Of a DNA stretch of 64,000 nucleotides, positions 1 to 64,000 are shown piece by piece; positions within the stretch are counted from its first letter, which is position 1, and each line of letters starts with the position of its first letter. Under the pieces are notes generated by a model. It was not told the origin of the DNA and searched no databases. It worked only from the letters and a program-made list of their open reading frames with translations. The DNA is from Robertmurraya dakarensis (GTDB lineage: Bacteria; Bacillota; Bacilli; Bacillales; Cytobacillaceae), in assembly GCF_900156875.1 (NCBI RefSeq), contig NZ_LT707409.1, positions 904,113 to 968,112 of the forward strand. Direction: 5' to 3'. The position numbers were made by a program, and so were the translations under genes.

Positions 1-797
1 TAACCAGCATGCGTACCCGGTTTGCCTCTTGAACCGATCGGACCTTCACCACCCGAAGAGATGTGAAACATATCTACTCCAGCCTGTTGATATTTTTTAG
101 CAAACTCTATACTTTCTTTAATACCGTATCCACCTTCTACAAACTCTTTGGCTGAAATACGCATGATTAACGGCATATCATTTGGCATTTCCCTTTTTGC
201 AGCTTGGATAATGTCACTGCCAAACTTTGTTAAATCTTTTCCGTATTCATCATCTCGTTTGTTGGTTAAAGGGGAGTGGAATTGATGGATTAAATATCCA
301 TGAGCACCGTGAATTTCAATGGCGTCTACCCCTGCATTAATGGCGCGTTTAACAGCCTTACGAAATTTTTCTACCATTTCCTTTACTTCTTCTGTGGAAA
401 GGGCCCTTGGTGTTTTTGAATTTTCATCAAACGGAATAGCTGAAGGAGCAACAGGCACAGGAGCATCTACTGCTTTACGCCCAGCATGTGCAATTTGAAT
501 ACCAACCTTTGCTCCGTATTGATGGCATGCTTCAACAATTCTAGCTAAAGCAGGAACTTGTTCATCTGACCATAATCCTAAGTCATTGTCTGTAATCCGT
601 CCATCAGGATCAACATCGGTCATTTCAATGATAATAAACCCAGCACCGCCAATAGCTCGATTTACATAATGGAGATAGTGCCAATCAGTTGCAACTCCAT
701 CTTTCTTTTCCACTGAATATTGACACATTGGAGGCATAACGATACGGTTTTTTAATTCCAACGCTTTAAATTTAAAGGGACTAAATAAATGATTCAT
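1..797 (-). CDS. namA: NADPH dehydrogenase / old yellow enzyme (NamA/YqjM type), C-terminus outside window
   Basis: FMN-dependent ene-reductase of the old yellow enzyme family, cytosolic, reducing activated C=C bonds with NADPH. The N-terminus translates as MNHLFSPFKFKALELKNR followed by IVMPPMCQYS, the start of the TIM barrel in YqjM-type enzymes. Later parts read HAGRKAVDAPVPVAPSAIPF and GVDAIEIHGAHGYLIHQF, both family hallmarks (substrate-binding and FMN-site segments). About 265 of the usual ~340 residues are present and the rest lies left of the window. The ATG has an AAAGGAG ribosome binding site at normal spacing. It is divergent from helD. Physiological substrate is not deducible; family call is firm, NamA orthology likely. 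Confidence 0.9.
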   Translation of the reverse strand, partial: MNHLFSPFKFKALELKNRIVMPPMCQYSVEKKDGVATDWHYLHYVNRAIGGAGFIIIEMTDVDPDGRITDNDLGLWSDEQVPALARIVEACHQYGAKVGIQIAHAGRKAVDAPVPVAPSAIPFDENSKTPRALSTEEVKEMVEKFRKAVKRAINAGVDAIEIHGAHGYLIHQFHSPLTNKRDDEYGKDLTKFGSDIIQAAKREMPNDMPLIMRISAKEFVEGGYGIKESIEFAKKYQQAGVDMFHISSGGEGPIGSRGKPGTHAG

Positions 798-890
798 CTT
801 AAGGACTCCTTTGTAAAAACTTATATTTATATTGTCCCATATTTTTGTGAGATAAAAAAATATAATGATTGCGAAATGTCATATAGATAC

Positions 891-925
891 AAAAAAGCAG
901 TATTCATGTCGAATACTGCTTTTTT
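891..925. terminator. Perfect bidirectional terminator hairpin between divergent genes
   Basis: A 15-bp perfect inverted repeat (AAAAAAGCAGTATTC / GAATACTGCTTTTTT) with a 5-nt loop, giving a T tract on both strands. It lies between the divergent starts of the flavin oxidoreductase and helD, where no annotated gene ends. It may mark a lost gene, a short RNA, or an attenuator in one of the two leaders. Confidence 0.75.
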
Positions 926-1084
926 AAATAGAAAGGCCATTGAAAATAATGAGCATTTATGTTAAATTTATATAGATATACATCACTTTATATATTTTTA
1001 ATCTAATATCCCTATCTTAATTATACGATGTATTCAATGAGTTAGTCAACCTATTTATTAAATTTTTTTCAAGGAGTGTTTGCT

Positions 1085-3430
1085 ATGAATTCCGAACTTC
1101 ACCAGGAGCAGAAACGAGTAGATCGTGTAACAGAAATCATTTCGAATGAAATCAGCAGATTAGAAGAAGAAACTGCCAGACGAAAGAATGAAGTGGTTCA
1201 TATCCGCAAGCACTTTTGGGATGAAGTGAAGGTTAATACGGATACCTTTGATGATTATCTTGAGACCATTATTGGGTTGCGGCAAGAAGCTCAAGCTTTG
1301 GCTGTCAATCAAAGCACCCATCGACACGCATCCAAGCGTTTATCTACACTGCGTCGAATGCAGGAGGTACCTTATTTTGGCCGAATCGATTTTACTGAAG
1401 ATGGGAATTCCACTCAGGAACAAATCTATATTGGAATTTCGTCGCTTAGTGATCCTAGCGGAGAAGATTTCTTGATTTACGACTGGAGGGCCCCGATTTC
1501 GAGCGTCTACTACGACTACCAGCCTGGCCCGGCTCAGTACGAAACTCCAGGCGGCACCGTTCAAGGCGTATTGGAGAAGAAATGGCAATATCTTATCCGC
1601 GGCGGCGAGCTTCAATCCATGTTCGATACAAGTATTACCATAGGAGACGAGATTTTGCAGCAAGTTCTGGGCAAAGGGACTGACAAACAGATGCATAGTA
1701 TCGTAGCGACCATTCAGCAGGAGCAAAACAAGATCATCCGTCATGATCACGGGAGGCTTCTCATTGTTCAAGGTACAGCCGGCAGCGGCAAGACATCGGC
1801 CGCCTTGCAAAGAATTGCGTATTTGCTCTACAAATATCGAGATCGTATTCATGCAGATCAAATTATCCTATTTTCGCCGAATACCATGTTTAGCAGTTAC
1901 GTATCGAATGTGCTCCCAGAACTCGGTGAAGAGAATATGCAGCAAGTCACCTTTCAGGAATATTTGGACCATCGATTAAGTAAACAGTTTCAAGTTGAAA
2001 ATCCCTATGAACAATTGGAGTATGTATTAACCGCGCGGAATCAACCGTCGTATTGTTCGAGGATTGCGAGTATTCGTTTTAAAGCATCTACTGATTTTTT
2101 CAATGCCATTCAGTTTTATCGACAATCACTAGAATCATCAGGAATGTTATTTAAGGACATTAATTTTAGAGGGAAGCCAATCGTTACCGGAAAACAAATA
2201 ACAGAAAGATTTTATACTCATGATACTTCACTTCGCTTCCATAATAGACTTGAAAGTTTGAAGGATTGGCTATTGAAAAAAATAAAAGAAGTACAAAAGG
2301 TTGAACGAGGAAAGCCGTGGGTGCAAGAAGAAATCGAGCTTCTTAGTAATGAAGCTTACCATAAAGCGCATATGTACTTAGCAGAAAAAAGAGGTTTCAC
2401 AAGAGAAAATAGTGCTGACTATGAGATTGAACCAGCAGCACTAGCATCATTGATTGTTCGTCAAAAATTGAAGCCGCTGCGAAAACGAATCAAATCGTTT
2501 CGTTTCATTGACTTAAAGGGGATATACCAGCAGCTATTTGCTGATCCCGTTGTAATCAAAAATAATATGAAAGGTGAGACACCAGAGGATTTGGGAGCTA
2601 TTTGTCAGTTGACAATACAAATGCTCGACGAAGATAAACTATATTATGAAGATGCTACTCCGTTTTTACTTTTAAAAGAGTTATTACTGGGCTTTCAGAT
2701 CAACAGTTCGATCAAGCACATCATTGTGGATGAGGCTCAAGACTATTCACCATTTCAATTTGAATTTTTGAGAAGGTTGTTTCCTGCTGCAAGGATGACC
2801 GTGCTTGGCGACTTTAATCAGGGAATCTTTGCCCATGCCAGCGAACAGGTTGACTTCAACACACTTACCAACCTTTACGGACCAGATGAGACGAATGTGA
2901 TCAATCTTCCGCGAAGTTACCGATCTACCAAACCGATTATTGAATTTACGCGAAGGCTCGTTCCAAATGGAGAGAGTATAATTCCTTTTGAACGAGATGG
3001 TGAACGACCTGCGTTGAAACAAGCAGCACATCATGAAGAACTGCTCAGCTGTATTTCTTCTAAAGTCGCCGAATTGAAAGGTCTAGGTCTAAATAGTATT
3101 GCCATCATATGCAAATCTGCTGAGGAGAGCTTAAGTGCTTACAAGTCCTTGTCTGACATTGAAGAAATTAAACTCATCAAGAGCAACTCGCTGGAATATG
3201 AGCAAGGAGTAGTGGTTGTACCGTCGTATTTGTCCAAGGGAATCGAATTTGATGCTGTCATCATTTATGATGCATCGAAGCATGTATACGGTGATGAAAG
3301 CTTACGCAGAGTTTTTTACACCGCCTGCACCAGGGCTATGCATTACTTGCAGTTATACAGCGTGGGCGAACCTACTCCATTTTTACAAAACACATTAAAG
3401 GACGGTTTCATTCAAACTGATCAACTTTAA
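1085..3430 (+). CDS. helD: RNA polymerase recycling motor HelD (UvrD/SF1 helicase-like)
   Basis: ATP-driven factor that binds RNA polymerase and releases it from stalled or terminated complexes. The protein has 781 aa, close to the ~774 aa of B. subtilis HelD. An N-terminal coiled-coil arm (about residues 1-75) is followed by the split SF1 ATPase: Walker A GTAGSGKTSAAL near 230, Walker B HIIVDEAQDYSP near 545, then VLGDFNQGIF, a Q-G-x-x motif region in SYLSKGIEFDAVI and the C-terminal YTACTRAMHYL. ATG at 1085 is preferred over the in-frame GTG at 1076, because the GTG overlaps the AAGGAG ribosome binding site that sits 8 nt before the ATG. It is monocistronic and closed by a strong terminator. 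Confidence 0.93.
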   Translation: MNSELHQEQKRVDRVTEIISNEISRLEEETARRKNEVVHIRKHFWDEVKVNTDTFDDYLETIIGLRQEAQALAVNQSTHRHASKRLSTLRRMQEVPYFGRIDFTEDGNSTQEQIYIGISSLSDPSGEDFLIYDWRAPISSVYYDYQPGPAQYETPGGTVQGVLEKKWQYLIRGGELQSMFDTSITIGDEILQQVLGKGTDKQMHSIVATIQQEQNKIIRHDHGRLLIVQGTAGSGKTSAALQRIAYLLYKYRDRIHADQIILFSPNTMFSSYVSNVLPELGEENMQQVTFQEYLDHRLSKQFQVENPYEQLEYVLTARNQPSYCSRIASIRFKASTDFFNAIQFYRQSLESSGMLFKDINFRGKPIVTGKQITERFYTHDTSLRFHNRLESLKDWLLKKIKEVQKVERGKPWVQEEIELLSNEAYHKAHMYLAEKRGFTRENSADYEIEPAALASLIVRQKLKPLRKRIKSFRFIDLKGIYQQLFADPVVIKNNMKGETPEDLGAICQLTIQMLDEDKLYYEDATPFLLLKELLLGFQINSSIKHIIVDEAQDYSPFQFEFLRRLFPAARMTVLGDFNQGIFAHASEQVDFNTLTNLYGPDETNVINLPRSYRSTKPIIEFTRRLVPNGESIIPFERDGERPALKQAAHHEELLSCISSKVAELKGLGLNSIAIICKSAEESLSAYKSLSDIEEIKLIKSNSLEYEQGVVVVPSYLSKGIEFDAVIIYDASKHVYGDESLRRVFYTACTRAMHYLQLYSVGEPTPFLQNTLKDGFIQTDQL

Positions 3431-3458
3431 TTGACGCCGTATATCAAAAGTGTTTAAT

Positions 3459-3507
3459 GGATATGAAACTTTTCTCTCTAAGAGAATAGATTTCATATCC
3501 TTTTTTT
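3459..3507 (+). terminator. Terminator of helD
   Basis: Perfect 10-bp stem GGATATGAAA / TTTCATATCC with a 22-nt loop and a seven-T tail, starting 28 nt after the helD stop codon. Confidence 0.85.
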
Positions 3508-3510
3508 AAC

Positions 3511-3594
3511 CTTGGGGAAAATCTCACAGGAGGTAAGAACGGCCTGGTTGTACCAGAATATGTCGATATTAATTCGATAGAAGACCTTAAATAA
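3511..3594 (+). pseudogene. Remnant of a glycine-betaine-type ABC substrate-binding protein (OpuAC-like)
   Basis: An open stretch without a start codon encodes GGKNGLVVPEYVDINSIEDL plus a final lysine and stop. This matches the segment typical of quaternary-amine binding proteins of the OpuAC/ProX type (LVVPxYxxINSIEDL). Only about 28 codons survive, so the rest of the gene has been deleted. It lies directly upstream of the c-di-AMP riboswitch and ktrAB, another osmotic-stress system. The identification rests on motif memory over a short stretch. Confidence 0.55.
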
Positions 3595-3598
3595 TCCA

Positions 3599-3630
3599 CA
3601 GACACCATCCATTTATTTGGATGGTGTCTG
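3599..3630 (+). terminator. Strong hairpin after the OpuAC-like remnant
   Basis: Perfect 12-bp stem CAGACACCATCC / GGATGGTGTCTG with an 8-nt loop, 4 nt after the remnant's stop codon. It lacks a clean T run, so it may be a leftover terminator of the deleted gene or simply a stable structure. Confidence 0.45.
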
Positions 3631-3665
3631 TCATCTCTATCAATATATATCTTCTAAAAAACAGG

Positions 3666-3694
3666 TTGACAAATAAGGTGGAGAAGAGTAGATT
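3666..3694 (+). promoter_or_regulatory. Sigma-A-like promoter of ktrAB
   Basis: TTGACA, a 17-nt spacer and TAGATT. This places transcription start about 35-40 nt before the first conserved part of the riboswitch. Confidence 0.55.
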
Positions 3695-3730
3695 TTGTTT
3701 ATCATTTTTATTAAAGAAAATCTTTACACC

Positions 3731-3929
3731 TTTTATTCGCTGAATCAATTTGAACGGGGGAACCAATTGGATAGTACTCATCTATCCTGGGGTGAATCTT
3801 ACTTAAATAAGTAAGAGGGGATACTCTCAATCCCTAATCCGTCAGCTAACTCCGTAAGCGTTAAATTTACTTATAGGGAGAAAGGTCAAAGGGATCATGC
3901 GACCATTCTATTTGTAATGGTCTTTTTTT
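3731..3929 (+). ncRNA. c-di-AMP riboswitch (ydaO/yuaA class) with terminator, upstream of ktrAB
   Basis: The leader carries the conserved blocks of the ydaO-yuaA class in order: CGGGGGAACCA (from about 3754), GGGGTGAATC near 3790, GGGGATA, then AATCCGTCAGCTAAC and CGTAAGCG near 3835-3860. It ends in an intrinsic terminator, GACCATT / AATGGTC with seven Ts (3901-3929), 31 nt before ktrA. In the known mechanism, c-di-AMP binding favours termination and shuts off potassium uptake. In B. subtilis the same class lies upstream of ktrAB (yuaA). Boundaries are approximate. Confidence 0.93.
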
Positions 3930-3960
3930 GTTGGTGTAGAGAAAGAAAGAGGAGATGGCT

Positions 3961-4614
3961 ATGAAGAAGCAATTTGTCGTTATTGGTTTAGGGCGTTTTG
4001 GAAGTAGTGTTTGTAAAGAACTGTACCATTTAGGGCACGAGGTGTTGGCTGTGGACCTGCAAGAGGGGAAAGTAAGGGATATGGTTGATTTTTCTACACA
4101 TGCAGTTGTAGCAAATGGTACGGAAGAAAAGGATTTAAAGGCTCTAGGTGTTAGAAATTTCGATTATGGAATTGTGGCAATCGGAGAGAACATTGAAGCA
4201 AGTATTCAGTCAACTCTACTCCTAAAAGAATTAGGACTAAAAGCAGTCGTGAAGGCTCAGAACATTCATCATCATAAAATACTAGATAAAATCGGAGCTG
4301 ATCGAATTATTCACCCTGAACAAGATATGGGAATTAGGGTTGCACACCAATTAGACTCGGAAAAGGTAATTGAGTTTATTGAATTGTCAAAGGATTATAG
4401 TATCGTGGAGATGGAAGCAACTCCAAAACTTAATAATAAAACACTGGTTCAATTAAATATACGAGCAAAGTATGGATGTACGGTTTTGGCAATCAAACGA
4501 GGTGAAGATATTAATATAGCACCACACCCAGATGATGTGATTTTTGAGAAAGATATATTAGTAGTTATGGGGCATAAACAAGAACTAAAGCGTTTGGAAG
4601 ATAAGGGGATATAA
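3961..4614 (+). CDS. ktrA: Ktr potassium channel regulatory subunit KtrA (RCK protein)
   Basis: Cytosolic RCK octamer-ring subunit that gates KtrB according to ATP/ADP and c-di-AMP. The N-terminal RCK_N Rossmann domain begins with VVIGLGRFGSSVCKEL (GxGxxG) and has VLAVDLQ at the end of strand 2. Residues from about 130 form the RCK_C domain, the c-di-AMP site in the family. ATG 3961 (217 aa) is chosen over ATG 3955, which abuts the AAGAGGAG ribosome binding site. It forms an operon with ktrB, 24 bp downstream, and is controlled by the riboswitch in front. Confidence 0.93.
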   Translation: MKKQFVVIGLGRFGSSVCKELYHLGHEVLAVDLQEGKVRDMVDFSTHAVVANGTEEKDLKALGVRNFDYGIVAIGENIEASIQSTLLLKELGLKAVVKAQNIHHHKILDKIGADRIIHPEQDMGIRVAHQLDSEKVIEFIELSKDYSIVEMEATPKLNNKTLVQLNIRAKYGCTVLAIKRGEDINIAPHPDDVIFEKDILVVMGHKQELKRLEDKGI

Positions 4615-4638
4615 CTTCTAATTAAGGGGAACTAAATC

Positions 4639-5988
4639 ATGTTTAAAAATCTACGTAAGTTCGACCTTAGTCCTGCTCAAATGATTGTGCTATTTTACGT
4701 TATTGCAGTTTTTGTATCCACAGGTCTCCTTAGTTTACCCATTGCTTTAAAACCCGGGGTAAACTGGGATTTTATAGATATATTATTTACTGCCGTTAGT
4801 GCTGTAAGTGTTACAGGTCTCTCAGTTGTGTCGATCGTCGATACTTTTAGCACACCAGGAATATTCATATTACTCTTTATCTTGCAGTTCGGCGGAATTG
4901 GGATTATGACGCTTGGGACTTTTCTATGGATTATTCTAGGAAAGAAGATCGGTTTGAAGGAAAGGCGTTTAATCATGACAGATCAAAATCAGACAAATCT
5001 ATCTGGTTTGGTAAAATTAATGCGTCATATTCTAATCATGATCCTTACAATTGAGCTGGCAGGAACCTTAATCTTGGGAACCTACTTTTTAACTTATTAT
5101 CCCACTTGGCAAGAAGCAGTTTTACAGGGCCTTTTTGCTTCTGTAAGTGCAACAACAAATGCAGGCTTTGATATTACTGGGAATTATCTTGTACCATTTG
5201 CGCATGATTATTTTGTACAATTTATTAATATTATCCTTCTAACATTAGGGGCGATTGGTTTTCCTGTCCTTATTGAAGTACGGGATTATTTAAGAAGTAA
5301 ACAGAGAAAATATAGGGTTCACTTCTCATTATATACAAAGTTGACAACCGTTACGTTTTTTTCATTAATGATTTTCGGGACGATTATGATATTGATACTA
5401 GAAGCTAATCATTATTTTGCCGATAAAAGTTGGCATGAATCCTTTTTTTACGCATTATTTCAATCCTCAACAACTAGGAATGGCGGGTTGGCAACAATGG
5501 ATGTAAGTGAGTTCACACCAGCAACTTTATTAATATTATGTTTTTTAATGTTTATAGGAGCATCTCCAAGTTCAGTTGGGGGCGGTATTAGAACAACAAC
5601 CTTTGCGGTCATTGTGCTATTAATTCTCTCGTTTGCAAGAGGTCAAAAGAGTATTAAAGTTTTCAGAAGAGAAATAGATGAAGAGGATGTTCGCAAGTCA
5701 GTTGTGGTTAGTTTTCTTGCTTTTGTCCTGTGCTTTATTGGAACCATCACCCTTTTGCAAACAGAACCATTCTCTGTTATGGAAATAATGTTTGAGGTTA
5801 GTTCTGCTTTTGGAACGACTGGATTATCGATGGGAATAACCCCTGAGCTGCACACTGTTGGAAAAATAGTCATAATAATACTCATGTTTATTGGTCGAAT
5901 TGGCATTTTATCCTTTATTTTCTTATTCAATAGAGGGCAGCTTGAAGCTAGCTATCATTATCCGAAAGAAAGAATTATTGTAGGTTAA
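4639..5988 (+). CDS. ktrB: Ktr potassium channel membrane subunit KtrB
   Basis: Potassium-translocating subunit of the Trk/Ktr/HKT superfamily, 449 aa (B. subtilis KtrB about 445). Four M1-P-M2 repeats are visible, each with its filter glycine: AVSAVSVTGLSVV, SVSATTNAGFDI, QSSTTRNGGLAT and SSAFGTTGLSMG. The gating-loop segment GASPSSVGGGIRTTTFA in the third repeat is also present. An AAGGGGA ribosome binding site precedes the ATG. It is translated with KtrA and together they form the sodium-dependent, osmotically important K+ uptake system. Confidence 0.94.
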   Translation: MFKNLRKFDLSPAQMIVLFYVIAVFVSTGLLSLPIALKPGVNWDFIDILFTAVSAVSVTGLSVVSIVDTFSTPGIFILLFILQFGGIGIMTLGTFLWIILGKKIGLKERRLIMTDQNQTNLSGLVKLMRHILIMILTIELAGTLILGTYFLTYYPTWQEAVLQGLFASVSATTNAGFDITGNYLVPFAHDYFVQFINIILLTLGAIGFPVLIEVRDYLRSKQRKYRVHFSLYTKLTTVTFFSLMIFGTIMILILEANHYFADKSWHESFFYALFQSSTTRNGGLATMDVSEFTPATLLILCFLMFIGASPSSVGGGIRTTTFAVIVLLILSFARGQKSIKVFRREIDEEDVRKSVVVSFLAFVLCFIGTITLLQTEPFSVMEIMFEVSSAFGTTGLSMGITPELHTVGKIVIIILMFIGRIGILSFIFLFNRGQLEASYHYPKERIIVG

Positions 5989-6015
5989 AGGCAGACGGCA
6001 CAGTAAAATATAAAA

Positions 6016-6055
6016 GGCAGGCAAGTATCCATAAAAATGGATGTTGCCTGCTGCC
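6016..6055. terminator. Bidirectional hairpin between ktrB and the convergent MBL hydrolase
   Basis: Long stem GGCAGGCAAGTATCCAT / ATGGATGTTGCCTGCTGCC (one bulge) with an AAAA loop between two convergent genes. The T tail is weak on the plus strand (CTCTTAC). It probably serves both directions. Confidence 0.65.
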
Positions 6056-6064
6056 TCTTACAAT

Positions 6065-6826
6065 TTAAAACGTGTAGGATTCACCGTCGTTAGGTACTAA
6101 TACATTTGAAGTGATTCCTTTTTCATTGACGAAAGTTCTTAATTCCTCTCTTGATAATGTCCAGTGATTCACTGCTTCCATATGGACGGATAATATTTTC
6201 GCGTTCGGGGCTGCTTTATACACTTCATAAATATCTTCTTTCCCCATTACGAGAGAACCGCCTTGCAAGAATTGATTATCTCCACCGTTTACGACAATGA
6301 CTTCTGGTTTATGTGTATCGATCACTTCCTGAACCGCTTCATACCAAACAGTATCGCCAGCGACATATAATGTTTTTTCACTTTGGTGTTCGAAAACAAC
6401 ACCGCAGACAAGACCAGCAAGTTTTAAGATATCTCCTCGTCCGTGCTCGCCTTTTGTTTTCGTTAACTTAATATCTTGAAAGACTGTGTTTTCTTGTAAG
6501 ACTTCGACATTTATAAAACCTGCGTTTTTAATTTCTACTGCATCTTCTTCATTTTGAACAAATATCTTGATTTCTTTTGGCAATACCTCTTTAGCAGTAT
6601 CATCCCAGTGATCTAAATGTAAATGGGTGACAATCACTGCGTCGATTCCACTAATAATTTCGTCAATGGAAAGGGGTAAGCTTACCAAAGGATTTTGTTG
6701 ATCTTGTCTTAATGAGTTAGGAAAAGGAGGGTAAGTTCCTTTTTCTGCTAAAAATGGATCTATTAAAAACTTCTTTTCTGCATACTGAACAATTAATGTA
6801 GCATTTCGAATGTGTTGTATATTCAT
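6065..6826 (-). CDS. MBL-fold metal-dependent hydrolase
   Basis: Metallo-beta-lactamase-fold hydrolase of the UlaG-like group, cytosolic, 253 aa. It has the dinuclear metal motif THLHLDHWDD (H68, H70, D72, H73), a downstream GEHGRGD histidine, VAGDTVWYE for the bridging aspartate and VHMEAVNHW near the C-terminus. The ATG follows an AAGGAGATAATC ribosome binding site. It is divergent from an Lrp/AsnC-type regulator, a usual arrangement for a controlled target. The substrate cannot be told from sequence. Confidence 0.82.
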   Translation of the reverse strand: MNIQHIRNATLIVQYAEKKFLIDPFLAEKGTYPPFPNSLRQDQQNPLVSLPLSIDEIISGIDAVIVTHLHLDHWDDTAKEVLPKEIKIFVQNEEDAVEIKNAGFINVEVLQENTVFQDIKLTKTKGEHGRGDILKLAGLVCGVVFEHQSEKTLYVAGDTVWYEAVQEVIDTHKPEVIVVNGGDNQFLQGGSLVMGKEDIYEVYKAAPNAKILSVHMEAVNHWTLSREELRTFVNEKGITSNVLVPNDGESYTF

Positions 6827-6946
6827 AGTGATTATCTCCTTTTCTTAAAACTAAATATAGCTTATACTATTCCACGTGCTCAGATACATAGAAGAAATCA
6901 AGTCTTTTGGCGATTTTGCTTGATTAATGAAAGGAGTTAAAAATAT

Positions 6947-7357
6947 ATGCTAGATCATACTGATTTGCTTATTATAGAAGAATTATCTAAGAACAGTCGT
7001 ATCACGATGAAGGAGCTGGGGGAGAAGGTGCATTTGACTGGTCAAGCAACAGCAGCAAGGGTTGCGAAGCTTGAGGACAGTGGAGTGATTGAAGGGTATA
7101 CGATTAAAATTAACCAAGAAAAACTGGGGTACGTGATCCATGCAATGATCAATATCATCACTCAAAGCACGTATCATGAACCGTTCCTTTCATACATACA
7201 GTCACAAAAAGAATATGTAATCAATAACTACAAAATAAGTGGTGATAGTTGTTACCTTTTAGAATGCAAATTTCCATCCAATGAAGTGTTAGATGAGTTT
7301 TTAGTGGGGCTAAGCAAACACGTTAACTATAAATTATCTATAGTTATAAAGAAATAA
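6947..7357 (+). CDS. Lrp/AsnC family transcriptional regulator
   Basis: Compact 136-aa regulator. It starts with LDHTDLLIIEELSKNSRIT and the winged helix-turn-helix SGQ-like segment (residues about 4-60), followed by the alpha/beta RAM ligand-binding domain from about 65. It resembles the short LrpC/AzlB group of bacilli. It sits 120 bp from the divergent MBL hydrolase, so it may control that gene. The effector is unknown. Confidence 0.85.
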   Translation: MLDHTDLLIIEELSKNSRITMKELGEKVHLTGQATAARVAKLEDSGVIEGYTIKINQEKLGYVIHAMINIITQSTYHEPFLSYIQSQKEYVINNYKISGDSCYLLECKFPSNEVLDEFLVGLSKHVNYKLSIVIKK

Positions 7358-7452
7358 AGATATCACAATAACCTCCCTACACAAGTAGGAGTTGATCTCA
7401 ACAAGATAACACCCTCTTACTATTTAAATGTAATTCATTGATTGATTGATTG

Positions 7453-7627
7453 ACCCCAGGGGTTTTAAAAAAATACTGAAACCCGTAAGTACGCACGGGC
7501 TAACGAGTTAGGAATAACTTTAAGCTAAATGCTCAGTTTTAATATATAAGACCTTTATTTTCCATAATTAATGATTTTGTCCACACTAATTTAAGTGGAC
7601 ATGCATCTCCTATTATGAAAGGAGATG
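7453..7627 (+). promoter_or_regulatory. Structured leader with ribosome-binding-site-sequestering hairpin
   Basis: This lies in the 275-bp gap before the GMC oxidoreductase. GGGTTT (7460-7465) can pair with AAACCC (7479-7484), while CCCGT (7482-7486) can pair with ACGGG (7495-7499). The two stems share 7482-7484 and exclude each other. GTCCAC (7579-7584) pairs with GTGGAC (7595-7600). CATCTCCT (7604-7611) is perfectly complementary to AGGAGATG (7620-7627), the ribosome binding site of the next gene. No known riboswitch class was recognised. Confidence 0.5.
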
Positions 7628-7632
7628 AACAA

Positions 7633-9348
7633 ATGGGGGGAAAAGACAATAAGAATGAATTTGATTATATCGTCATTGGTGCTGGAACTGCGGGAGGTAT
7701 CATTGCCAAGGAGTTAACGGATGATAAAAAAACTTCCGTACTAGTGCTTGAGGCTGGAACAAACATGGAGAATTCTAGCCCTTCTCTTGAAATAGCAGAA
7801 CAACGAGCAAACGATAATAGGCTTTCATTTAATATGCTGACAAAAACAGAGGAACAGATCGGACATCAACTTAGAGTAAGAAATGGTAGAGTCATCGGAG
7901 GAAGTTCACATCATAATTTCATGTCTGCTGTACGTGGAAGCAGACAACTTTATGATGAGTGGGCAAGTCTAGTTGGTAATCAATGGAGTTATGACAAGAT
8001 TCGTTCCCTATTTATTAAAAATGAAACCTATACAGGTAATACACAAAGTCCAAACGAACGGGGAACAGAAGGTCCTATTTTTGTAAGACAGCAAAATATT
8101 CCGAATAGCGGGTTAATCCAAACTCTAGTCGAGGCTGCTTCAGAGGTTCTGGAGATCCCGATAGTGGAGGACTATAATACGGAAATAAGAGATTGTACAT
8201 TTTTAAAAGGACAAATTACTCAACAGGAAGTTAACGGTATGTTCATACGTTCCTCTACTGCTACTGGTTATTTAAATGAAAATATTGTTACGCAGGGAAA
8301 TGAGTTTCATCCAGATGAGTTTGGGGTTGGAAAAAGGAAGTTGGTCCTTTTTGCAAAAACAACGGTAAATAAGATCTTATTCAAATCTAAAAGGGGTGTT
8401 CATACAGCTGTTGGTGTTGAATTTGTTCGGAATGGCGTGACAGAAAGAGCTTCTGCTCGAAAAGGTGTCATTCTTTCAGCAGGCATTTTTTCTTCCGTCA
8501 TATTACAGCGATCGGGAATTGGGAGACCAACAGATTTAGCGAATGCAGGAATAACGCCATTGATCGAAAGTCCCAATGTAGGACACAATTTCCAAACTCA
8601 ATATTATGTTGGGATGGGAATTGAAGTGGAAACAACCCGTCTTTTACAGGTGTTAACTGCTGACCCTATTCCACTAGCAATTGGTGCATTTAAACAGGGA
8701 GATGGACCAGGACGCCGACTTCAATTAATAGGGTTACCAGTTTCCTTATTACTGCCAATTCAAGAAGTGTTTGCAAATAGTTGGCAATTTGATCCTGAAC
8801 AACCTAGTAATGTCATGAGTTTTGCGATTTCCGACCTTAATCCAAAAAGCCGAGGCTCTATATTGGCTGCGCATAGCGATCCCGAGGCTTATCCTGCGAT
8901 TGAATTTAACCCGTTAGGAAATACAGATGACTTAAATTATATGGTGGATCAGTATATTGAAACATTTAATGTTATCGAGAAAGCTCGCGAAATAGACCCA
9001 GATGGCATTTATCGGGTTGTATACCCACCTGAGGATATATTCCATTTAGATGATGAACAAGAAAAGCGAACGATACTTTCAGATTTTGCAAGAGCTTCTT
9101 ATTCGAATTTTGACCATTTTGGCGGTCAATGTAAAATGGGGAACAACATCCAAGAAGGCGTGGTTGACGGCTTCCTCAATGTCTTTGGTACAAGAAATCT
9201 AAAAGTAGCTGACCTTTCAGTTTCCCCAATCCTACCAGACGGCAACACGTCCATACCTGCCCAGATGATCGGCCTAAACGCAGTAAGATTCATTCAGAAC
9301 GGTTTTGATACCCAAGAATTTGATGAGGATTGTGAAGAAAGTAGTTAA
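7633..9348 (+). CDS. GMC-family FAD oxidoreductase
   Basis: Glucose-methanol-choline family flavoprotein of 571 aa that oxidises an alcohol. The FAD-binding DYIVIGAGTAGGIIAKEL is at the N-terminus, RNGRVIGGSSHHNFM is the GMC signature-like segment, and the C-terminal domain holds NFDHFGGQCKMG and SILPDGNTS-like residues (SPILPDGNTSIPAQM). ATG 7633 is preferred to ATG 7615, which lies upstream of and overlaps the AAAGGAGAT ribosome binding site. The family has many substrates (sugars, choline, sterols, alcohols) and none is indicated. Translation may be controlled by the hairpin that masks the ribosome binding site. Confidence 0.85.
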   Translation: MGGKDNKNEFDYIVIGAGTAGGIIAKELTDDKKTSVLVLEAGTNMENSSPSLEIAEQRANDNRLSFNMLTKTEEQIGHQLRVRNGRVIGGSSHHNFMSAVRGSRQLYDEWASLVGNQWSYDKIRSLFIKNETYTGNTQSPNERGTEGPIFVRQQNIPNSGLIQTLVEAASEVLEIPIVEDYNTEIRDCTFLKGQITQQEVNGMFIRSSTATGYLNENIVTQGNEFHPDEFGVGKRKLVLFAKTTVNKILFKSKRGVHTAVGVEFVRNGVTERASARKGVILSAGIFSSVILQRSGIGRPTDLANAGITPLIESPNVGHNFQTQYYVGMGIEVETTRLLQVLTADPIPLAIGAFKQGDGPGRRLQLIGLPVSLLLPIQEVFANSWQFDPEQPSNVMSFAISDLNPKSRGSILAAHSDPEAYPAIEFNPLGNTDDLNYMVDQYIETFNVIEKAREIDPDGIYRVVYPPEDIFHLDDEQEKRTILSDFARASYSNFDHFGGQCKMGNNIQEGVVDGFLNVFGTRNLKVADLSVSPILPDGNTSIPAQMIGLNAVRFIQNGFDTQEFDEDCEESS

Positions 9349-9352
9349 CGAA

Positions 9353-9398
9353 GTCACAGGGACGCCCCGGTTTTTCTTGTTTCACAATAATGTTCCAC
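9353..9398. repeat. Interspersed repeat, copy 1 (REP-like)
   Basis: CAGGGACGCCCCG followed by TTTCTTGTTTCACAATAATG and TTCCAC. A near copy lies at 60909-60958. Similar GGGACG...CTTGTTTCAC...GTTCCAC blocks are scattered in firmicute genomes and recall REP elements served by REP-associated transposases. That link is inferred. Confidence 0.6.
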
Positions 9399-9408
9399 GA
9401 GCGGAAGG

Positions 9409-9443
9409 AACAATACCAGCTCTTTAAGCAGGCTGGTATTGTT
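9409..9443. terminator. Hairpin between convergent GMC oxidoreductase and methyltransferase
   Basis: Perfect 12-bp stem AACAATACCAGC / GCTGGTATTGTT with an 11-nt loop. No long T tract follows, so it is a moderate terminator candidate for the gene on either side. Confidence 0.5.
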
Positions 9444-9530
9444 GTGTTAAGATATTGAAGAAAAAGTTTATGTGAACATTGATTTCCGTCACACTATTAT
9501 TGAGTAACTGGCAGATAGATGTACTACGAT

Positions 9531-10127
9531 TCACTTTTTACTGCTGGCAATAAACATCGAGGCATCTTGGTTCATAAAAATACGATTACCATGATAGAAG
9601 GTTTTAAGTTCAGTTGATTTAAATCCAACTTGTAATAATTTTTCACGCAGTTCTTCATGAGAAAAACCGTTGTGCACTTTTGGATGATGTATTTTATCAT
9701 TCTTATCAAAATCAACAATAATTAACTTGCCATCGTTATTTAGAATATGGAACAATTCTTGTAAAATTTTCTTCGTATCCGGAATATGTAGAAGGACTAA
9801 CGACATCAAAACGATATCCGCCTTAAGTTCAGGAGTTTCTTGAGTGAAATCCGAATACAGCACTTTTGAGTTCGTAATTCCTCTGTGAGAAATCTTCGCT
9901 GCCGCAACGTCCAACATCTGTTTTGATGAATCCACCAACAATATCGATTCCACTAAATCCGATAATTCTAAGCTAACGAGACCCGTACCGCTCCCATAGT
10001 CTATTAAAGACTTTGAGGTACAATTGCTTAATTCTGATCTTACTTCCTTAACGATCACCTTAGCCAATTCAATTCTTTCTTCTGTATCATACCTTTTTGC
10101 AATCTGTTCAAAAACGTTATTTTCCAT
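9531..10127 (-). CDS. Class I SAM-dependent methyltransferase
   Basis: 198-aa Rossmann-fold methyltransferase with motif I SLIDYGSGTGLVSLEL, acidic motif II LLVDSSKQM, and motif III/IV around ADIVLMSLVLLHIPD, as in the Methyltransf_11/25 group. The ATG is preceded by an AGGAGTGG ribosome binding site. It is monocistronic and convergent with the GMC gene. The acceptor substrate is unknown; length and motifs fit small-molecule methyltransferases such as those annotated UbiE/COQ5-like. Confidence 0.82.
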   Translation of the reverse strand: MENNVFEQIAKRYDTEERIELAKVIVKEVRSELSNCTSKSLIDYGSGTGLVSLELSDLVESILLVDSSKQMLDVAAAKISHRGITNSKVLYSDFTQETPELKADIVLMSLVLLHIPDTKKILQELFHILNNDGKLIIVDFDKNDKIHHPKVHNGFSHEELREKLLQVGFKSTELKTFYHGNRIFMNQDASMFIASSKK

Positions 10128-10346
10128 ATGCCACTCCTGTTATTCATAATTAAAGCTGTATCGCGGCTATTATAACAAAATCAAAACCGTAAGAGCTATT
10201 TTCCTAAAGCTCTGTCTTATTGAACCGGCACAAAGCCACAATTTACCTATGTATTAGGCTAAAGAATGTCTTAAAGTAGTAACAGGTTAAATAACTGGCG
10301 AAAAAACATGGTAATTTGTAAAGGGAAGTTGGTACCATGATCTTTT

Positions 10347-10535
10347 TAAGCGGAGAAATTCCCGCTATTGTATTGAGGGGAGGCGTAAGAAGCAATATAA
10401 GCGGAGAAATTCCCGTTATCCTCTTTAATTAAGGTAAAATCAAAAGATTTTGATCATTTAAAGGGAAAAACTCCCCTTATCTTTCAGGAAATATGGGTAT
10501 TTCCCAAATTAAGGGGAATTATTCCCTATATTTTT
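10347..10535. repeat. Cluster of four degenerate palindromic repeats, ~51-bp spacing
   Basis: Four short inverted repeats start near 10347, 10398, 10459 and 10510 (spacings 51, 61 and 51). The first two read TAAGCGGAGAAATTCCCG followed by CTAT or TTAT. The third is TAAAGGGAAAAACTCCCCTT and the fourth TAAGGGGAATTATTCCCTA. Each has complementary G/C-rich arms around an AT-rich loop, and the arms co-vary (AGCGG/CCGCT, AAGGG/CCCTT). They fill most of the 485-bp gap between methyltransferase and diguanylate cyclase, and no gene is seen there. Confidence 0.65.
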
Positions 10536-10612
10536 CAAACACATTTCATAGTTTACCCAAAGCAAATATACCTATTTACTGGTTACATATTTCAAGAGAT
10601 TCATTCCCTATT

Positions 10613-11746
10613 TTATTCCATAATATAAATTTCAATTGCATTACGCCCTTTTTGTTTAGCTTGATAGAGCGCTTTATCTGCTTGACTTATTAAATCTTCG
10701 GGTGTTGACTGAGAATCAACTAGTAATGTAGACATTCCAAGCGTTGCGGTTAAATATCTGCTAACACTTGAGCCGATATGAGGTATTTTCAGTTTCTCGA
10801 TAGCTAAGCTAATTTTTTTCGCGACTACCGCAGCACCATTGATATCAGTCTCAGGCAACAGAATTATAAATTCTTCTCCTCCATAGCGAGCAACGAGATC
10901 TTTAGGACGGTTAATGGTCGTTTCAATTGTTTCAGCTACTTGTATTAAACACTCATCACCTTTTACATGACCATAATGATCGTTGTATTCTTTAAAGTAG
11001 TCAATATCCAATAATATTAAGGATAGGGGTCTATGATATCGTACAGAATGATTATATTCGTTTATGAAATAATCATCAAAATAACGACGATTTGCTATTT
11101 TCGTTAATCCATCTCTATTAGAGAGGAACTCCAATTCTTGATAAGCTTCCATAAGCCGCTGTTCAGCGATCTTCCGTTCTGTGATATCATTTACCATTCC
11201 GATAACATAGTTGGACCCATCATTATTTGGGATTGGAAAAAGAGAGGAGGTTACCTGGCCCCAAACTAGTTGACCGTCCTTACGAAAGTATCTTTTTTCT
11301 AAAAGGTAGTGATCGATCTTCCCTTCCAATAATTCATTGAGAAGTTTCATATTTAGCTCAGCGTCATCATTCTGACTAAATTCACTCAAACTCATCGCAC
11401 TCAACTCAATGCCAGTATATCCAAGAAATTCTTGCAGCTTCGGATTAGAAATTACCGGTTTTCCATTTTTATCAAGGAGAGCAATACCGATAGGAGCGGT
11501 TTCAAATATGGTTTGAAACAACCTATTGCGCCTTTCAAACTCTTTGCTTTCAAGTTCGAATTTTTTCTCAAGCAGCCTTGACTTATCATATTGCTTACCA
11601 ACCCACCAAGCAATTACTAGCAAAATAGGCAAACCTACAAACTCAATAGAATCAATGAATCCATCTCTTAAATAGTAATAAATTATGTAAAAACAATTCG
11701 TCACTAGAACAAGAATACATGCGGACAATCTTCCAATATACTTCAT
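10613..11746 (-). CDS. Membrane-anchored PAS-GGDEF diguanylate cyclase
   Basis: 377-aa signalling enzyme making c-di-GMP from two GTP. Two hydrophobic segments (about residues 7-27 and 35-50) anchor it. A PAS/PAC domain follows (about 75-195: ETAPIGIALLDKNGKPV ... KRYFRKDGQLVWGQV), then a GGDEF domain (about 215-375). The active-site motif is intact as RYGGEEF near 288-294, and an RPKD I-site lies five residues before GGEEF, predicting product inhibition. It is a stand-alone gene. The ligand of the PAS domain is not predictable. Confidence 0.9.
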   Translation of the reverse strand: MKYIGRLSACILVLVTNCFYIIYYYLRDGFIDSIEFVGLPILLVIAWWVGKQYDKSRLLEKKFELESKEFERRNRLFQTIFETAPIGIALLDKNGKPVISNPKLQEFLGYTGIELSAMSLSEFSQNDDAELNMKLLNELLEGKIDHYLLEKRYFRKDGQLVWGQVTSSLFPIPNNDGSNYVIGMVNDITERKIAEQRLMEAYQELEFLSNRDGLTKIANRRYFDDYFINEYNHSVRYHRPLSLILLDIDYFKEYNDHYGHVKGDECLIQVAETIETTINRPKDLVARYGGEEFIILLPETDINGAAVVAKKISLAIEKLKIPHIGSSVSRYLTATLGMSTLLVDSQSTPEDLISQADKALYQAKQKGRNAIEIYIME

Positions 11747-11866
11747 TAATGATCACTTCCTAAAAATGCCCTTCATAATTTTTCATTTTATTACATGAAT
11801 TAGCAAATTGATAGATTAATTTTCTTAAATTCCTATTAGAGCTGATATTAAAAAAACAGATAAGAT

Positions 11867-12132
11867 GTGGAAGAGGCACCGAATAACATAGTAATTGTTG
11901 GAAAAATTATAAAAGACATTGAGCCGAAGGGAAGCCTTAACTATGCCACATCAGAAGTTTCAGTCAGCTGCGATCAAACCTCGCTAAAAGGGGAAATATC
12001 TGTATTTGGGACCAATTCGTTATAGAGGTAACTTACAAAGCTACTCTACAGGATCAGTTAATACAAATTCTTAAATTAAGACAGGCGAAGGGTTTTTTCG
12101 TAATGCCCCAGCGGTCAGCAACTAATACATAA
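11867..12132 (+). pseudogene. Frameshifted remnant of an unrecognised gene
   Basis: Frame 1 reads NNIVIVGKIIKDIEPKGSLN and continues to GEISVFGTNSL before a TAG. Moving one frame continues smoothly with EVTYKATLQDQLIQILKLRQ and ends at a TAA, 13 nt before a proper terminator. The smooth switch of frame and the terminator suggest a decayed gene end. The family was not recognised. The remaining part of this 460-bp gap, next to the diguanylate cyclase start, shows nothing else. Confidence 0.4.
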
Positions 12133-12145
12133 CTAATTTCAAGTT

Positions 12146-12179
12146 GAGTGAACGGGAATGATTCACTCTCTTTTTCTTT
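12146..12179 (+). terminator. Intrinsic terminator before the serine hydrolase
   Basis: GAGTGAA / TTCACTC stem, 9-nt loop, T-rich tail. It ends 30 nt before the next gene, so it either closes the decayed gene upstream or acts as an attenuator. Confidence 0.7.
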
Positions 12180-12209
12180 AGGTCAAATTGAAAGGAAGGA
12201 GTATATGCA

Positions 12210-13664
12210 ATGTATAAAAAGAGTTTTATTTTTCTAGTTATGATGAGTGTCTTCGGACTATTATGGAATATCTCGTTACAAACCCAGGCTGACGAACCTT
12301 TTGATACTGCAGATGTTGATGAATATGTTAAGAATTATATCGAAAAAAACGGACTTCCTGGTGCAGCGATTGTCATCGTAAAGGATGGGAACGTACTTTA
12401 TGAAAAAGGCTTTGGACATGATTCTGAAGGAAAACCACTGACAGCAAAGTCTCAAATTGGTATTGCTTCCGGGACAAAGCCATTTACTGCATTTGCAGTG
12501 TTACAATTGATTGATAGAGGAAAAATTAAACTTGATGACCCTGTTGTAAATTATCTTCCAGAATTAACACTTGATGACGTTCGATGGAAAAAGGTGACTG
12601 TACGACAGCTTTTGAGTCACACTTCCGGTCTGCCAAATCCTACCATTGTGGCTCCAGCGTATACTTTAAAGGAAGGTGTAGATCGCCTCCGAGATTGGAA
12701 ACTCCAATATGAACCGGGAGAAAAACATTATTATAGTAATGCAAACTACTGGACTTTAGCTTATTTGGTAGAACAAGTAAGCGGGTTGGATTTTAATGCT
12801 TATCTAACAAAGAACGTATTCTTACCGCTAGGAATGGAAGACTCTATCTCAGCCGTTAACTCAGGAGATATTGTAGAAAAATTAGGGATCCCTCGCGGAT
12901 ATGTGACGTTATATGGCACGGCAATGCCTTGGAGAGAACTTGAAAAAATGTTCAGTGGTTCAGGCAGCATCTTCACGACTGCTAGTGATATTGGAAAATG
13001 GCTTTCTATGCATACAAGCAGAGGGGAAATTAATAATGGAGAACCTTTATTGTCACAAAAACTTTTGAAGGAGTCCTACTCACCACAACCTGGAAGTGAA
13101 AAATATGGGCTTGGCTGGTCTTTTAGCTCTCCCGGTATTAAACCAGCTCGTATTTCTCATAGTGGCTCAATTTCAACTTTTCAATCTCAACAAGATATCA
13201 TACCAAGCAGCGGCTATGGTGTTGCAGTATTACTGAACAGTTTCACAACTACATTTGAACATTCATACGAGATGAGTTCAGGGATCATTCAATTGACGGA
13301 GGGAAAAGACCCTGAATTGAAAGCACCAACACCTAAAATTATTGATCTATCACTTGGTGTTATTACATTGCTTTACTTAATTTTAGGAATTAGAGGAATA
13401 CGGAGAAGTAACAAATGGACTGATAAACGCAAACACCATCCAGCTTGGAGATTTTATTTGCGTTTAATCCCACAATTGATTCCTGTCGTTGGGATCAGCT
13501 GGTTATTGTTTATTGTTCCGACACTAGAAAATAATAGTTCGACGATTCTAGATGCATTCGGCCTTTTTCCATCAGCCATGATCTTATTGGTAATCATTTT
13601 TATCATTGGATTTGCTCTTACAATTTTGAGAGTGTATTACCGAATAAGGTTACATCGTAATTGA
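12210..13664 (+). CDS. Membrane-anchored beta-lactamase-family serine hydrolase (class C / PBP4* type)
   Basis: Exported serine hydrolase, 484 aa. A signal-like hydrophobic N-terminus (residues 1-25) precedes the penicillin-binding fold. The nucleophile motif is SGTK (87-90), the second motif YSN (175-177), and the third HSG in ARISHSGSIS near residue 330, as in class C beta-lactamases and DD-peptidase/esterase relatives. Three hydrophobic helices at the C-terminus (about 375-480) anchor it, an arrangement seen in bacillar alkaline D-peptidase-like proteins. An AAGGAAGGAG ribosome binding site precedes the ATG. Substrate (peptidoglycan stem peptide, ester or drug) is unknown. Confidence 0.86.
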   Translation: MYKKSFIFLVMMSVFGLLWNISLQTQADEPFDTADVDEYVKNYIEKNGLPGAAIVIVKDGNVLYEKGFGHDSEGKPLTAKSQIGIASGTKPFTAFAVLQLIDRGKIKLDDPVVNYLPELTLDDVRWKKVTVRQLLSHTSGLPNPTIVAPAYTLKEGVDRLRDWKLQYEPGEKHYYSNANYWTLAYLVEQVSGLDFNAYLTKNVFLPLGMEDSISAVNSGDIVEKLGIPRGYVTLYGTAMPWRELEKMFSGSGSIFTTASDIGKWLSMHTSRGEINNGEPLLSQKLLKESYSPQPGSEKYGLGWSFSSPGIKPARISHSGSISTFQSQQDIIPSSGYGVAVLLNSFTTTFEHSYEMSSGIIQLTEGKDPELKAPTPKIIDLSLGVITLLYLILGIRGIRRSNKWTDKRKHHPAWRFYLRLIPQLIPVVGISWLLFIVPTLENNSSTILDAFGLFPSAMILLVIIFIIGFALTILRVYYRIRLHRN

Positions 13665-13770
13665 GATTGCAATAGTAGCTGCTTCCCTTGGCAGCTATCG
13701 ATCATTTCTGTTTTAGAATATCAAGTCAGTCATTAAGTTTAACGGTAATATGTACTTGTAAGGAAGGGAA

Positions 13771-13932
13771 ATGAATGTTAAAGAAATTAAATCATTATGG
13801 CTGAGTTCTTCAGATTATGAAGCAGCTGACTTACCTGGGATTTATTATACGAACCATAATAGAACATATGAAAACGCCTATAGTGAAATTTGGATGACCG
13901 TTAAGAAAAAGGGGAACGAAAATCTGAATTAA
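13771..13932 (+). pseudogene. C-terminal fragment of a GyrI-like effector-binding protein (53 codons)
   Basis: A short frame with an AAGGAAGGG ribosome-binding-like sequence encodes LWLSSSDYEAADLPGIYY and ends ENAYSEIWMTVKKKGNENLN. This resembles the end of GyrI-like/AraC effector-binding domains (W-LP-SGYE-AD-PEIE ... EIWIPVKKK). The family domain is about 150 residues, so at least two thirds are missing. It may be translated as a microprotein, but decay is more likely. A terminator follows 33 nt later. Confidence 0.5.
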
Positions 13933-13964
13933 AAAGTATTCCGTTAAGACGTTTCCTAATTAAA

Positions 13965-13995
13965 CCAGTCATTACGTGATGATTGGTCTTTTTTT
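13965..13995 (+). terminator. Terminator after the GyrI-like fragment
   Basis: CCAGTCAT / ATGATTGG stem with a G-T pair, followed by TCTTTTTTT. Confidence 0.8.
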
Positions 13996-14092
13996 GTTGT
14001 TACGAACCGTGTCTTCAAAGTGTTGAAAAAACTCTTCAAAAACAAAACTATTTTAAATGTTAATCGTATAAAGGGATAGGAGGTTTTTTAAT

Positions 14093-14809
14093 ATGTCTTT
14101 ACTGAAAGTGGATATAAAATCTGCAGGTTATGAAAAAGCCGCCGCAACGATTAACGATATAGCATTCACAGTTGAAGAAGGGGAATTAATTGGTCTGATC
14201 GGTCCGAATGGGGCTGGTAAAAGTACGACCATCAAATCAATCCTGGGGCTGCTCGAAAATATCGAAGGTTCTGTTACATACGGGAATGATACTCCTTATT
14301 CTTATATCCCTGAACGGCCCATCTTTTATGATGAACTCACACTGTGGGAACATTTGGATTTTGTTGCAGCTATAGAAGGTCTCCCAGATATGGAATATCA
14401 GAAGCAAGCATATGAACTTTTAGAAAAATACAGGCTAGTCGATCATGCTCATGAATATCCAGCCAAATATTCAAAGGGTATGCAGCAAAAAGCAATGTTA
14501 ATCCTTGCAATGATGACAAATCCATCACTTTATATCATTGACGAGCCTTTTATGGGGCTTGATCCGCATGCGATGAAGCTCTTTCTGGAATCCATTGATA
14601 AAGAACGGGGGCGTGGTGCGGGCGTGCTGATGTCAACACATGTACTCGATACCGCTGAAAAAATATGCGATCGCTTCATTATGATAAATAAAGGGCACCT
14701 TGTGGCAAAAGGTGCGCTTGACGAGATACGAAGACAATGTAATCTTCCGACATCATCGCTGTTTGACTGCTTTCATTTTCTCACTGAAGGTGATGAGAAT
14801 GAGCAGTAG
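14093..14809 (+). CDS. ABC transporter ATP-binding protein, EcsA-like
   Basis: 238-aa ABC ATPase with Walker A GPNGAGKST (near residue 40), signature SKGMQQK, Walker B SLYIIDEPFMG and the H-loop STHVLD. Size and the partner gene resemble EcsA (about 247 aa), whose complex affects protein secretion and regulated membrane proteolysis in B. subtilis. A GATAGGAGG ribosome binding site precedes the ATG. The stop overlaps the start of the permease by 11 nt, so the two are translationally coupled. It may be a paralogue rather than the chromosomal ecsA itself, because hit and prsA-type neighbours are absent. Confidence 0.85.
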   Translation: MSLLKVDIKSAGYEKAAATINDIAFTVEEGELIGLIGPNGAGKSTTIKSILGLLENIEGSVTYGNDTPYSYIPERPIFYDELTLWEHLDFVAAIEGLPDMEYQKQAYELLEKYRLVDHAHEYPAKYSKGMQQKAMLILAMMTNPSLYIIDEPFMGLDPHAMKLFLESIDKERGRGAGVLMSTHVLDTAEKICDRFIMINKGHLVAKGALDEIRRQCNLPTSSLFDCFHFLTEGDENEQ

Positions 14810-15968
14810 AACACTTTTTGGAAGCAGGTTAGTTAAGAACTGGAAGTTTCAATACAATGTCTTTAAATCAATAGCAGATTGGACCATCATGCTCTATATC
14901 ATGATCCCGGCTATGGTTATTTTTATTAGTATCTATGTATCGTGGTGGACGGAAAATCCAGCTTGGATAGAAGGTTTCCCGTTATTTTTGTTGTTTCTTA
15001 TCCTCTATGTTAGCACTTGGGTTGGAAATATTCGTACATATATGGAGGAAGCTGACAAAGTCATCCTGTTTAAGAAAGTTCATTTGATGTGGAAATTGAA
15101 AAAATGGGGCTACGGCTATTCCCTCTTATTTCAAGCGCTAACGGTATTGGGCAGCAGCCTGATCTTGTTACCTTTTTTTCTCAAGCAATATCAGCTTGGA
15201 TATCATGAAATAGCTGGTATCATCATATATTTTACGTCCTTAAAAGCTATGTTAATGCTTGTAAAATATCATATAAGGAAGGCAGAGACTCAGTTAATAA
15301 AGGTCGTCAAAAGCGTTCTTGTTTTTATTGGATTAAGTTGGTTTAGCCAATTAATCTTTTGGATGATTCAAAACGGAAGTCTGTTACCGGTCTATATCTG
15401 TTCAATCATTATCCTCTTTATTTCTGTATTCCTTAGTCTAAGATCATTTAAAAAAATAAGTTCGCTAGATATTGAGATTGACATGGAAAAGGAAAGAAAA
15501 AACAGTATCATTCAGCTTATCTTTATGGCAGCACCAGAAATTGAAAAGCCTGTCGTTAGTAAAAGAAAGAAGCCTTTCTTATTTCGTAATTCAAAACGGA
15601 TATTTAAAAACCGAACCCCCATAAACGGCTTTATCGAAGCATTCATCAAAATTTTTATCCGGAACTCTTCTTACATTAGCGGCTATTTCGTCTTAATCAA
15701 TGTCACAACGGCGGCAATCGTGATTGTACCTCCCATTTGGATAAAGGTGGTTATTTTTCTTGGGTTTCTAATCATGATGTATATATGGATTTCTAGCGTT
15801 TGGGATCAGGTTTACAGTTCGCATCCTTTTATGAAAAAATATAGGGGAAATAATTTCTATTTTTCTGCAAAACAGCGGGTTGTAAGCTCAATGTATATAC
15901 TTGCGATTACCTTACTGCTGGTTTTTATTGCCGTAGGCTGGACGATTACGTCGAAGATAGGATTGTGA
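14799..15968 (+). CDS. ABC transporter permease, EcsB-like
   Basis: 389-aa multi-pass membrane partner of the preceding ATPase. Hydrophobic segments are seen near residues 30-50, 62-80, 108-128, 135-152, 170-190, 197-215, 295-340 and 365-385, with a charged cytosolic stretch around 220-275 (basic RKKPF-rich). EcsB proteins are about 408 aa and have this layout. ATG 14799 is chosen for its 9-nt distance from an AAGG ribosome binding site; ATG 14793 is the alternative. The transported substrate is unknown. Confidence 0.78.
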   Translation: MSSRTLFGSRLVKNWKFQYNVFKSIADWTIMLYIMIPAMVIFISIYVSWWTENPAWIEGFPLFLLFLILYVSTWVGNIRTYMEEADKVILFKKVHLMWKLKKWGYGYSLLFQALTVLGSSLILLPFFLKQYQLGYHEIAGIIIYFTSLKAMLMLVKYHIRKAETQLIKVVKSVLVFIGLSWFSQLIFWMIQNGSLLPVYICSIIILFISVFLSLRSFKKISSLDIEIDMEKERKNSIIQLIFMAAPEIEKPVVSKRKKPFLFRNSKRIFKNRTPINGFIEAFIKIFIRNSSYISGYFVLINVTTAAIVIVPPIWIKVVIFLGFLIMMYIWISSVWDQVYSSHPFMKKYRGNNFYFSAKQRVVSSMYILAITLLLVFIAVGWTITSKIGL

Positions 15969-16066
15969 TCTGAACTTTGAATCATTTTTATTTGTGGTCG
16001 TATTATCTACGAACAAAAAGAAAAGATGAAGTTTTCAATCAATAACACAAAAGGGAGATTAAAGAG

Positions 16067-16846
16067 ATGAAAATACCAATTTTTCAAGTTGATGCATTTA
16101 CTAATGAACAATTTAAGGGAAACCCAGCGGCCGTATGTCCATTAAACGAATGGATGCAGGATGATTTAATGCAAAAGATTGCAGCTGAAAATAATTTATC
16201 GGAAACGGCCTTTTTTGTGGAAAAAGATGATCTATATGAGTTAAGATGGTTCACTCCAAAAGGGGAAGTAGATTTATGTGGACACGCAACATTAGCGTCT
16301 GCGTATGTCATATGCACTTATTTAGATGAAAAGGTAGAGAATATCAAGTTTCAAACTAAAAGTGGGCTTTTAGAAGTATCTAAGGAAGGCGGCCTTTTTA
16401 CGTTGAGTTTTCCTGCTAGAGCAGGTGAAAAATGTAATACACCAGAGGAACTTATTAAAGGGTTAGGTAAAGCCCCAAAAGAGGTTTATAAATCAAGAGA
16501 TTATTTAGCGGTATTTGAAACAGAACAAGATATTTTAGATCTTGAATTAAATATGGATGAATTGAAAAAATTAGATGGTTTCGGTGTGATTGTGACAGCT
16601 GTTGGAAAAGAAGTGGATTTTGTCTCAAGATTTTTTGCACCAAAGGCAGGAATAGATGAAGACCCCGTTACCGGTTCTGCTCATTGTACGTTAGTTCCGT
16701 ATTGGAAAAATCGATTAAATAAAGATGAATTTGTTGCCCTGCAATTATCAGAAAGAGGCGGAAAGCTTTATTGTACGGATTCAGGGGAAACTGTAAAAAT
16801 TGCTGGGGAGGCAGTATCTTATTTGGAAGGATGTATCTATATCTAG
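16067..16846 (+). CDS. PhzF-family isomerase
   Basis: 259-aa protein of the PhzF/diaminopimelate-epimerase fold, two similar halves. The family's catalytic glutamate is present in NLSETAFF (E46). DLCGHATLASAYV and DPVTGSAHCTLVPYW are the other conserved blocks. PhzF itself isomerises a phenazine precursor, but most bacillar members (such as YddE/YfhB types) lie outside any phenazine cluster, as here, and have no assigned substrate. A GGGAG ribosome binding site precedes the ATG. It stands alone about 100 bp after the Ecs-like pair. Confidence 0.87.
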   Translation: MKIPIFQVDAFTNEQFKGNPAAVCPLNEWMQDDLMQKIAAENNLSETAFFVEKDDLYELRWFTPKGEVDLCGHATLASAYVICTYLDEKVENIKFQTKSGLLEVSKEGGLFTLSFPARAGEKCNTPEELIKGLGKAPKEVYKSRDYLAVFETEQDILDLELNMDELKKLDGFGVIVTAVGKEVDFVSRFFAPKAGIDEDPVTGSAHCTLVPYWKNRLNKDEFVALQLSERGGKLYCTDSGETVKIAGEAVSYLEGCIYI

Positions 16847-16874
16847 AAAAGTTGTTCAACAAAAAATGGGGGAC

Positions 16875-16913
16875 AAGAGCTAATGATCTACATGGGTCGG
16901 CGGCTCTTTTTTT
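16875..16913 (+). terminator. Probable terminator of the PhzF gene
   Basis: AAGAGC / GCTCTT stem with a 22-nt loop and a run of Ts. The stem is short, so confidence is moderate. Confidence 0.4.
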
Positions 16914-17018
16914 ATTCGGTAACGGGGCATCACTTTTATTAAATGGAGAATGGAATAGAAGGGATCGAATTTCTAATACTATTTAATAGAAAGTATTATG
17001 ATTAAGAGAGGTGTTCTT

Positions 17019-17360
17019 TTGAGACTTCTTGTCATTGGCGCAATTATACTTGGTGCGAGTGTTTTTTCGTTATTACCCATTCTGTCTGCACATTATTTTC
17101 AACCAACATTAAAAGACAGCTTCAAGTTTAATCTATATTTTCTTCCTCTTTCTTTTATAGGGAATATTATACTTGCATGGGGATTCATCCAAGGCAGCAA
17201 AATCTTTGGAAATACGGTGATGTTAGGCGGTATTCAAACTGGGGTAAATGCCCTTCTTATAACCGTCTTATCAATCCTCGTTCTAAATCAAAAGATTTCA
17301 GTATATTCCATTCTCGGTATTTTGCTGATTGCTGTAGGTGCTACTCTTTTAAATAAATAA
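17019..17360 (+). CDS. Small four-helix membrane protein, EamA/SMR-like
   Basis: 113-aa protein with four hydrophobic segments (residues about 1-22, 36-56, 64-86, 92-110) ending ILGILLIAVGATLLNK, the style of the last helix of EamA/small multidrug resistance proteins. TTG 17019 is preferred because AAGAGAGGTG precedes it at normal spacing; ATG 16998 would add seven residues but has no ribosome binding site. Some SMR-like proteins act as exporters, but the conserved membrane glutamate of EmrE is not evident, so drug export is not claimed. Confidence 0.65.
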   Translation: MRLLVIGAIILGASVFSLLPILSAHYFQPTLKDSFKFNLYFLPLSFIGNIILAWGFIQGSKIFGNTVMLGGIQTGVNALLITVLSILVLNQKISVYSILGILLIAVGATLLNK

Positions 17361-17501
17361 AATGAAGCTTACAACAGCAGATATAGCATCTATTTGAACA
17401 GCAAAAACTTACATATACTGCAAAAATAAGACTTGAGTTTCTGATATATACGCAGAGAATAGAGATGCCATAACAGGAATTGTTGAGTTACTAGTTACAA
17501 T

Positions 17502-17529
17502 AAAAAAGCATCTGCTGTTCGGCAGATGC
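17502..17529 (-). terminator. Terminator of the 72-aa gene (minus strand)
   Basis: Perfect stem GCATCTGC / GCAGATGC with a 6-nt loop, followed on the minus strand by TTTTTT. It lies about 95 nt beyond the stop codon. Confidence 0.7.
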
Positions 17530-17622
17530 TATTCAAATAGGGGAATACAAAAGTATCTATCCTAGTTTGGAACTTTTTTATACAGATTTTCGTATTTCTT
17601 TAGAATAATAGAAATCACAACT

Positions 17623-17841
17623 TCAGTTTGATTTTCTCATTTCCTCATTCAACGCTGCTAGAAACTTATCAACTGTCTTTTGCCCAATCCCTTTATGATT
17701 CGATAAGTTCATCATGCTTTGTGTCAGCTTCATGATCGCCTCGTTATGACCAGATGCGCGACCGGCATGGAAACCCTCCCAGTAAGCTCTATTATCAAAT
17801 TCCAAATGCTTTGTTACTTTTTTAGATTCTTGTGTTTTCAT
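17623..17841 (-). CDS. Hypothetical protein, 72 aa
   Basis: Small, polar protein starting MKTQESKKVTKHLEFDN and containing AYWEGFHAGRASGHNEAI, then a predicted helical C-terminus (KTVDKFLAALNEEMRKSN). No transmembrane segment or known motif is seen. AGGAGA lies 7 nt before the ATG at 17841, favouring it over an upstream ATG. A dedicated terminator supports a real monocistronic gene. Function not recognised. Confidence 0.6.
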   Translation of the reverse strand: MKTQESKKVTKHLEFDNRAYWEGFHAGRASGHNEAIMKLTQSMMNLSNHKGIGQKTVDKFLAALNEEMRKSN

Positions 17842-18011
17842 AGTTGTTTCTCCTAATTGCATTAATAATCGTAGTTTATTTTATAGTAATACGTCCATCG
17901 TATCAAATAAATCGAAAGTGATCATCATTCAATCTCTAAATTAATTGACAATACCCAAATAATTCTATAACTCTGAAAGATTTTTATTACATATGTAAGC
18001 TAATGATCGAC

Positions 18012-18066
18012 TTGACAAAAAAATCTAATTAAGCTAAACTTCAAATCTTATTTAGTCTAATTAGAC
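18012..18066 (+). promoter_or_regulatory. Sigma-A promoter and palindromic operator of the SGNH esterase
   Basis: TTGACA, exactly 17 nt, TAAACT. TCTAATTA occurs inside the spacer (18024-18031) and again within the perfect 12-bp palindrome GTCTAATTAGAC (18055-18066), which would lie just after the transcription start. This is the expected place for a repressor to act. Confidence 0.55.
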
Positions 18067-18095
18067 CTTTGTAAACAAAGAAGGAAGGTTTTATT

Positions 18096-18944
18096 ATGAA
18101 ATCTATATTGTTACTCGGACAATCAAATATGGCAGGCAGAGGATTTATTGAGGATGTACCTCCAATTTATAATGAGTACATAAATATGCTGCGAAACGGT
18201 AGATGGCAAATGATGGCTGAACCACTTAATTTTGATCGTCATGTATCTGGTGTTGGGCCGGCAGTCTCCTTTGCTCAGGCTTGGACAGAGGATCATCCGG
18301 GAGAGTCCATTGGGGTCATACCATGTGCCGAGGGAGGGAGCTCCATTGATGAATGGGCAATTGATGGTCTATTAACAAGACATGCCATTTCTGAAGCAAA
18401 ATTTGCTATGGAAACAAGTGAAATAGTGGGAATTCTGTGGCATCAAGGGGAAAGCGACAGTTACGGAGAACGCTATAAGACGTACGAAGAAAAATTACTA
18501 TCATTAATTAGTCACTTTAGAAATGAATTGAATGCTCCGGATATCCCGATTATGATCGGTGAACTGGGACATTACCTTGGAGAGGCCGGATTTGGAAAAA
18601 GCGCGGTAGAATACAAACAAATAAACCAGATATTATCTAAAGTTGCTCATAACGAAAAAAATTGCTATTTTGTAACATCAAAAGGGTTAACTGCAAACCC
18701 TGATGGCATACATATTGATGCTTTCTCCCAAAGGAAATTTGGATTAAGATACTATGAAGCTTTTTCAAGACAAAAGCATGTTTTAGATATTTTAGACATA
18801 GAGCATGAATGGATTGAAAAGGTGGCAAAACGTGAACTAACTAAAAATGAACGTATATTTGTTCAAAGTACGAAGTTTGCATTAGGCCAGTTGAGTTTTG
18901 AGGAGTTTTCTATGAATATCTCCAATATTAATGAAAGTAAGTAG
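18096..18944 (+). CDS. SGNH-type esterase, sialate O-acetylesterase / CE6-like
   Basis: 282-aa SGNH hydrolase without signal peptide. Block I is LLLGQSNMAGRG (nucleophile Ser10), the glycine block is PCAEGGSSIDEW, and the asparagine-replacement block is LWHQGESDS, typical of carbohydrate esterase family 6 (sialate O-acetylesterase-like). The catalytic Asp-His pair lies in NPDGIHIDAFSQ. A GGAAGG ribosome binding site precedes the ATG. The C-terminal 50 residues are extra and helical. It probably removes acetyl groups from a sugar, and the sugar is unknown. The operator upstream suggests substrate-controlled expression, though no regulator is adjacent. Confidence 0.82.
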   Translation: MKSILLLGQSNMAGRGFIEDVPPIYNEYINMLRNGRWQMMAEPLNFDRHVSGVGPAVSFAQAWTEDHPGESIGVIPCAEGGSSIDEWAIDGLLTRHAISEAKFAMETSEIVGILWHQGESDSYGERYKTYEEKLLSLISHFRNELNAPDIPIMIGELGHYLGEAGFGKSAVEYKQINQILSKVAHNEKNCYFVTSKGLTANPDGIHIDAFSQRKFGLRYYEAFSRQKHVLDILDIEHEWIEKVAKRELTKNERIFVQSTKFALGQLSFEEFSMNISNINESK

Positions 18945-19136
18945 AATCTGTTAAACAATTGTGCACTTTTGTATGATATCACAACTTACTAATGAACTGA
19001 GATTATGTAAGTTGTATTCATTTTTCACAAACAAAAAGAGGCATGTTGCAAGGTAACGCTTTCTGCGCATCAAACATCATTTTTCAAAGGATAAACATGT
19101 ACGTAAAAAAATATGTGAATAAGCTATCTACCGCAG

Positions 19137-19175
19137 GGTGTCCCAAGAGTATTACGTCAAGGGGCACCATTTTTT
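19137..19175 (+). terminator. Terminator-like hairpin before the RibD-type reductase
   Basis: GGTGTCCC / GGGGCACC stem (one G-T pair), 16-nt loop, then ATTTTTT. It lies in the 361-bp gap after the esterase, where no gene was recognised. Confidence 0.55.
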
Positions 19176-19305
19176 GGATCTGATCATTTGTGGTAACCCT
19201 GTAATATGTTATATCTTTGATTTATTAATTAATGAATACAAAAGCAGCCAGGATTCTAAATTTGATGTAATAACACGATCTAAAAAGGAAAAGGGAGGAG
19301 AAATC

Positions 19306-19875
19306 ATGTCCAATAACATAAGACCAAGAAGAATCATTTTGGATTTAGCCGTAACGTTAGATGGTTTTATCGAAGGGAAGAATGGGGAAATTGATTGGTG
19401 CATTATGGATGCAGAGATGGGGTTTACTGATTTCTTACATCAAGTGGACACTATTTTATATGGTAGAAAAAGCTATGAACTATGGGGAGAATATATTCCA
19501 GGCAATGATGATTCAGACACTGACAAAGAATTGTGGGAACTCGTTCATTCCAAGAAAAAATACGTCTTTTCTAAAACAAAAAAAGGAACGGATGAAAAAG
19601 CAATTTTCATTAATGATGAAATACCTGAAGAAGTAAAAAAACTAAAAAATATGCCCGGTAAAGACATCTGGCTATATGGCGGAGCCAGCTTGATTACGAC
19701 TTTTATCAATCTTGGGCTGGTCGATGAAATTAGATTATCTGTTCACCCGGTTGTTTTAGGAGAAGGGAAACCGTTGTTCATAGATATAAAGGAGAGATTG
19801 AATCTAAAATTGGTGAATACACGGACATTCTCTTCTGGGGTCGTGCAATTAATCTATCATTTGAATGGGGAATAA
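19306..19875 (+). CDS. Dihydrofolate-reductase-fold protein (RibD C-terminal family)
   Basis: 189-aa protein of the RibD_C/DHFR-like fold found in YyaP/YwjB-type proteins. RRIILDLAVTLDGFIEGKNG is the N-terminal strand and loop, DTILYGRKSYELW the family's central segment, and DIWLYGGASLITTFINLGLV the nucleotide-binding region. GGGAGGAG precedes ATG 19306; a much longer reading from 19138 would begin in a terminator hairpin and is rejected. Bacillar homologues are not proven to work in riboflavin or folate synthesis, so only an NADPH-dependent reductase fold is claimed. Confidence 0.82.
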   Translation: MSNNIRPRRIILDLAVTLDGFIEGKNGEIDWCIMDAEMGFTDFLHQVDTILYGRKSYELWGEYIPGNDDSDTDKELWELVHSKKKYVFSKTKKGTDEKAIFINDEIPEEVKKLKNMPGKDIWLYGGASLITTFINLGLVDEIRLSVHPVVLGEGKPLFIDIKERLNLKLVNTRTFSSGVVQLIYHLNGE

Positions 19876-19877
19876 AT

Positions 19878-20117
19878 ATGGAGAATTCATTACTAATGCG
19901 AACTGAAGCATCTTATACCTTGAACTTTTTGATTTACCTGCAAAATATATATCTTAATCAGAATCGTTATGATGATTTTAAGTTTCCTTATCATTCATCT
20001 CAAATAGCTTTTAAGAAAGAGTTTGAGGTAGAATTTAGGAGTTTATGGAATAAATTTTCTCAAGAGATAGCGGAACATCATCGTAACGATATGAAACTAT
20101 TCCACTATGGCTTTTAA
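19878..20117 (+). pseudogene. Truncated hypothetical gene at a deletion junction
   Basis: 79 codons beginning MENSLLMRTEASYTLNFLIY with a start 2 nt after the preceding stop. Near its end (about 20095-20117) the DNA changes into the body of a nucleobase permease read in another frame, so the last residues are out-of-frame permease sequence. The N-terminal part (RYDDFKFPYHSSQIAFKKEF) looks like genuine protein but its family was not recognised. Most likely the 5' end of a gene whose remainder was deleted. Confidence 0.45.
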
Positions 20118-21088
20118 TTGTAGTATTTGGATCCATTGTTATCCCACTAAATTGGTTTGGTATTAAACAATTAGATAAACTACAAAAATGGTCATTACCT
20201 TTCTTCTTTATATTTTTAATTGTCATTATCATAGTGGCAGCCAATATACCGTCTCAATTTGATGGGCAATTCTGGACATATATGCCGGAGGGTGTAAAGA
20301 TTGGCGGAACAGCTTTACTAATATGTATCGGAATGCAGCACGGGATCATGGGGCTAACCGCTTTAATTGCGTCAGATTATGCGCGTTTCCTTAAACCAAA
20401 AGATATTAAAATTGGATCTATTATGATCGGGTTTATTCCGCAAATTTTCTGTTTTGGTGTCATGGGTTTACTTGGAATATGGTTTGGTGTCCGGTTAGGT
20501 GAATCTAATCCGGGGATTTATATTGTCACAATCCTTGGACTAGGCGGAGTCCTTTTTACGATGTTAACCCAACTTCGCATTAATGTTACAAATATTTACA
20601 GTGCATCCCTATCATTGTCCAATTTTTTTGAGAATGTGTTTCATTTCAAACCCGATCGCCGATTTTGGGTTGTGGTCTCGGGCGTCGTGTCGATCGTGCT
20701 AATGCTTGGCGGAATATTAGATTATTTAGGCAGTGCGATGACATTCCAAGGGGTTCTTTTAATGGCATGGGCTGCTATATTAGTGACAGATGCATTAGTC
20801 GTGAAGAAGCTGCTTCAGATTGGACCGAAAGAGTATGAAGCAAAACAAGAGAAATTATATAAATGGAACCCGGTTGGGGTTGTACCATTAATTATCTCAA
20901 GTGTTCTTGGAACGATTGCTGCATTAGGGTATATGGGGACGTTTCTGCAAAATACAGCCACTTTCTTTGCAGCCGTGTTAGCTTCCATCCTTACCATTGC
21001 AGTAGCCGTTTTTACAAAAGGGAAATACTACAGTAAAGTAAATTATGAGGAAATATGGGAACAAGAAAAAACGAGAAGAACCAGTTAA
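20096..21088 (+). pseudogene. 5'-truncated NCS1 nucleobase permease (CodB-like)
   Basis: Continuous reading PLWLLIVVFGSIVIPLNWFG ... GMQHGIMGLTALIASDYARF ... KWNPVGVVPLIISSVLG shows the C-terminal ~330 residues of a cytosine/purine-type cation symporter, with roughly eight helices. The family has about 12 helices and 450-500 residues, so the first third is missing. A stop occurs in frame at 20084, and the in-frame ATG/GTG candidates start inside a helix. The 3' end is intact and followed by a strong terminator, so the loss came from one deletion that joined it to an unrelated gene. Confidence 0.75.
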
Positions 21089-21138
21089 TTAACGCAAGAA
21101 TGGTAACTGAAGTAGTTAATTAAAGCTCCCGCGATGAA

Positions 21139-21176
21139 AATAGGGTGAGAAGTGAATTCTCGCCCTATTTTTTATT
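21139..21176 (+). terminator. Terminator of the truncated permease
   Basis: Stem AATAGGGTGAGAA / TTCTCGCCCTATT (one G-T pair at most), 5-nt loop and a TTTTTATTTT tail. Confidence 0.85.
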
Positions 21177-21276
21177 TTGAGAGTTAAGATAATGCTGTTG
21201 ATAAAAAATTATCCTATGGATAAAATTGTTATATTATCTTGCTTGAAACTTTCACAAGGATAGGGGGTCTATAATA

Positions 21277-21483
21277 ATGAAGAAAACGGTTACTTTTTCA
21301 TTCAGGAGCACAAATTTTGAAGCGACAGAGGCGACGGAGACATTCACTTTTGAAAAATTAGGTATTGACGTGGATATGGATGAACAATCAATAAAAGAAG
21401 AGATCGACAGGATTTTTCAGGCATGGGTTTGGGATAAACTTAATATTTCATATAGTATTGTTATAGATGAGGATAAGAGTTAG
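21277..21483 (+). CDS. Hypothetical protein, 68 aa
   Basis: Soluble acidic protein (EATEATETFTFEKLGIDVDM; then EEIDRIFQAWVWDKLNISYS) with predicted strand-strand-helix-strand order. AGGGGG precedes the ATG. A hairpin AAACCCTC / GAGGGTTT follows at 21493-21520. Short acidic proteins of this pattern are common in bacilli and phages. The family was not recognised. Confidence 0.6.
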   Translation: MKKTVTFSFRSTNFEATEATETFTFEKLGIDVDMDEQSIKEEIDRIFQAWVWDKLNISYSIVIDEDKS

Positions 21484-21492
21484 TTAGAAGTT

Positions 21493-21520
21493 AAACCCTC
21501 TAGCTTCTTGCAGAGGGTTT
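21493..21520 (+). terminator. Hairpin after the 68-aa gene
   Basis: Perfect 8-bp stem AAACCCTC / GAGGGTTT with a 12-nt loop. The T tract is only the three Ts of the arm, so it is a weak terminator candidate. Confidence 0.4.
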
Positions 21521-21546
21521 CAATGTTATGTGTTAACCGTAAAAGG

Positions 21547-21942
21547 TTATATCATCTTCGCATAAATGACCATCGTTGCTGGGATCGTAATGACCATGAT
21601 ACAAAAAAGCACGATTAGTACCTGGGTTGCGTCTAGCGTTATGAATCCAAAAGAACCTGTTGCTAGAAATAAAAAAAGTATGGAGATGAAAAGAACAAAG
21701 TAGTTAATGATCATTGATTTACCCAGTATTTCTTTGGCCCGTTCATCTTTAGGGAAGATGTGAGGAGATAAATAGGCCAGTAGTAGCTGATTGATTCCTA
21801 GCGCAAGTAACATAATAGCATCAGGAAATTCACCATTTATGATATCTTCATAGTTTAGATAGACACCCAATATAGTTAAAAGTACGCCTAAAAACAAATA
21901 GATAATTCGATTTTCTTTTGCCTTTCTAAATCCGGCCAACAT
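21547..21942 (-). CDS. Four-helix membrane protein paired with an XRE regulator
   Basis: 131 aa with four hydrophobic segments (about 12-30, 38-57, 75-95, 105-128). Its ATG overlaps the stop codon of the upstream XRE regulator (TAATG), so the pair is translationally coupled. Two-gene operons of a YozG-like HTH protein and a small membrane protein are common in bacilli. The role of the membrane partner is unknown; one idea is that it senses the membrane for the regulator. Confidence 0.7.
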   Translation of the reverse strand: MLAGFRKAKENRIIYLFLGVLLTILGVYLNYEDIINGEFPDAIMLLALGINQLLLAYLSPHIFPKDERAKEILGKSMIINYFVLFISILFLFLATGSFGFITLDATQVLIVLFCIMVITIPATMVIYAKMI

Positions 21943-22139
21943 TAGTCCTCCTCATAAATAAAAATATCTTCAATTTGGCACTTGAAAACGCGTGAAAGCT
22001 TAAACGCTAACATAATAGATGGATTGTATCGTCCTTTTTCTAAAGAAATAATGGTTTGCCTTGATACTTCTAACCTCTCTGCCAGCTCATCTTGAGTAAG
22101 ATTATGCTTTGCACGCATATCTTTAATATTATTTTTCAT
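21942..22139 (-). CDS. XRE-family helix-turn-helix regulator (YozG-like)
   Basis: 65-aa single-domain DNA-binding protein: MRAKHNLTQDELAERLEVSR carries the first helices and QTIISLEKGRYNPSIMLAFK the recognition helix and Cro/CI-type fold, ending with a short acidic tail. It probably represses its own operon, since ACTTAAC repeats lie just downstream of its promoter. Coupled to the membrane protein that follows. Confidence 0.85.
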   Translation of the reverse strand: MKNNIKDMRAKHNLTQDELAERLEVSRQTIISLEKGRYNPSIMLAFKLSRVFKCQIEDIFIYEED

Positions 22140-22153
22140 AACATCACCACTTA

Positions 22154-22209
22154 ATGTTAAGTATGCTTTACGTTAAGTTCACTTTACATGGGTTTTTTTA
22201 GAAAGTCAA
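22154..22209 (-). promoter_or_regulatory. Promoter and putative operator of the XRE operon
   Basis: On the minus strand TTGACT (22204-22209), a 17-nt spacer and TAAAGT (22181-22186). Two direct copies of ACTTAAC (plus-strand GTTAAGT at 22156-22162 and 22172-22178) cover the region right after the -10 box, where an autorepressor would bind. Confidence 0.5.
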
Positions 22210-22324
22210 GCTAGCATTACATTGTTGTTGTTGAATAAGCAATTTCCTAAATAGATATAAAATTTGAAACCTTATGTTTTAAAAATCGTAATATATAGTA
22301 GTTAATCCTCTGCGGGGTGAGAAT

Positions 22325-22408
22325 ATGGAACCTTCTATAATGGCAGCGGTAATCGTAATTTTTTTAGGGATATTTGGTGGCAGTCATTGTAACAAAGAAC
22401 AAAAATAA
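22325..22408 (+). CDS. Possible 27-aa membrane microprotein
   Basis: A GGGGTGAG ribosome binding site 3 nt before ATG and one hydrophobic helix (MAAVIVIFLGIFGG) followed by a short polar tail HCNKEQK. Length and style fit small bacillar membrane peptides. It is supported only by the ribosome binding site and the hydrophobic pattern. Confidence 0.35.
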   Translation: MEPSIMAAVIVIFLGIFGGSHCNKEQK

Positions 22409-22485
22409 GGTTGTGGGCTATTTAATAGCTATTTAATGGTTTTTACAGTTTAAGTATTTGCGGCATTAAATGGGGAGGTGGAGTT

Positions 22486-22698
22486 GTGAGTAGATCCTTT
22501 TGGGTTCCATTAACGGCATCATTTGGAACCATGATACTACTGTATTTCATCGGCTTTATTGCAGATATAGATATTTTTACTTTTAAAATTTCTCCATCAT
22601 ATTCTGAGATTTCTTTCTTACCAATCATAGTTGGCTTTTTGATTGGATTCATTTGTGAACGAATTATAAAGAACAAAACTCAAAACCACGAAAATTAA
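22486..22698 (+). CDS. Small membrane protein, 70 aa
   Basis: GTG start 6 nt after a strong GGGAGGTGG ribosome binding site. Two hydrophobic helices (residues about 6-26 and 42-60) and a basic, polar tail ERIIKNKTQNHEN. A terminator follows at 22788. No family recognised. Confidence 0.6.
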   Translation: MSRSFWVPLTASFGTMILLYFIGFIADIDIFTFKISPSYSEISFLPIIVGFLIGFICERIIKNKTQNHEN

Positions 22699-22787
22699 CT
22701 TTACTCTTTTCACTAAGGGGCGTTGCAGGGTTTTCTGTGAGCATTTATTCATTCTGTAGATCTAAATGCAATAGAAGGCAAACACGT

Positions 22788-22815
22788 ACATTCCTTTAAC
22801 GAGGGATGTTTTTTT
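22788..22815 (+). terminator. Terminator of the 70-aa membrane protein
   Basis: ACATTCCT / AGGGATGT stem with a G-T pair, 6-nt loop, and seven Ts. Confidence 0.7.
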
Positions 22816-22880
22816 ATTTGAAGTAAGTTCGTCTACTTTGTTCATCCTAAAAAAGATAACCGGTAAATTTCCTTTATAAC

Positions 22881-22909
22881 TTGTAATACGAGGTACATCG
22901 TATTACAAT
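22881..22909 (+). promoter_or_regulatory. PadR promoter embedded in a perfect palindrome
   Basis: TTGTAATACGA (22881-22891) and TCGTATTACAA (22898-22908) form a perfect 11-bp inverted repeat with a 6-bp centre. The promoter boxes sit in its two arms: TTGTAA, 17 nt, TACAAT. A dimer bound here would cover both boxes. The next gene is a PadR regulator, so autoregulation is likely. Confidence 0.7.
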
Positions 22910-22940
22910 GTTGGTAATAACTTGGAGAGAGGTGATAAGG

Positions 22941-23264
22941 ATGGATAAAGAGATGTTAAAGGGTAGTGTCGATCTTTTATTGTTATCACTAATTAATCAA
23001 AGAGACCTTTATGGCTATGAGATTACTAAAATGTTAAAGCAGATGAGTGAGGACACTTATGAGATGAGTGAAGGAACTTTGTATCCTGCCTTGAAGCGAC
23101 TGGAACGTAAAGGCTGGATTGAATCTTATTGGTCTGAAAGTGCAGCTGGCAGAAGAAAATATTATAGAATCACAGATATTGGAATGAAAGAACTAGAGAA
23201 AAAACAACAGGATTGGAAACTGATTGAAACACTCGTTCGAAGAAGCTCGGAGGGGTTACAATGA
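22941..23264 (+). CDS. PadR-family transcriptional regulator
   Basis: 107-aa winged-helix regulator of the short PadR subfamily 2. LLLLSLINQRDLYGYEITKM, then SEGTLYPALKRLERKGWIES (recognition helix and turn) and GRRKYYRITDIG (wing) are the family hallmarks. ATG 22941 has GAGAGGTGAT at proper spacing; an upstream start lies in the operator. It overlaps the next gene by ATGA coupling. Such regulators usually sense membrane-active drugs or stress and repress the operon they head. Confidence 0.9.
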   Translation: MDKEMLKGSVDLLLLSLINQRDLYGYEITKMLKQMSEDTYEMSEGTLYPALKRLERKGWIESYWSESAAGRRKYYRITDIGMKELEKKQQDWKLIETLVRRSSEGLQ

Positions 23265-24124
23265 GGTCCAAACTAGAAAAGTATGTAGAAAATATTGTTC
23301 GACATACTGAAAGTTCAAGACAAGAGAAGGAAGACCTGTATGAAGAACTACTGATTCATCTGCAGATATCAAGAGATCATTTAATGGAGGAGGAAGGGCT
23401 ATCACTTGAGCAGGCGGAGGAGAAGGCGATGCAGCTTTTTGGTCAGGAAGGGGAAATCGGAAGTCACATCCAGCAAGCCCTTTTTCCTTATCGAAAGGAA
23501 CTAATGCTGGCATTAGCCATTTCCTCAATACTAGCAAGTATTAGCATTTACCTTCTTCATGTGTTTGTGGCGGGAGAACCTTATATTGGCTGGCTCTGTA
23601 TTTCTATGCTATTGAGTTCAATGATTCTGTTTCTCCCATTAAACCAATCTATTCATCTCAATCGGAAGCTTTGGCTAAACAGTTTACTAATTCTACATAC
23701 TCTCAGCCTTCTATATGGTTGGTTACTTATTAGCCAATTAAATCATTCAACTACTGTCGGGTTAACTATTTGGGAGTGGTTAAATATTGCTTTAACAATT
23801 GGACTTGTGTATCGAACGACACTTTATGATTACAGCTCGAATGAGAAACATATCAAGTTTCTTCATGGAATCAATATAACGAGTGGAATCATGATAAGTT
23901 TTGCTTCCCTTTTTATCATTGTAGGCGGACTTATTATGATTGGGGAACTTCATCCGATGATGCTCGTCTTTGCCAGTCCAATCGCCATCTGGATTGGTTT
24001 ATATATGGCATCTATTAAATTAGCAAAGAAAAATATGAAAAGTGCTTTATTCATCGGAGTTATCCCATTATTGTTATGCGTTTTAATCTTATTGTGGATA
24101 TACTTCCCTGTTCTTTTCGATTAA
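23261..24124 (+). CDS. HAAS-domain (DUF1700-like) multi-pass membrane protein
   Basis: 287 aa. The cytosolic N-terminal ~85 residues (KLEKYVENIVRHTESSRQEK ... EEGLSLEQAEEKAMQLFG) are the permease-prefix/HAAS helical domain that regularly follows PadR genes. Seven or eight hydrophobic helices follow. In this family the N-terminal domain is thought to pass signals between the PadR protein and membrane events, but this remains unproven. Start codon overlaps the PadR stop by 4 nt. Confidence 0.78.
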   Translation: MRSKLEKYVENIVRHTESSRQEKEDLYEELLIHLQISRDHLMEEEGLSLEQAEEKAMQLFGQEGEIGSHIQQALFPYRKELMLALAISSILASISIYLLHVFVAGEPYIGWLCISMLLSSMILFLPLNQSIHLNRKLWLNSLLILHTLSLLYGWLLISQLNHSTTVGLTIWEWLNIALTIGLVYRTTLYDYSSNEKHIKFLHGINITSGIMISFASLFIIVGGLIMIGELHPMMLVFASPIAIWIGLYMASIKLAKKNMKSALFIGVIPLLLCVLILLWIYFPVLFD

Positions 24125-24159
24125 TCATTCATAATAAGGGAGAAAGGAGTTGTTGATAC

Positions 24160-25185
24160 ATGAAGAAAAAGTACCTCGTTCTTCTTTTGATCTTTTTGTT
24201 AGTCATTACGATTGCTTTAGTTTTGATAGGGCTTAGGTTTAATAAAACCGAAAACGAAAAACAAAATGGTCTTTCCAATCAATATGATGTTTCCCCAGAA
24301 AACACAATTGCCTATGTGGCTTATGAAGAAGGTAAACCGCAGTTGTTTTTACATGATGGAAAAGAGGCAGCAGCTGCAGTAGAGTATGATGATAATACGC
24401 TAATTTTGGATCCGACATTTAAGGAAGATGGAACAATCTTGGCCTATATCACGACAAACAAAGACAAAGAAACCGAATTAATAAGTACGGTACATTTCCT
24501 TGATTTAAGTACAAAAGAAGTCTCGCAAGTTTTCACTGATGCTTCGACTATTACAGAGATTGAGTTTAACCCAAAGGGAGAATCCCTTCTTTTTTTAAGA
24601 GCTGGTACATATGAAAATTACTCACCGATTACAGGGAAGAGACCGCATGATTTTGATGTCTATGAATACGATCTCACCGATCAATCACTGGAACAAAAGA
24701 CGAACCTTTCTCAGTATTCCATTCATTCTTTACATGTTTCAGCTGATGGAGAACGGGTTTTCTTGCAACGAGATGATGATTCAAGCGTGGAAACCGCAGA
24801 GGATTCTTTCAACGTAAAACAACGGATTTTTGAAATTCCTATAGAAAAGCCAGAACAGATGTCTGTCATTTCCGATCCTGACCGGGAAGTAGATGTTTTC
24901 AGTTTCACGATTACACCATCTGAAGAGGAGATAATTTTTCAATCCATCAGCAATCCTGATGATGGGGGTACCTTTAAGTATGAACTATACAAATATAATT
25001 TGACAACAAAGACAGAAACCCAGTTAACCCATTTTGGTGAATATGTTGGTGATCCTGTTATAAGTGCTGACGGCCAAACTGTTTACTTCATGCTGGATAA
25101 GAAATTTGCTAAAGGAGATCCAGAATATCATCTTTATAGAATGAGCATTAGCGGTGACCAGGTGAAAGAAATATCCTTGCAATAA
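24160..25185 (+). CDS. Membrane-anchored TolB/WD40-like beta-propeller protein
   Basis: 341 aa with an N-terminal hydrophobic anchor (residues 4-25) and an extracellular domain of PD40/TolB-like repeats: ISADGQTVYFM, VSADGERVFLQ, FNPKGESLLFL and IAYVAYEEGKPQLFL are blade motifs. Third gene of the PadR-HAAS operon, 35 bp after the previous stop. Probably binds a protein or envelope component outside the cell. Its partner is not known. Confidence 0.75.
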   Translation: MKKKYLVLLLIFLLVITIALVLIGLRFNKTENEKQNGLSNQYDVSPENTIAYVAYEEGKPQLFLHDGKEAAAAVEYDDNTLILDPTFKEDGTILAYITTNKDKETELISTVHFLDLSTKEVSQVFTDASTITEIEFNPKGESLLFLRAGTYENYSPITGKRPHDFDVYEYDLTDQSLEQKTNLSQYSIHSLHVSADGERVFLQRDDDSSVETAEDSFNVKQRIFEIPIEKPEQMSVISDPDREVDVFSFTITPSEEEIIFQSISNPDDGGTFKYELYKYNLTTKTETQLTHFGEYVGDPVISADGQTVYFMLDKKFAKGDPEYHLYRMSISGDQVKEISLQ

Positions 25186-25198
25186 AGGGGTCTATAGG

Positions 25199-25225
25199 AA
25201 AGACGATCAGTAGCGGTCGTCTTTT
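25199..25225 (+). terminator. Terminator of the PadR operon
   Basis: AAAGACGA / TCGTCTTT stem with a 10-nt loop and a short T run, 14 nt after the stop. Confidence 0.8.
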
Positions 25226-25324
25226 CTTGTGTAAAAGCTATAAAAATAGTAACAAGACAAAGTATGTGGAACCAACTCTATAATTATTGGAATCTTTATA
25301 AATAATACAGGGGAGTGTAAAATC

Positions 25325-25957
25325 TTGAAGAACCTTAGAAAAGTCTTAATAATCATGTTTCTTTTGCTATTTGTTATTATAGTGTCTGCCTGTAATAACT
25401 CATCGTCAGAAGAGTCAGGTACAAAAGTGGACAATCCGTCACAAAAGAAAGACCATAATGCTGCTGATTCCTCTGAAACAGCTTCATATCCCGATGATAC
25501 CACCAATCCAGACAATCATGTTACAGACGAAAATGTAGATACATCAAACAATGTACCCGAAAAAAGTAAAGACACTTCTCATAATGATGCTACTCTTAGC
25601 CAAAAGGAAATGTATCTCAAGAAATTTAGTGATACGAAAAGAGAGATGGATGAATTAAGAAGAAATCCAGAAGATGAAAGTACATACGCTATGAAAAAAG
25701 TGGAAGGAGATCGCTACGATAGTTGGGATGGTTTATTAAATGAAATTTACGGAGTTTTAAAAGAGCAGCTTCCTCAAGATGAGATGGATCAATTGCGAAA
25801 AGAACAACGAAATTGGATACAAAATAGGGATGATGCAGCAAAGGAAGCATCTCTAAAATATGAAGGTGGCACGATGGAGCAATTAGAATATGTAGCTGTA
25901 CTGGCAAATCTAACGGAAGAGAGATGCTATGAATTAGTTGTTGAATATATGCACTAA
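25325..25957 (+). CDS. Lipoprotein with LprI-type (DUF1311) domain
   Basis: 210 aa. TTG start after GGGGAG. The signal ends in the lipobox VSAC, so the mature protein is lipid-anchored outside the cell. A long Ser/Asp/Asn-rich linker (residues 24-95) leads to a C-terminal helical domain with YDSWDGLLNEIYGVLKEQLP and QRNWIQNRDDAAKEASLKYE, the pattern of DUF1311/lysozyme-inhibitor LprI proteins. The two cysteines that some LprI domains use are reduced here to one. Inhibition of lysozyme is known for a mycobacterial member and is only a possibility here. Confidence 0.82.
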   Translation: MKNLRKVLIIMFLLLFVIIVSACNNSSSEESGTKVDNPSQKKDHNAADSSETASYPDDTTNPDNHVTDENVDTSNNVPEKSKDTSHNDATLSQKEMYLKKFSDTKREMDELRRNPEDESTYAMKKVEGDRYDSWDGLLNEIYGVLKEQLPQDEMDQLRKEQRNWIQNRDDAAKEASLKYEGGTMEQLEYVAVLANLTEERCYELVVEYMH

Positions 25958-26065
25958 TTTATCAATCCTTAACATTTAAGGTGATTTTTGTTAGGGAGAT
26001 TAGTGTATTATTTGAGTAATAGATAACACGGTGATTGGCAAAAACATGAAGAGGAGAAAACCAAT

Positions 26066-26122
26066 ATGATACAACGAAAAACGGCAAGTTCTTGCTACCA
26101 AGAATTGCCGTTTTTATTATAA
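26066..26122 (+). CDS. Possible 18-aa peptide overlapping a terminator
   Basis: ATG 9 nt after GAGGAG opens MIQRKTASSCYQELPFLL and ends right after a strong terminator hairpin whose arms it reads through. A leader-peptide-like arrangement is possible, but no downstream plus-strand gene exists, so a chance frame is equally likely. Confidence 0.25.
   Translation: MIQRKTASSCYQELPFLL
26080..26115 (+). terminator. Terminator downstream of the LprI-type gene
   Basis: Perfect stem AACGGCAA.GTTCTTG / CAAGAA.TTGCCGTT (14-15 bp, 4-nt loop) with a T run. It can also work on the minus strand for the ABC operon that converges from the right. Confidence 0.85.
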
Positions 26123-26177
26123 ATCATGTTGTTCAGTGACCTCATTATACGATGTCATAAAAGTCAAAAGTTATTTC

Positions 26178-27221
26178 CTAATTGGTTCGGATTTCCTGAC
26201 GCATAAAGGTGAGATAGGCGATTGCAAAGCAAATTAACGTAGCGGCAGCGAGTCCTGTTAGCTGCGGCCAAATTAAGAGTAAGCTTTGGCTTAATGGCAA
26301 GGGACCTGCCACTGCTCCTACTGTTTGTTCAACCGTTAATGGGCCGAGAGTGCGAACATTTGGTGATAATAATATCGTTGTTGATTCGCTAAATAGATAA
26401 TTTGGCGACAAGCGCATAAGGGTCAGAACAGTATCTTGGCTTTCCAGCACATCCGACACATTCGTCATTCTATCTGGACTGAAAATCGATTTAGATACCA
26501 AATTGATGATCATCGAATAGAAAACGTTAAAAAAGATCCAGACTGCAATACTTGAAAGGGCGGATGTGGCTTGGCTTTTGAACACAACAGAAAACAAAAT
26601 ACCCAGGTTCAGCCAAAATGCAATATAAACAATACATAAGCATAGAAAGCAAAAGATCCTCAAGAACTCCTCAAATGTAGGCGGAATTCCGAGAATGAGA
26701 ATTCCAAATGCCATGACCAATAATCCTAGTGAGAAGAATAGGAGAACATTTAATAATAACGCAGCAGCAAACTTCGCGTTCATTAAGTAATCTCTAGGGA
26801 TTGGCTGTGACAGCAATCTGCTCAAGGTACCGCGATTACGTTCGGAGTTTATGGCATCAAACCCTAATGCAATCCCAAATAGGGGCCCAAGAAAACCTAC
26901 AAATGTAATAAACGATGGCAACGTTCCATCTGAGACGGTAAAGAGATGCAGGAACAAGTAAAGGTCTGAACCAATTCCCTCAGCCTGATTACCTGCTTGG
27001 TCGATTGCATCAGAGATCGTGGTGATGGCAGTATAGATCGAGCCAATGCAGGTCAATAAAATAATGATGCCTAAAATCATGATTCGCCAGCTTCGAATAT
27101 AGTCCGTAAATTCTTTACGAACGATGGACATGAAAGCAGAAGGATTAGAGTTTCGTGTTTGAAAGGATTCCGTTCGTAAAGATAAAAACTTCAGTTTATT
27201 TCTGACATTAGTAAGACTCAT
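26178..27221 (-). CDS. ABC-2 type permease
   Basis: 347-aa permease with six hydrophobic segments and a large extracellular loop between helices 1 and 2 (ABC2_membrane_3 layout). NSERNRGTLSRLLSQPIPRD is the conserved coupling segment of ABC-2 permeases. ATG 27221 is inside the end of the ATPase gene (14-nt overlap), so translation is coupled. Last gene of a three-gene operon with an NEW3-domain protein. Exported substrate unknown. Confidence 0.8.
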   Translation of the reverse strand: MSLTNVRNKLKFLSLRTESFQTRNSNPSAFMSIVRKEFTDYIRSWRIMILGIIILLTCIGSIYTAITTISDAIDQAGNQAEGIGSDLYLFLHLFTVSDGTLPSFITFVGFLGPLFGIALGFDAINSERNRGTLSRLLSQPIPRDYLMNAKFAAALLLNVLLFFSLGLLVMAFGILILGIPPTFEEFLRIFCFLCLCIVYIAFWLNLGILFSVVFKSQATSALSSIAVWIFFNVFYSMIINLVSKSIFSPDRMTNVSDVLESQDTVLTLMRLSPNYLFSESTTILLSPNVRTLGPLTVEQTVGAVAGPLPLSQSLLLIWPQLTGLAAATLICFAIAYLTFMRQEIRTN

Positions 27222-28161
27222 GCAGCTCACGTCCTTCAAAGTAGCGATGGTAAATTTCATCTAGACCGAAGTTTTTCTTACTGATATGAGTAAGATCTGA
27301 GCCCATTTCAACAATTACCTTGCTAATGACAGCGGAAATGTCTTCATAGCAGGTAATTTCTAACCCTTCTTCGATTTTTTGAACTCTTTGAACATGCTCC
27401 AACAGCTGAACCTCCTTCACTAGTTCGTTCGGGATGGGGGAAGCATGTACGGTTATTACCAAGGTAGCTTCAGGAAATAGTTTTTTGGCCAGGCTTTGTA
27501 CATTTCCTTCGGCAATGAGTTGTCCTTTTACAAAGATGCCAACTCGATCACAAATTTGCTGGACTTGGTGCAAATGATGTGACGATAATAGAACCGTCAT
27601 TCCTTCTTCCTTCCCTAGTTCTCTGATCATCTTTAACAACTCACGAACCCCCTCTGGGTCAATTCCTAGTGTAGGTTCGTCAAGAATAATCACTTCGGGA
27701 TTTTTCATTAAAACATCAGCCAAGCCCAGCCGCTGCTTCATTCCCCGAGAATATTTTCCGGCTTTTTTATTCGCTGCATCTGATAAATTTACTTTGTCCA
27801 ACAAGTATTCTGCCCGCTTTCGAGCTTCATCCCTTGGGATATTGTTTAATTGAGCTGTATACAACAAATTCTCTAGGCCTGTCATATTTTGATAGAATCC
27901 AATATTATCAGGAAGGTAGCCTACTCTTCTTTTTACCTCAATGGGTTTCTTTATAGAGTCTATTCCGCAAACCCGGACGCTTCCTGATGTGGGTTCACTT
28001 AACCCCAGCAGCATTAAAATGGTCGTCGTCTTCCCAGCTCCGTTAGGGCCTAATAATCCAAAAATTTCACCTTTAGAAATGGTCAGAGACAAATTTCTCA
28101 CAGCGAACACGTCATCATATTGTTTACTCACTTCATCCAGCTGTATAGTGGCTTGATTCAC
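27208..28161 (-). CDS. ABC transporter ATP-binding protein
   Basis: 317-aa ATPase: Walker A GPNGAGKTT, signature YSRGMKQRLG, Walker B VIILDEPTLG and SSHHLHQVQQ for the H-loop, plus a C-terminal ~90-residue extension as in CcmA/NatA-type ATPases (DUF4162-like). It starts 2 bp after the NEW3-protein gene ends, behind GGAGGAGATAAAGG. It powers the neighbouring ABC-2 permease. Confidence 0.9.
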   Translation of the reverse strand: MNQATIQLDEVSKQYDDVFAVRNLSLTISKGEIFGLLGPNGAGKTTTILMLLGLSEPTSGSVRVCGIDSIKKPIEVKRRVGYLPDNIGFYQNMTGLENLLYTAQLNNIPRDEARKRAEYLLDKVNLSDAANKKAGKYSRGMKQRLGLADVLMKNPEVIILDEPTLGIDPEGVRELLKMIRELGKEEGMTVLLSSHHLHQVQQICDRVGIFVKGQLIAEGNVQSLAKKLFPEATLVITVHASPIPNELVKEVQLLEHVQRVQKIEEGLEITCYEDISAVISKVIVEMGSDLTHISKKNFGLDEIYHRYFEGRELHESY

Positions 28162-28163
28162 CT

Positions 28164-29315
28164 TTATCTCCTCCCATATTTTTTAATCATATAAGAAAAT
28201 CCAGCAATGACCCCAAGAATGATGACAACTCCGATTAATCCCCATAACGTAGAAGTTTTTACAGAGATTCGGAAGTCAGCTTCTGCTGAAGATTCAGCTG
28301 CAGACGCAGATATGGTCGTTACGTAGTCACCAGCAATGGCCTCATCGGATGCGGTAATCATCGCTTTTACTGTTGCCTTTTCACCTGGTTTAATTTCCGC
28401 AATGGAACTTGGCTCGAATTTTGTTTCCCAGTTTGGCGGCGCTGTTGCAGATAGCGCGACATTGGTTAACGGGGCGGTTCCGGTATTTTCTACTACTATA
28501 TCAATTGCTTTTTCGTTCCCAGATTGCAGGTCGGTACTTAAAACTCCATTTGGTGTAGACACATTAAGGTCATAAGAACCGGTTATGACTGCTTCCAGAT
28601 CCGCTTTTGCTGATGTCCCGCTTCCTGCTGCCGTAACTTGAATTTTATAGGTCTCTGCACTAGCTTTTTCAGGCGGAGTAACATTAATTGTGATATCAGC
28701 CTCGCTATTTGGTTCTACAGCTACTGACGTCACGTTGTCTCCTCCAGATTGAAATTGAACACCCCAGCCTTCAGGGGCTTTCGCTGTTAATGCATAGTTT
28801 TGTTTTTCCGCAGTCCGATTACGAACGGTTGCTGAATAAGAGAAGGAAGAATCGGTCTGTCCTTGTAAATTCGGTTGATCGACATTAAATTCTGTTTTAA
28901 ATGTTCCTTTTTCCGATAAAGTTATAAGAAAAGGCAGCTTTGACTCGGTACCACCTTGGTCGGCAGCCACTAAGTCAAACCGATAATCCGCTTGTTCAAT
29001 CTCCAGTGGAACAGTCACTTCAAGTGTGATTTGCTGTTCGCTATTTCCTCGAACGGTCAGTTGCTTGATAGCACTTCCATTTGCTGTAATTTGATGTTCC
29101 CAGCCTTTTGGCAAATTTTCTACATCGAATGTCACTGTGCGAATACTTGATTCGTTATTGATGACATCAATGGAATAATCAATGGTCTCCCCAGGTGTGG
29201 CCGTAATCCCAGTATAGGGAGTGTACAAAGTTACCTTTCCATATGCAGGACTCATCCCAACAAAGAGGGTGAGAGCGAGCATAGTAATAAAAATACTGAA
29301 GATCTTTTTAACCAT
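28164..29315 (-). CDS. Secreted, membrane-anchored NEW3-domain protein
   Basis: 383 aa. A signal peptide (VKKIFSIFITMLALTLFVGM, cleaved near SPAYG) is followed by about three 100-residue Ig-like repeats of the NEW3/NPCBM-associated type, with recurring PxGW and VEPNSEADITINVTPP-like strands, and a C-terminal helix LWGLIGVVIILGVIAGFSYM with a KKYGRR stop-transfer. ATG 29315 is chosen because AAGGAGG lies 9 nt upstream. It heads an operon with an ABC pair and is divergent from an ECF sigma factor. It may be the extracellular adaptor of the transporter. Confidence 0.8.
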   Translation of the reverse strand: MVKKIFSIFITMLALTLFVGMSPAYGKVTLYTPYTGITATPGETIDYSIDVINNESSIRTVTFDVENLPKGWEHQITANGSAIKQLTVRGNSEQQITLEVTVPLEIEQADYRFDLVAADQGGTESKLPFLITLSEKGTFKTEFNVDQPNLQGQTDSSFSYSATVRNRTAEKQNYALTAKAPEGWGVQFQSGGDNVTSVAVEPNSEADITINVTPPEKASAETYKIQVTAAGSGTSAKADLEAVITGSYDLNVSTPNGVLSTDLQSGNEKAIDIVVENTGTAPLTNVALSATAPPNWETKFEPSSIAEIKPGEKATVKAMITASDEAIAGDYVTTISASAAESSAEADFRISVKTSTLWGLIGVVIILGVIAGFSYMIKKYGRR

Positions 29316-29421
29316 CTTCATCATCCTCCTTATGTTTTTTTCATTCTTGATACGCAGAAGAAAAGCTTTTAGATTTGTCATCAAGGAAAGTTTTTTATAA
29401 AATTTTTGATAGAAGTGAATC

Positions 29422-29430
29422 TGCTATAAT
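29422..29430 (+). promoter_or_regulatory. Extended -10 promoter of the ECF sigma gene
   Basis: TGCTATAAT is a perfect extended -10 element. No good -35 box lies at 17 nt, which fits an extended -10 promoter used by the housekeeping sigma factor. Confidence 0.5.
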
Positions 29431-29479
29431 GCAGAACGAGTCTTTTAGAGTGATAGAATGCCTAAGGAGAGTGCATAAC

Positions 29480-30064
29480 ATGGATCAAAACCAAAAGAAT
29501 GTCCAGTTATTGCAGGAAATCGCAGGCGGTTCGCGTCAAGCCTTTGACCATTTTTACGAAATACATATTCAGTTTGTCTTTAAGATTGCCTTTCAACTAG
29601 TGAGGGATCAGGCGGAAGCGGAGGACGTTTGCCATGATGTTTTTCTCGAAGTATTGCAGAAAACATCACAATATCAACCTGCAAGAGGTAGCGTAAAAGC
29701 GTGGCTCGCTGTGAAAACAAAAAGTCGTGCACTTGACCGGCTCCGTAAGAAGAAACCTTTCCTATTAGATAAATGGGAGAAGGGAATGGGAAAAGATGAG
29801 GACGGGGCGGACCTAAAGGTTCTTAAGGAACTTGAGAAAGATGTTTTGTTGAATGCTTTAAATAATATTCCAACGCAGCAACGCGAGGCTATTTACCGTT
29901 CATATTTTCAGGAGGAAACTCATCAAGAAATCGCCAAGACGATGCAGAAACCACTGGGTTCCGTTAAATCGTTAATTCGTTATGGCCTTCAGAACCTGCG
30001 CAAACAAAAATCCATACTCAATTGGGCTAAATCTAGTGGAGGTGGAAACCATCATGAGCAGTAA
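29480..30064 (+). CDS. ECF RNA polymerase sigma factor (SigK/RskA type)
   Basis: 194-aa sigma-70 family factor. Region 2 runs RQAFDHFYEIHIQFVFKIAF and AEDVCHDVFLEVLQ (core binding and -10 recognition). Region 4 is QQREAIYRSYFQEETHQEIA followed by the HTH KPLGSVKSLIRYGLQNLRKQ. ATG 29480 follows AAGGAGAG. It overlaps the anti-sigma gene by 11 nt. Targets are unknown, but the divergent NEW3/ABC operon is a natural candidate. Confidence 0.87.
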   Translation: MDQNQKNVQLLQEIAGGSRQAFDHFYEIHIQFVFKIAFQLVRDQAEAEDVCHDVFLEVLQKTSQYQPARGSVKAWLAVKTKSRALDRLRKKKPFLLDKWEKGMGKDEDGADLKVLKELEKDVLLNALNNIPTQQREAIYRSYFQEETHQEIAKTMQKPLGSVKSLIRYGLQNLRKQKSILNWAKSSGGGNHHEQ

Positions 30065-30752
30065 GCATTTTGCAGAAGAAGCTTTAATAGACTTTGTTTT
30101 GGGAGAAGCTCCTGAAGACAGACAGCACGAAATCAGCAAACATCTCGAGAAATGTACGAAGTGTAGAGATATAACTGACAACTGGATTGAGGTGTTCAAT
30201 CAGCAGACAAATGCGCAGCCTCCGGCGGACCTGAAGGATAAAATATGGAAAGAAGCAATGACAAAACGGTCGCCACGTAAGAAACAGCGAACATTTGTAT
30301 TTGGCCTTAGCAGTGCAGCGGCAGTGTTTTTATTATTATTTGGGCTGCTAATGGATAACCATTCCAATTATCGTTATAAAGTTGCACATAATGATGATAT
30401 TGTAACAGCGAACATTCAAAATAATCCGCAGACAGAGCAATTATCCGTTATCCCAGTTGCCGATTTCAATGACATAAAGGGGCGACTGTGGATTAATGGA
30501 ATGAGCCAGGAATTGCTTTTAGAAGTGGACGGTTTGGCGGATATTACGGACAAAGACTATCAATTATGGGTTATTTATGATAATGACGAAATAAAAGGGG
30601 AGTTACTTTCTACAGTTAATGGAACTTCACGCATCTTGATCAAAGGAAATGATGTCCCTCAATTTAAAATCATAAAGGCCAGTATCGAGCCTTTAGGAGG
30701 AAGCCCAGAACCAACAGGGCCGGAGACGTTCGTTGTCCCGTTGAAAAAATAA
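30054..30752 (+). CDS. Membrane anti-sigma factor, RskA-like
   Basis: 232 aa. The cytosolic N-terminus has a zinc-binding anti-sigma motif: H-x3-C-x2-C in ISKHLEKCTKCRD (near residues 28-40). One membrane helix (FGLSSAAAVFLLLFGLLM) is followed by an extracellular RskA C-terminal domain (QLWVIYDNDEIKGELL ... EPLGGSPEPTGPETFVVPL). The extracellular ending EP.GGSP.PTGP is the typical RskA signature. It holds the sigma factor inactive until stress, probably released by regulated proteolysis. Confidence 0.88.
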   Translation: MSSKHFAEEALIDFVLGEAPEDRQHEISKHLEKCTKCRDITDNWIEVFNQQTNAQPPADLKDKIWKEAMTKRSPRKKQRTFVFGLSSAAAVFLLLFGLLMDNHSNYRYKVAHNDDIVTANIQNNPQTEQLSVIPVADFNDIKGRLWINGMSQELLLEVDGLADITDKDYQLWVIYDNDEIKGELLSTVNGTSRILIKGNDVPQFKIIKASIEPLGGSPEPTGPETFVVPLKK

Positions 30753-31134
30753 AAGAGTGACTTAATATGCATATGCGATAGATATGAAGAAGAAATTGAC
30801 TTGGCGGACACAAGAATTCTTGGCTTGTTAGCTGCGCAACATGAACAAATAAGATTCAATTAATTAGAAATGAAACAGAGGGTGCGTTCCTGGAAGATGG
30901 AGCAGCACCTTTTACTTTTAATTGAAGATAAGCACTCTCTGTCAGTCCACTGTTCATTCGGCCAGAAATTAAGCTTTTCATAGAATTTTTCACTTTATTA
31001 ACCTAAATCATGACATTAATCTAAAATGATTAGGACAGCGGTTATCCTTATATAATAAGTAGTCTAATATTTTATTGTTTTATTATATAATTAATATGTA
31101 TTTATCCTAAGTTAGAAAGGAATTTAGTTTATTT
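30753..31134 (+). other. 382-bp intergenic region with a terminator-like hairpin
   Basis: A short in-frame fragment RYEEEIDLADTRILGLLAAQ ending at 30862 looks like a gene end but is too short to identify. At 30878-30914 GGTGC / GCACC with flanking G-T and A-T pairs and a T-rich tail is a probable terminator for the anti-sigma gene. The rest is AT-rich and should contain the lysE-like promoter (TATAAT near 31052). Confidence 0.4.
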
Positions 31135-31746
31135 ATGATAAGTTCTATCATTCACGGTATCATTTTGGCTTTTGGGCTTATATTGCCATTAGGAGTTCAA
31201 AATGTTTTTGTTTTTAACCAAGGCGCAACACAGCCGAAATTTAGAAGAGCTTTACCAGTAATCCTCACTGCATCCATTTGTGATACTCTCCTTATTTCCT
31301 TAGCTGTATTAGGGATTTCTGTCATTGTGTTAGGAGTGTATTGGATCAAGTTCATCCTCTTAACAGTTGGAGTAATTTTCTTATTGTTTATGGGATATAC
31401 AACTTGGAGAAGCAAGCCTGTTTCAAATTCATCAGATGAAAAAGCATTAGCTCCAAAAAAGCAAATTGTCTTTGCAATGTCCGTTTCTTTGCTAAATCCT
31501 CACGCCATAATGGACACGATTGGAGTAATTGGGACCAGTTCTATTTCCTACTCAGGAATAGAAAAACTAGGTTTTACGTTAGCCTGCATAATCGTATCTT
31601 GGATATGGTTCTTTACTCTTGCTTTCATTGGAAGGCAAGTTGGCAGATTAACGAACTCAGGAGAATTTATCACTCTATTAAATAAGATATCAGCATTAAT
31701 TATGTGGGGAACTGCCATCTATCTATTAATTACATTATTTTCCTGA
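31135..31746 (+). CDS. LysE/ArgO-family amino-acid exporter
   Basis: 203-aa inner membrane exporter with six hydrophobic helices. The N-terminus GIILAFGLILPLGVQNVFVF and NPHAIMDTIGVIG (the conserved NPxAxxD loop) are diagnostic of LysE/ArgO, which expels basic amino acids. AGAAAGGAA lies upstream of the ATG at usual distance. It is likely co-transcribed with the GNAT gene 33 bp downstream. Whether lysine, arginine or another compound is exported is not known. Confidence 0.87.
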   Translation: MISSIIHGIILAFGLILPLGVQNVFVFNQGATQPKFRRALPVILTASICDTLLISLAVLGISVIVLGVYWIKFILLTVGVIFLLFMGYTTWRSKPVSNSSDEKALAPKKQIVFAMSVSLLNPHAIMDTIGVIGTSSISYSGIEKLGFTLACIIVSWIWFFTLAFIGRQVGRLTNSGEFITLLNKISALIMWGTAIYLLITLFS

Positions 31747-31779
31747 AAAACCTAGAAAATAGAAAGGGAGGGCGAAACC

Positions 31780-32265
31780 ATGGATTTCATGATTCGTAGA
31801 ATGATAAAAGAAGACATAAAACAAGTTCAGGATGTGGCAAAAGTAAGTTGGAATGAAACGTATGAAGGCATTATCCCATTTGCTGTACAAGAAAATTTTT
31901 TAAAGGCCGCTTATAATGATGAAATGATGGAAAAACGAATAGAAGGTTCCTTGCTACTTGTTGCAGTGGCAGAAGAAAGTATAGTAGGATTTGCTAATTT
32001 TTCTCCTGTTAATAATGAAGGAGCAGCAGAATTAAGTGCTATCTACCTTTACCCAAAACATCAGGGAAAAGGAATAGGTACAGCATTGTTACAAGAAGGA
32101 ATCAAAAGTTTAGAAGATGTGAGAGAAGTATACATAAATGTAGAAAAAGAAAACAAGATCGGTAAAACTTTTTATGAGGCAAAATGCTTTGAACTTGTGG
32201 AAGAGTTTGAGGAAGATTTTGATGGTCATATTCTCAAGACAGTAAGAATGGTGTTAAAAGTGTAA
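31780..32265 (+). CDS. GNAT-family N-acetyltransferase
   Basis: 161-aa acyltransferase. Motif A reads LSAIYLYPKHQGKGIGTALL, the acetyl-CoA binding Q/RxxGxG/A loop. The N-terminal IRRMIKEDIKQVQDVAKVSW and C-terminal VYINVEKENKIGKTFYEAKC follow the GNAT order. AAGGGAGG precedes the ATG. Substrate unknown; co-transcription with an amino-acid exporter hints at a small molecule but does not show it. Confidence 0.85.
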   Translation: MDFMIRRMIKEDIKQVQDVAKVSWNETYEGIIPFAVQENFLKAAYNDEMMEKRIEGSLLLVAVAEESIVGFANFSPVNNEGAAELSAIYLYPKHQGKGIGTALLQEGIKSLEDVREVYINVEKENKIGKTFYEAKCFELVEEFEEDFDGHILKTVRMVLKV

Positions 32266-32285
32266 TATTATAGAGTTTGAAAAAT

Positions 32286-32320
32286 AGGAACCAGCTTAGA
32301 CCTGTGCTAAGCTGGTTCCT
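32286..32320. terminator. Bidirectional terminator between GNAT gene and brnQ
   Basis: Perfect 14-bp stem AGGAACCAGCTTAG / CTAAGCTGGTTCCT with a 7-nt loop between convergent genes. Confidence 0.8.
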
Positions 32321-32323
32321 ACT

Positions 32324-33676
32324 TTATTGAACAGCCGTTTTTTTGGCAGTCGCTGGCCAAAATAAACCAATAACCACACCGACAATAGCTGGTAAAATCC
32401 AGCCAAGGCCAATATTGTAAAGTGGTAAATAATCCATGTAAAGCAACTTAATAGATTCAAGTATAGACAGAGCCGCACTTGGTAAACTGTCGACTAAAGC
32501 GCTGTATCCGTCGAAGATACTGACACAGAAAGTAAAGAACATGGCGGCCGCGTAAACACTCTGCTTATGGCCGAATAAAGGTGAGCAAAGGGTTAATAGA
32601 ATTAGAACAATCGCCAATGGATAGAGTAACATTAACACTGGCACAGCAAATTGAATGATATTGGTCAGACCAAAGTTAGCGATGGAAAATGATACAAGAC
32701 ATAGGATCAGAACGAACCATTTATAGCTTATTTTGGGGAAGACTCCATTGAAAAATTCGCTGCAAGCCGTAATAAGTCCGATACTCGTTTTTAGACAAGC
32801 TAGTACAATAATGATGGCCAATAGAATATTTCCAAATGATCCGAAGTAATGCTGTGCCACTGCTGCGAAGATTAAACCGCCATTATCATAAGATCCGATC
32901 GCTGATACACTTGATGCACCCATATAGGTAATCAGTCCATAAATCAGCATCATCAGTACCATGGCAAAAATGCCTGATTTCCAAGTGGCTTTCGCGATCT
33001 CCTTTGTATTCGTGATGCCTTGTCCTTTAATTGCTTGAATAACCACAATTCCGAACGCAAGTGACGCAAGTGCATCCATCGTGTTATAACCCTCTTTAAA
33101 ACCTGTTATAAAAGCTAAGCTGCTGTAGTCGCCAGTTGGATTCTGAAACTGTCCCATTGGTTTGACGATGGCAATGATAATTAATAGGAATAAAAACACT
33201 AAGAACGCAGGAGTTAAATATTTGCCGATATAGTCGATTATCTTTGCTGGATTCAAGGAGAAATAATAGACAATCGCAAAAAACACAAAGCTAAAGAGTC
33301 CTAGGTATAAGCTTCCATGAGCCGGATTGATATAAGGTTCAAACCCAACCACGAAAGGTACCGTAGCTGTACGTGGAATCGCAAAAAATGGCCCAATCGT
33401 TAAGTAAAGTGCCACTGCGAAGACAACCCCAAATAGCGGATGGACTCGCCCTGCTAACTGGCGTAATCCGCTGCTCCCAGATAAACCAAATGCTAGAATC
33501 CCCATAAATGGAAGCCCAATGGCCGTTGTGAGGAATCCAATTAATGCTGGCCAAAAATTTGTGCCAGCGAGCTGTCCCATTTGGATTGGAAAAATTAAAT
33601 TTCCCGCACCAAAAAACATCCCGAACAGCATCGTGCCAATAATGGCATAAGTAGAAAAAGATATTTTTTGCTGCAT
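32324..33676 (-). CDS. brnQ: Branched-chain amino acid transport carrier (BrnQ/LivII family)
   Basis: 450-aa sodium-coupled importer for leucine, isoleucine and valine, 12 predicted helices. Family marks include GMFFGAGNLIFPIQMGQLAG, FGLSGSSGLRQLAGRVHPLF, and GYNTMDALASLAFGIVVIQA. Length matches BrnQ/BraB (about 440). AGGAGCAAAAGT precedes the ATG. Bacilli often have several paralogues, so the exact paralogue is not claimed. No leader element such as a T-box was seen upstream. Confidence 0.92.
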   Translation of the reverse strand: MQQKISFSTYAIIGTMLFGMFFGAGNLIFPIQMGQLAGTNFWPALIGFLTTAIGLPFMGILAFGLSGSSGLRQLAGRVHPLFGVVFAVALYLTIGPFFAIPRTATVPFVVGFEPYINPAHGSLYLGLFSFVFFAIVYYFSLNPAKIIDYIGKYLTPAFLVFLFLLIIIAIVKPMGQFQNPTGDYSSLAFITGFKEGYNTMDALASLAFGIVVIQAIKGQGITNTKEIAKATWKSGIFAMVLMMLIYGLITYMGASSVSAIGSYDNGGLIFAAVAQHYFGSFGNILLAIIIVLACLKTSIGLITACSEFFNGVFPKISYKWFVLILCLVSFSIANFGLTNIIQFAVPVLMLLYPLAIVLILLTLCSPLFGHKQSVYAAAMFFTFCVSIFDGYSALVDSLPSAALSILESIKLLYMDYLPLYNIGLGWILPAIVGVVIGLFWPATAKKTAVQ

Positions 33677-33799
33677 ACTTTTGCTCCTTCTAGATGAATA
33701 TCGTTTATTTTAACACCAATACAGGCAGTAAGCTATACTAAAATAATAAATAGCATGACATTAAAGCAATAGAGTGGTGAGGCAGGCGGCAATCTTACT

Positions 33800-33966
33800 A
33801 GGGGAAAAACCGAAAGAGGCAGTGAAAGGATTCACCAAACATATTCCATTAAAGGCATTGCACAACCTGAAGAAGTCACAAATCTTGTTCTATACTTAGC
33901 TTCTGTGAATCAAGTTACTTTACTGGTGCTGAGTTTTTTGTTAATGGAGGTATCACGGAAAGGTCA
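33800..33966 (+). pseudogene. C-terminal remnant of a short-chain dehydrogenase, frameshifted
   Basis: Three frames contribute in order: AVKGFTKHIPLK, then [17 protein letters not shown], then ESSYFTGAEFFVNGGITERS. Together they match the end of classical SDR enzymes ([37 protein letters not shown]). At least two frameshifts disrupt it and the N-terminal four fifths are gone. It fills most of the gap between brnQ and the carboxypeptidase. Confidence 0.8.
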
Positions 33967-33976
33967 GGTATAAAAA

Positions 33977-34025
33977 AAACCGTACCGAAAGGCGAAAATT
34001 GAATCCTTTTTGGTACGGTTTTTCT
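33977..34025. terminator. Bidirectional terminator downstream of the M14 carboxypeptidase
   Basis: AAACCGTACC / GGTACGGTTT, 25-nt internal sequence, with A/T runs outside both arms. It serves the minus-strand peptidase gene that ends 12 nt away, and the SDR remnant. Confidence 0.75.
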
Positions 34026-34036
34026 TTATTGGTTAA

Positions 34037-35128
34037 TTAGTTGTAATCCGTCTGGTAACCTTTGATGTCTGGACGAGGGATGTCATCCCATCTATCAGCG
34101 TTAACATCGTACACTTCACCTGTTGCTAATCCATAAAGCAGATTTTGGATACCTAGGACATTATGTCGAATATTATGGCCGCGAGCTTTCTGACCTAAGT
34201 TGCCGTCACGCGTATTTCCGGATGTTTCAAAGAAAACAGCTGGGTGACTATGATTGTCTTCGTTTATACCGTCATATTCAAGGCCAAGCATCATCGCTGA
34301 AACAACACCGCCTTTTATATCAATTTCAGTGAAGCCATCTCTTGCATTGCCTGTTGTGTAACGATCAATATTCGTATACCCATAATCTTTTAAAGAATCA
34401 TACACGTATACTTGGGCTTGTCTTGTAACTTCATCATATTCTCCATTCTTAATTCCTGGAAGAGTAGGTCCACCTGGTGCTAATGAAACCCCAAGCGACA
34501 TCGTTACAGCTTCACCTGTTTGAGAATCCTTTTTTAATCCTTGGTGGTGAATATCAATTCCGAAATCTGGCTTAACTTCTGCCCAGTAGGTGAACCAAGC
34601 TAGCGATTCAACTGCTTCAAATCCATCTTTCTTCCAGTCACGGTTTAAATCGATAGAATCTTTATTTCCACGAGTATTCTTTTCACTTCCATCCGGATTA
34701 TACATAGGGATGACATAAAGCGTTAGCTCTTCTAAAACTTTCTGGATTTCCGGTGATTGGTTGCTAACATACATTTTAAGTAGTTCTAAAGTAGCTTCGG
34801 TACCATATGGCTCATTTCCGTGGATTCGGCCTTGGATCCATACTTTTTCAGGACCTTTTCCGATTTTTGCAACATATAAATCACGGCCTTCTTCACTTTT
34901 GCTATTTTCATAGCCTAATTCTTCTAACGTCTCTACTACTAACTTACCTTTACTTCTCTTTTCAAGCGATTCCAGTTCCTTAATCATGTCATCATACGTT
35001 AGAATACTAGAAATATTCGTATTCCCTTCAGTTGATGGATGATTTGCTTTGGCCAATACATAAGACGAAAAGACCGTGAGCAGCAAGCATGTACTTACTA
35101 AAAAAATAAATACCTTTTTCAAAAACAT
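34037..35128 (-). CDS. Secreted M14-family zinc carboxypeptidase
   Basis: 363 aa with a signal peptide (VFIFLVSTCLLLTVFSSYVLA). The zinc site is H-x-x-E in RIHGNEPYGTEATLEL plus the later histidine in DIHHQG. PDGSEKNTRGNKDSIDLNRD is the substrate-binding segment with the family arginine, and FFETSGNTRDG holds the probable catalytic glutamate. Expected action is removal of C-terminal residues from extracellular peptides or cell-wall stem peptides. GGGAGGTC precedes the ATG. It is the last gene before the large satellite array. Confidence 0.88.
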   Translation of the reverse strand: MFLKKVFIFLVSTCLLLTVFSSYVLAKANHPSTEGNTNISSILTYDDMIKELESLEKRSKGKLVVETLEELGYENSKSEEGRDLYVAKIGKGPEKVWIQGRIHGNEPYGTEATLELLKMYVSNQSPEIQKVLEELTLYVIPMYNPDGSEKNTRGNKDSIDLNRDWKKDGFEAVESLAWFTYWAEVKPDFGIDIHHQGLKKDSQTGEAVTMSLGVSLAPGGPTLPGIKNGEYDEVTRQAQVYVYDSLKDYGYTNIDRYTTGNARDGFTEIDIKGGVVSAMMLGLEYDGINEDNHSHPAVFFETSGNTRDGNLGQKARGHNIRHNVLGIQNLLYGLATGEVYDVNADRWDDIPRPDIKGYQTDYN

Positions 35129-35836
35129 GACCTCCCATTCAAATTTTGTGATATGTACGAATTGAAGTGGTGAAATCTAGCAATCTCCACTTCAATTGTA
35201 TTGGTAATTAGTATAATTCAATATCAATAATGGAAAACACACCCATAAATTACTAATTTTGTAGTAAACTAATATGAATACTTAGTTTTATGGGGATTTG
35301 TTCCTTTATATTACGGTTGAATGGTATTTACAGAAAGTTTAGATAACTAATTTTACCTATAAAAAGAATATGATTTTAGGAATAAGAGCAAGAGAAATTA
35401 GTACATAGACTCATTTTATAAAAGGAAAAAAATAGAAAATGAATAGAAAGTACTAACGTGAATTTTTTAAAAAATTGAGAACGTTCAATTAGGTGTTTAC
35501 GAGTTTAAAGCCGTTGTAATCATGGGAGGCAAAAGTGGGGAATAAAAAGCGTTATATCACTTACAATAATTGATGCATATTTAATTAGTCTTTTTGTATC
35601 ATGCCTTGAAAAGGACTGTTATACTCATTAATATTAGTGAATATATGAATAGATTAATAATTTTAAGTAAGATTGGAGATGAATTTTTATATACAAATTT
35701 GGCGATAAAAAGGCAGTAATTGTTCAATAAAAGGTTTCAAAGTATATTTTTATAAAAAGGGATTAGAAAATGTGGAAACAAATATAATGATAACTCTAAT
35801 CACTTCAATTTTTCCGTTTGTTTATTTAATATAATT
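35129..35836. other. AT-rich intergenic region left of the satellite
   Basis: About 700 bp without a credible gene. It contains the 16-bp palindrome AATTTTTTAAAAAATT at 35462-35477 and, at about 35483-35550, a short open stretch NVQLGVYEFKAVVIMGGKSG that may be a gene remnant but was not identified. Nothing else was recognised. Confidence 0.5.
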
Positions 35837-38800
35837 GAGTCTAAATGCGAAGTTTATACGGACTCTAGCAAGAGAAAACCTTGGCTTTGAGTCTGAATCC
35901 GGAGGTTATTCGGACTCCAGCAAGAGGACATCCAGGAATTGAGTCTGAATGCGAAGTTTATTCGGACTCTAGCAAGAGGAAACCCTGGCTTTAAGTCTGA
36001 ATCCGGAGGTTATTCGGACTCCAGTCAGAGGAACCCCAGTCACTGAGTCTGAATCCGGAGGCTATTCGGACTCCAGTCAGAGAAACCCCAGTCACTGAGT
36101 CTGAATCCGAAGATCATTCGGACACCAGCAAGAGGACATCCAGGAATTGAGTCTGAATGCGAAGTTTATTCGAACTCTAGCAAGAGAAAACCTTGGCTTT
36201 GAGTCTGAATCCGGAGGCTATTCGGACTCCAGTCAGAGGAACCCCAGTCACTGAGTCTGAATCCGAAGGTCATTCGGACACCAGCAAGAGGACATCCAGG
36301 AATTGAGTCTAAATGCGAAGTTTATACGGACTCTAGCAAGAGAAAACCCAGGCTTTGAGTCTGAATCCGGAGGTTATTCGGACTCCAGTCAGAGGAACCC
36401 CAGTCACTGAGTCTGAATCCGAAGATCATTCGGACACCAGCAAGAGGACATCCAGGAATTGAGTCTGAATGCGAAGTTTATTCGGACTCTAGCAAGAGAA
36501 AACCCTGGCTTTGAGTCTGAATCCGGAGGCTATTCGGACTCCAGTCAGAGGAACCCCAGTCACTGAGTCTGAATCCGAAGGTCATTCGGACACCAGCAAG
36601 AGGACATCCAGGAATTGAGTCTGAATGCGAAGTTTATTCGGACTCTAGCAAGAGAAAACCCTGGCTTTGAGTCTGAATCCGGAGGCTATTCGGACTCCAG
36701 TCAGAGGAACCCCAGTCACTGAGTCTGAATCCGAAGGTCATTCGGACACCAGCAAGAGGACATCCAGGAATTGAGTCTGAATGCGAAGTTTATTCGGACT
36801 CTAGCAAGAGAAAACCCTGGCTTTGAGTCTGAATCCGGAGGCTATTCGGACTCCAGTCAGAGGAACCCCAGTCACTGAGTCTGAATCCGAAGGTCATTCG
36901 GACACCAGCAAGAGGACATCCAGGAATTGAGTCTGAATGCGAAGTTTATTCGGACTCTAGCAAGAGAAAACCCTGGCTTTGAGTCTGAATCCGGAGGCTA
37001 TTCGGACTCCAGTCAGAGGAACCCCAGTCACTGAGTCTGAATCCGAAGGTCATTCGGACACCAGCAAGAGGACATCCAGGAATTGAGTCTGAATGCGAAG
37101 TTTATTCGGACTCTAGCAAGAGAAAACCCTGGCTTTGAGTCTGAATCCGGAGGCTATTCGGACTCCAGTCAGAGGAACCCCAGTCACTGAGTCTGAATCC
37201 GAAGGTCATTCGGACACCAGCAAGAGGACATCCAGGAATTGAGTCTGAATGCGAAGTTTATTCGGACTCTAGCAAGAGAAAACCCTGGCTTTGAGTCTGA
37301 ATCCGGAGGCTATTCGGACTCCAGTCAGAGGAACCCCAGTCACTGAGTCTGAATCCGAAGGTCATTCGGACACCAGCAAGAGGACATCCAGGAATTGAGT
37401 CTGAATGCGAAGTTTATTCGGACTCTAGCAAGAGAAAACCCTGGCTTTGAGTCTGAATCCGGAGGCTATTCGGACTCCAGTCAGAGGAACCCCAGTCACT
37501 GAGTCTGAATCCGAAGGTCATTCGGACACCAGCAAGAGGACATCCAGGAATTGAGTCTGAATGCGAAGTTTATTCGGACTCTAGCAAGAGAAAACCCTGG
37601 CTTTGAGTCTGAATCCGGAGGCTATTCGGACTCCAGTCAGAGGAACCCCAGTCACTGAGTCTGAATCCGAAGGTCATTCGGACACCAGCAAGAGGACATC
37701 CAGGAATTGAGTCTGAATGCGAAGTTTATTCGGACTCTAGCAAGAGAAAACCCTGGCTTTGAGTCTGAATCCGGAGGCTATTCGGACTCCAGTCAGAGGA
37801 ACCCCAGTCACTGAGTCTGAATCCGAAGGTCATTCGGACACCAGCAAGAGGACATCCAGGAATTGAGTCTGAATGCGAAGTTTATTCGGACTCTAGCAAG
37901 AGAAAACCCTGGCTTTGAGTCTGAATCCGGAGGCTATTCGGACTCCAGTCAGAGGAACCCCAGTCACTGAGTCTGAATCCGAAGGTCATTCGGACACCAG
38001 CAAGAGGACATCCAGGAATTGAGTCTGAATGCGAAGTTTATTCGGACTCTAGCAAGAGAAAACCCTGGCTTTGAGTCTGAATCCGGAGGCTATTCGGACT
38101 CCAGTCAGAGGAACCCCAGTCACTGAGTCTGAATCCGAAGGTCATTCGGACACCAGCAAGAGGACATCCAGGAATTGAGTCTGAATGCGAAGTTTATTCG
38201 GACTCTAGCAAGAGAAAACCCTGGCTTTGAGTCTGAATCCGGAGGCTATTCGGACTCCAGTCAGAGGAACCCCAGTCACTGAGTCTGAATCCGAAGGTCA
38301 TTCGGACACCAGCAAGAGGACATCCAGGAATTGAGTCTGAATGCGAAGTTTATTCGGACTCTAGCAAGAGAAAACCCTGGCTTTGAGTCTGAATCCGGAG
38401 GCTATTCGGACTCCAGTCAGAGGAACCCCAGTCACTGAGTCTGAATCCGAAGATCATTCGGACACCAGCAAGAGGACATCCAGGAATTGAGTCTGAATGC
38501 GAAGTTTATTCGGACTCTAGCAAGAGAAAACCTTGGCTTTGAGTCTGAATCCGGAGGCTATTCGGACTCCAGTCAGAGGAACCCCAGTCACTGAGTCTGA
38601 ATCCGAAGGTCATTCGGACACCAGCAAGAGGACATCCAGGAATTGAGTCTAAATGCGAAGTTTATACGGACTCTAGCAAGAGAAAACCCAGGCTTTGAGT
38701 CTGAATCCGGAGGTTATTCGGACTCCAGTCAGAGGAACCCCAGTCACTGAGTCTGAATCCGAAGATCATTCGGACACCAGCAAGAGGACATCCAGGAATT

Positions 38801-41800
38801 GAGTCTGAATGCGAAGTTTATTCGGACTCTAGCAAGAGAAAACCCTGGCTTTGAGTCTGAATCCGGAGGCTATTCGGACTCCAGTCAGAGGAACCCCAGT
38901 CACTGAGTCTGAATCCGAAGGTCATTCGGACACCAGCAAGAGGACATCCAGGAATTGAGTCTGAATGCGAAGTTTATTCGGACTCTAGCAAGAGAAAACC
39001 CTGGCTTTGAGTCTGAATCCGGAGGCTATTCGGACTCCAGTCAGAGGAACCCCAGTCACTGAGTCTGAATCCGAAGGTCATTCGGACACCAGCAAGAGGA
39101 CATCCAGGAATTGAGTCTGAATGCGAAGTTTATTCGGACTCTAGCAAGAGAAAACCCTGGCTTTGAGTCTGAATCCGGAGGCTATTCGGACTCCAGTCAG
39201 AGGAACCCCAGTCACTGAGTCTGAATCCGAAGGTCATTCGGACACCAGCAAGAGGACATCCAGGAATTGAGTCTGAATGCGAAGTTTATTCGGACTCTAG
39301 CAAGAGAAAACCCTGGCTTTGAGTCTGAATCCGGAGGCTATTCGGACTCCAGTCAGAGGAACCCCAGTCACTGAGTCTGAATCCGAAGGTCATTCGGACA
39401 CCAGCAAGAGGACATCCAGGAATTGAGTCTGAATGCGAAGTTTATTCGGACTCTAGCAAGAGAAAACCCTGGCTTTGAGTCTGAATCCGGAGGCTATTCG
39501 GACTCCAGTCAGAGGAACCCCAGTCACTGAGTCTGAATCCGAAGGTCATTCGGACACCAGCAAGAGGACATCCAGGAATTGAGTCTGAATGCGAAGTTTA
39601 TTCGGACTCTAGCAAGAGAAAACCCTGGCTTTGAGTCTGAATCCGGAGGCTATTCGGACTCCAGTCAGAGGAACCCCAGTCACTGAGTCTGAATCCGAAG
39701 GTCATTCGGACACCAGCAAGAGGACATCCAGGAATTGAGTCTGAATGCGAAGTTTATTCGGACTCTAGCAAGAGAAAACCCTGGCTTTGAGTCTGAATCC
39801 GGAGGCTATTCGGACTCCAGTCAGAGGAACCCCAGTCACTGAGTCTGAATCCGAAGGTCATTCGGACACCAGCAAGAGGACATCCAGGAATTGAGTCTGA
39901 ATGCGAAGTTTATTCGGACTCTAGCAAGAGAAAACCCTGGCTTTGAGTCTGAATCCGGAGGCTATTCGGACTCCAGTCAGAGGAACCCCAGTCACTGAGT
40001 CTGAATCCGAAGGTCATTCGGACACCAGCAAGAGGACATCCAGGAATTGAGTCTGAATGCGAAGTTTATTCGGACTCTAGCAAGAGAAAACCCTGGCTTT
40101 GAGTCTGAATCCGGAGGCTATTCGGACTCCAGTCAGAGGAACCCCAGTCACTGAGTCTGAATCCGAAGGTCATTCGGACACCAGCAAGAGGACATCCAGG
40201 AATTGAGTCTGAATGCGAAGTTTATTCGGACTCTAGCAAGAGAAAACCCTGGCTTTGAGTCTGAATCCGGAGGCTATTCGGACTCCAGTCAGAGGAACCC
40301 CAGTCACTGAGTCTGAATCCGAAGGTCATTCGGACACCAGCAAGAGGACATCCAGGAATTGAGTCTGAATGCGAAGTTTATTCGGACTCTAGCAAGAGAA
40401 AACCCTGGCTTTGAGTCTGAATCCGGAGGCTATTCGGACTCCAGTCAGAGGAACCCCAGTCACTGAGTCTGAATCCGAAGGTCATTCGGACACCAGCAAG
40501 AGGACATCCAGGAATTGAGTCTGAATGCGAAGTTTATTCGGACTCTAGCAAGAGAAAACCCTGGCTTTGAGTCTGAATCCGGAGGCTATTCGGACTCCAG
40601 TCAGAGGAACCCCAGTCACTGAGTCTGAATCCGAAGGTCATTCGGACACCAGCAAGAGGACATCCAGGAATTGAGTCTGAATGCGAAGTTTATTCGGACT
40701 CTAGCAAGAGAAAACCCTGGCTTTGAGTCTGAATCCGGAGGCTATTCGGACTCCAGTCAGAGGAACCCCAGTCACTGAGTCTGAATCCGAAGGTCATTCG
40801 GACACCAGCAAGAGGACATCCAGGAATTGAGTCTGAATGCGAAGTTTATTCGGACTCTAGCAAGAGAAAACCCTGGCTTTGAGTCTGAATCCGGAGGCTA
40901 TTCGGACTCCAGTCAGAGGAACCCCAGTCACTGAGTCTGAATCCGAAGGTCATTCGGACACCAGCAAGAGGACATCCAGGAATTGAGTCTGAATGCGAAG
41001 TTTATTCGGACTCTAGCAAGAGAAAACCCTGGCTTTGAGTCTGAATCCGGAGGCTATTCGGACTCCAGTCAGAGGAACCCCAGTCACTGAGTCTGAATCC
41101 GAAGGTCATTCGGACACCAGCAAGAGGACATCCAGGAATTGAGTCTGAATGCGAAGTTTATTCGGACTCTAGCAAGAGAAAACCCTGGCTTTGAGTCTGA
41201 ATCCGGAGGCTATTCGGACTCCAGTCAGAGGAACCCCAGTCACTGAGTCTGAATCCGAAGGTCATTCGGACACCAGCAAGAGGACATCCAGGAATTGAGT
41301 CTGAATGCGAAGTTTATTCGGACTCTAGCAAGAGAAAACCCTGGCTTTGAGTCTGAATCCGGAGGCTATTCGGACTCCAGTCAGAGGAACCCCAGTCACT
41401 GAGTCTGAATCCGAAGGTCATTCGGACACCAGCAAGAGGACATCCAGGAATTGAGTCTGAATGCGAAGTTTATTCGGACTCTAGCAAGAGAAAACCCTGG
41501 CTTTGAGTCTGAATCCGGAGGCTATTCGGACTCCAGTCAGAGGAACCCCAGTCACTGAGTCTGAATCCGAAGGTCATTCGGACACCAGCAAGAGGACATC
41601 CAGGAATTGAGTCTGAATGCGAAGTTTATTCGGACTCTAGCAAGAGAAAACCCTGGCTTTGAGTCTGAATCCGGAGGCTATTCGGACTCCAGTCAGAGGA
41701 ACCCCAGTCACTGAGTCTGAATCCGAAGGTCATTCGGACACCAGCAAGAGGACATCCAGGAATTGAGTCTGAATGCGAAGTTTATTCGGACTCTAGCAAG

Positions 41801-42066
41801 AGAAAACCCTGGCTTTGAGTCTGAATCCGGAGGCTATTCGGACTCCAGTCAGAGGAACCCCAGTCACTGAGTCTGAATCCGAAGGTCATTCGGACACCAG
41901 CAAGAGGACATCCAGGAATTGAGTCTGAATGCGAAGTTTATTCGGACTCTAGCAAGAGAAAACCCTGGCTTTGAGTCTGAATCCGGAGGCTATTCGGACT
42001 CCAGTCAGAGGAACCCCAGTCACTGAGTCTGAATCCGAAGGTCATTCGGACTCCAGCAAGAGGATA
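35837..42066. repeat. Giant palindromic satellite: 119 full 52-bp units plus one partial, 156-bp higher-order repeat
   Basis: Every unit opens with GAGTCTGAAT, has a 9-nt loop and continues ATTCGGACTC, so it can form a stem of about 10 bp with one G-T pair. A linker of 23 nt follows. Three unit types alternate in fixed order. A has loop GCGAAGTTT and linker ending CCCTGGCTTT. B has CCGGAGGCT and CCCCAGTCACT. C has CCGAAGGTC, arm GGACAC (one stem mismatch) and CCAGGAATT. A-B-C is 156 bp and repeats 38 times from 36149. The first start (35837) and last start (42025) are exactly 119 x 52 bp apart, so there are no net indels. Stop codons occur in every frame and no gene lies inside. Early units differ most, while the centre is almost uniform. 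Confidence 0.97.
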
Positions 42067-42197
42067 TCAATACAGTCATTCCCAATCTACTAATTAGCAA
42101 AAGTTCTAGGAAGATAATTGAGTTACCGATGATGTGATATGGCTGAACATCCGGTCATTTGAAGGAAGAAGGGTACATTTAGGAGAGGGTGAGTTAA

Positions 42198-42350
42198 GTG
42201 AGTATTTTCCTTTTTTTCATCATTCATCTATTAATTGGATTATTATTAATATACTTCCATGGAAAATTACCCAATGCATTGAGTACGTTTGCTTTTATTT
42301 TTTTCATTATGAGTATTCTATACTGGGGATTTGTATTAGTGAGATCCTAA
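42198..42350 (+). CDS. Two-helix membrane microprotein, 50 aa
   Basis: GTG start behind AGGAGAGGGTGA. Sequence begins MSIFLFFIIHLLIGLLLIYF, then GKLPNALSTFAFIFFIMSIL ending with VLVRS: two membrane helices joined by a short polar turn. A longer frame overlapping it in another phase has no comparable ribosome binding site and is taken as a shadow. It lies 130 bp right of the satellite. Function unknown. Confidence 0.6.
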   Translation: MSIFLFFIIHLLIGLLLIYFHGKLPNALSTFAFIFFIMSILYWGFVLVRS

Positions 42351-42439
42351 TAGTTAGGTTAAAAGAAATCAAGAAGTTTTGAAACTTTTGACTAATAAGT
42401 TCGTAAAAATAATTGAAACTTAATAAGCGGGGTGTAGTT

Positions 42440-42760
42440 TTGCAAACTAATAGTCAAACGTCTCAGAAATTAGAAACTTCAACTAAAAAGGAGCTAAGCT
42501 TGAGAAAATTATTAAATGTAATAGGACTCTTCATCTTTGGCGGAATTGCGTTAACCCTTGTCACAAGTCCAGTTTATTCGGATGAAATCGGCAATTTTCT
42601 ATTATTTTTCTTGGGAAGTGCCAGCATCTATTACCTTTTAGTGAATATCTATTTTCAAGGTGGATTATGGAGAAAAGTGTTCTTTGCAGCACTGTTGATC
42701 CTAGGTGGTTTTAGTATAGTGATGGCAATCTACCTTTCTACTAACCCAATTCCACATTAA
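42440..42760 (+). CDS. Three-helix membrane protein, 106 aa
   Basis: TTG start 6 nt after GGGGTG; an upstream TTG at 42413 lacks a ribosome binding site. A polar N-terminus (QTNSQTSQKLETSTKKELSL) precedes hydrophobic helices at about residues 28-46, 54-74 and 80-100. Own terminator at 42782. Family not recognised. Confidence 0.6.
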   Translation: MQTNSQTSQKLETSTKKELSLRKLLNVIGLFIFGGIALTLVTSPVYSDEIGNFLLFFLGSASIYYLLVNIYFQGGLWRKVFFAALLILGGFSIVMAIYLSTNPIPH

Positions 42761-42781
42761 TGTGTTTGCAAACTGGGATAC

Positions 42782-42819
42782 AGAGCCGTAAATCATTAAA
42801 ATGATTAAGGCTCTTTTTT
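42782..42819 (+). terminator. Terminator after the 106-aa membrane protein
   Basis: AGAGCC / GGCTCT outer stem, AATCAT / ATGATT inner stem, then six Ts. Confidence 0.85.
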
Positions 42820-42948
42820 CTGCAGTGCGGTTTTAGTAAAGGTTATTCTTTTCCAGAAAACATAAGGAGATACGATGAATACATGTGTGAACCATATTTT
42901 TATAAAGGATAAGCTTCTTTTGTGTTGAAATATATTGGGGGGTCTATT

Positions 42949-43182
42949 TTGATAAAAATCTTACAGATTACATTTTCGATAATCGCTCTAATGTTTCTAA
43001 TATATGAAATGTTTAGCAGAAATTTCGCAGTCCAGCCACTTGTCATCTTTTTCTTAGGTCTAGCATTACTGATGATGGGAATACGCGAACTGCAGCAGGA
43101 ACGGAAAATAACAGGAGGACTGCTCATTGTAGTTTTTCTACTCTCTTTATTCGTTTCTATTAAAAGTGTTCTGTTGAATTAA
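42949..43182 (+). CDS. DUF3953 (YczI-like) small membrane protein
   Basis: 77 aa from a TTG behind GGGGGG. Two or three helices: IKILQITFSIIALMFLIYEM, QPLVIFFLGLALLMMGIREL (with the QQERK turn) and GGLLIVVFLLSLFVSIKSVL. The RNFAVQPLVIFFLGLALLMM / GIRELQQERK pattern is typical of DUF3953 proteins such as B. subtilis YczI. Function unknown in all cases. Confidence 0.7.
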   Translation: MIKILQITFSIIALMFLIYEMFSRNFAVQPLVIFFLGLALLMMGIRELQQERKITGGLLIVVFLLSLFVSIKSVLLN

Positions 43183-43209
43183 CAGAGGTGACGTAGGATA
43201 GTATTCATA

Positions 43210-43296
43210 GTGTTTCTATTGATTCCGATCTTTACTTTGGCCATGCCTTTAGCTTTATTTTTATACTTACAAAATAAATTACAAAAAAAGGACTAA
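43210..43296 (+). CDS. Possible 28-aa membrane microprotein
   Basis: GTG-initiated frame FLLIPIFTLAMPLALFLYLQ ending NKLQKKD. A GAGGTGA sequence lies about 20 nt upstream, too far for this GTG, so an unusual start closer to it or no translation are both possible. The reading ends inside a terminator arm. Confidence 0.25.
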   Translation: MFLLIPIFTLAMPLALFLYLQNKLQKKD

Positions 43297-43329
43297 CTTC
43301 CAGCAAGCAAGGAAAAGATAGTCCTTTTT
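43285..43329. terminator. Bidirectional terminator at the end of the germination operon
   Basis: Perfect 11-bp stem AAAAAGGACTA / TAGTCCTTTTT. The A/T tails serve both the plus-strand small genes and the minus-strand ger operon, whose last stop is 6 nt away. Confidence 0.85.
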
Positions 43330-43334
43330 CCACT

Positions 43335-44504
43335 TCATTCCCCAATTCTAATTTTTCTATTTTTAAATGAACCTGAATGTTCAAGCGTAATCGCTGCATG
43401 AATTCCTTTTATGCTATCTTCCCTTAAGAGAGTTTCCTGCTCCTTTAGCCTTTTCCAGTCAGAATGATGCTTTCGATAAAGCTGATGCTCAAGGTTCAGA
43501 AAGTCCACGTTATGCTTTAGACCTAATTGGTATAGATCCCTTATTTCCGCAATAATTGTTTCCTGGGTGAAGTCTTCCATTGCCTCAATATTTATCACAT
43601 TATTTTTCATCCGATTACTGATCAGACCCGTCGCCAGATAGGTAAGCTTGAACTCAAAGTTATCGTTAGATTTAATAGGTTGAATGTCAAAAGCCTGATT
43701 TTTAAGAACAGCGACAAATTCTGGATTATTCCCCTCTGGCACGAGCAAAGAAGCCCGCTGCGTTTCGGATGTAATCCATCGCATTCCCTTGAGCTGCTCC
43801 CAAGAGAAAAAACCTTGGAAGTCTTGTCCCTTAAGATAGAAGGCACCATTGATTTCTAATTTCGGCTCTTTCTTACTGTTAATTGCCCATTGTTTCTTAT
43901 TGACAGAAAGAGAAGGCAAATAGGTGGTTCGTCCTGGTTCAGTGACTTCCCTTGCCATTCTGTTTAATTTTACAGGCTTAATCGTAGAGCTTTGTTCATA
44001 AGAACTCTCTGGACTGTGTAAAATCGTATTCAAGGAACTTTGCTGAAAGAAGCCGGAAGCTGTCAGAATGTCTTCGATAGAATCTTTTGTCGCAAACATC
44101 CACGGGGTTGGGCGGAACTCATAGTATCGCGTTAATCCATCAAAAATATTTCCCAATCCCTGCTCTAGAGCGGATTGAGAAAGGACAATCGCTGTGACAT
44201 GAGCCCAGAGGATCCGTTCCTGTGCCGTATGATAAGCTTTAAAAAACCCATCAATAAAGGTCTTACCCTTTGTTTTTGAAACATACACTTTAGGAGGACT
44301 TTTTTCACCATTCTCGCTTTTTGCGATGGAACCTAAACCAATCATTTGAATATAAATCACGTATTCGTCGTCCACAAAGTCCACGCCGATAGCTGTTGCA
44401 TAGTTTTGGTTTTCGATCTCACCGATATCGCTGCTGCATGAAGTGACGGACATCAAACACAAGATGATGATGAGCCACCAAGTTTTAGAAAATCTACGAA
44501 TCAT
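43335..44504 (-). CDS. Spore germination lipoprotein, Ger(x)C family
   Basis: 389-aa C-subunit of a GerA-type germinant receptor, exported and lipid-anchored to the spore inner membrane. The signal ends in MSVTSC (lipobox), followed by IENQNYATAIGVDF, the start of the GerAC N-terminal domain. The C-terminal Spore_GerAC domain (about 215-380) includes LYQLGLKHNVDFLNLEHQLY and the H-x-DW segment. ATG 44504 lies immediately after the A-subunit stop with GGCGG as ribosome binding site. Expected to be expressed in the forespore from the promoter of the upstream B gene. Confidence 0.92.
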   Translation of the reverse strand: MIRRFSKTWWLIIILCLMSVTSCSSDIGEIENQNYATAIGVDFVDDEYVIYIQMIGLGSIAKSENGEKSPPKVYVSKTKGKTFIDGFFKAYHTAQERILWAHVTAIVLSQSALEQGLGNIFDGLTRYYEFRPTPWMFATKDSIEDILTASGFFQQSSLNTILHSPESSYEQSSTIKPVKLNRMAREVTEPGRTTYLPSLSVNKKQWAINSKKEPKLEINGAFYLKGQDFQGFFSWEQLKGMRWITSETQRASLLVPEGNNPEFVAVLKNQAFDIQPIKSNDNFEFKLTYLATGLISNRMKNNVINIEAMEDFTQETIIAEIRDLYQLGLKHNVDFLNLEHQLYRKHHSDWKRLKEQETLLREDSIKGIHAAITLEHSGSFKNRKIRIGE

Positions 44505-44505
44505 A

Positions 44506-45948
44506 TCATTTTCGCCGCCTCTGTATAAAAGAAGTTTCAAATTTCTTTCGATTAAAAGGGTTCACAGTAAATGCAGCCAATATTTCCTTAAAATTTAAGG
44601 AGGCAACAGGCTCAAGATAAGCGATTTTAAAGGATTCAAGATTACTCACATACAGGAGTGTACTGAAAAAACCAATAAAAAGTCCGTAAACGCCCAAAAA
44701 AATCGAAAGTAGCAAAATATAGAGCCGTAAAACGGTAACGGTACCGACAAGGGATTGGTTAACGAGTGTGTAGCTGGCAACGGCTGTCAATGCAATCATG
44801 ACGATCATCGTAGGGGATGCCATTCCTGCACGTATAGCGGCATCTCCAATAATCAATCCACCAACAATGGAAATGGTTTGTCCAACAACCGTAGGCATGC
44901 GAATCCCGGCTTCTCTTAATAATTCAAAAAGGGCAAGAATAAAAAAGGCTTCTAATCCAATCGGTAAAGGCAAGCCCTCTCGAGATACGATCACTGTAGC
45001 CAGCAAGGCAAAAGGGAGTTGGTCCATATTGACAGAGGATAATGCTACCCAAAACCCTGGCAGGAAAATAGCAATACATAAGCCAATAATCCGAAGAATA
45101 CGACCAAACATCACAAAATAATAGGGGAAATGAATATCTTCAGGTGACTTAACGAGCTCGAAAATATTAATCGGACCAATTAACACAGAGGGGGAACCAT
45201 TTACAATTAGAATAAATCTTCCCCGAAGCATGGTTTCTATCGCAAAATCTGGACGGGTTATATAATCAATCAATGGGAAGAGAGAAAAGCTTTTATCAGA
45301 TAACCATTGCTCCAATTGGCCGCTGCTTATCACACTTTCCGATTCAAACTCACCCAAACGCTTTCTAACTTCTTCAATGACTTCCATATTGGCTTTATTT
45401 TTTAAATAGAGTAAAGATACTTCGGTTTTACTAAGAGATCCTAATACAAAGGACTCACAATAAAGCTGTTCAGACTTCATCCTTTTCCGAATCAGTGAGA
45501 TGTTAACATTCATTTCCTCTGTAAAGCTATCCTTTGGACCCTTGATTGACACCTCTGTAGTAGATTCTTCCGGATTACGTTGAGGAATTTTGCCAATATC
45601 AAATACATGAAAAAAAGAGGTGCCTTCCTTGTAAAGAATAAGAAACCCCGAAAATACAGAATTCAGCATTTCCTTGATATTTCGGACATGCTTGACAGGA
45701 GGAAGTTCACCGATTTGATTCCGATGGTGCTCGTCGGTACTGATACTTAGAAGAATACGATTGAAATATTCATTTAGCTGAGAGGTATCCAGCATTCCTT
45801 TACAATAGAACACTTGAAGTGCTAAATCATCCTCCAGCGAAATAAATTCAATATCACCATAGTGTTTGAAAAAACTGTTGATATCCTCAGTAGTCAATTC
45901 TCCATTTTGTAAAGCCTTTTGTAATTCATCCATTTGGTTCTCGTTCAT
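44506..45948 (-). CDS. Spore germination protein, GerA family (A subunit)
   Basis: 480-aa integral membrane A-subunit of a germinant receptor. A soluble N-terminal half (residues 1-260, including ISLIRKRMKSEQLYCESFVL and YITRPDFAIETMLRGRFILI) precedes five membrane helices (about 280-300, 305-330, 360-380, 395-430). GLPLPIGLEAFFILALFELL and REAGIRMPTVVGQTISIVGG are family signature segments. It overlaps the B-subunit stop by 4 nt. With B and C it detects small nutrients and starts spore germination. Germinant specificity is not predictable. Confidence 0.94.
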   Translation of the reverse strand: MNENQMDELQKALQNGELTTEDINSFFKHYGDIEFISLEDDLALQVFYCKGMLDTSQLNEYFNRILLSISTDEHHRNQIGELPPVKHVRNIKEMLNSVFSGFLILYKEGTSFFHVFDIGKIPQRNPEESTTEVSIKGPKDSFTEEMNVNISLIRKRMKSEQLYCESFVLGSLSKTEVSLLYLKNKANMEVIEEVRKRLGEFESESVISSGQLEQWLSDKSFSLFPLIDYITRPDFAIETMLRGRFILIVNGSPSVLIGPINIFELVKSPEDIHFPYYFVMFGRILRIIGLCIAIFLPGFWVALSSVNMDQLPFALLATVIVSREGLPLPIGLEAFFILALFELLREAGIRMPTVVGQTISIVGGLIIGDAAIRAGMASPTMIVMIALTAVASYTLVNQSLVGTVTVLRLYILLLSIFLGVYGLFIGFFSTLLYVSNLESFKIAYLEPVASLNFKEILAAFTVNPFNRKKFETSFIQRRRK

Positions 45949-47027
45949 ACGTCTTGATATCCTCTCTTAATAGGCAGATAACTGATCAAAAGCAGGGCAA
46001 ACGTAAAGATTATGCTGCTAATAAAAGCAATTGGATAAAAGAATTTCCCGACCATGATTTGAACCCACATATCACTTGTTGGAACAGTTGTCACAACTGC
46101 TAATGCAAGAGACACGATTACGAGTAGTATGATTTTTTTTCGATTAGAACGCATCTTCAGGCAATCTAAGAGCAGATATAATCCTAAAGACACGCGAATA
46201 ACCACTCCGCTTAACAATTGAAAAACGGCTAAAAAGTCTACATGGGAAACATATTCCCCCAAAGTAATCAGCCTCCACTGTTCAAATGCAGGGAAGCGCA
46301 TATCTGCTGCTACAGTTGGCCCAAATGATGAGATGACCCCTAGCGTTGGACCGAGGATCAATCCAGTCAGAGTCGTGATCAGAATAAAAAGATTGAAAAA
46401 ACTAAATGATTTCTTCATATGATGCTGGACCATCAAAAGAATTAGAAAATCTGCACTCCCGCCAAGAATGACGATGATCCCTTTTATAATTGGATCATAG
46501 CCTTCAACCAGTATTGGAAAAATGTAAGAATAATCTTTTTCCTGCATCGTGAAAAAGGCAACAAAATACCCTAACAACCATACGATTGGCAATAAAACCG
46601 CGGACATATAAACAATCGATTTCATTCCGCTATAGGCGGAAAAGGCGCATATTAATAGGAAGGGCAGCATAACCACAAACGATGGAGTTTGTGGAAGAAA
46701 ATAAATATTCACCGATTGTATTAAGTCATAAAAGGATATACCACTAATGGTTAATACATAAAGGAACAGAAATGCAATAATCAAGCGTGAGATCACCTTG
46801 CCAGTACGTGCCTTTACCCAGTCGTACAATCTTTGTCTTTCTTGATTTCGTTTCATAATCAAAAAAATTAGGAATCCCCAAAGGATCAAGAAAAAATAAG
46901 CAATCAAGGCACACACCCATGCATCACGCTTTCCCGTCGTTAACAAGTGAGGCATAATCAACACATGATTCGATATACCAATAAACAACGTCAGCACAAA
47001 AAACATTTGAAGCCGGGAAAACGTCAC
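45945..47027 (-). CDS. Spore germination protein, GerB family (endospore germination permease)
   Basis: 360-aa APC-fold B-subunit with about ten helices, beginning TFSRLQMFFVLTLFIGISNH. Length fits GerAB/GerKB (about 365). GTG 47027 follows GGTGGTGGTAC. An in-frame extension reaching 47246 would run into the insertion sequence and has no family similarity, so it is rejected. First gene of the B-A-C operon. The insertion sequence starts 187 bp upstream and the leader of the operon may be shortened by it. Confidence 0.9.
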   Translation of the reverse strand: MTFSRLQMFFVLTLFIGISNHVLIMPHLLTTGKRDAWVCALIAYFFLILWGFLIFLIMKRNQERQRLYDWVKARTGKVISRLIIAFLFLYVLTISGISFYDLIQSVNIYFLPQTPSFVVMLPFLLICAFSAYSGMKSIVYMSAVLLPIVWLLGYFVAFFTMQEKDYSYIFPILVEGYDPIIKGIIVILGGSADFLILLMVQHHMKKSFSFFNLFILITTLTGLILGPTLGVISSFGPTVAADMRFPAFEQWRLITLGEYVSHVDFLAVFQLLSGVVIRVSLGLYLLLDCLKMRSNRKKIILLVIVSLALAVVTTVPTSDMWVQIMVGKFFYPIAFISSIIFTFALLLISYLPIKRGYQDV

Positions 47028-47213
47028 AGTACCACCACCAATATCTGGGTCGATACTAGTTATTGTTTGGATATCATTCCATTTTATACAAGTTAAACTG
47101 TGATAAAGGTTTTGATAGAAAAGGAGGGGGAGCGGGGCATAAGGACAGCCGTTACCCATAAAATAATGGGTATTAATATCCAATTGAGAAAGATAATAAA
47201 ATATAAAAAACGA
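47028..47213 (-). promoter_or_regulatory. Leader of the germination operon, bounded by the IS pair
   Basis: 186 bp left between the operon's GTG and the insertion sequence. A forespore-type promoter (sigma-G) is expected here, but no convincing match was found by eye. Before insertion this region continued into the 5' side of the 276-aa membrane protein gene. Confidence 0.3.
47206..47213. repeat. Target site duplication, left copy (AAAAACGA)
   Basis: The same 8 bp occur at 50898-50905, directly after the second IS copy. The pair therefore flanks both copies together. Confidence 0.75.
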
Positions 47214-47294
47214 GGTAGTGTAAAAAGTTCTATGAAAACTTAACACTAACCCTTTGATTCCTTCCAGTTTTTATGTGGTAAGGCCACGCAATCG

Positions 47295-47421
47295 CTCTTG
47301 ACAAACACGCCAATGGTTTAACAAAAGGCTATCAAGGGCGAAGAGGACAAAAAGAAGGCATACCAAATAAGCCCTTGGTTGTTTCCATTTTAAACCATTG
47401 GCAAGTTCGGTTTGTCAAGAG
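47295..47421. other. Long nested hairpin in the IS tail, copy 1
   Basis: CTCTTGACAAAC (47295-47306) pairs with GTTTGTCAAGAG (47410-47421). Inside it CCAATGGTTTAA (47310-47321) pairs with TTAAACCATTGG (47390-47401), and AAGGGC with GCCCTT nearer the apex. There is no T run on either side. It may stop transcription into or out of the IS or be a structured RNA or transposase site. Confidence 0.7.
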
Positions 47422-47470
47422 TTCGCTCCGCCGATTGCTGAATAGCTTAAGGGCTCTGCTAAACAAAAAG

Positions 47471-48910
47471 TTAGGCTACCTGTTGCTCGATAATCCATTG
47501 TTGGGCTAACTCTATAAGCTTTGTCCAACGTGCTGGCATGGTGGGAAGCCCTTGTAATTGAGGGTTTACCACAGGCACTTTTCCTTCTAAGGATGCATGA
47601 GGCCGTAGAAAATTAAAATAGGCCACAAACAAAGTGACAAAGGATACAGATCCTTTTTCCGAACCAAATCCATGAGTCGAGCGATAGTTGCCTTTAAATG
47701 TTCGATTGAGCCTCTCTATAATCTGTTTTAAAGGTCTGTATTCCGTTGAGACTGGGTCTTCATTTGTAAGCCCAATCACTTGCTTCACATCAAAAGAAAT
47801 ATCATGCTGAGCGAAAAAGTGTTGTGCTAAAAGATAGATTGGGTTTCCATCCACTACAAAAGTAAGGTCTTTTGGAATCTCTTTCATCTTTACTAACACT
47901 TCATCTATCGCACGAATGGCTGACGCTGTATCTCGATTGGCAGACACCGGGTAAGATAGGATGATCTTTTTCACTGCGTCAAAAAAGAAAAACAAATAAT
48001 GCCAGCGTCCATTCACTCGAATATAAGTTTCATCACCACAAAATTGATCTGAAAGATCATACGGATAGTGATCGACGTAAGGCTTAAGCAAGAGCGCAAC
48101 ACTATTTTCGTAGTTCAATATCGTCTGATGAGAAATCATAACTCCGTGAACATCCTGCATAATCGCGGCTGTTTTACGGGCCGAAAGGCCATAGTTTACA
48201 TGATAGGTCAATATAAGTCCTAAGGTATGTGGGGATGCATAAATCCTAGATAAATCCACTCTCGGCAACTCTGGTGAATCTTTGGATAAAGGTTGAAATT
48301 CAATATGAAACTGACGAAAAATGTATCTCAGTTTAAATGCCTGAGGGTCCTTTCTAAACCTTTTCTTCTCTTTTGAAGACATTGCGTTTATTTTCTTTTG
48401 ATAGTAAGAACAATCATTGTTTTTACATTTGTACACATCAAAGTCTTTACGTTCCTTGATTTTTTCTAGAGTCTTCGAACAATGAGGGCACTTCAAAATG
48501 GCCTCTTTGGAATAACGGCTTTTATCATTGAAAAGACAGGAACAGACTTTGCATAGATACTGTCCTTTATCTCCATTATTGGCATAAAGGTAATCTGATG
48601 GAGCACCACACTTTGGACAGTTCATAGATTTAGGGACTGAAATTTTTGCATTCTTACGCCTTTGAACAGGTTTAAGGGGTTTCCCGTTTTTCTCTAAGTA
48701 TTCAGTAAGGAGAAGTTGATAATCGAGATTTTCTAGTAGTTCTATGATCGGTAGATCATCTACCTGAAGTTTACGATAGGGTTTATTCACCGGCTGTTCT
48801 GTTGGCTTATCAAACATACTTTTACCAATTAATAAGGTAAGTAATGTTCGAATCATTTGTTCTTGATAGTTTATAAAAGTTAATAAATAGGTTATAATTT
48901 GAGGGTACAA
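47471..48910 (-). CDS. DDE transposase with N-terminal zinc ribbons, copy 1
   Basis: 479 aa. Two CxxC..CxxC clusters lie at about residues 98-123 (CPKCGAPS and CKVCSCLF) and 145-170 (CPHCSKTL and CKNNDCSYY). The catalytic core has DETYIRVNGRWHYLFFFFD for the first acid, FVVDGNPIYLL for the second and QIIERLNRTFKGNYRS for the glutamate. The layout is similar to IS6-type DDE enzymes. TTG start with TGGAAGTGAC upstream. Intact, so probably still active. Confidence 0.9.
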   Translation of the reverse strand: MYPQIITYLLTFINYQEQMIRTLLTLLIGKSMFDKPTEQPVNKPYRKLQVDDLPIIELLENLDYQLLLTEYLEKNGKPLKPVQRRKNAKISVPKSMNCPKCGAPSDYLYANNGDKGQYLCKVCSCLFNDKSRYSKEAILKCPHCSKTLEKIKERKDFDVYKCKNNDCSYYQKKINAMSSKEKKRFRKDPQAFKLRYIFRQFHIEFQPLSKDSPELPRVDLSRIYASPHTLGLILTYHVNYGLSARKTAAIMQDVHGVMISHQTILNYENSVALLLKPYVDHYPYDLSDQFCGDETYIRVNGRWHYLFFFFDAVKKIILSYPVSANRDTASAIRAIDEVLVKMKEIPKDLTFVVDGNPIYLLAQHFFAQHDISFDVKQVIGLTNEDPVSTEYRPLKQIIERLNRTFKGNYRSTHGFGSEKGSVSFVTLFVAYFNFLRPHASLEGKVPVVNPQLQGLPTMPARWTKLIELAQQWIIEQQVA

Positions 48911-49051
48911 ATTGTCACTTCCATTCTAGGTTGTTGGGTGTGTGGTAACCTCAATTATCCTTAGAATTCAGGGGGTGGCAATTTTTTTGCTTATAAAGCC
49001 CTCTATCAAGGTATTTAATAGCCTATTTCTTATAAAAGTTTTGACAATACG

Positions 49052-49059
49052 AATGGGAA
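49052..49059. other. 8-bp junction between the two IS copies (AATGGGAA)
   Basis: The only sequence separating the two elements. It has exactly the length of the target duplication and does not match the flanking duplication, as expected if a dimer was inserted as one unit and kept 8 bp of its former flank. Confidence 0.75.
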
Positions 49060-49140
49060 GGTAGTGTAAAAAGTTCTATGAAAACTTAACACTAACCCTT
49101 TGATTCCTTCCAGTTTTTATGTGGTAAGGCCACGCAATCG

Positions 49141-49267
49141 CTCTTGACAAACACGCCAATGGTTTAACAAAAGGCTATCAAGGGCGAAGAGGACAAAAAG
49201 AAGGCATACCAAATAAGCCCTTGGTTGTTTCCATTTTAAACCATTGGCAAGTTCGGTTTGTCAAGAG
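49141..49267. other. Long nested hairpin in the IS tail, copy 2
   Basis: The same two nested stems as in copy 1, displaced by 1,846 bp. Confidence 0.7.
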
Positions 49268-49316
49268 TTCGCTCCGCCGATTGCTGAATAGCTTAAGGGC
49301 TCTGCTAAACAAAAAG

Positions 49317-50756
49317 TTAGGCTACCTGTTGCTCGATAATCCATTGTTGGGCTAACTCTATAAGCTTTGTCCAACGTGCTGGCATGGTGGGAAGCCCTTG
49401 TAATTGAGGGTTTACCACAGGCACTTTTCCTTCTAAGGATGCATGAGGCCGTAGAAAATTAAAATAGGCCACAAACAAAGTGACAAAGGATACAGATCCT
49501 TTTTCCGAACCAAATCCATGAGTCGAGCGATAGTTGCCTTTAAATGTTCGATTGAGCCTCTCTATAATCTGTTTTAAAGGTCTGTATTCCGTTGAGACTG
49601 GGTCTTCATTTGTAAGCCCAATCACTTGCTTCACATCAAAAGAAATATCATGCTGAGCGAAAAAGTGTTGTGCTAAAAGATAGATTGGGTTTCCATCCAC
49701 TACAAAAGTAAGGTCTTTTGGAATCTCTTTCATCTTTACTAACACTTCATCTATCGCACGAATGGCTGACGCTGTATCTCGATTGGCAGACACCGGGTAA
49801 GATAGGATGATCTTTTTCACTGCGTCAAAAAAGAAAAACAAATAATGCCAGCGTCCATTCACTCGAATATAAGTTTCATCACCACAAAATTGATCTGAAA
49901 GATCATACGGATAGTGATCGACGTAAGGCTTAAGCAAGAGCGCAACACTATTTTCGTAGTTCAATATCGTCTGATGAGAAATCATAACTCCGTGAACATC
50001 CTGCATAATCGCGGCTGTTTTACGGGCCGAAAGGCCATAGTTTACATGATAGGTCAATATAAGTCCTAAGGTATGTGGGGATGCATAAATCCTAGATAAA
50101 TCCACTCTCGGCAACTCTGGTGAATCTTTGGATAAAGGTTGAAATTCAATATGAAACTGACGAAAAATGTATCTCAGTTTAAATGCCTGAGGGTCCTTTC
50201 TAAACCTTTTCTTCTCTTTTGAAGACATTGCGTTTATTTTCTTTTGATAGTAAGAACAATCATTGTTTTTACATTTGTACACATCAAAGTCTTTACGTTC
50301 CTTGATTTTTTCTAGAGTCTTCGAACAATGAGGGCACTTCAAAATGGCCTCTTTGGAATAACGGCTTTTATCATTGAAAAGACAGGAACAGACTTTGCAT
50401 AGATACTGTCCTTTATCTCCATTATTGGCATAAAGGTAATCTGATGGAGCACCACACTTTGGACAGTTCATAGATTTAGGGACTGAAATTTTTGCATTCT
50501 TACGCCTTTGAACAGGTTTAAGGGGTTTCCCGTTTTTCTCTAAGTATTCAGTAAGGAGAAGTTGATAATCGAGATTTTCTAGTAGTTCTATGATCGGTAG
50601 ATCATCTACCTGAAGTTTACGATAGGGTTTATTCACCGGCTGTTCTGTTGGCTTATCAAACATACTTTTACCAATTAATAAGGTAAGTAATGTTCGAATC
50701 ATTTGTTCTTGATAGTTTATAAAAGTTAATAAATAGGTTATAATTTGAGGGTACAA
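49317..50756 (-). CDS. DDE transposase with N-terminal zinc ribbons, copy 2
   Basis: Translation is the same as the copy-1 transposase over all 479 residues, including both zinc ribbons and the DDE residues. Either copy could supply the enzyme for both elements. Confidence 0.9.
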   Translation of the reverse strand: MYPQIITYLLTFINYQEQMIRTLLTLLIGKSMFDKPTEQPVNKPYRKLQVDDLPIIELLENLDYQLLLTEYLEKNGKPLKPVQRRKNAKISVPKSMNCPKCGAPSDYLYANNGDKGQYLCKVCSCLFNDKSRYSKEAILKCPHCSKTLEKIKERKDFDVYKCKNNDCSYYQKKINAMSSKEKKRFRKDPQAFKLRYIFRQFHIEFQPLSKDSPELPRVDLSRIYASPHTLGLILTYHVNYGLSARKTAAIMQDVHGVMISHQTILNYENSVALLLKPYVDHYPYDLSDQFCGDETYIRVNGRWHYLFFFFDAVKKIILSYPVSANRDTASAIRAIDEVLVKMKEIPKDLTFVVDGNPIYLLAQHFFAQHDISFDVKQVIGLTNEDPVSTEYRPLKQIIERLNRTFKGNYRSTHGFGSEKGSVSFVTLFVAYFNFLRPHASLEGKVPVVNPQLQGLPTMPARWTKLIELAQQWIIEQQVA

Positions 50757-50897
50757 ATTGTCACTTCCATTCTAGGTTGTTGGGTGTGTGGTAACCTCAA
50801 TTATCCTTAGAATTCAGGGGGTGGCAATTTTTTTGCTTATAAAGCCCTCTATCAAGGTATTTAATAGCCTATTTCTTATAAAAGTTTTGACAATACG

Positions 50898-50905
50898 AAA
50901 AACGA
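50898..50905. repeat. Target site duplication, right copy (AAAAACGA)
   Basis: Matches 47206-47213. Lies 20 bp before the next gene's ATG. Confidence 0.75.
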
Positions 50906-50925
50906 ACAGGTGAAAGGGTTATGAG

Positions 50926-51756
50926 ATGAAGAAAAATCAGAACTCAAAGTATTATACATTGCTCATTTTTGTTCACTTTTTTCTTCTACTTTATGTTCTT
51001 TATAAAAAGAAAGATAGAAAGACGATACTCCTCACATTTTTGTCTATAGTAGGTTTAGCTTTTTATTTTGAATACCCGTTATATATATCAAAAGCATATA
51101 GTTATAAAACCAATCTCTTAAAAAATAAAGAACAAGACAATTCGTTTGGGTCTGTTTTGTCCCAAGGATTGTTTGTTCCAACGGTTGCGATATTCATATC
51201 TTCTTACCAATTAGGATGGAAAATAAAACTCTTATTTACCCTTTATTTTGTTTTTATCGAAAGAATATTTATCATGTTAAATATTTTTAAAAATAATTGG
51301 TGGAACACCATTTATACGATGTTCTCTATTTTTGTTTATTTTTTTATCAGTGATGGTTGGTATAAGGGGTTGAAAAAAGGAAACAAGTTCATTACAACTA
51401 TGACTCACTACAATACCTTCCACGTAATTTATTTGAATTTTTTATTTTCACTTTCGATTTTTCAGAAATTCAGGTTCATACCTGTAAAATTTACAACAAA
51501 GCGATGGTATCATCACTACTCTTTTGTCAAAATATATATCACTCTTGAAACGTTATTAACGATGTATTTTTCTGAACAAAAGAACAGCAAATTAAAGGCA
51601 CTTCCTTTGCTAATTGTTACCATAATAGACACGATCCTGAGGAAAGTAAACTTTTTAACAGTAAAAGGTAATTATTGGGTATCCATATTTCCGGTAAGAT
51701 TTCTCTCGTATTTGTCATTATATTTATTACAGAAAGGAGATAGGTCTCGCTACTGA
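50926..51756 (+). CDS. Multi-pass membrane protein of unknown function, 276 aa
   Basis: Seven or eight hydrophobic segments (about residues 10-26, 32-50, 78-97, 103-118, 128-146, 168-184, 222-238, 252-268), very rich in Phe, Ile, Tyr and Lys. GTGAAAGGG lies upstream of the ATG. Before IS insertion it was divergent from the germination operon and about 200 bp from it, so it may share its regulation, but no family was recognised. Confidence 0.65.
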   Translation: MKKNQNSKYYTLLIFVHFFLLLYVLYKKKDRKTILLTFLSIVGLAFYFEYPLYISKAYSYKTNLLKNKEQDNSFGSVLSQGLFVPTVAIFISSYQLGWKIKLLFTLYFVFIERIFIMLNIFKNNWWNTIYTMFSIFVYFFISDGWYKGLKKGNKFITTMTHYNTFHVIYLNFLFSLSIFQKFRFIPVKFTTKRWYHHYSFVKIYITLETLLTMYFSEQKNSKLKALPLLIVTIIDTILRKVNFLTVKGNYWVSIFPVRFLSYLSLYLLQKGDRSRY

Positions 51757-51781
51757 AGCAGTACAGCTAATTTTATATAAA

Positions 51782-51814
51782 AAAGATGGGAAGTTTTGCG
51801 TACCTCCCATCTTT
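51782..51814. terminator. Bidirectional terminator between the membrane protein and the sulfurtransferase
   Basis: AAAGATGGGA / TCCCATCTTT stem, 13-nt loop, between convergent genes. Confidence 0.75.
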
Positions 51815-51830
51815 ATAGCTTATTAGAGAT

Positions 51831-52727
51831 TTAAATCCCAGTAATCAACGGACAATCAGGATCGCTTGCCCATTCATTCATCGAGCCGTCATATACGGCT
51901 ACGTTTTTTTGCCCCAGCATATTTAGAAGAAGTGCATTCCAGGTAGCGGCAATTCCACCCCCGCAATAGGTAATCACTTTTTTAGCAGGATCCAATGCAC
52001 CTGTTTTTTCAAAAGTCTCTCGCAATTTAGATTCATCATACACTTGTCTAGTATTCGGGTCAGCATGACCTCCAAAGAAGACATTTACGCTGCTAGGGAT
52101 ATGACCTTTTCGTGGGTAAGTGTTTGTTTCACCTCGGAAATCTTCTGGTGATAAACTATTGATGAGAACTATATTTTCATTTTGCATGGCTTCTCTAACA
52201 TCATCTTTCGTTGCCAGCAATTCTGGACGGCGTTGGCCGGTAAAATTCCCCTTAGGATAATGGCCGGGCTCAGTTGTGATGGGACGTCCTTCATCATTCC
52301 ATTTTTGAAAGCCGCCTTCTAGTATAGAAATATCATCAAATCCTTCGTATCGCAGCTGCCACGCTAACCGTGAAGCCCACTGTGCTGCGACCACCGGACT
52401 GCCTACCAACGCCCCTTGATCGTAGATGACTACGTATGTTCCTTCTCCAACACCGAGTTCCTCCATTTTTTTGACAAATTGATCTCTTGGCGGCACGGTC
52501 ATGGGAAGAGAGGCTTCAGGATCGGATAATTCATTCATTAAATCCGCATACACTGCCCCTGGGATATGACCTTTATTATAGGCGTCTCTGCCAGACCACA
52601 TTCCGACCTGTTCTCCTTCTTTCTCAGGCATTTTCAAAAAGGTAGTGGCATCAATTATCCTTAAATTTGGATCTTCTAATCTAGCCGCTAGCCATTCTGT
52701 ATTCACAATCAATGGATGCTTACTCAT
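51831..52727 (-). CDS. Sulfurtransferase with two rhodanese domains (thiosulfate/3-mercaptopyruvate type)
   Basis: 298 aa. Two rhodanese-like halves are seen: an inactive N-terminal one (about 10-140; NTEWLAARLEDPNLRIIDAT and HIPGAVYADL) and a catalytic C-terminal one (165-295) with the persulfide loop TYCGGGIAATW (active-site Cys near 252). The enzyme transfers sulfur to cyanide or thiols. GGAGGG lies before ATG 52727, so the nine extra upstream residues are dropped. Monocistronic. Confidence 0.9.
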   Translation of the reverse strand: MSKHPLIVNTEWLAARLEDPNLRIIDATTFLKMPEKEGEQVGMWSGRDAYNKGHIPGAVYADLMNELSDPEASLPMTVPPRDQFVKKMEELGVGEGTYVVIYDQGALVGSPVVAAQWASRLAWQLRYEGFDDISILEGGFQKWNDEGRPITTEPGHYPKGNFTGQRRPELLATKDDVREAMQNENIVLINSLSPEDFRGETNTYPRKGHIPSSVNVFFGGHADPNTRQVYDESKLRETFEKTGALDPAKKVITYCGGGIAATWNALLLNMLGQKNVAVYDGSMNEWASDPDCPLITGI

Positions 52728-52799
52728 TTGTTCCCTCCGGTTAACCTTAATCAAAAACCTTCTAGATTAACCTTTCCAAAAAAAGAAAAACTATTAGGT

Positions 52800-52952
52800 C
52801 TTGAAGGTTTTTACCGCAGGTTTTCAACAGTGGCAGTAAATATGGCAGAAGAACCGGGGAAGGAGTCCCGGCTAATTGGGTACCCGGTCAACCAGGCATT
52901 ATACGGGACCCGAAGTACATTGGCAGAATTTGAGGCAGCTCACATCTATTAG
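52800..52952 (+). pseudogene. Decayed reading frame, possibly a peroxiredoxin end
   Basis: One frame reads RFLPQVFNSGSKYGRRTGEG then VPANWVPGQPGIIRDPKYIG, whose VPANWVPG recalls the C-terminal TPANWxPG of AhpC-type peroxiredoxins. Another frame is open to 52952. Neither has a plausible full gene around it, and a terminator follows at 53000. The identification is weak. It occupies the 314-bp gap right of the sulfurtransferase. Confidence 0.25.
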
Positions 52953-52999
52953 GTTAATAGGTAAAACACTAACTTTTATTAATGATTATGAAAAATAAT

Positions 53000-53039
53000 G
53001 ACAGGCGCCATCTGCTCAAGAAGGCTGCCTGTCCTTTTT
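53000..53039. terminator. Terminator hairpin GACAGGC / GCCTGTC
   Basis: 7-bp stem, 20-nt loop and CTTTTT tail on the plus strand; T-rich on the minus strand too, 3 nt from the end of the 72-aa gene. Confidence 0.65.
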
Positions 53040-53041
53040 AA

Positions 53042-53260
53042 CTAGGGGAGCATATAAACTTCGTAGTTTGGAAGATCGGATAAGTTGGTCTTAAGCAAAC
53101 GACCTTCTTGGACAAGCTCATCGATCGTCTGTTGAATGATTTCTGGGTTGGTTCCGTATAAATCAGCCATTTTCACGGTTGAAAGTGACATATACTTTGG
53201 TTGTTTTGTAGATGATGTAATCATTGATTCAACACTTTGAAACACTTGCTCTTTGTCCAT
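53042..53260 (-). CDS. Small winged-helix-like protein, 72 aa
   Basis: Begins MDKEQVFQSVESMITSSTKQ and continues MSLSTVKMADLYGTNPEIIQ then ELVQEGRLLKTNLSDLPNYE, a pattern of helix-turn-helix followed by a two-strand wing. GAGGAGGAG precedes ATG 53260. It is divergent from the formate module and may regulate it. No DNA-binding family was firmly recognised. Confidence 0.6.
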   Translation of the reverse strand: MDKEQVFQSVESMITSSTKQPKYMSLSTVKMADLYGTNPEIIQQTIDELVQEGRLLKTNLSDLPNYEVYMLP

Positions 53261-53393
53261 GGTACTCCTCCTCATTTCTTTGGTGATATTTTTCATAATC
53301 ACATCATTCTTTATACCTTGTGTTTTCGGTTATATGAATTATTTTTGATGTTTAAGAAATTCTATAAACATTACGAGAAAGGGAGGAGAATAC

Positions 53394-54227
53394 ATGGGGT
53401 TTCATCAACCACAGCGAATTGCTGAGTTAGCGGTTGAAGCCGGAGCTCGCAAGGCTTCATTGCCATTGGTAACGATGCTTATGCTTGGTTTTCTTGGCGG
53501 AGCTTTTATCGCAATGGGGTTTCTTCTTGATATAAGAATTGTGGCAGGGCTTCCGGCTGAATGGGGGACTTTTAATACTTTTTTAGGTGCAGCCGTGTTT
53601 CCGGTAGGTCTCATTTTACTTATTATTGCTGGCGGCGAACTCCTTACTGGGAATATGATGGCCGTGACCATTGCTTGGGCCTCACGTAAAACAACTACAT
53701 CTAAATTACTGAACAACTGGTTCTGGATTACAATTAGTAATTTTGCAGGCAGTATTTTTGTTGCTTACTTGTTTGGACATGTCATTGGATTAACAGAAAC
53801 CGAGCCATATTTATCAAGCACAATTGCCATGGCAGAAGGAAAGCTCAATGCTGGATTTTGGGCAAGCCTCATATCTGGGATTGGCTGTAATTGGATGGTT
53901 GGTCTTGCCGTATGGTTATCCTATGGTGCAGATGATATTGGCGGGAAAATTCTCGCGATTTGGTTTCCAATTATGGGATTTGTCGCGATAGGCTTTCAAC
54001 ACGTAGTTGCAAATATGTTTTTAATACCCGCAGCGATTTTTGCCGGCTATTTTAGCTGGGTTGACTATTTCGGAAACTTCATTGCTGTTTTCATTGGGAA
54101 TGTAATCGGGGGAGGTTTATTTGTTGCCTTTGCCTATTATATTGCGTATATCGGCAATGCGGAGCCTGTTGTGGAAAAAGGAAGTAATCTATTGCAAATA
54201 AAAAACAGACAAAAAGCAAGGAGGTAG
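53394..54227 (+). CDS. Formate/nitrite transporter family channel (FocA/YrhG-like)
   Basis: 277 aa with six helices and the family segments LGGAFIAMGFLLDIRIVAGL, GGELLTGNMMAVTIAWASRK and NWMVGLAVWLSYGADDIGGK. AGGGAGGAG precedes the ATG. Directly followed (3 bp) by formate dehydrogenase, so it most likely imports formate for it. First gene of the formate operon. Confidence 0.9.
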   Translation: MGFHQPQRIAELAVEAGARKASLPLVTMLMLGFLGGAFIAMGFLLDIRIVAGLPAEWGTFNTFLGAAVFPVGLILLIIAGGELLTGNMMAVTIAWASRKTTTSKLLNNWFWITISNFAGSIFVAYLFGHVIGLTETEPYLSSTIAMAEGKLNAGFWASLISGIGCNWMVGLAVWLSYGADDIGGKILAIWFPIMGFVAIGFQHVVANMFLIPAAIFAGYFSWVDYFGNFIAVFIGNVIGGGLFVAFAYYIAYIGNAEPVVEKGSNLLQIKNRQKARR

Positions 54228-54230
54228 AGC

Positions 54231-57212
54231 ATGCAGGAATCTACTTTTTCTATCCAAATCAATGACAAAGAATATTCTGCAAAAAAGGGCCAGACAATCC
54301 TAGAAGTTGCACAATCACAAGATTACTTTATTCCGAGCATCTGCTATCATCCAAATCTAGGTTCAATTCAAACTTGTGATACTTGTTTTGTGAATGTGGA
54401 AGGAGAAATGGTGCGTGCCTGTACAACCAAGGCAGAGCCAGATATGAAGGTTGACACGCTTTCAAGGCCAGTAAAGGATGCACAATATGAAGCGATGTCG
54501 AGAATTTTAAAAAATCATGAGCTGTATTGTACGGTTTGTGATAACAACAACGGTAACTGTGTCGTTCATAATACGGCGGAGTACTTGGAAGTAGAGCACC
54601 AAAAATACGAATTTGTACCGAAACCTTATCCGCCTGACAACTCGCACCCCTTTTACCGATACGAACCGGACCAGTGTATTTTATGCGGCCGCTGCGTAGA
54701 AGCCTGTCAAGATTTGCAGGTCAATGAAACGTTAACGATTGATTGGAAACGAGAAGCTCCTCGTGTCATTTGGGACAATGATGTTCCCATTGACGAATCG
54801 TCCTGCGTATCTTGTGGACATTGCGTGACTGTATGTCCTTGTAATGCGTTAATGGAGAAATCCATGCTTGGAGAAGCGGGCTACTTAACGGCTATCCCGC
54901 CAAAGATTCTTGAGCCGATGATCGATTTAACAAAAGAAGTAGAACCGGGTTATAAGGAAATTTTTGCGATATCTGAAGTAGAAGCAGCAATGAGAAAATC
55001 CCGCATCAAACGAACAAAGACCGTTTGTACTTATTGCGGGGTCGGATGCAGCTTTGAGGTTTGGACGAAGGATCGTGACATTTTAAAAATAGAACCGCAG
55101 GCCGAAGCTCCTGTAAACGGAATTTCAACTTGTGTAAAAGGCAAATGGGGGTGGGACTTCGTCAACAGCGAGGAACGTCTCACCAAGCCTTTAATCCGCA
55201 AGGGAGACGAATTTGTTGAGGCAACATGGGACGAAGCTTTAGGTTTAATTGCAACGAAACTGAGTGGTATTAAGGAAGAGCATGGACCCGATTCAATCGG
55301 TTATATTGCTTCTTCAAAATGTTCCAATGAAGAGAATTATATTTTTCAAAAGTTTGCACGTGCGATAATGGGAACGAATAATATCGATAACTGTTCGCGT
55401 TATTGTCAGTCACCTGCATCGGCTGGTTTAATGAGAACGGTCGGAATTGGGGCTGATTCGGGAACGATGCGTGATATTGAACAGACAGAATTAGTCATTG
55501 TCGTAGGGGCGAACCCGGCAGAGTCTCATCCAGTTTTAGCGACGCGTATTAAGCGGGCTCACAAACTGCATGGGCAAAAATTGATTGTTTCTGATATTCG
55601 TAAACATGAGCTTGCGGAACGTGCTGACCTTCATGTTCATCCTAAGCCAAGCACCGATATTGTATGGTTGAATGCGGTGGCAAAATACATATTCGATCAA
55701 GGCTGGGAAGACAAGGAGTTTTTACAAAATCGAGTAAACGATGTTGAGAAATATAAAGAATCCCTTGAGAAATATACGCTCGAGTACGCAGAAGAAATTA
55801 CTGGTTTATCCCGTAAAGAACTGATCCAGCTGGCTGAAATGATTCATGAAGCGAAATCAGTTTGTATTTTATGGGCGATGGGAATTACCCAGCATTTAGG
55901 AGGTACTGACGGAAGTACCGCGATAGCCAATCTCTTGCTTGTGACTGGAAACTTTGGACGTCCTGGTACGGGAGCATATCCTTTAAGAGGTCATAACAAT
56001 GTTCAAGGCGCATGCGACTTTGGAACAATGCCTGCTTGGTACCCAGGTTATGAGCCTGTTCAAAACAAAGAAGTACGTGAACGATATGAAAAAGCTTGGG
56101 GCGCTAGCTTGCCAGAGAAACCTGGCTTGAATAATCATCAGATGGTCGAGGCTATTGATAATGGAAAACTGAAAGCGCTGTACCTTTTCGGTGAGGATAT
56201 GGCGATTGTTGATTCCAACTCCAACCATGTGGAAGCATCGTTTGAAAAGCTAGAATTCTTTGTCGTTCAAGACGTCTTTTTCTCAAGAACAGCACAGTAT
56301 GCGGATGTTATTTTACCAGCTGCTCCAAGTCTTGAAAAAGAAGGAACCTTTACGAATACGGAACGCCGCATTCAGCGATTCCATAAGGTGCTTGAGCCGC
56401 TTGGGGATTCAAAGCCAGACTGGTTGATTTTTCAAGAAATCGCTAATCGTCTTGGTGCTAATTGGAATTATCAGCACCCAGGGGAAATCATGGCAGAAGC
56501 CGCTTCGTTGGCGACGGTGTTCCGAGGGGTAAGCTATGAACGTCTGGAAGACTGGGAAAGCTTGGTTTGGCCTGTTGATCAAGATGGTACGGATACTCCG
56601 CTTTTATATGAAGATCGTTTTTTCTTCCCTGATGGGAAAGCACGGTTATTCCCAGTGGAATGGACTCCGCCGTTTAACGCCGGGGAAGAGTATGACCTGC
56701 ATTTAAATAACGGAAGATTACTGGAGCATTTCCATGAAGGGAACTTGACGTATCGTTCAGAAGGATTAACGCATAAAGTACCGCATCCGTGGCTGGATGT
56801 TTCTGAAGAATTGGCGCAAGAGCGGGGCCTTGAAGACGGTTCACTGGTTCGCTTGGTATCCCCTTATGGCCAAGTCAAAGTCCGTGTGATCGTGACCGAT
56901 CGCGTTAAAGGAAATGAGATTTACTTAACAATGAATAGCAGTGAAGAATACGAAGCCGTTAACCGGTTAACAAGCAGTTATCATGATAAAATAACCCACA
57001 CTCCAAACTACAAAGAGATGGGTGTGAAAATGGAGATCCTTGAAGAAAAAGGTGAATCTCCTTTGCCAAAGGTTAATTACCGTTTTGGCAATCGGATTCC
57101 GCAGCTTAGTGTAAAAGTTGAAGATAAATGGGCGCGTCCTGATTTTACACCAATTCCAGAATTGTTTAGTGCAGAGGGGGAGGCATATGGCGAAGGCAAT
57201 CAGGCAAATTAG
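54231..57212 (+). CDS. Formate dehydrogenase, molybdopterin alpha subunit (FdhA/YrhE-YjgC type)
   Basis: 993-aa cytosolic enzyme oxidising formate to CO2. Order: [2Fe-2S] ferredoxin fold (1-80, SICYHPNLGSIQTCDTC), an NDH-G-type His/Cys cluster (YCTVCDNNNGNCVVHN), two [4Fe-4S] clusters (CILCGRCVEAC and CVSCGHCVTVCPCNA), the Mo-cofactor [4Fe-4S] motif (CTYCGVGCSFEVW), the molybdopterin core and the C-terminal dinucleotide-binding domain (from about 840). Cys (in NNIDNCSRYCQSPASAGL) rather than selenocysteine is at the metal-ligand position; no in-frame TGA is involved. AGGAGG precedes the ATG. Confidence 0.94.
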   Translation: MQESTFSIQINDKEYSAKKGQTILEVAQSQDYFIPSICYHPNLGSIQTCDTCFVNVEGEMVRACTTKAEPDMKVDTLSRPVKDAQYEAMSRILKNHELYCTVCDNNNGNCVVHNTAEYLEVEHQKYEFVPKPYPPDNSHPFYRYEPDQCILCGRCVEACQDLQVNETLTIDWKREAPRVIWDNDVPIDESSCVSCGHCVTVCPCNALMEKSMLGEAGYLTAIPPKILEPMIDLTKEVEPGYKEIFAISEVEAAMRKSRIKRTKTVCTYCGVGCSFEVWTKDRDILKIEPQAEAPVNGISTCVKGKWGWDFVNSEERLTKPLIRKGDEFVEATWDEALGLIATKLSGIKEEHGPDSIGYIASSKCSNEENYIFQKFARAIMGTNNIDNCSRYCQSPASAGLMRTVGIGADSGTMRDIEQTELVIVVGANPAESHPVLATRIKRAHKLHGQKLIVSDIRKHELAERADLHVHPKPSTDIVWLNAVAKYIFDQGWEDKEFLQNRVNDVEKYKESLEKYTLEYAEEITGLSRKELIQLAEMIHEAKSVCILWAMGITQHLGGTDGSTAIANLLLVTGNFGRPGTGAYPLRGHNNVQGACDFGTMPAWYPGYEPVQNKEVRERYEKAWGASLPEKPGLNNHQMVEAIDNGKLKALYLFGEDMAIVDSNSNHVEASFEKLEFFVVQDVFFSRTAQYADVILPAAPSLEKEGTFTNTERRIQRFHKVLEPLGDSKPDWLIFQEIANRLGANWNYQHPGEIMAEAASLATVFRGVSYERLEDWESLVWPVDQDGTDTPLLYEDRFFFPDGKARLFPVEWTPPFNAGEEYDLHLNNGRLLEHFHEGNLTYRSEGLTHKVPHPWLDVSEELAQERGLEDGSLVRLVSPYGQVKVRVIVTDRVKGNEIYLTMNSSEEYEAVNRLTSSYHDKITHTPNYKEMGVKMEILEEKGESPLPKVNYRFGNRIPQLSVKVEDKWARPDFTPIPELFSAEGEAYGEGNQAN

Positions 57213-57684
57213 TAAATCGGTTCCAAATCCCGTGACAGAACAGATGCAAGCTGTATCAGAACTATTGAATGCGATAACGGAGAATAAAGAAGTACTGCTC
57301 ACCACGATTGACATTTTAAAAGGACTGCATGAAATGGGGGTTTTAGACGCTGCCAAAGCAATGCTGGAGCAGCGTACAGATATTGGCGCAATCGCCATTC
57401 AGCAGATTAATCAGCCCGCCATGCATAATACGATCAAAAATGCTATGAATGCGTTTAAATTTTTAGGATCCATTGACCCGGATCAGCTTCAAGCGATTCT
57501 CAATGGAGTTAGTCAAGGATTCGACCGGTCTGCGGAAGTTTTAAAAAATGGTGAAAATCAAAGTTTATGGAAGTTAGGGACTAGCTTGCGTGACCCTGAT
57601 GTTAAAGCCTCCTTGTCTACGATGATGGAATTTTTACATGGAATGGGAGAAGCGTTCAATCAGGACCCGAAAAATGTTCATTAA
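57187..57684 (+). CDS. DUF1641 protein (YrhD/YjgD-like)
   Basis: 165 aa, helical, soluble. AKAIRQISKSVPNPVTEQMQ and the DUF1641 core (HNTIKNAMNAFKFLGSIDPD; LQAILNGVSQGFDRSAEVL). Always placed after formate dehydrogenase in bacilli (yrhE-yrhD, yjgC-yjgD). GGGGGAGGC precedes ATG 57187, and the gene overlaps the end of fdhA by 26 nt, showing translational coupling. Its role is unknown; assembly or subunit function is plausible. Confidence 0.87.
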   Translation: MAKAIRQISKSVPNPVTEQMQAVSELLNAITENKEVLLTTIDILKGLHEMGVLDAAKAMLEQRTDIGAIAIQQINQPAMHNTIKNAMNAFKFLGSIDPDQLQAILNGVSQGFDRSAEVLKNGENQSLWKLGTSLRDPDVKASLSTMMEFLHGMGEAFNQDPKNVH

Positions 57685-57698
57685 AGGGAGGTTGAAGG

Positions 57699-57911
57699 AT
57701 GGAAAAAGCCAAGTTGAAACTTGAGGGAGTAGAATCCCAGGATGATGCAGATAAAGTCCTTCATGCTTTACACGAAGTTTGGGGGATTCGAGAGGCAGAG
57801 GTCAATTTTAACAGTAAAGAAGCACTGTTCAGTTTTGATGAGAAGTCTGCCTCATTGCAGGATTTTGAACAAGCGGTGATTGATTCTGGTTTTCATGTGA
57901 CGAAGCAGTAG
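57699..57911 (+). CDS. HMA-fold protein without CxxC
   Basis: 70 aa with the beta-alpha-beta-beta-alpha-beta pattern of heavy-metal-associated proteins (AKLKLEGVESQDDADKVLHA ... VWGIREAEVNFNSKEALFSF ... AVIDSGFHVTKQ), but the metal-binding CxxC is replaced by ESQD. It therefore cannot bind copper like CopZ. GGGAGG precedes the ATG. Position inside the formate operon suggests a protein-protein or cofactor role. Confidence 0.7.
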   Translation: MEKAKLKLEGVESQDDADKVLHALHEVWGIREAEVNFNSKEALFSFDEKSASLQDFEQAVIDSGFHVTKQ

Positions 57912-57932
57912 GAGTGAAAGGAGGGAAAAAGG

Positions 57933-58076
57933 ATGAAGGTTTGTGAAGTTTGCGGAACAGAGGAAGAATGGAGTCAAAGTGAGAAGGACGAAACGAGAAT
58001 GGAAACAGGGTTGCTTCACGTTTGTGATACTTGTCAGCAAGACCGAAATTTTCATCCATTTGACCGTTTTGAATAA
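57933..58076 (+). CDS. 47-aa zinc-ribbon protein in the formate operon
   Basis: Reads MKVCEVCGTEEEWSQSEKDE ... GLLHVCDTCQQDRNFHPFDR. Two CxxC knuckles separated by about 25 residues form a treble-clef/zinc-ribbon fold. AAGGAGGG lies before the ATG. It ends 78 nt before fdhD. Too short to be picked by length filters, but the ribosome binding site, paired cysteines and operon position argue for a real gene. It could help metal or sulfur delivery to FdhA. Confidence 0.75.
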   Translation: MKVCEVCGTEEEWSQSEKDETRMETGLLHVCDTCQQDRNFHPFDRFE

Positions 58077-58154
58077 TGGGAAGGTTGGTGGGCGTACCAT
58101 TTATCAGAACTGCCCATCAACCGGCCACTTCTTTAATTTGAAGGAGAGATGGGT

Positions 58155-58958
58155 GTGAAACCAATACAGGTAAAACGGCAGACCTTGAGATTTACCAATG
58201 GCAATGCCGAACAAACCGAGGATCACATCGTAACCGAATACCCCGTAACGGTTAAATTGAATGGAAATGAACTTGTGACGATGGTCTGCACACCAGAATA
58301 CATCGAGGACTTAGTGATTGGCTTTTTAGCCTCTGAAGGGGTCATTCGGAGATATGAGGACATTCAAGATATATGGATTCAAGAAAAAGATGGATTTGTT
58401 CATGTCAAAACAGAGAAAGTGAATCCCTTTTATCAAAAAATACAAAGCAAAAGATACATTACCTCATGCTGCGGGATGAATAGACAAGGTTTTGTCTTTG
58501 CTAGTGATGCTTTGACGGCAAAGAAAGTAAATGGAGTTCAGGTAAAGCTCTCAGTGGACGATACCTTTCGCTTGATGAATGATTTGCAGAACGCTGCGAC
58601 TGTATTTCAACAAACCGGCGGCGTCCACAATGCGGCACTATGTGATGTGAACGGGATGATCCTATCAAGAATGGACATTGGCCGGCATAATGCTTTAGAT
58701 AAAATTTATGGCTACTGCTTAAAAAATCAACTGTCAATATCTGATAAAATCATTGCATTCAGCGGTAGGATTTCCTCTGAGATCTTAATAAAAGTAGCAA
58801 AAATCGGGTGTGAGATTGTTCTTTCAAAATCAGCCCCAACCGAACTAGCACTGGAACTAGCAGAACAATTAGGCATCACCACCATCGGCTTTGTTCGCAA
58901 CCGCTCCTTGAATGTATATACCTATCCCGACCGAATCTTAAATGCGTCAAATCTTTAA
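58155..58958 (+). CDS. fdhD: Formate dehydrogenase accessory sulfurtransferase FdhD
   Basis: 267 aa. FdhD moves sulfur from a cysteine desulfurase to the molybdenum cofactor of formate dehydrogenase. YITSCCGM carries the conserved cysteines near 105, and GVHNAALCDVNG and DIGRHNALDKIYGYCL are signature segments. GTG 58155 lies 8 nt after AAGGAG; ATG 58149 is too close to it. It completes the formate module. Confidence 0.92.
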   Translation: MKPIQVKRQTLRFTNGNAEQTEDHIVTEYPVTVKLNGNELVTMVCTPEYIEDLVIGFLASEGVIRRYEDIQDIWIQEKDGFVHVKTEKVNPFYQKIQSKRYITSCCGMNRQGFVFASDALTAKKVNGVQVKLSVDDTFRLMNDLQNAATVFQQTGGVHNAALCDVNGMILSRMDIGRHNALDKIYGYCLKNQLSISDKIIAFSGRISSEILIKVAKIGCEIVLSKSAPTELALELAEQLGITTIGFVRNRSLNVYTYPDRILNASNL

Positions 58959-58962
58959 AGAG

Positions 58963-59009
58963 GTGACAGGCTCTTCTAGAAAAACTAGGCAGGGCCTGTT
59001 ACTATTTTG
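58963..59009. terminator. Terminator between fdhD and adeC
   Basis: GTGACAGGC / GCCTGTTAC (one G-T pair), 22-nt loop and TATTTT tail, between convergent genes. Confidence 0.7.
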
Positions 59010-59013
59010 TCTT

Positions 59014-60777
59014 TTATGACTGGACGTTTGGATTTTGGGGGTTTTGATTACAGCTTACTGGCAAGTGATGAAACTTACCGACGTGAAACAACCCTTGAAC
59101 AGTGAGTTTCAATTCCGGAATAACGGGTAATGCCAAAAAGGATAAAGTGAGAAAGGGATTAAACTCAGATGTCACTCCCAGTTTCTTTAAAGCGTCATTT
59201 ACGTTTGTCAGTTTTTCATTGACTTCGGTGTGGGACAAAGGGGACATAAGGCCGCTAATCGGTAACTCTAGTGAAGCTAAAATCGCTCCATTTTTTACGA
59301 CGATTAAACCACCCTGCATCTTTTTTAATTGTGTTGATGCCAAAAGAATATCATCATCGTTTTCTCCACAGACTATCAGATTATGTGAATCATGCGAAAC
59401 CGTCGAAGCAATCGCACCAGCCTTTAAACCAAGACCCTTGACAATCCCAAGGCCGATTTTACCTGTCAGACGATGTCTCTCAATCAAAGCAATTTTCATT
59501 AAATCTAAGGTCGGAGATGTTTGAAAATGCCCTTGTAAATTTGCTGGGACTTGAACAATTTGATGCCGGGTCATTAGACTGTTTGGAATCACCTCTATCA
59601 CGTTCGCGTACTCTCCAGCAAGGGGAATGGTTAAATCTTCACGACAGATGTCGTTAAAAACAACTGTTTTTGACAGATCTGCTTTTTTAGCTGGATTTGG
59701 TTTTAGTATTTTCTTGAAAATGCCATCACTTACGACTTCTTCTCCATTTTTTATCACCTGTTTAATCTTCATTTCTTTTAAATTTTCTACTATGAGCAAG
59801 TCAGCCTTGTACCCTGGTACAATTGCACCGCGATCCCCTAATCCGAAACACTCTGCTGCATTAAGTGTTGCCATTTGAATGGCTGTGATGGGGTCGATCC
59901 CGGAAGAAATCGCCAATTTCACATTATGATCAATGCTTCCTTCCATGAGAAGGTCATCTAAATGTTTATCGTCCGTGACGAATAGGCAGCGACGGGAATT
60001 CATGTTATTGACAACTCCAATGATGTTTTTTAAATCCTTTGCTACTGTTCCTTCACGAATCATGACATACATTCCTTTTTGAAGTCGTTCTTTTGCTTCT
60101 TGGGCCGTTGTGCATTCATGATCGGTTCGGATTCCTGCCGCCATATAGACGTTCAAGTCATTTGCAGTTAATCCAGCACCGTGGCCATCGATTTTTTTTC
60201 CAAGTGAAGAAGCTTTGCGCAATTTCTTTAGGATTTCTACTTCTCCACCATGAACTGCCGGGAAATTCATCACTTCTGCAAGTCCAAGGACTCTAGGATG
60301 ATGGAAGAATGGCAGTAAATCCTCCATTAAGAGCTTAGCTCCAGCAAATTCAAATTTAGTCGCTGGAACACAAGAGGGGAGCATCACGAACAAGTCAAAT
60401 GGGAGGTCTTCGGATTGATCAAGCATATACTGAATGCCTTGAATTCCAGAAACGTTTGCGATTTCGTGGGGGTCCGAGATGGCGGTTGTGACACCATGCA
60501 TAAGAAGAACCTTAGCAAACTCTTGGGGTGTGACCATGGATGATTCCACATGGACATGACCATCAATCAGTCCAGGGGAAATGTAGGAACCTTTGGCATC
60601 AATAATTCGATGTCCTTCAAAACTTCCAATTCCAGCAATATACCCATCGACAATGGCAACATCTTCTTTTATTATTTCTCCATTGAATACATCAACTATA
60701 TTCCCGTTTCTGATCACGGTATCAGCAAGTTCTCTTCCCGATGCAACGGCAACCCTGCGCGATAAACTATCTTCCAT
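59014..60777 (-). CDS. adeC: Adenine deaminase
   Basis: 587-aa amidohydrolase that converts adenine to hypoxanthine and ammonia in purine salvage (B. subtilis AdeC 577 aa). Metal-binding GLIDGHVHVESSM, ISDPHEIANVSG, DGHGAGLTANDLNVYMAAGI, TDHECTTAQEA and FVTDDKHLDDL are all present. AAGGAGTGATGG precedes the ATG. Monocistronic on the minus strand. No purine riboswitch was seen in the gap upstream. Confidence 0.94.
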   Translation of the reverse strand: MEDSLSRRVAVASGRELADTVIRNGNIVDVFNGEIIKEDVAIVDGYIAGIGSFEGHRIIDAKGSYISPGLIDGHVHVESSMVTPQEFAKVLLMHGVTTAISDPHEIANVSGIQGIQYMLDQSEDLPFDLFVMLPSCVPATKFEFAGAKLLMEDLLPFFHHPRVLGLAEVMNFPAVHGGEVEILKKLRKASSLGKKIDGHGAGLTANDLNVYMAAGIRTDHECTTAQEAKERLQKGMYVMIREGTVAKDLKNIIGVVNNMNSRRCLFVTDDKHLDDLLMEGSIDHNVKLAISSGIDPITAIQMATLNAAECFGLGDRGAIVPGYKADLLIVENLKEMKIKQVIKNGEEVVSDGIFKKILKPNPAKKADLSKTVVFNDICREDLTIPLAGEYANVIEVIPNSLMTRHQIVQVPANLQGHFQTSPTLDLMKIALIERHRLTGKIGLGIVKGLGLKAGAIASTVSHDSHNLIVCGENDDDILLASTQLKKMQGGLIVVKNGAILASLELPISGLMSPLSHTEVNEKLTNVNDALKKLGVTSEFNPFLTLSFLALPVIPELKLTVQGLFHVGKFHHLPVSCNQNPQNPNVQS

Positions 60778-60908
60778 GAACCATCACTCCTTATCAGAAT
60801 TAATAGGGTACATACCGCTGACAAGCCTCCTGAATGACTTCACCTCAACATAAGCGGCAGGATCTTTTATATTTTATTTACCAAAGCAATTTAAAATGTT
60901 CATTTTAG

Positions 60909-60958
60909 GAAGTTCGCAGGGACGCCCCGAATTTTCTTGTTTCACATTATGTTCCACA
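60909..60958. repeat. Interspersed repeat, copy 2 (REP-like)
   Basis: GCAGGGACGCCCCG, then TTTTCTTGTTTCACATTATG and TTCCAC. Matches 9353-9398 closely. It sits in the 329-bp gap between adeC and the 157-aa gene, which otherwise holds only AT-rich sequence and presumably both promoters. Confidence 0.6.
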
Positions 60959-61106
60959 AAGTGTCAATTGATATGAATTTACCATTTAGATTGAATTTTG
61001 TTAGAGACTAATTAAAATTACTAGGAAAACAACAAGGAGTGATAGAATAATATAATAAGAACAATAAGCTTAAATCATTTGCATTAGTCAATAAGGGGGT
61101 TACGCA

Positions 61107-61580
61107 ATGGATGAGATGGAGTTTATCACAAAATTACAACTCATAAGAAAAGGTTTTCACGGATTGACGAATGAGCGGGAATACGAAATTGTTGAGAGAA
61201 TTGGAAAAGATACCGTTTATTCTGATTCTTTTATTCAACCATCCTTTATTGTGAGCAAAACAGGGAAACAAAGAATTTTCTATAAGATATATGGTTCACC
61301 TAAATATTTTGCAGGCTTATATAGTTTGTATGCGATTGTCCGTGCTGCCAAAAAAGTAGCAGATGAGGAAGGAGCGTTTACCAATCTCGAACTGATTGAT
61401 GAAACGGACTATCAAGAGATTGTGATCGAATATGTCCATAACAAGGGACATATCTCAGGATTAGAACTTTTTAGAACGATAGAAGAGGGAAGGATCATGC
61501 TAGCTAAAAAAATAAAAGATGAATTGTTAGAAGAAGCGAAACATTATAACTTAATTGACAGCATGGATCTTTTTTTATAG
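61107..61580 (+). CDS. Hypothetical protein, 157 aa
   Basis: Soluble, charged alpha/beta protein (FITKLQLIRKGFHGLTNERE ... RIFYKIYGSPKYFAGLYSLY ... IVRAAKKVADEEGAFTNLEL) with a helical C-terminus. GGGGGTTACGCA precedes the ATG (SD-like GGGGG). 40 bp upstream of the L-2-hydroxyglutarate oxidase gene, probably co-transcribed. Family not recognised. Confidence 0.6.
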   Translation: MDEMEFITKLQLIRKGFHGLTNEREYEIVERIGKDTVYSDSFIQPSFIVSKTGKQRIFYKIYGSPKYFAGLYSLYAIVRAAKKVADEEGAFTNLELIDETDYQEIVIEYVHNKGHISGLELFRTIEEGRIMLAKKIKDELLEEAKHYNLIDSMDLFL

Positions 61581-61620
61581 ATAACTCTGAACTACTATTT
61601 AGGAAAAGGGGGGGCTGCTA

Positions 61621-62838
61621 GTGTATGATTTTGCCATTGTAGGCGGTGGAATTGTTGGACTATCAACAGGGATGGCGATTTTTCAACGATTCCCAAATGC
61701 TAAAGTTGTTTTGATTGAAAAGGAAGCAGCAGTGGCCCAGCATCAAACAGGTCATAATAGCGGGGTCATTCATTCTGGTATTTATTATAAGCCTAATAGT
61801 CTTAAAGCGCGGTATGCTCGTCAAGGCAACCAATCGATGAAAGAGTTCTGCCTAGAACATGGAATTGATCATGACATTTGCGGGAAGGTGATCGTGGCAA
61901 CGAAGCAGGAGGAGATACCACTATTGGATAATCTCTATCAAAGAGGCCTGGAAAACAAATTGAAGATTAGAAGAGTCGGACCTGATGAATTAAAGGATAT
62001 GGAGCCGCACGTAAATGGTCATGGAGCGATTGTTGTTCCTCAGGCAGGAATAGTGGATTATCGACAGGTCAGTGAAAAGTTTGCCAGCCTTATAGAAGAG
62101 CATGGTGGTGAGATTGCTCTTAATACGAAAGTCGAGAAAATCTATGAAGAATCTGATGAAGTAACGATCGAAAGCAGCCGTGGATCGTTTAAAGCACGCT
62201 TTATGATTAACTGTGCAGGCCTTCATAGTGATCGAGTCGCGTTAGCAGCGGGCTATAAAACAGATATGAAGATTCTTCCATTTCGAGGGGAGTATTATAA
62301 GTTAAAGCCTGAAAAACGTTATCTAGTAAACAATCTCATCTACCCTGTGCCAAACCCGAAATTCCCGTTTTTAGGTGTTCATTTTACGAGAATGATCGGC
62401 GGGGAAGTGGAGGCAGGGCCAAATGCCGTTCTTAGCTTTAAACGTGAAGGCTATAAAAAAACGGATTTTGATGCAAGAGACTTAGCAGAAGCACTAACAT
62501 ACAGCGGCCTTTGGAAGATGGCAGGAAAATTTGCAAAAGAAGGACTGGAAGAATATGTTCGCTCTTTTAGCAAGAAGAGATTTACAAAAAGCCTGCAAGA
62601 ATTAATTCCTGAAATACGAGAGGAGGATTTAATTCCTGCGCCAGCGGGTGTTCGTGCCCAGGCCATCAAGAATGACGGAAATATGGTCGATGATTTTCAA
62701 GTGATTTATGGAAAAAGGACCATCCATATTTGCAATGCGCCTTCCCCTGCAGCCACCGCTTCCATTGAAATAGGAAGAGAAGTTGTAAAACGACTGCCAA
62801 AGCTGACTAATCTAAAAGAGACAGCATTGATTGTATAA
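61621..62838 (+). CDS. lhgO: L-2-hydroxyglutarate oxidase
   Basis: 405-aa FAD enzyme of the DAO family (YgaF/LhgO type). FAIVGGGIVGLSTGMAIFQR is the FAD-binding motif, QTGHNSGVIHSGIYYKP the hallmark of LhgO, and CAGLHSDRVA and GGEVEAGPNAVLSF lie in the FAD/substrate domains. It oxidises L-2-hydroxyglutarate to 2-oxoglutarate. GTG start after AAAGGGGGGG. Confidence 0.92.
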   Translation: MYDFAIVGGGIVGLSTGMAIFQRFPNAKVVLIEKEAAVAQHQTGHNSGVIHSGIYYKPNSLKARYARQGNQSMKEFCLEHGIDHDICGKVIVATKQEEIPLLDNLYQRGLENKLKIRRVGPDELKDMEPHVNGHGAIVVPQAGIVDYRQVSEKFASLIEEHGGEIALNTKVEKIYEESDEVTIESSRGSFKARFMINCAGLHSDRVALAAGYKTDMKILPFRGEYYKLKPEKRYLVNNLIYPVPNPKFPFLGVHFTRMIGGEVEAGPNAVLSFKREGYKKTDFDARDLAEALTYSGLWKMAGKFAKEGLEEYVRSFSKKRFTKSLQELIPEIREEDLIPAPAGVRAQAIKNDGNMVDDFQVIYGKRTIHICNAPSPAATASIEIGREVVKRLPKLTNLKETALIV

Positions 62839-63290
62839 TTACTTTTAGAGGCGGATATCGAGAAAAAGAAAAGTTTAGCGGATTATAGTCATTGTCCAGT
62901 TTGTGAATTCTGAATTTTTAGATATATAATAAAACCTATGTGTTCATAGTATATGTTATAAAAAATTGATATACTAAAGATCCTTGGCAGGGGCATAAAG
63001 TACCGTGAAAAGAGCAGGAATCTCAAACATAGAAGATACCTGCTCTTTTCCTATTTTCTGTGAATGACATTTTCTTTAAATTACGTTCCTTATAATTTCC
63101 CTTTATTTTGTAACATGAAAAATGAAAGAGATGTAGTAACAACACTCGAGTTTAATCATAAAGTATAACGTTCGTTACGTTGAGAAATTGATGTCATAAC
63201 CCACTCCGAAAGTAAAGGGAAGAAGGAAACTTATAAAAGTATTTGTGCAGTCACTTAAATTGAATGAATAGTTAACTGGAGGTGGTTAAG
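62839..63290 (+). other. 452-bp region before asnA
   Basis: Contains the LhgO terminator at 63008-63049 and the leader of the asparagine synthetase gene. No T-box, GlnR/TnrA full site or other regulator was recognised. The stretch around 63168-63180 has repeated ACGTT. Confidence 0.4.
63008..63049 (+). terminator. Terminator after lhgO
   Basis: Perfect 11-bp stem AAAAGAGCAGG / CCTGCTCTTTT with a 20-nt loop. Confidence 0.8.
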
Positions 63291-64000
63291 ATCAATCATA
63301 CAGTAGTAATTCCCAATGGATACAAATCAATTCTAAATTTAAGACAGACTGAAATGGCCATAAATGAGCTAAAGAAGCACTTTGAAGAAGAGCTCTCTGC
63401 AGCACTGAATTTAATTAAAGTATCGGCCCCTTTATTTGTCAGCGAAGGCAGGGGAATCAACGATAATTTAAATGGTGTTGAAAGAATGGTCACTTTTGAT
63501 GCCTTGGATATTAAAAATAAACAAATTGAAATCGTCCAATCGTTGGCAAAGTGGAAAAGAATCGCCCTTGCTCGATATGGTTTTGACATTGGTGAAGGCC
63601 TCTATACAAATATGAATGCAATTAGAAGAGATGAGCTCTTAGATAATCTTCACTCTGTCTATGTTGATCAATGGGATTGGGAAAAAGTGATTTCAAGGGA
63701 ACAACGTAACCTCCATACATTACAAGCAGAAGTTTTAAAGATTTATCATGCCATGAAATCAACTGAACGCCATATGTATGAATATAACCACGTGCTAACA
63801 CCTGCATTGCCAGAAAGCCTTTCCTTTTTTACTACCCAGGAACTAGAGACTCTGTACCCAGATCTCACTCCGAGTCAAAGAGAGAATACTGTTACTAAAG
63901 AATATGGAGCCGTTTTCATTATGCAAATTGGCGGTAACTTACGTTCTGGAGAAAAACATGATGGACGGTCACCAGATTATGATGACTGGAATCTAAATGG
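63291..64000 (+). CDS. asnA: Aspartate-ammonia ligase (AsnA), C-terminus outside window, probable AUC start
   Basis: Ammonia-dependent asparagine synthetase of the class II tRNA synthetase fold. YKSILNLRQTEMAINELKKH, APLFVSEGRGINDNLNGVER, VQSLAKWKRIALARYGFDIG, GLYTNMNAIRRDELLDNLHS and VYVDQWDWEKV all match AsnA. About 237 of ~330 residues are inside. The frame opens GTG GTT AAG ATC AAT. GGAGG lies 8 nt before the ATC at 63291, whereas the GTG at 63282 overlaps that ribosome binding site, so translation may start at ATC. Alternatively the GTG is used with poor spacing. Confidence 0.93.
   Translation, partial: MNHTVVIPNGYKSILNLRQTEMAINELKKHFEEELSAALNLIKVSAPLFVSEGRGINDNLNGVERMVTFDALDIKNKQIEIVQSLAKWKRIALARYGFDIGEGLYTNMNAIRRDELLDNLHSVYVDQWDWEKVISREQRNLHTLQAEVLKIYHAMKSTERHMYEYNHVLTPALPESLSFFTTQELETLYPDLTPSQRENTVTKEYGAVFIMQIGGNLRSGEKHDGRSPDYDDWNLN

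Follow-up and report, generated by a model that had tools for sequence, protein, structure and literature searches.

Why many Bacillota keep dozens of 52-bp tandem arrays of seemingly unrelated sequence is an open question in print. Subirana and Messeguer (2021) counted 1886 arrays of 51 to 53 nt in 176 Bacillus genomes (∼30% of species), with a constant repeat length, a sequence that is not conserved, and a function that these authors regard as unknown, nucleoid proteins or small RNAs being their proposals; they also remark that one repeat often contains a short signal together with its reverse (PMC8161180). The window, by which is meant the whole stretch of 64,000 nucleotides that was analyzed, contains an unusually long member of this published Bacillota 52-bp satellite class, and the question that it raises is what maintains such a repeat. 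TRF reports it as the sole array in the window, at 35833-42068 (period 156, 40.0 copies, 98% match, 0% indel), and an in-frame cut from 35837 gives 120 units of 52 bp. These comprise 14 distinct sequences and fall by loop into types A (n = 40), B (n = 41), and C (n = 39).

35837..42076, no strand: 52-bp satellite of 120 in-phase units with an ABC higher-order period of 156 bp (TRF and in-frame unit cut)
36617..36645, no strand: example dyad of type A, GAGTCTGAAT-N9-ATTCGGACTC, containing GTC-N19-GAC (pattern match)
36669..36697, no strand: example dyad of type B (pattern match)
36721..36749, no strand: example dyad of type C, GGACAC, in which the second pair is an A-A mismatch (pattern match)

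The initial annotation described 119 complete units plus one partial with no net indel; the count is right, since the linker of the final unit decays, and TRF gives 0% indel. It also had each unit holding GAGTCTGAAT-N9-ATTCGGACTC, a stem with one G-T pair. The T-G pair is found in 120/120 units, and the arm pair is exact in 77/120, with 40 further units 1 base off and 3 units 2 off; an A-A mismatch at the second stem pair is present in 38 units (type C). Matches to the dyad pattern with three or fewer mismatches number 237 on both strands, versus 0.02 expected, and GTC-N19-GAC is retained in 119/120 units. The alternation of types A, B, and C with a 156-bp period stands, except that the first six units lie outside this order. 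In the A/B/C consensus, 1/20 columns are variable in the arms versus 17/32 in loop and linker (Fisher p 0.0003), so that loops and stems do not vary equally, a check that had been proposed at the outset, and the stem is constant beyond loop and linker as had been claimed; a constraint on the inverted repeat above that on loop and linker is supported by this pattern.

The initial annotation called the array noncoding, which is borne out: it contains no open reading frame (ORF) of at least 100 aa, and the ABC consensus has stop codons in 6/6 frames, ruling out a protein-coding array. No Rfam family is matched at gathering score within the array, and a known RNA family was thus discarded as its identity; the window has no tRNA according to ARAGORN. 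Carriage by a plasmid or phage was likewise rejected, the window unit having no match in plasmids and one weak match in phages (E 0.3). Seven published 52-nt families, compared with plasmids only, also have no match, and neither does the window's arm pattern in viral contigs.

The immediate neighbors of the array are as follows, and the germination operon among them indicates a spore-forming host.

34037..35128, minus strand: left neighbor, a zinc carboxypeptidase (Peptidase_M14) with its 5' end towards the array
42413-42760: 115-aa ORF without a family match, between the array and the GerX-type genes
43335..47246, minus strand: right neighbor, GerXA/GerXB/GerXC-type spore germination genes with their 3' end towards the array

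Other features of the window include two identical 1841-bp insertion sequence copies in tandem, 5 bp apart, at 47213-50899, each coding for a 479-aa IS6/IS240-like DDE transposase; relatives of this insertion sequence are present on plasmids, near full-length in Geobacillus (64-68% identity) and over half its length in Aeromonas sp. Ne-1 (89%). A tie between the array and this neighboring element was dropped, no arm with one or fewer mismatches being found elsewhere in the 64-kb window. There is also a c-di-AMP riboswitch (ydaO/yuaA leader, 88.7 bits) at 3728-3875, and at 53394-58958 a formate/nitrite transporter, a molybdopterin oxidoreductase (formate dehydrogenase-like), and FdhD stand in a row.

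The way in which the array lengthened can be read from its units. Identity is 98.6% at a three-unit shift and 76.9% at a one-unit shift, units 7-49 (counted from 0) are repeated without change 45 units further on, the rare variants 9, 10, and 5 among them, and the most diverged units are the first five.

35837..36148, no strand: left edge, diverged, with six units that break the ABC order (A, B/C hybrid, A, B-like, B, C; from the unit list)
36201..38436, no strand: 43-unit exact duplication (2236 bp), copy 1, with the rare variant units 9-10-5
38541..40776, no strand: 43-unit exact duplication, copy 2, at a shift of 45 units (2340 bp)

The array grew by unequal exchange between register-matched repeats. 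An exact 43-unit duplication and a diverged left edge are the outcome of such exchange, so the three-unit higher-order repeat needs no special machine, and the eukaryote-like higher-order structure that had been singled out is accounted for by unequal exchange. The same duplication, the homogeneous core, and the diverged left edge also fit a neutral satellite, propagated without function by hairpin-aided slippage and unequal crossing-over, with recombination homogenizing the arms, and the class being found in only ∼30% of the species studied (PMC8161180) accords with this too; we nonetheless consider it doubtful on comparison with other families, as described below. A 6.2-kbp tract of 98%-identical repeats is hard to assemble, but an assembly artefact that inflates the copy number is extremely improbable, as ordered variant units with a nested duplication do not easily come from simple collapse or expansion, and there are shorter relatives in other genomes.

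A search for the repeat in other genomes, recommended in the initial annotation, was run with the arm pattern GAGTCYGAAT-N6..12-ATTCGGACTC against species genomes, requiring exact arms with C or T at one base. It returned 26 loci, none of which matches the window flanks, so the window's own stretch is not among them. Eighteen have the match inside a 51-52-bp array, 16 of these being called by TRF (L015 at 51 bp) and the short L007 and L014 by the arm scan. Twelve array loci are in Neobacillus notoginsengisoli, two in Ammoniphilus resinae (Paenibacillaceae), and one each in Aquibacillus, Mesobacillus, Bacillus sp. FJAT-27251, and an uncultured Bacillaceae; the window arms, with C/T allowed at one base, are thus shared with 51-52-bp arrays from four or more named genera. 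Among the matches listed, the arm spacer is 9 throughout the 18 array loci, and at the other 8 loci the match stands alone and the spacers are 6, 7, 8, 10, 10, 10, 11, and 12, as by chance. The sixth arm base is C in most units of the relatives versus T in the window, whose exact arms are found in single units of L004, L005, L014, L020, and L023.

The linkers behave differently within and between genera. The 12 N. notoginsengisoli loci are dispersed in one genome and have related linkers (∼10-15/23 identical in the better orientation). Compared with the Neobacillus consensus, linkers of other genera are at chance in 8/9 comparisons (type A, p 0.04, uncorrected), and loops are slightly closer than shuffles in 2/9 (L015, p 0.03; type C, p 0.04; both uncorrected); no linker homology across genera was found in these nine comparisons, type A weakly excepted. 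The arms recur, then, with unrelated linkers between genera. Because the scan demanded exact arms, their conservation across the 18 loci is partly selected; the 52-bp setting and the survival of arms where linkers are saturated are unselected. Homogenization in a neutral satellite cannot keep arms alike across genera with chance-level linkers, an argument that is tempered by the part of the arm likeness that was selected by the scan.

A smaller signal within the arms extends to part of the published class. GTC-N19-GAC was first spotted by eye and then compared with every other inverted pair (64 trinucleotides, 44 spacings) in 27 published families (periods 50-54), together with 300 base-shuffled sets. 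It is the commonest inverted trinucleotide pair, present in 7/27 families (coagulans 2 and 8, litoralis 42 and 77, oceanisediminis 79, thermoamylovorans 30, and alkalitelluris 71) and absent from 20/27; the shuffled sets reach a maximum of 5, once in 300. Five other arrays happened to lie within the fetched loci, and two of them (L016 and L023) have GTC-N19-GAC, L007, L019, and the first array of L001 being without it. In viral contigs, a three-unit GTC pattern yields one contig, L027, which is a true 52-bp array of new sequence and carries GTC-N19-GAC, the array itself having been found by the bare GTC pattern. A two-unit TGTC pattern gives 19 stretches at N19 versus 6 at N18 and 2 at N20, of which only L027 is an array (38/44 at shift 52); 17 of the 18 remaining N19 stretches are copies of one viral sequence on either strand, and the viral-contig control therefore lends no support beyond L027.

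Pairing within the dyad was examined in 10 families chosen solely by the GTC-N19-GAC anchor, a set that includes similar families (coagulans 8 and litoralis 42). Inside GTC/GAC, 47/58 cells of the six pairs are Watson-Crick (p 3e-18 with cells taken as independent), as are 23/39 of the four outer pairs and 6/26 of the loop pairs, the last being the chance level. Inner pairs match despite differing letters, so symmetry is kept while letters change, a pattern that would fit a hairpin or a dimer site alike and that homogenization in a neutral satellite cannot explain. These counts suggest that part of the 52-nt class may have one small symmetric, hairpin-like motif in common.

Some of the fetched loci have features of their own. 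A second ∼51-bp array in N. notoginsengisoli (L016, 2847-3114) has the dyad AAGTCACCAA...TTGGTGACTT, and there are several dyad families in this one genome. The 21-unit array at 2038-3139 of L023 has arms TTGTTGTCAC...GTGACAACAA, with GTC-N19-GAC kept in its consensus. An Alistipes MAG contig (L012, 476-1001) contains a 188-bp tandem repeat of 2.9 copies.

Whether the dyad acts as DNA or as RNA can be approached through its mismatches, its orientation, and its folding. If the array were transcribed into a many-hairpin RNA, serving as a sponge or a source of small RNAs, the T-G pair of all 120 units would be G-U on the plus strand. One ABC repeat as plus-strand RNA does fold better than shuffles (z -2.7), and the 52-nt repeats of B. 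coagulans have been detected in RNA-seq (PMC8161180 and PMC8625621). The minus-strand RNA folds nearly equally, however (z -1.7; single-stranded DNA, z -1.8), the Rfam search was blank within the array, and stem cells in the 18 other arrays, read in linker orientation, which is meaningful within Neobacillus only, comprise 899 Watson-Crick pairs, 14 G-U, 11 A-C, and 66 other mismatches, with neither a G-U excess nor a strand bias. Flanking genes are convergent at 7, codirectional at 12, and divergent at 3 of the 22 arrays with both neighbors in view (25 looked at), as judged by simple ORF calling, a method that also calls chance ORFs within five arrays and counts one such ORF as an L001 neighbor. 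Among seven Neobacillus arrays of this family between codirectional genes, 2 have the linker in the gene direction and 5 have it opposed (by eye), so the linker's orientation to genes is not constant. The many-hairpin RNA that had been put forward is disfavored by these mismatch and orientation counts, and an RNA function is quite improbable.

The edges of the arrays bear on mobility. With edges placed at random, an outward-facing outermost arm is expected in 19/52 cases. The 18 other arrays have arm2 outermost at the left in 14/18 and arm1 at the right in 13/18, so that 27/36 edges lie inside the palindrome (p 3e-6 on the assumption that arrays are independent, which does not hold for the 12 Neobacillus arrays). 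Three arrays that were not selected by arm sequence (the second arrays of L016 and L023, and L027) agree at 5/6 edges (by eye). A looser extension method places 8/17 left edges in the loop and scatters the right ones (4 loop, 6 arm2, 3 arm1, and 4 linker); its bias is at the left only, and the arm-based count is the figure relied on. In the window array only the right edge fits, through an arm with 3 mismatches, and the left does not.

42077..42086, no strand: right edge, possible decayed outward arm CATTCCCAAT (3 mismatches to GAGTCCGAAT; position to within 1 base)

Edges of this kind are what a mobile palindromic selfish satellite would leave. Such a satellite would spread as arm2-linker-arm1 (43 bp here): a hairpin-cutting or HUH-type endonuclease would open the 7-9 nt loop, and the unit would then be circularized or strung in tandem before insertion at a new site. 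The dispersal of 12/18 array loci in one genome, with related linkers, agrees with this. A target-site duplication was sought by eye and then computationally in the 10/18 arrays with outward arms at both ends and was not found: they have no exact flanking direct repeat of 3 to 12 bp, and their flanking 9-mers show 31 matches versus 23.6 by shuffling, a weak excess (p 0.04). A single arm2-N23-arm1 element with four or fewer mismatches is absent outside the arrays, where three chance-level arm2-arm1 matches occur (spacers 20, 21, and 26, in L008 and L022), and no transposase or Rep gene is tied to the array in the part of the genome covered. With the scattered right edges of the looser method, the misfit of the window's left edge, and the nonindependence of the Neobacillus arrays also against it, such mobility is unlikely, if well worth entertaining. 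A broader conjecture, that 52-bp satellites are largely one family of mobile hairpin DNA (GTC-stem-loop-stem-GAC) with the loop cut by a dedicated endonuclease, tandem strings bounded by outward arms, and a helix-phased period set by the enzyme, is speculative and rather improbable.

The reading that we prefer, tentatively and at a probability of roughly 0.45, is that the window array is a DNA-level dyad satellite recognized by a putative protein. Its unit is a DNA dyad of two inverted 10-bp arms, with GTC...GAC anchors 22 bp apart and a repeat every 52 bp. The DNA helix has 10.4-10.5 bp per turn; 22 and 52 bp are about two and five helical turns, and half-sites would thus share one face. The dyad may be kept through binding of a putative protein that reads sequence and symmetry, either in the duplex or in an extruded form; binding could create a condensed nucleoprotein patch, aid the repeat's own spread, or both, and so might serve the cell or the repeat, and ordinary recombination would then lengthen and homogenize the array. 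Among the roles first listed for the locus, the two that still read best are a protein-binding array and a selfish repeat. The dyad anchor in part of the class, the stem kept as letters change, and the edge bias turn the open question into testable claims, namely a protein that reads GTC-N19-GAC and movement of arrays between strains, for which the 120 consecutive sites of the window array offer a handy bait.

The dyad satellite can be set beside several known systems. The hairpin of REP elements is recognized by the RAYT transposase. REP/BIME sequences resemble the array as short intergenic palindromes that are dispersed and sometimes in tandem (PMC3733652; see also PMC2817692), but the window has a constant 52-bp head-to-tail array, with no RAYT gene tied to it in the part of the genome covered. 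The window dyad, with its inverted ∼10-bp arms around a 9-bp spacer, is also similar in layout to the CIRCE element, which is bound by HrcA in Bacilli and has inverted arms (9-10 bp) separated by a spacer of 9 bp; the arm sequence differs, however, the window dyads stand in tandem by the dozen, and no chaperone gene is among the immediate annotated neighbors. CRISPR arrays share a partly palindromic ∼29-bp repeat with constant spacing, but here linkers recur within each array, so there are no unique spacers. As for MITEs and other transposable elements, terminal inverted repeats would correspond to the 27/36 fitting edges of the 18 other arrays, but the window's left edge does not fit, and none of the 10 arrays bounded on both sides by outward arms has an exact target-site duplication of 3 to 12 bp.

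The closest system is the 52-nt class itself, and although the initial annotation took the array for a rare kind of object, noncoding arrays of this length are a published and common class in Bacillus (PMC8161180). The window array has the constant period expected of it (51-53 nt in the class; 120 units at 52 bp with 0% indel), is likewise noncoding and in tandem, and belongs to a class in which families differ by species; several arrays per genome with common short signals are seen in N. notoginsengisoli (12 loci). Its core, GTCYGAA-N11-TTCGGAC, also occurs in the Table 1 units oceanisediminis 79 and alkalitelluris 71 (PMC8161180). It differs in size, with 120 units over 6.2 kbp versus mostly 4-10 units in the class, and is ∼3 times longer than the longest case named in the text of that report (37 repeats, >2 kbp; PMC8161180), an earlier survey giving 32 bacterial satellites (2.7%) of more than 1.5 kbp (PMC6749651); it differs also in its three-unit higher-order repeat. 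Neither an account of a shared dyad nor a named binding protein for 52-nt repeats was found in the open-license literature. The authors who defined the class report no sequence conservation, whereas a dyad common to part of it is seen here.
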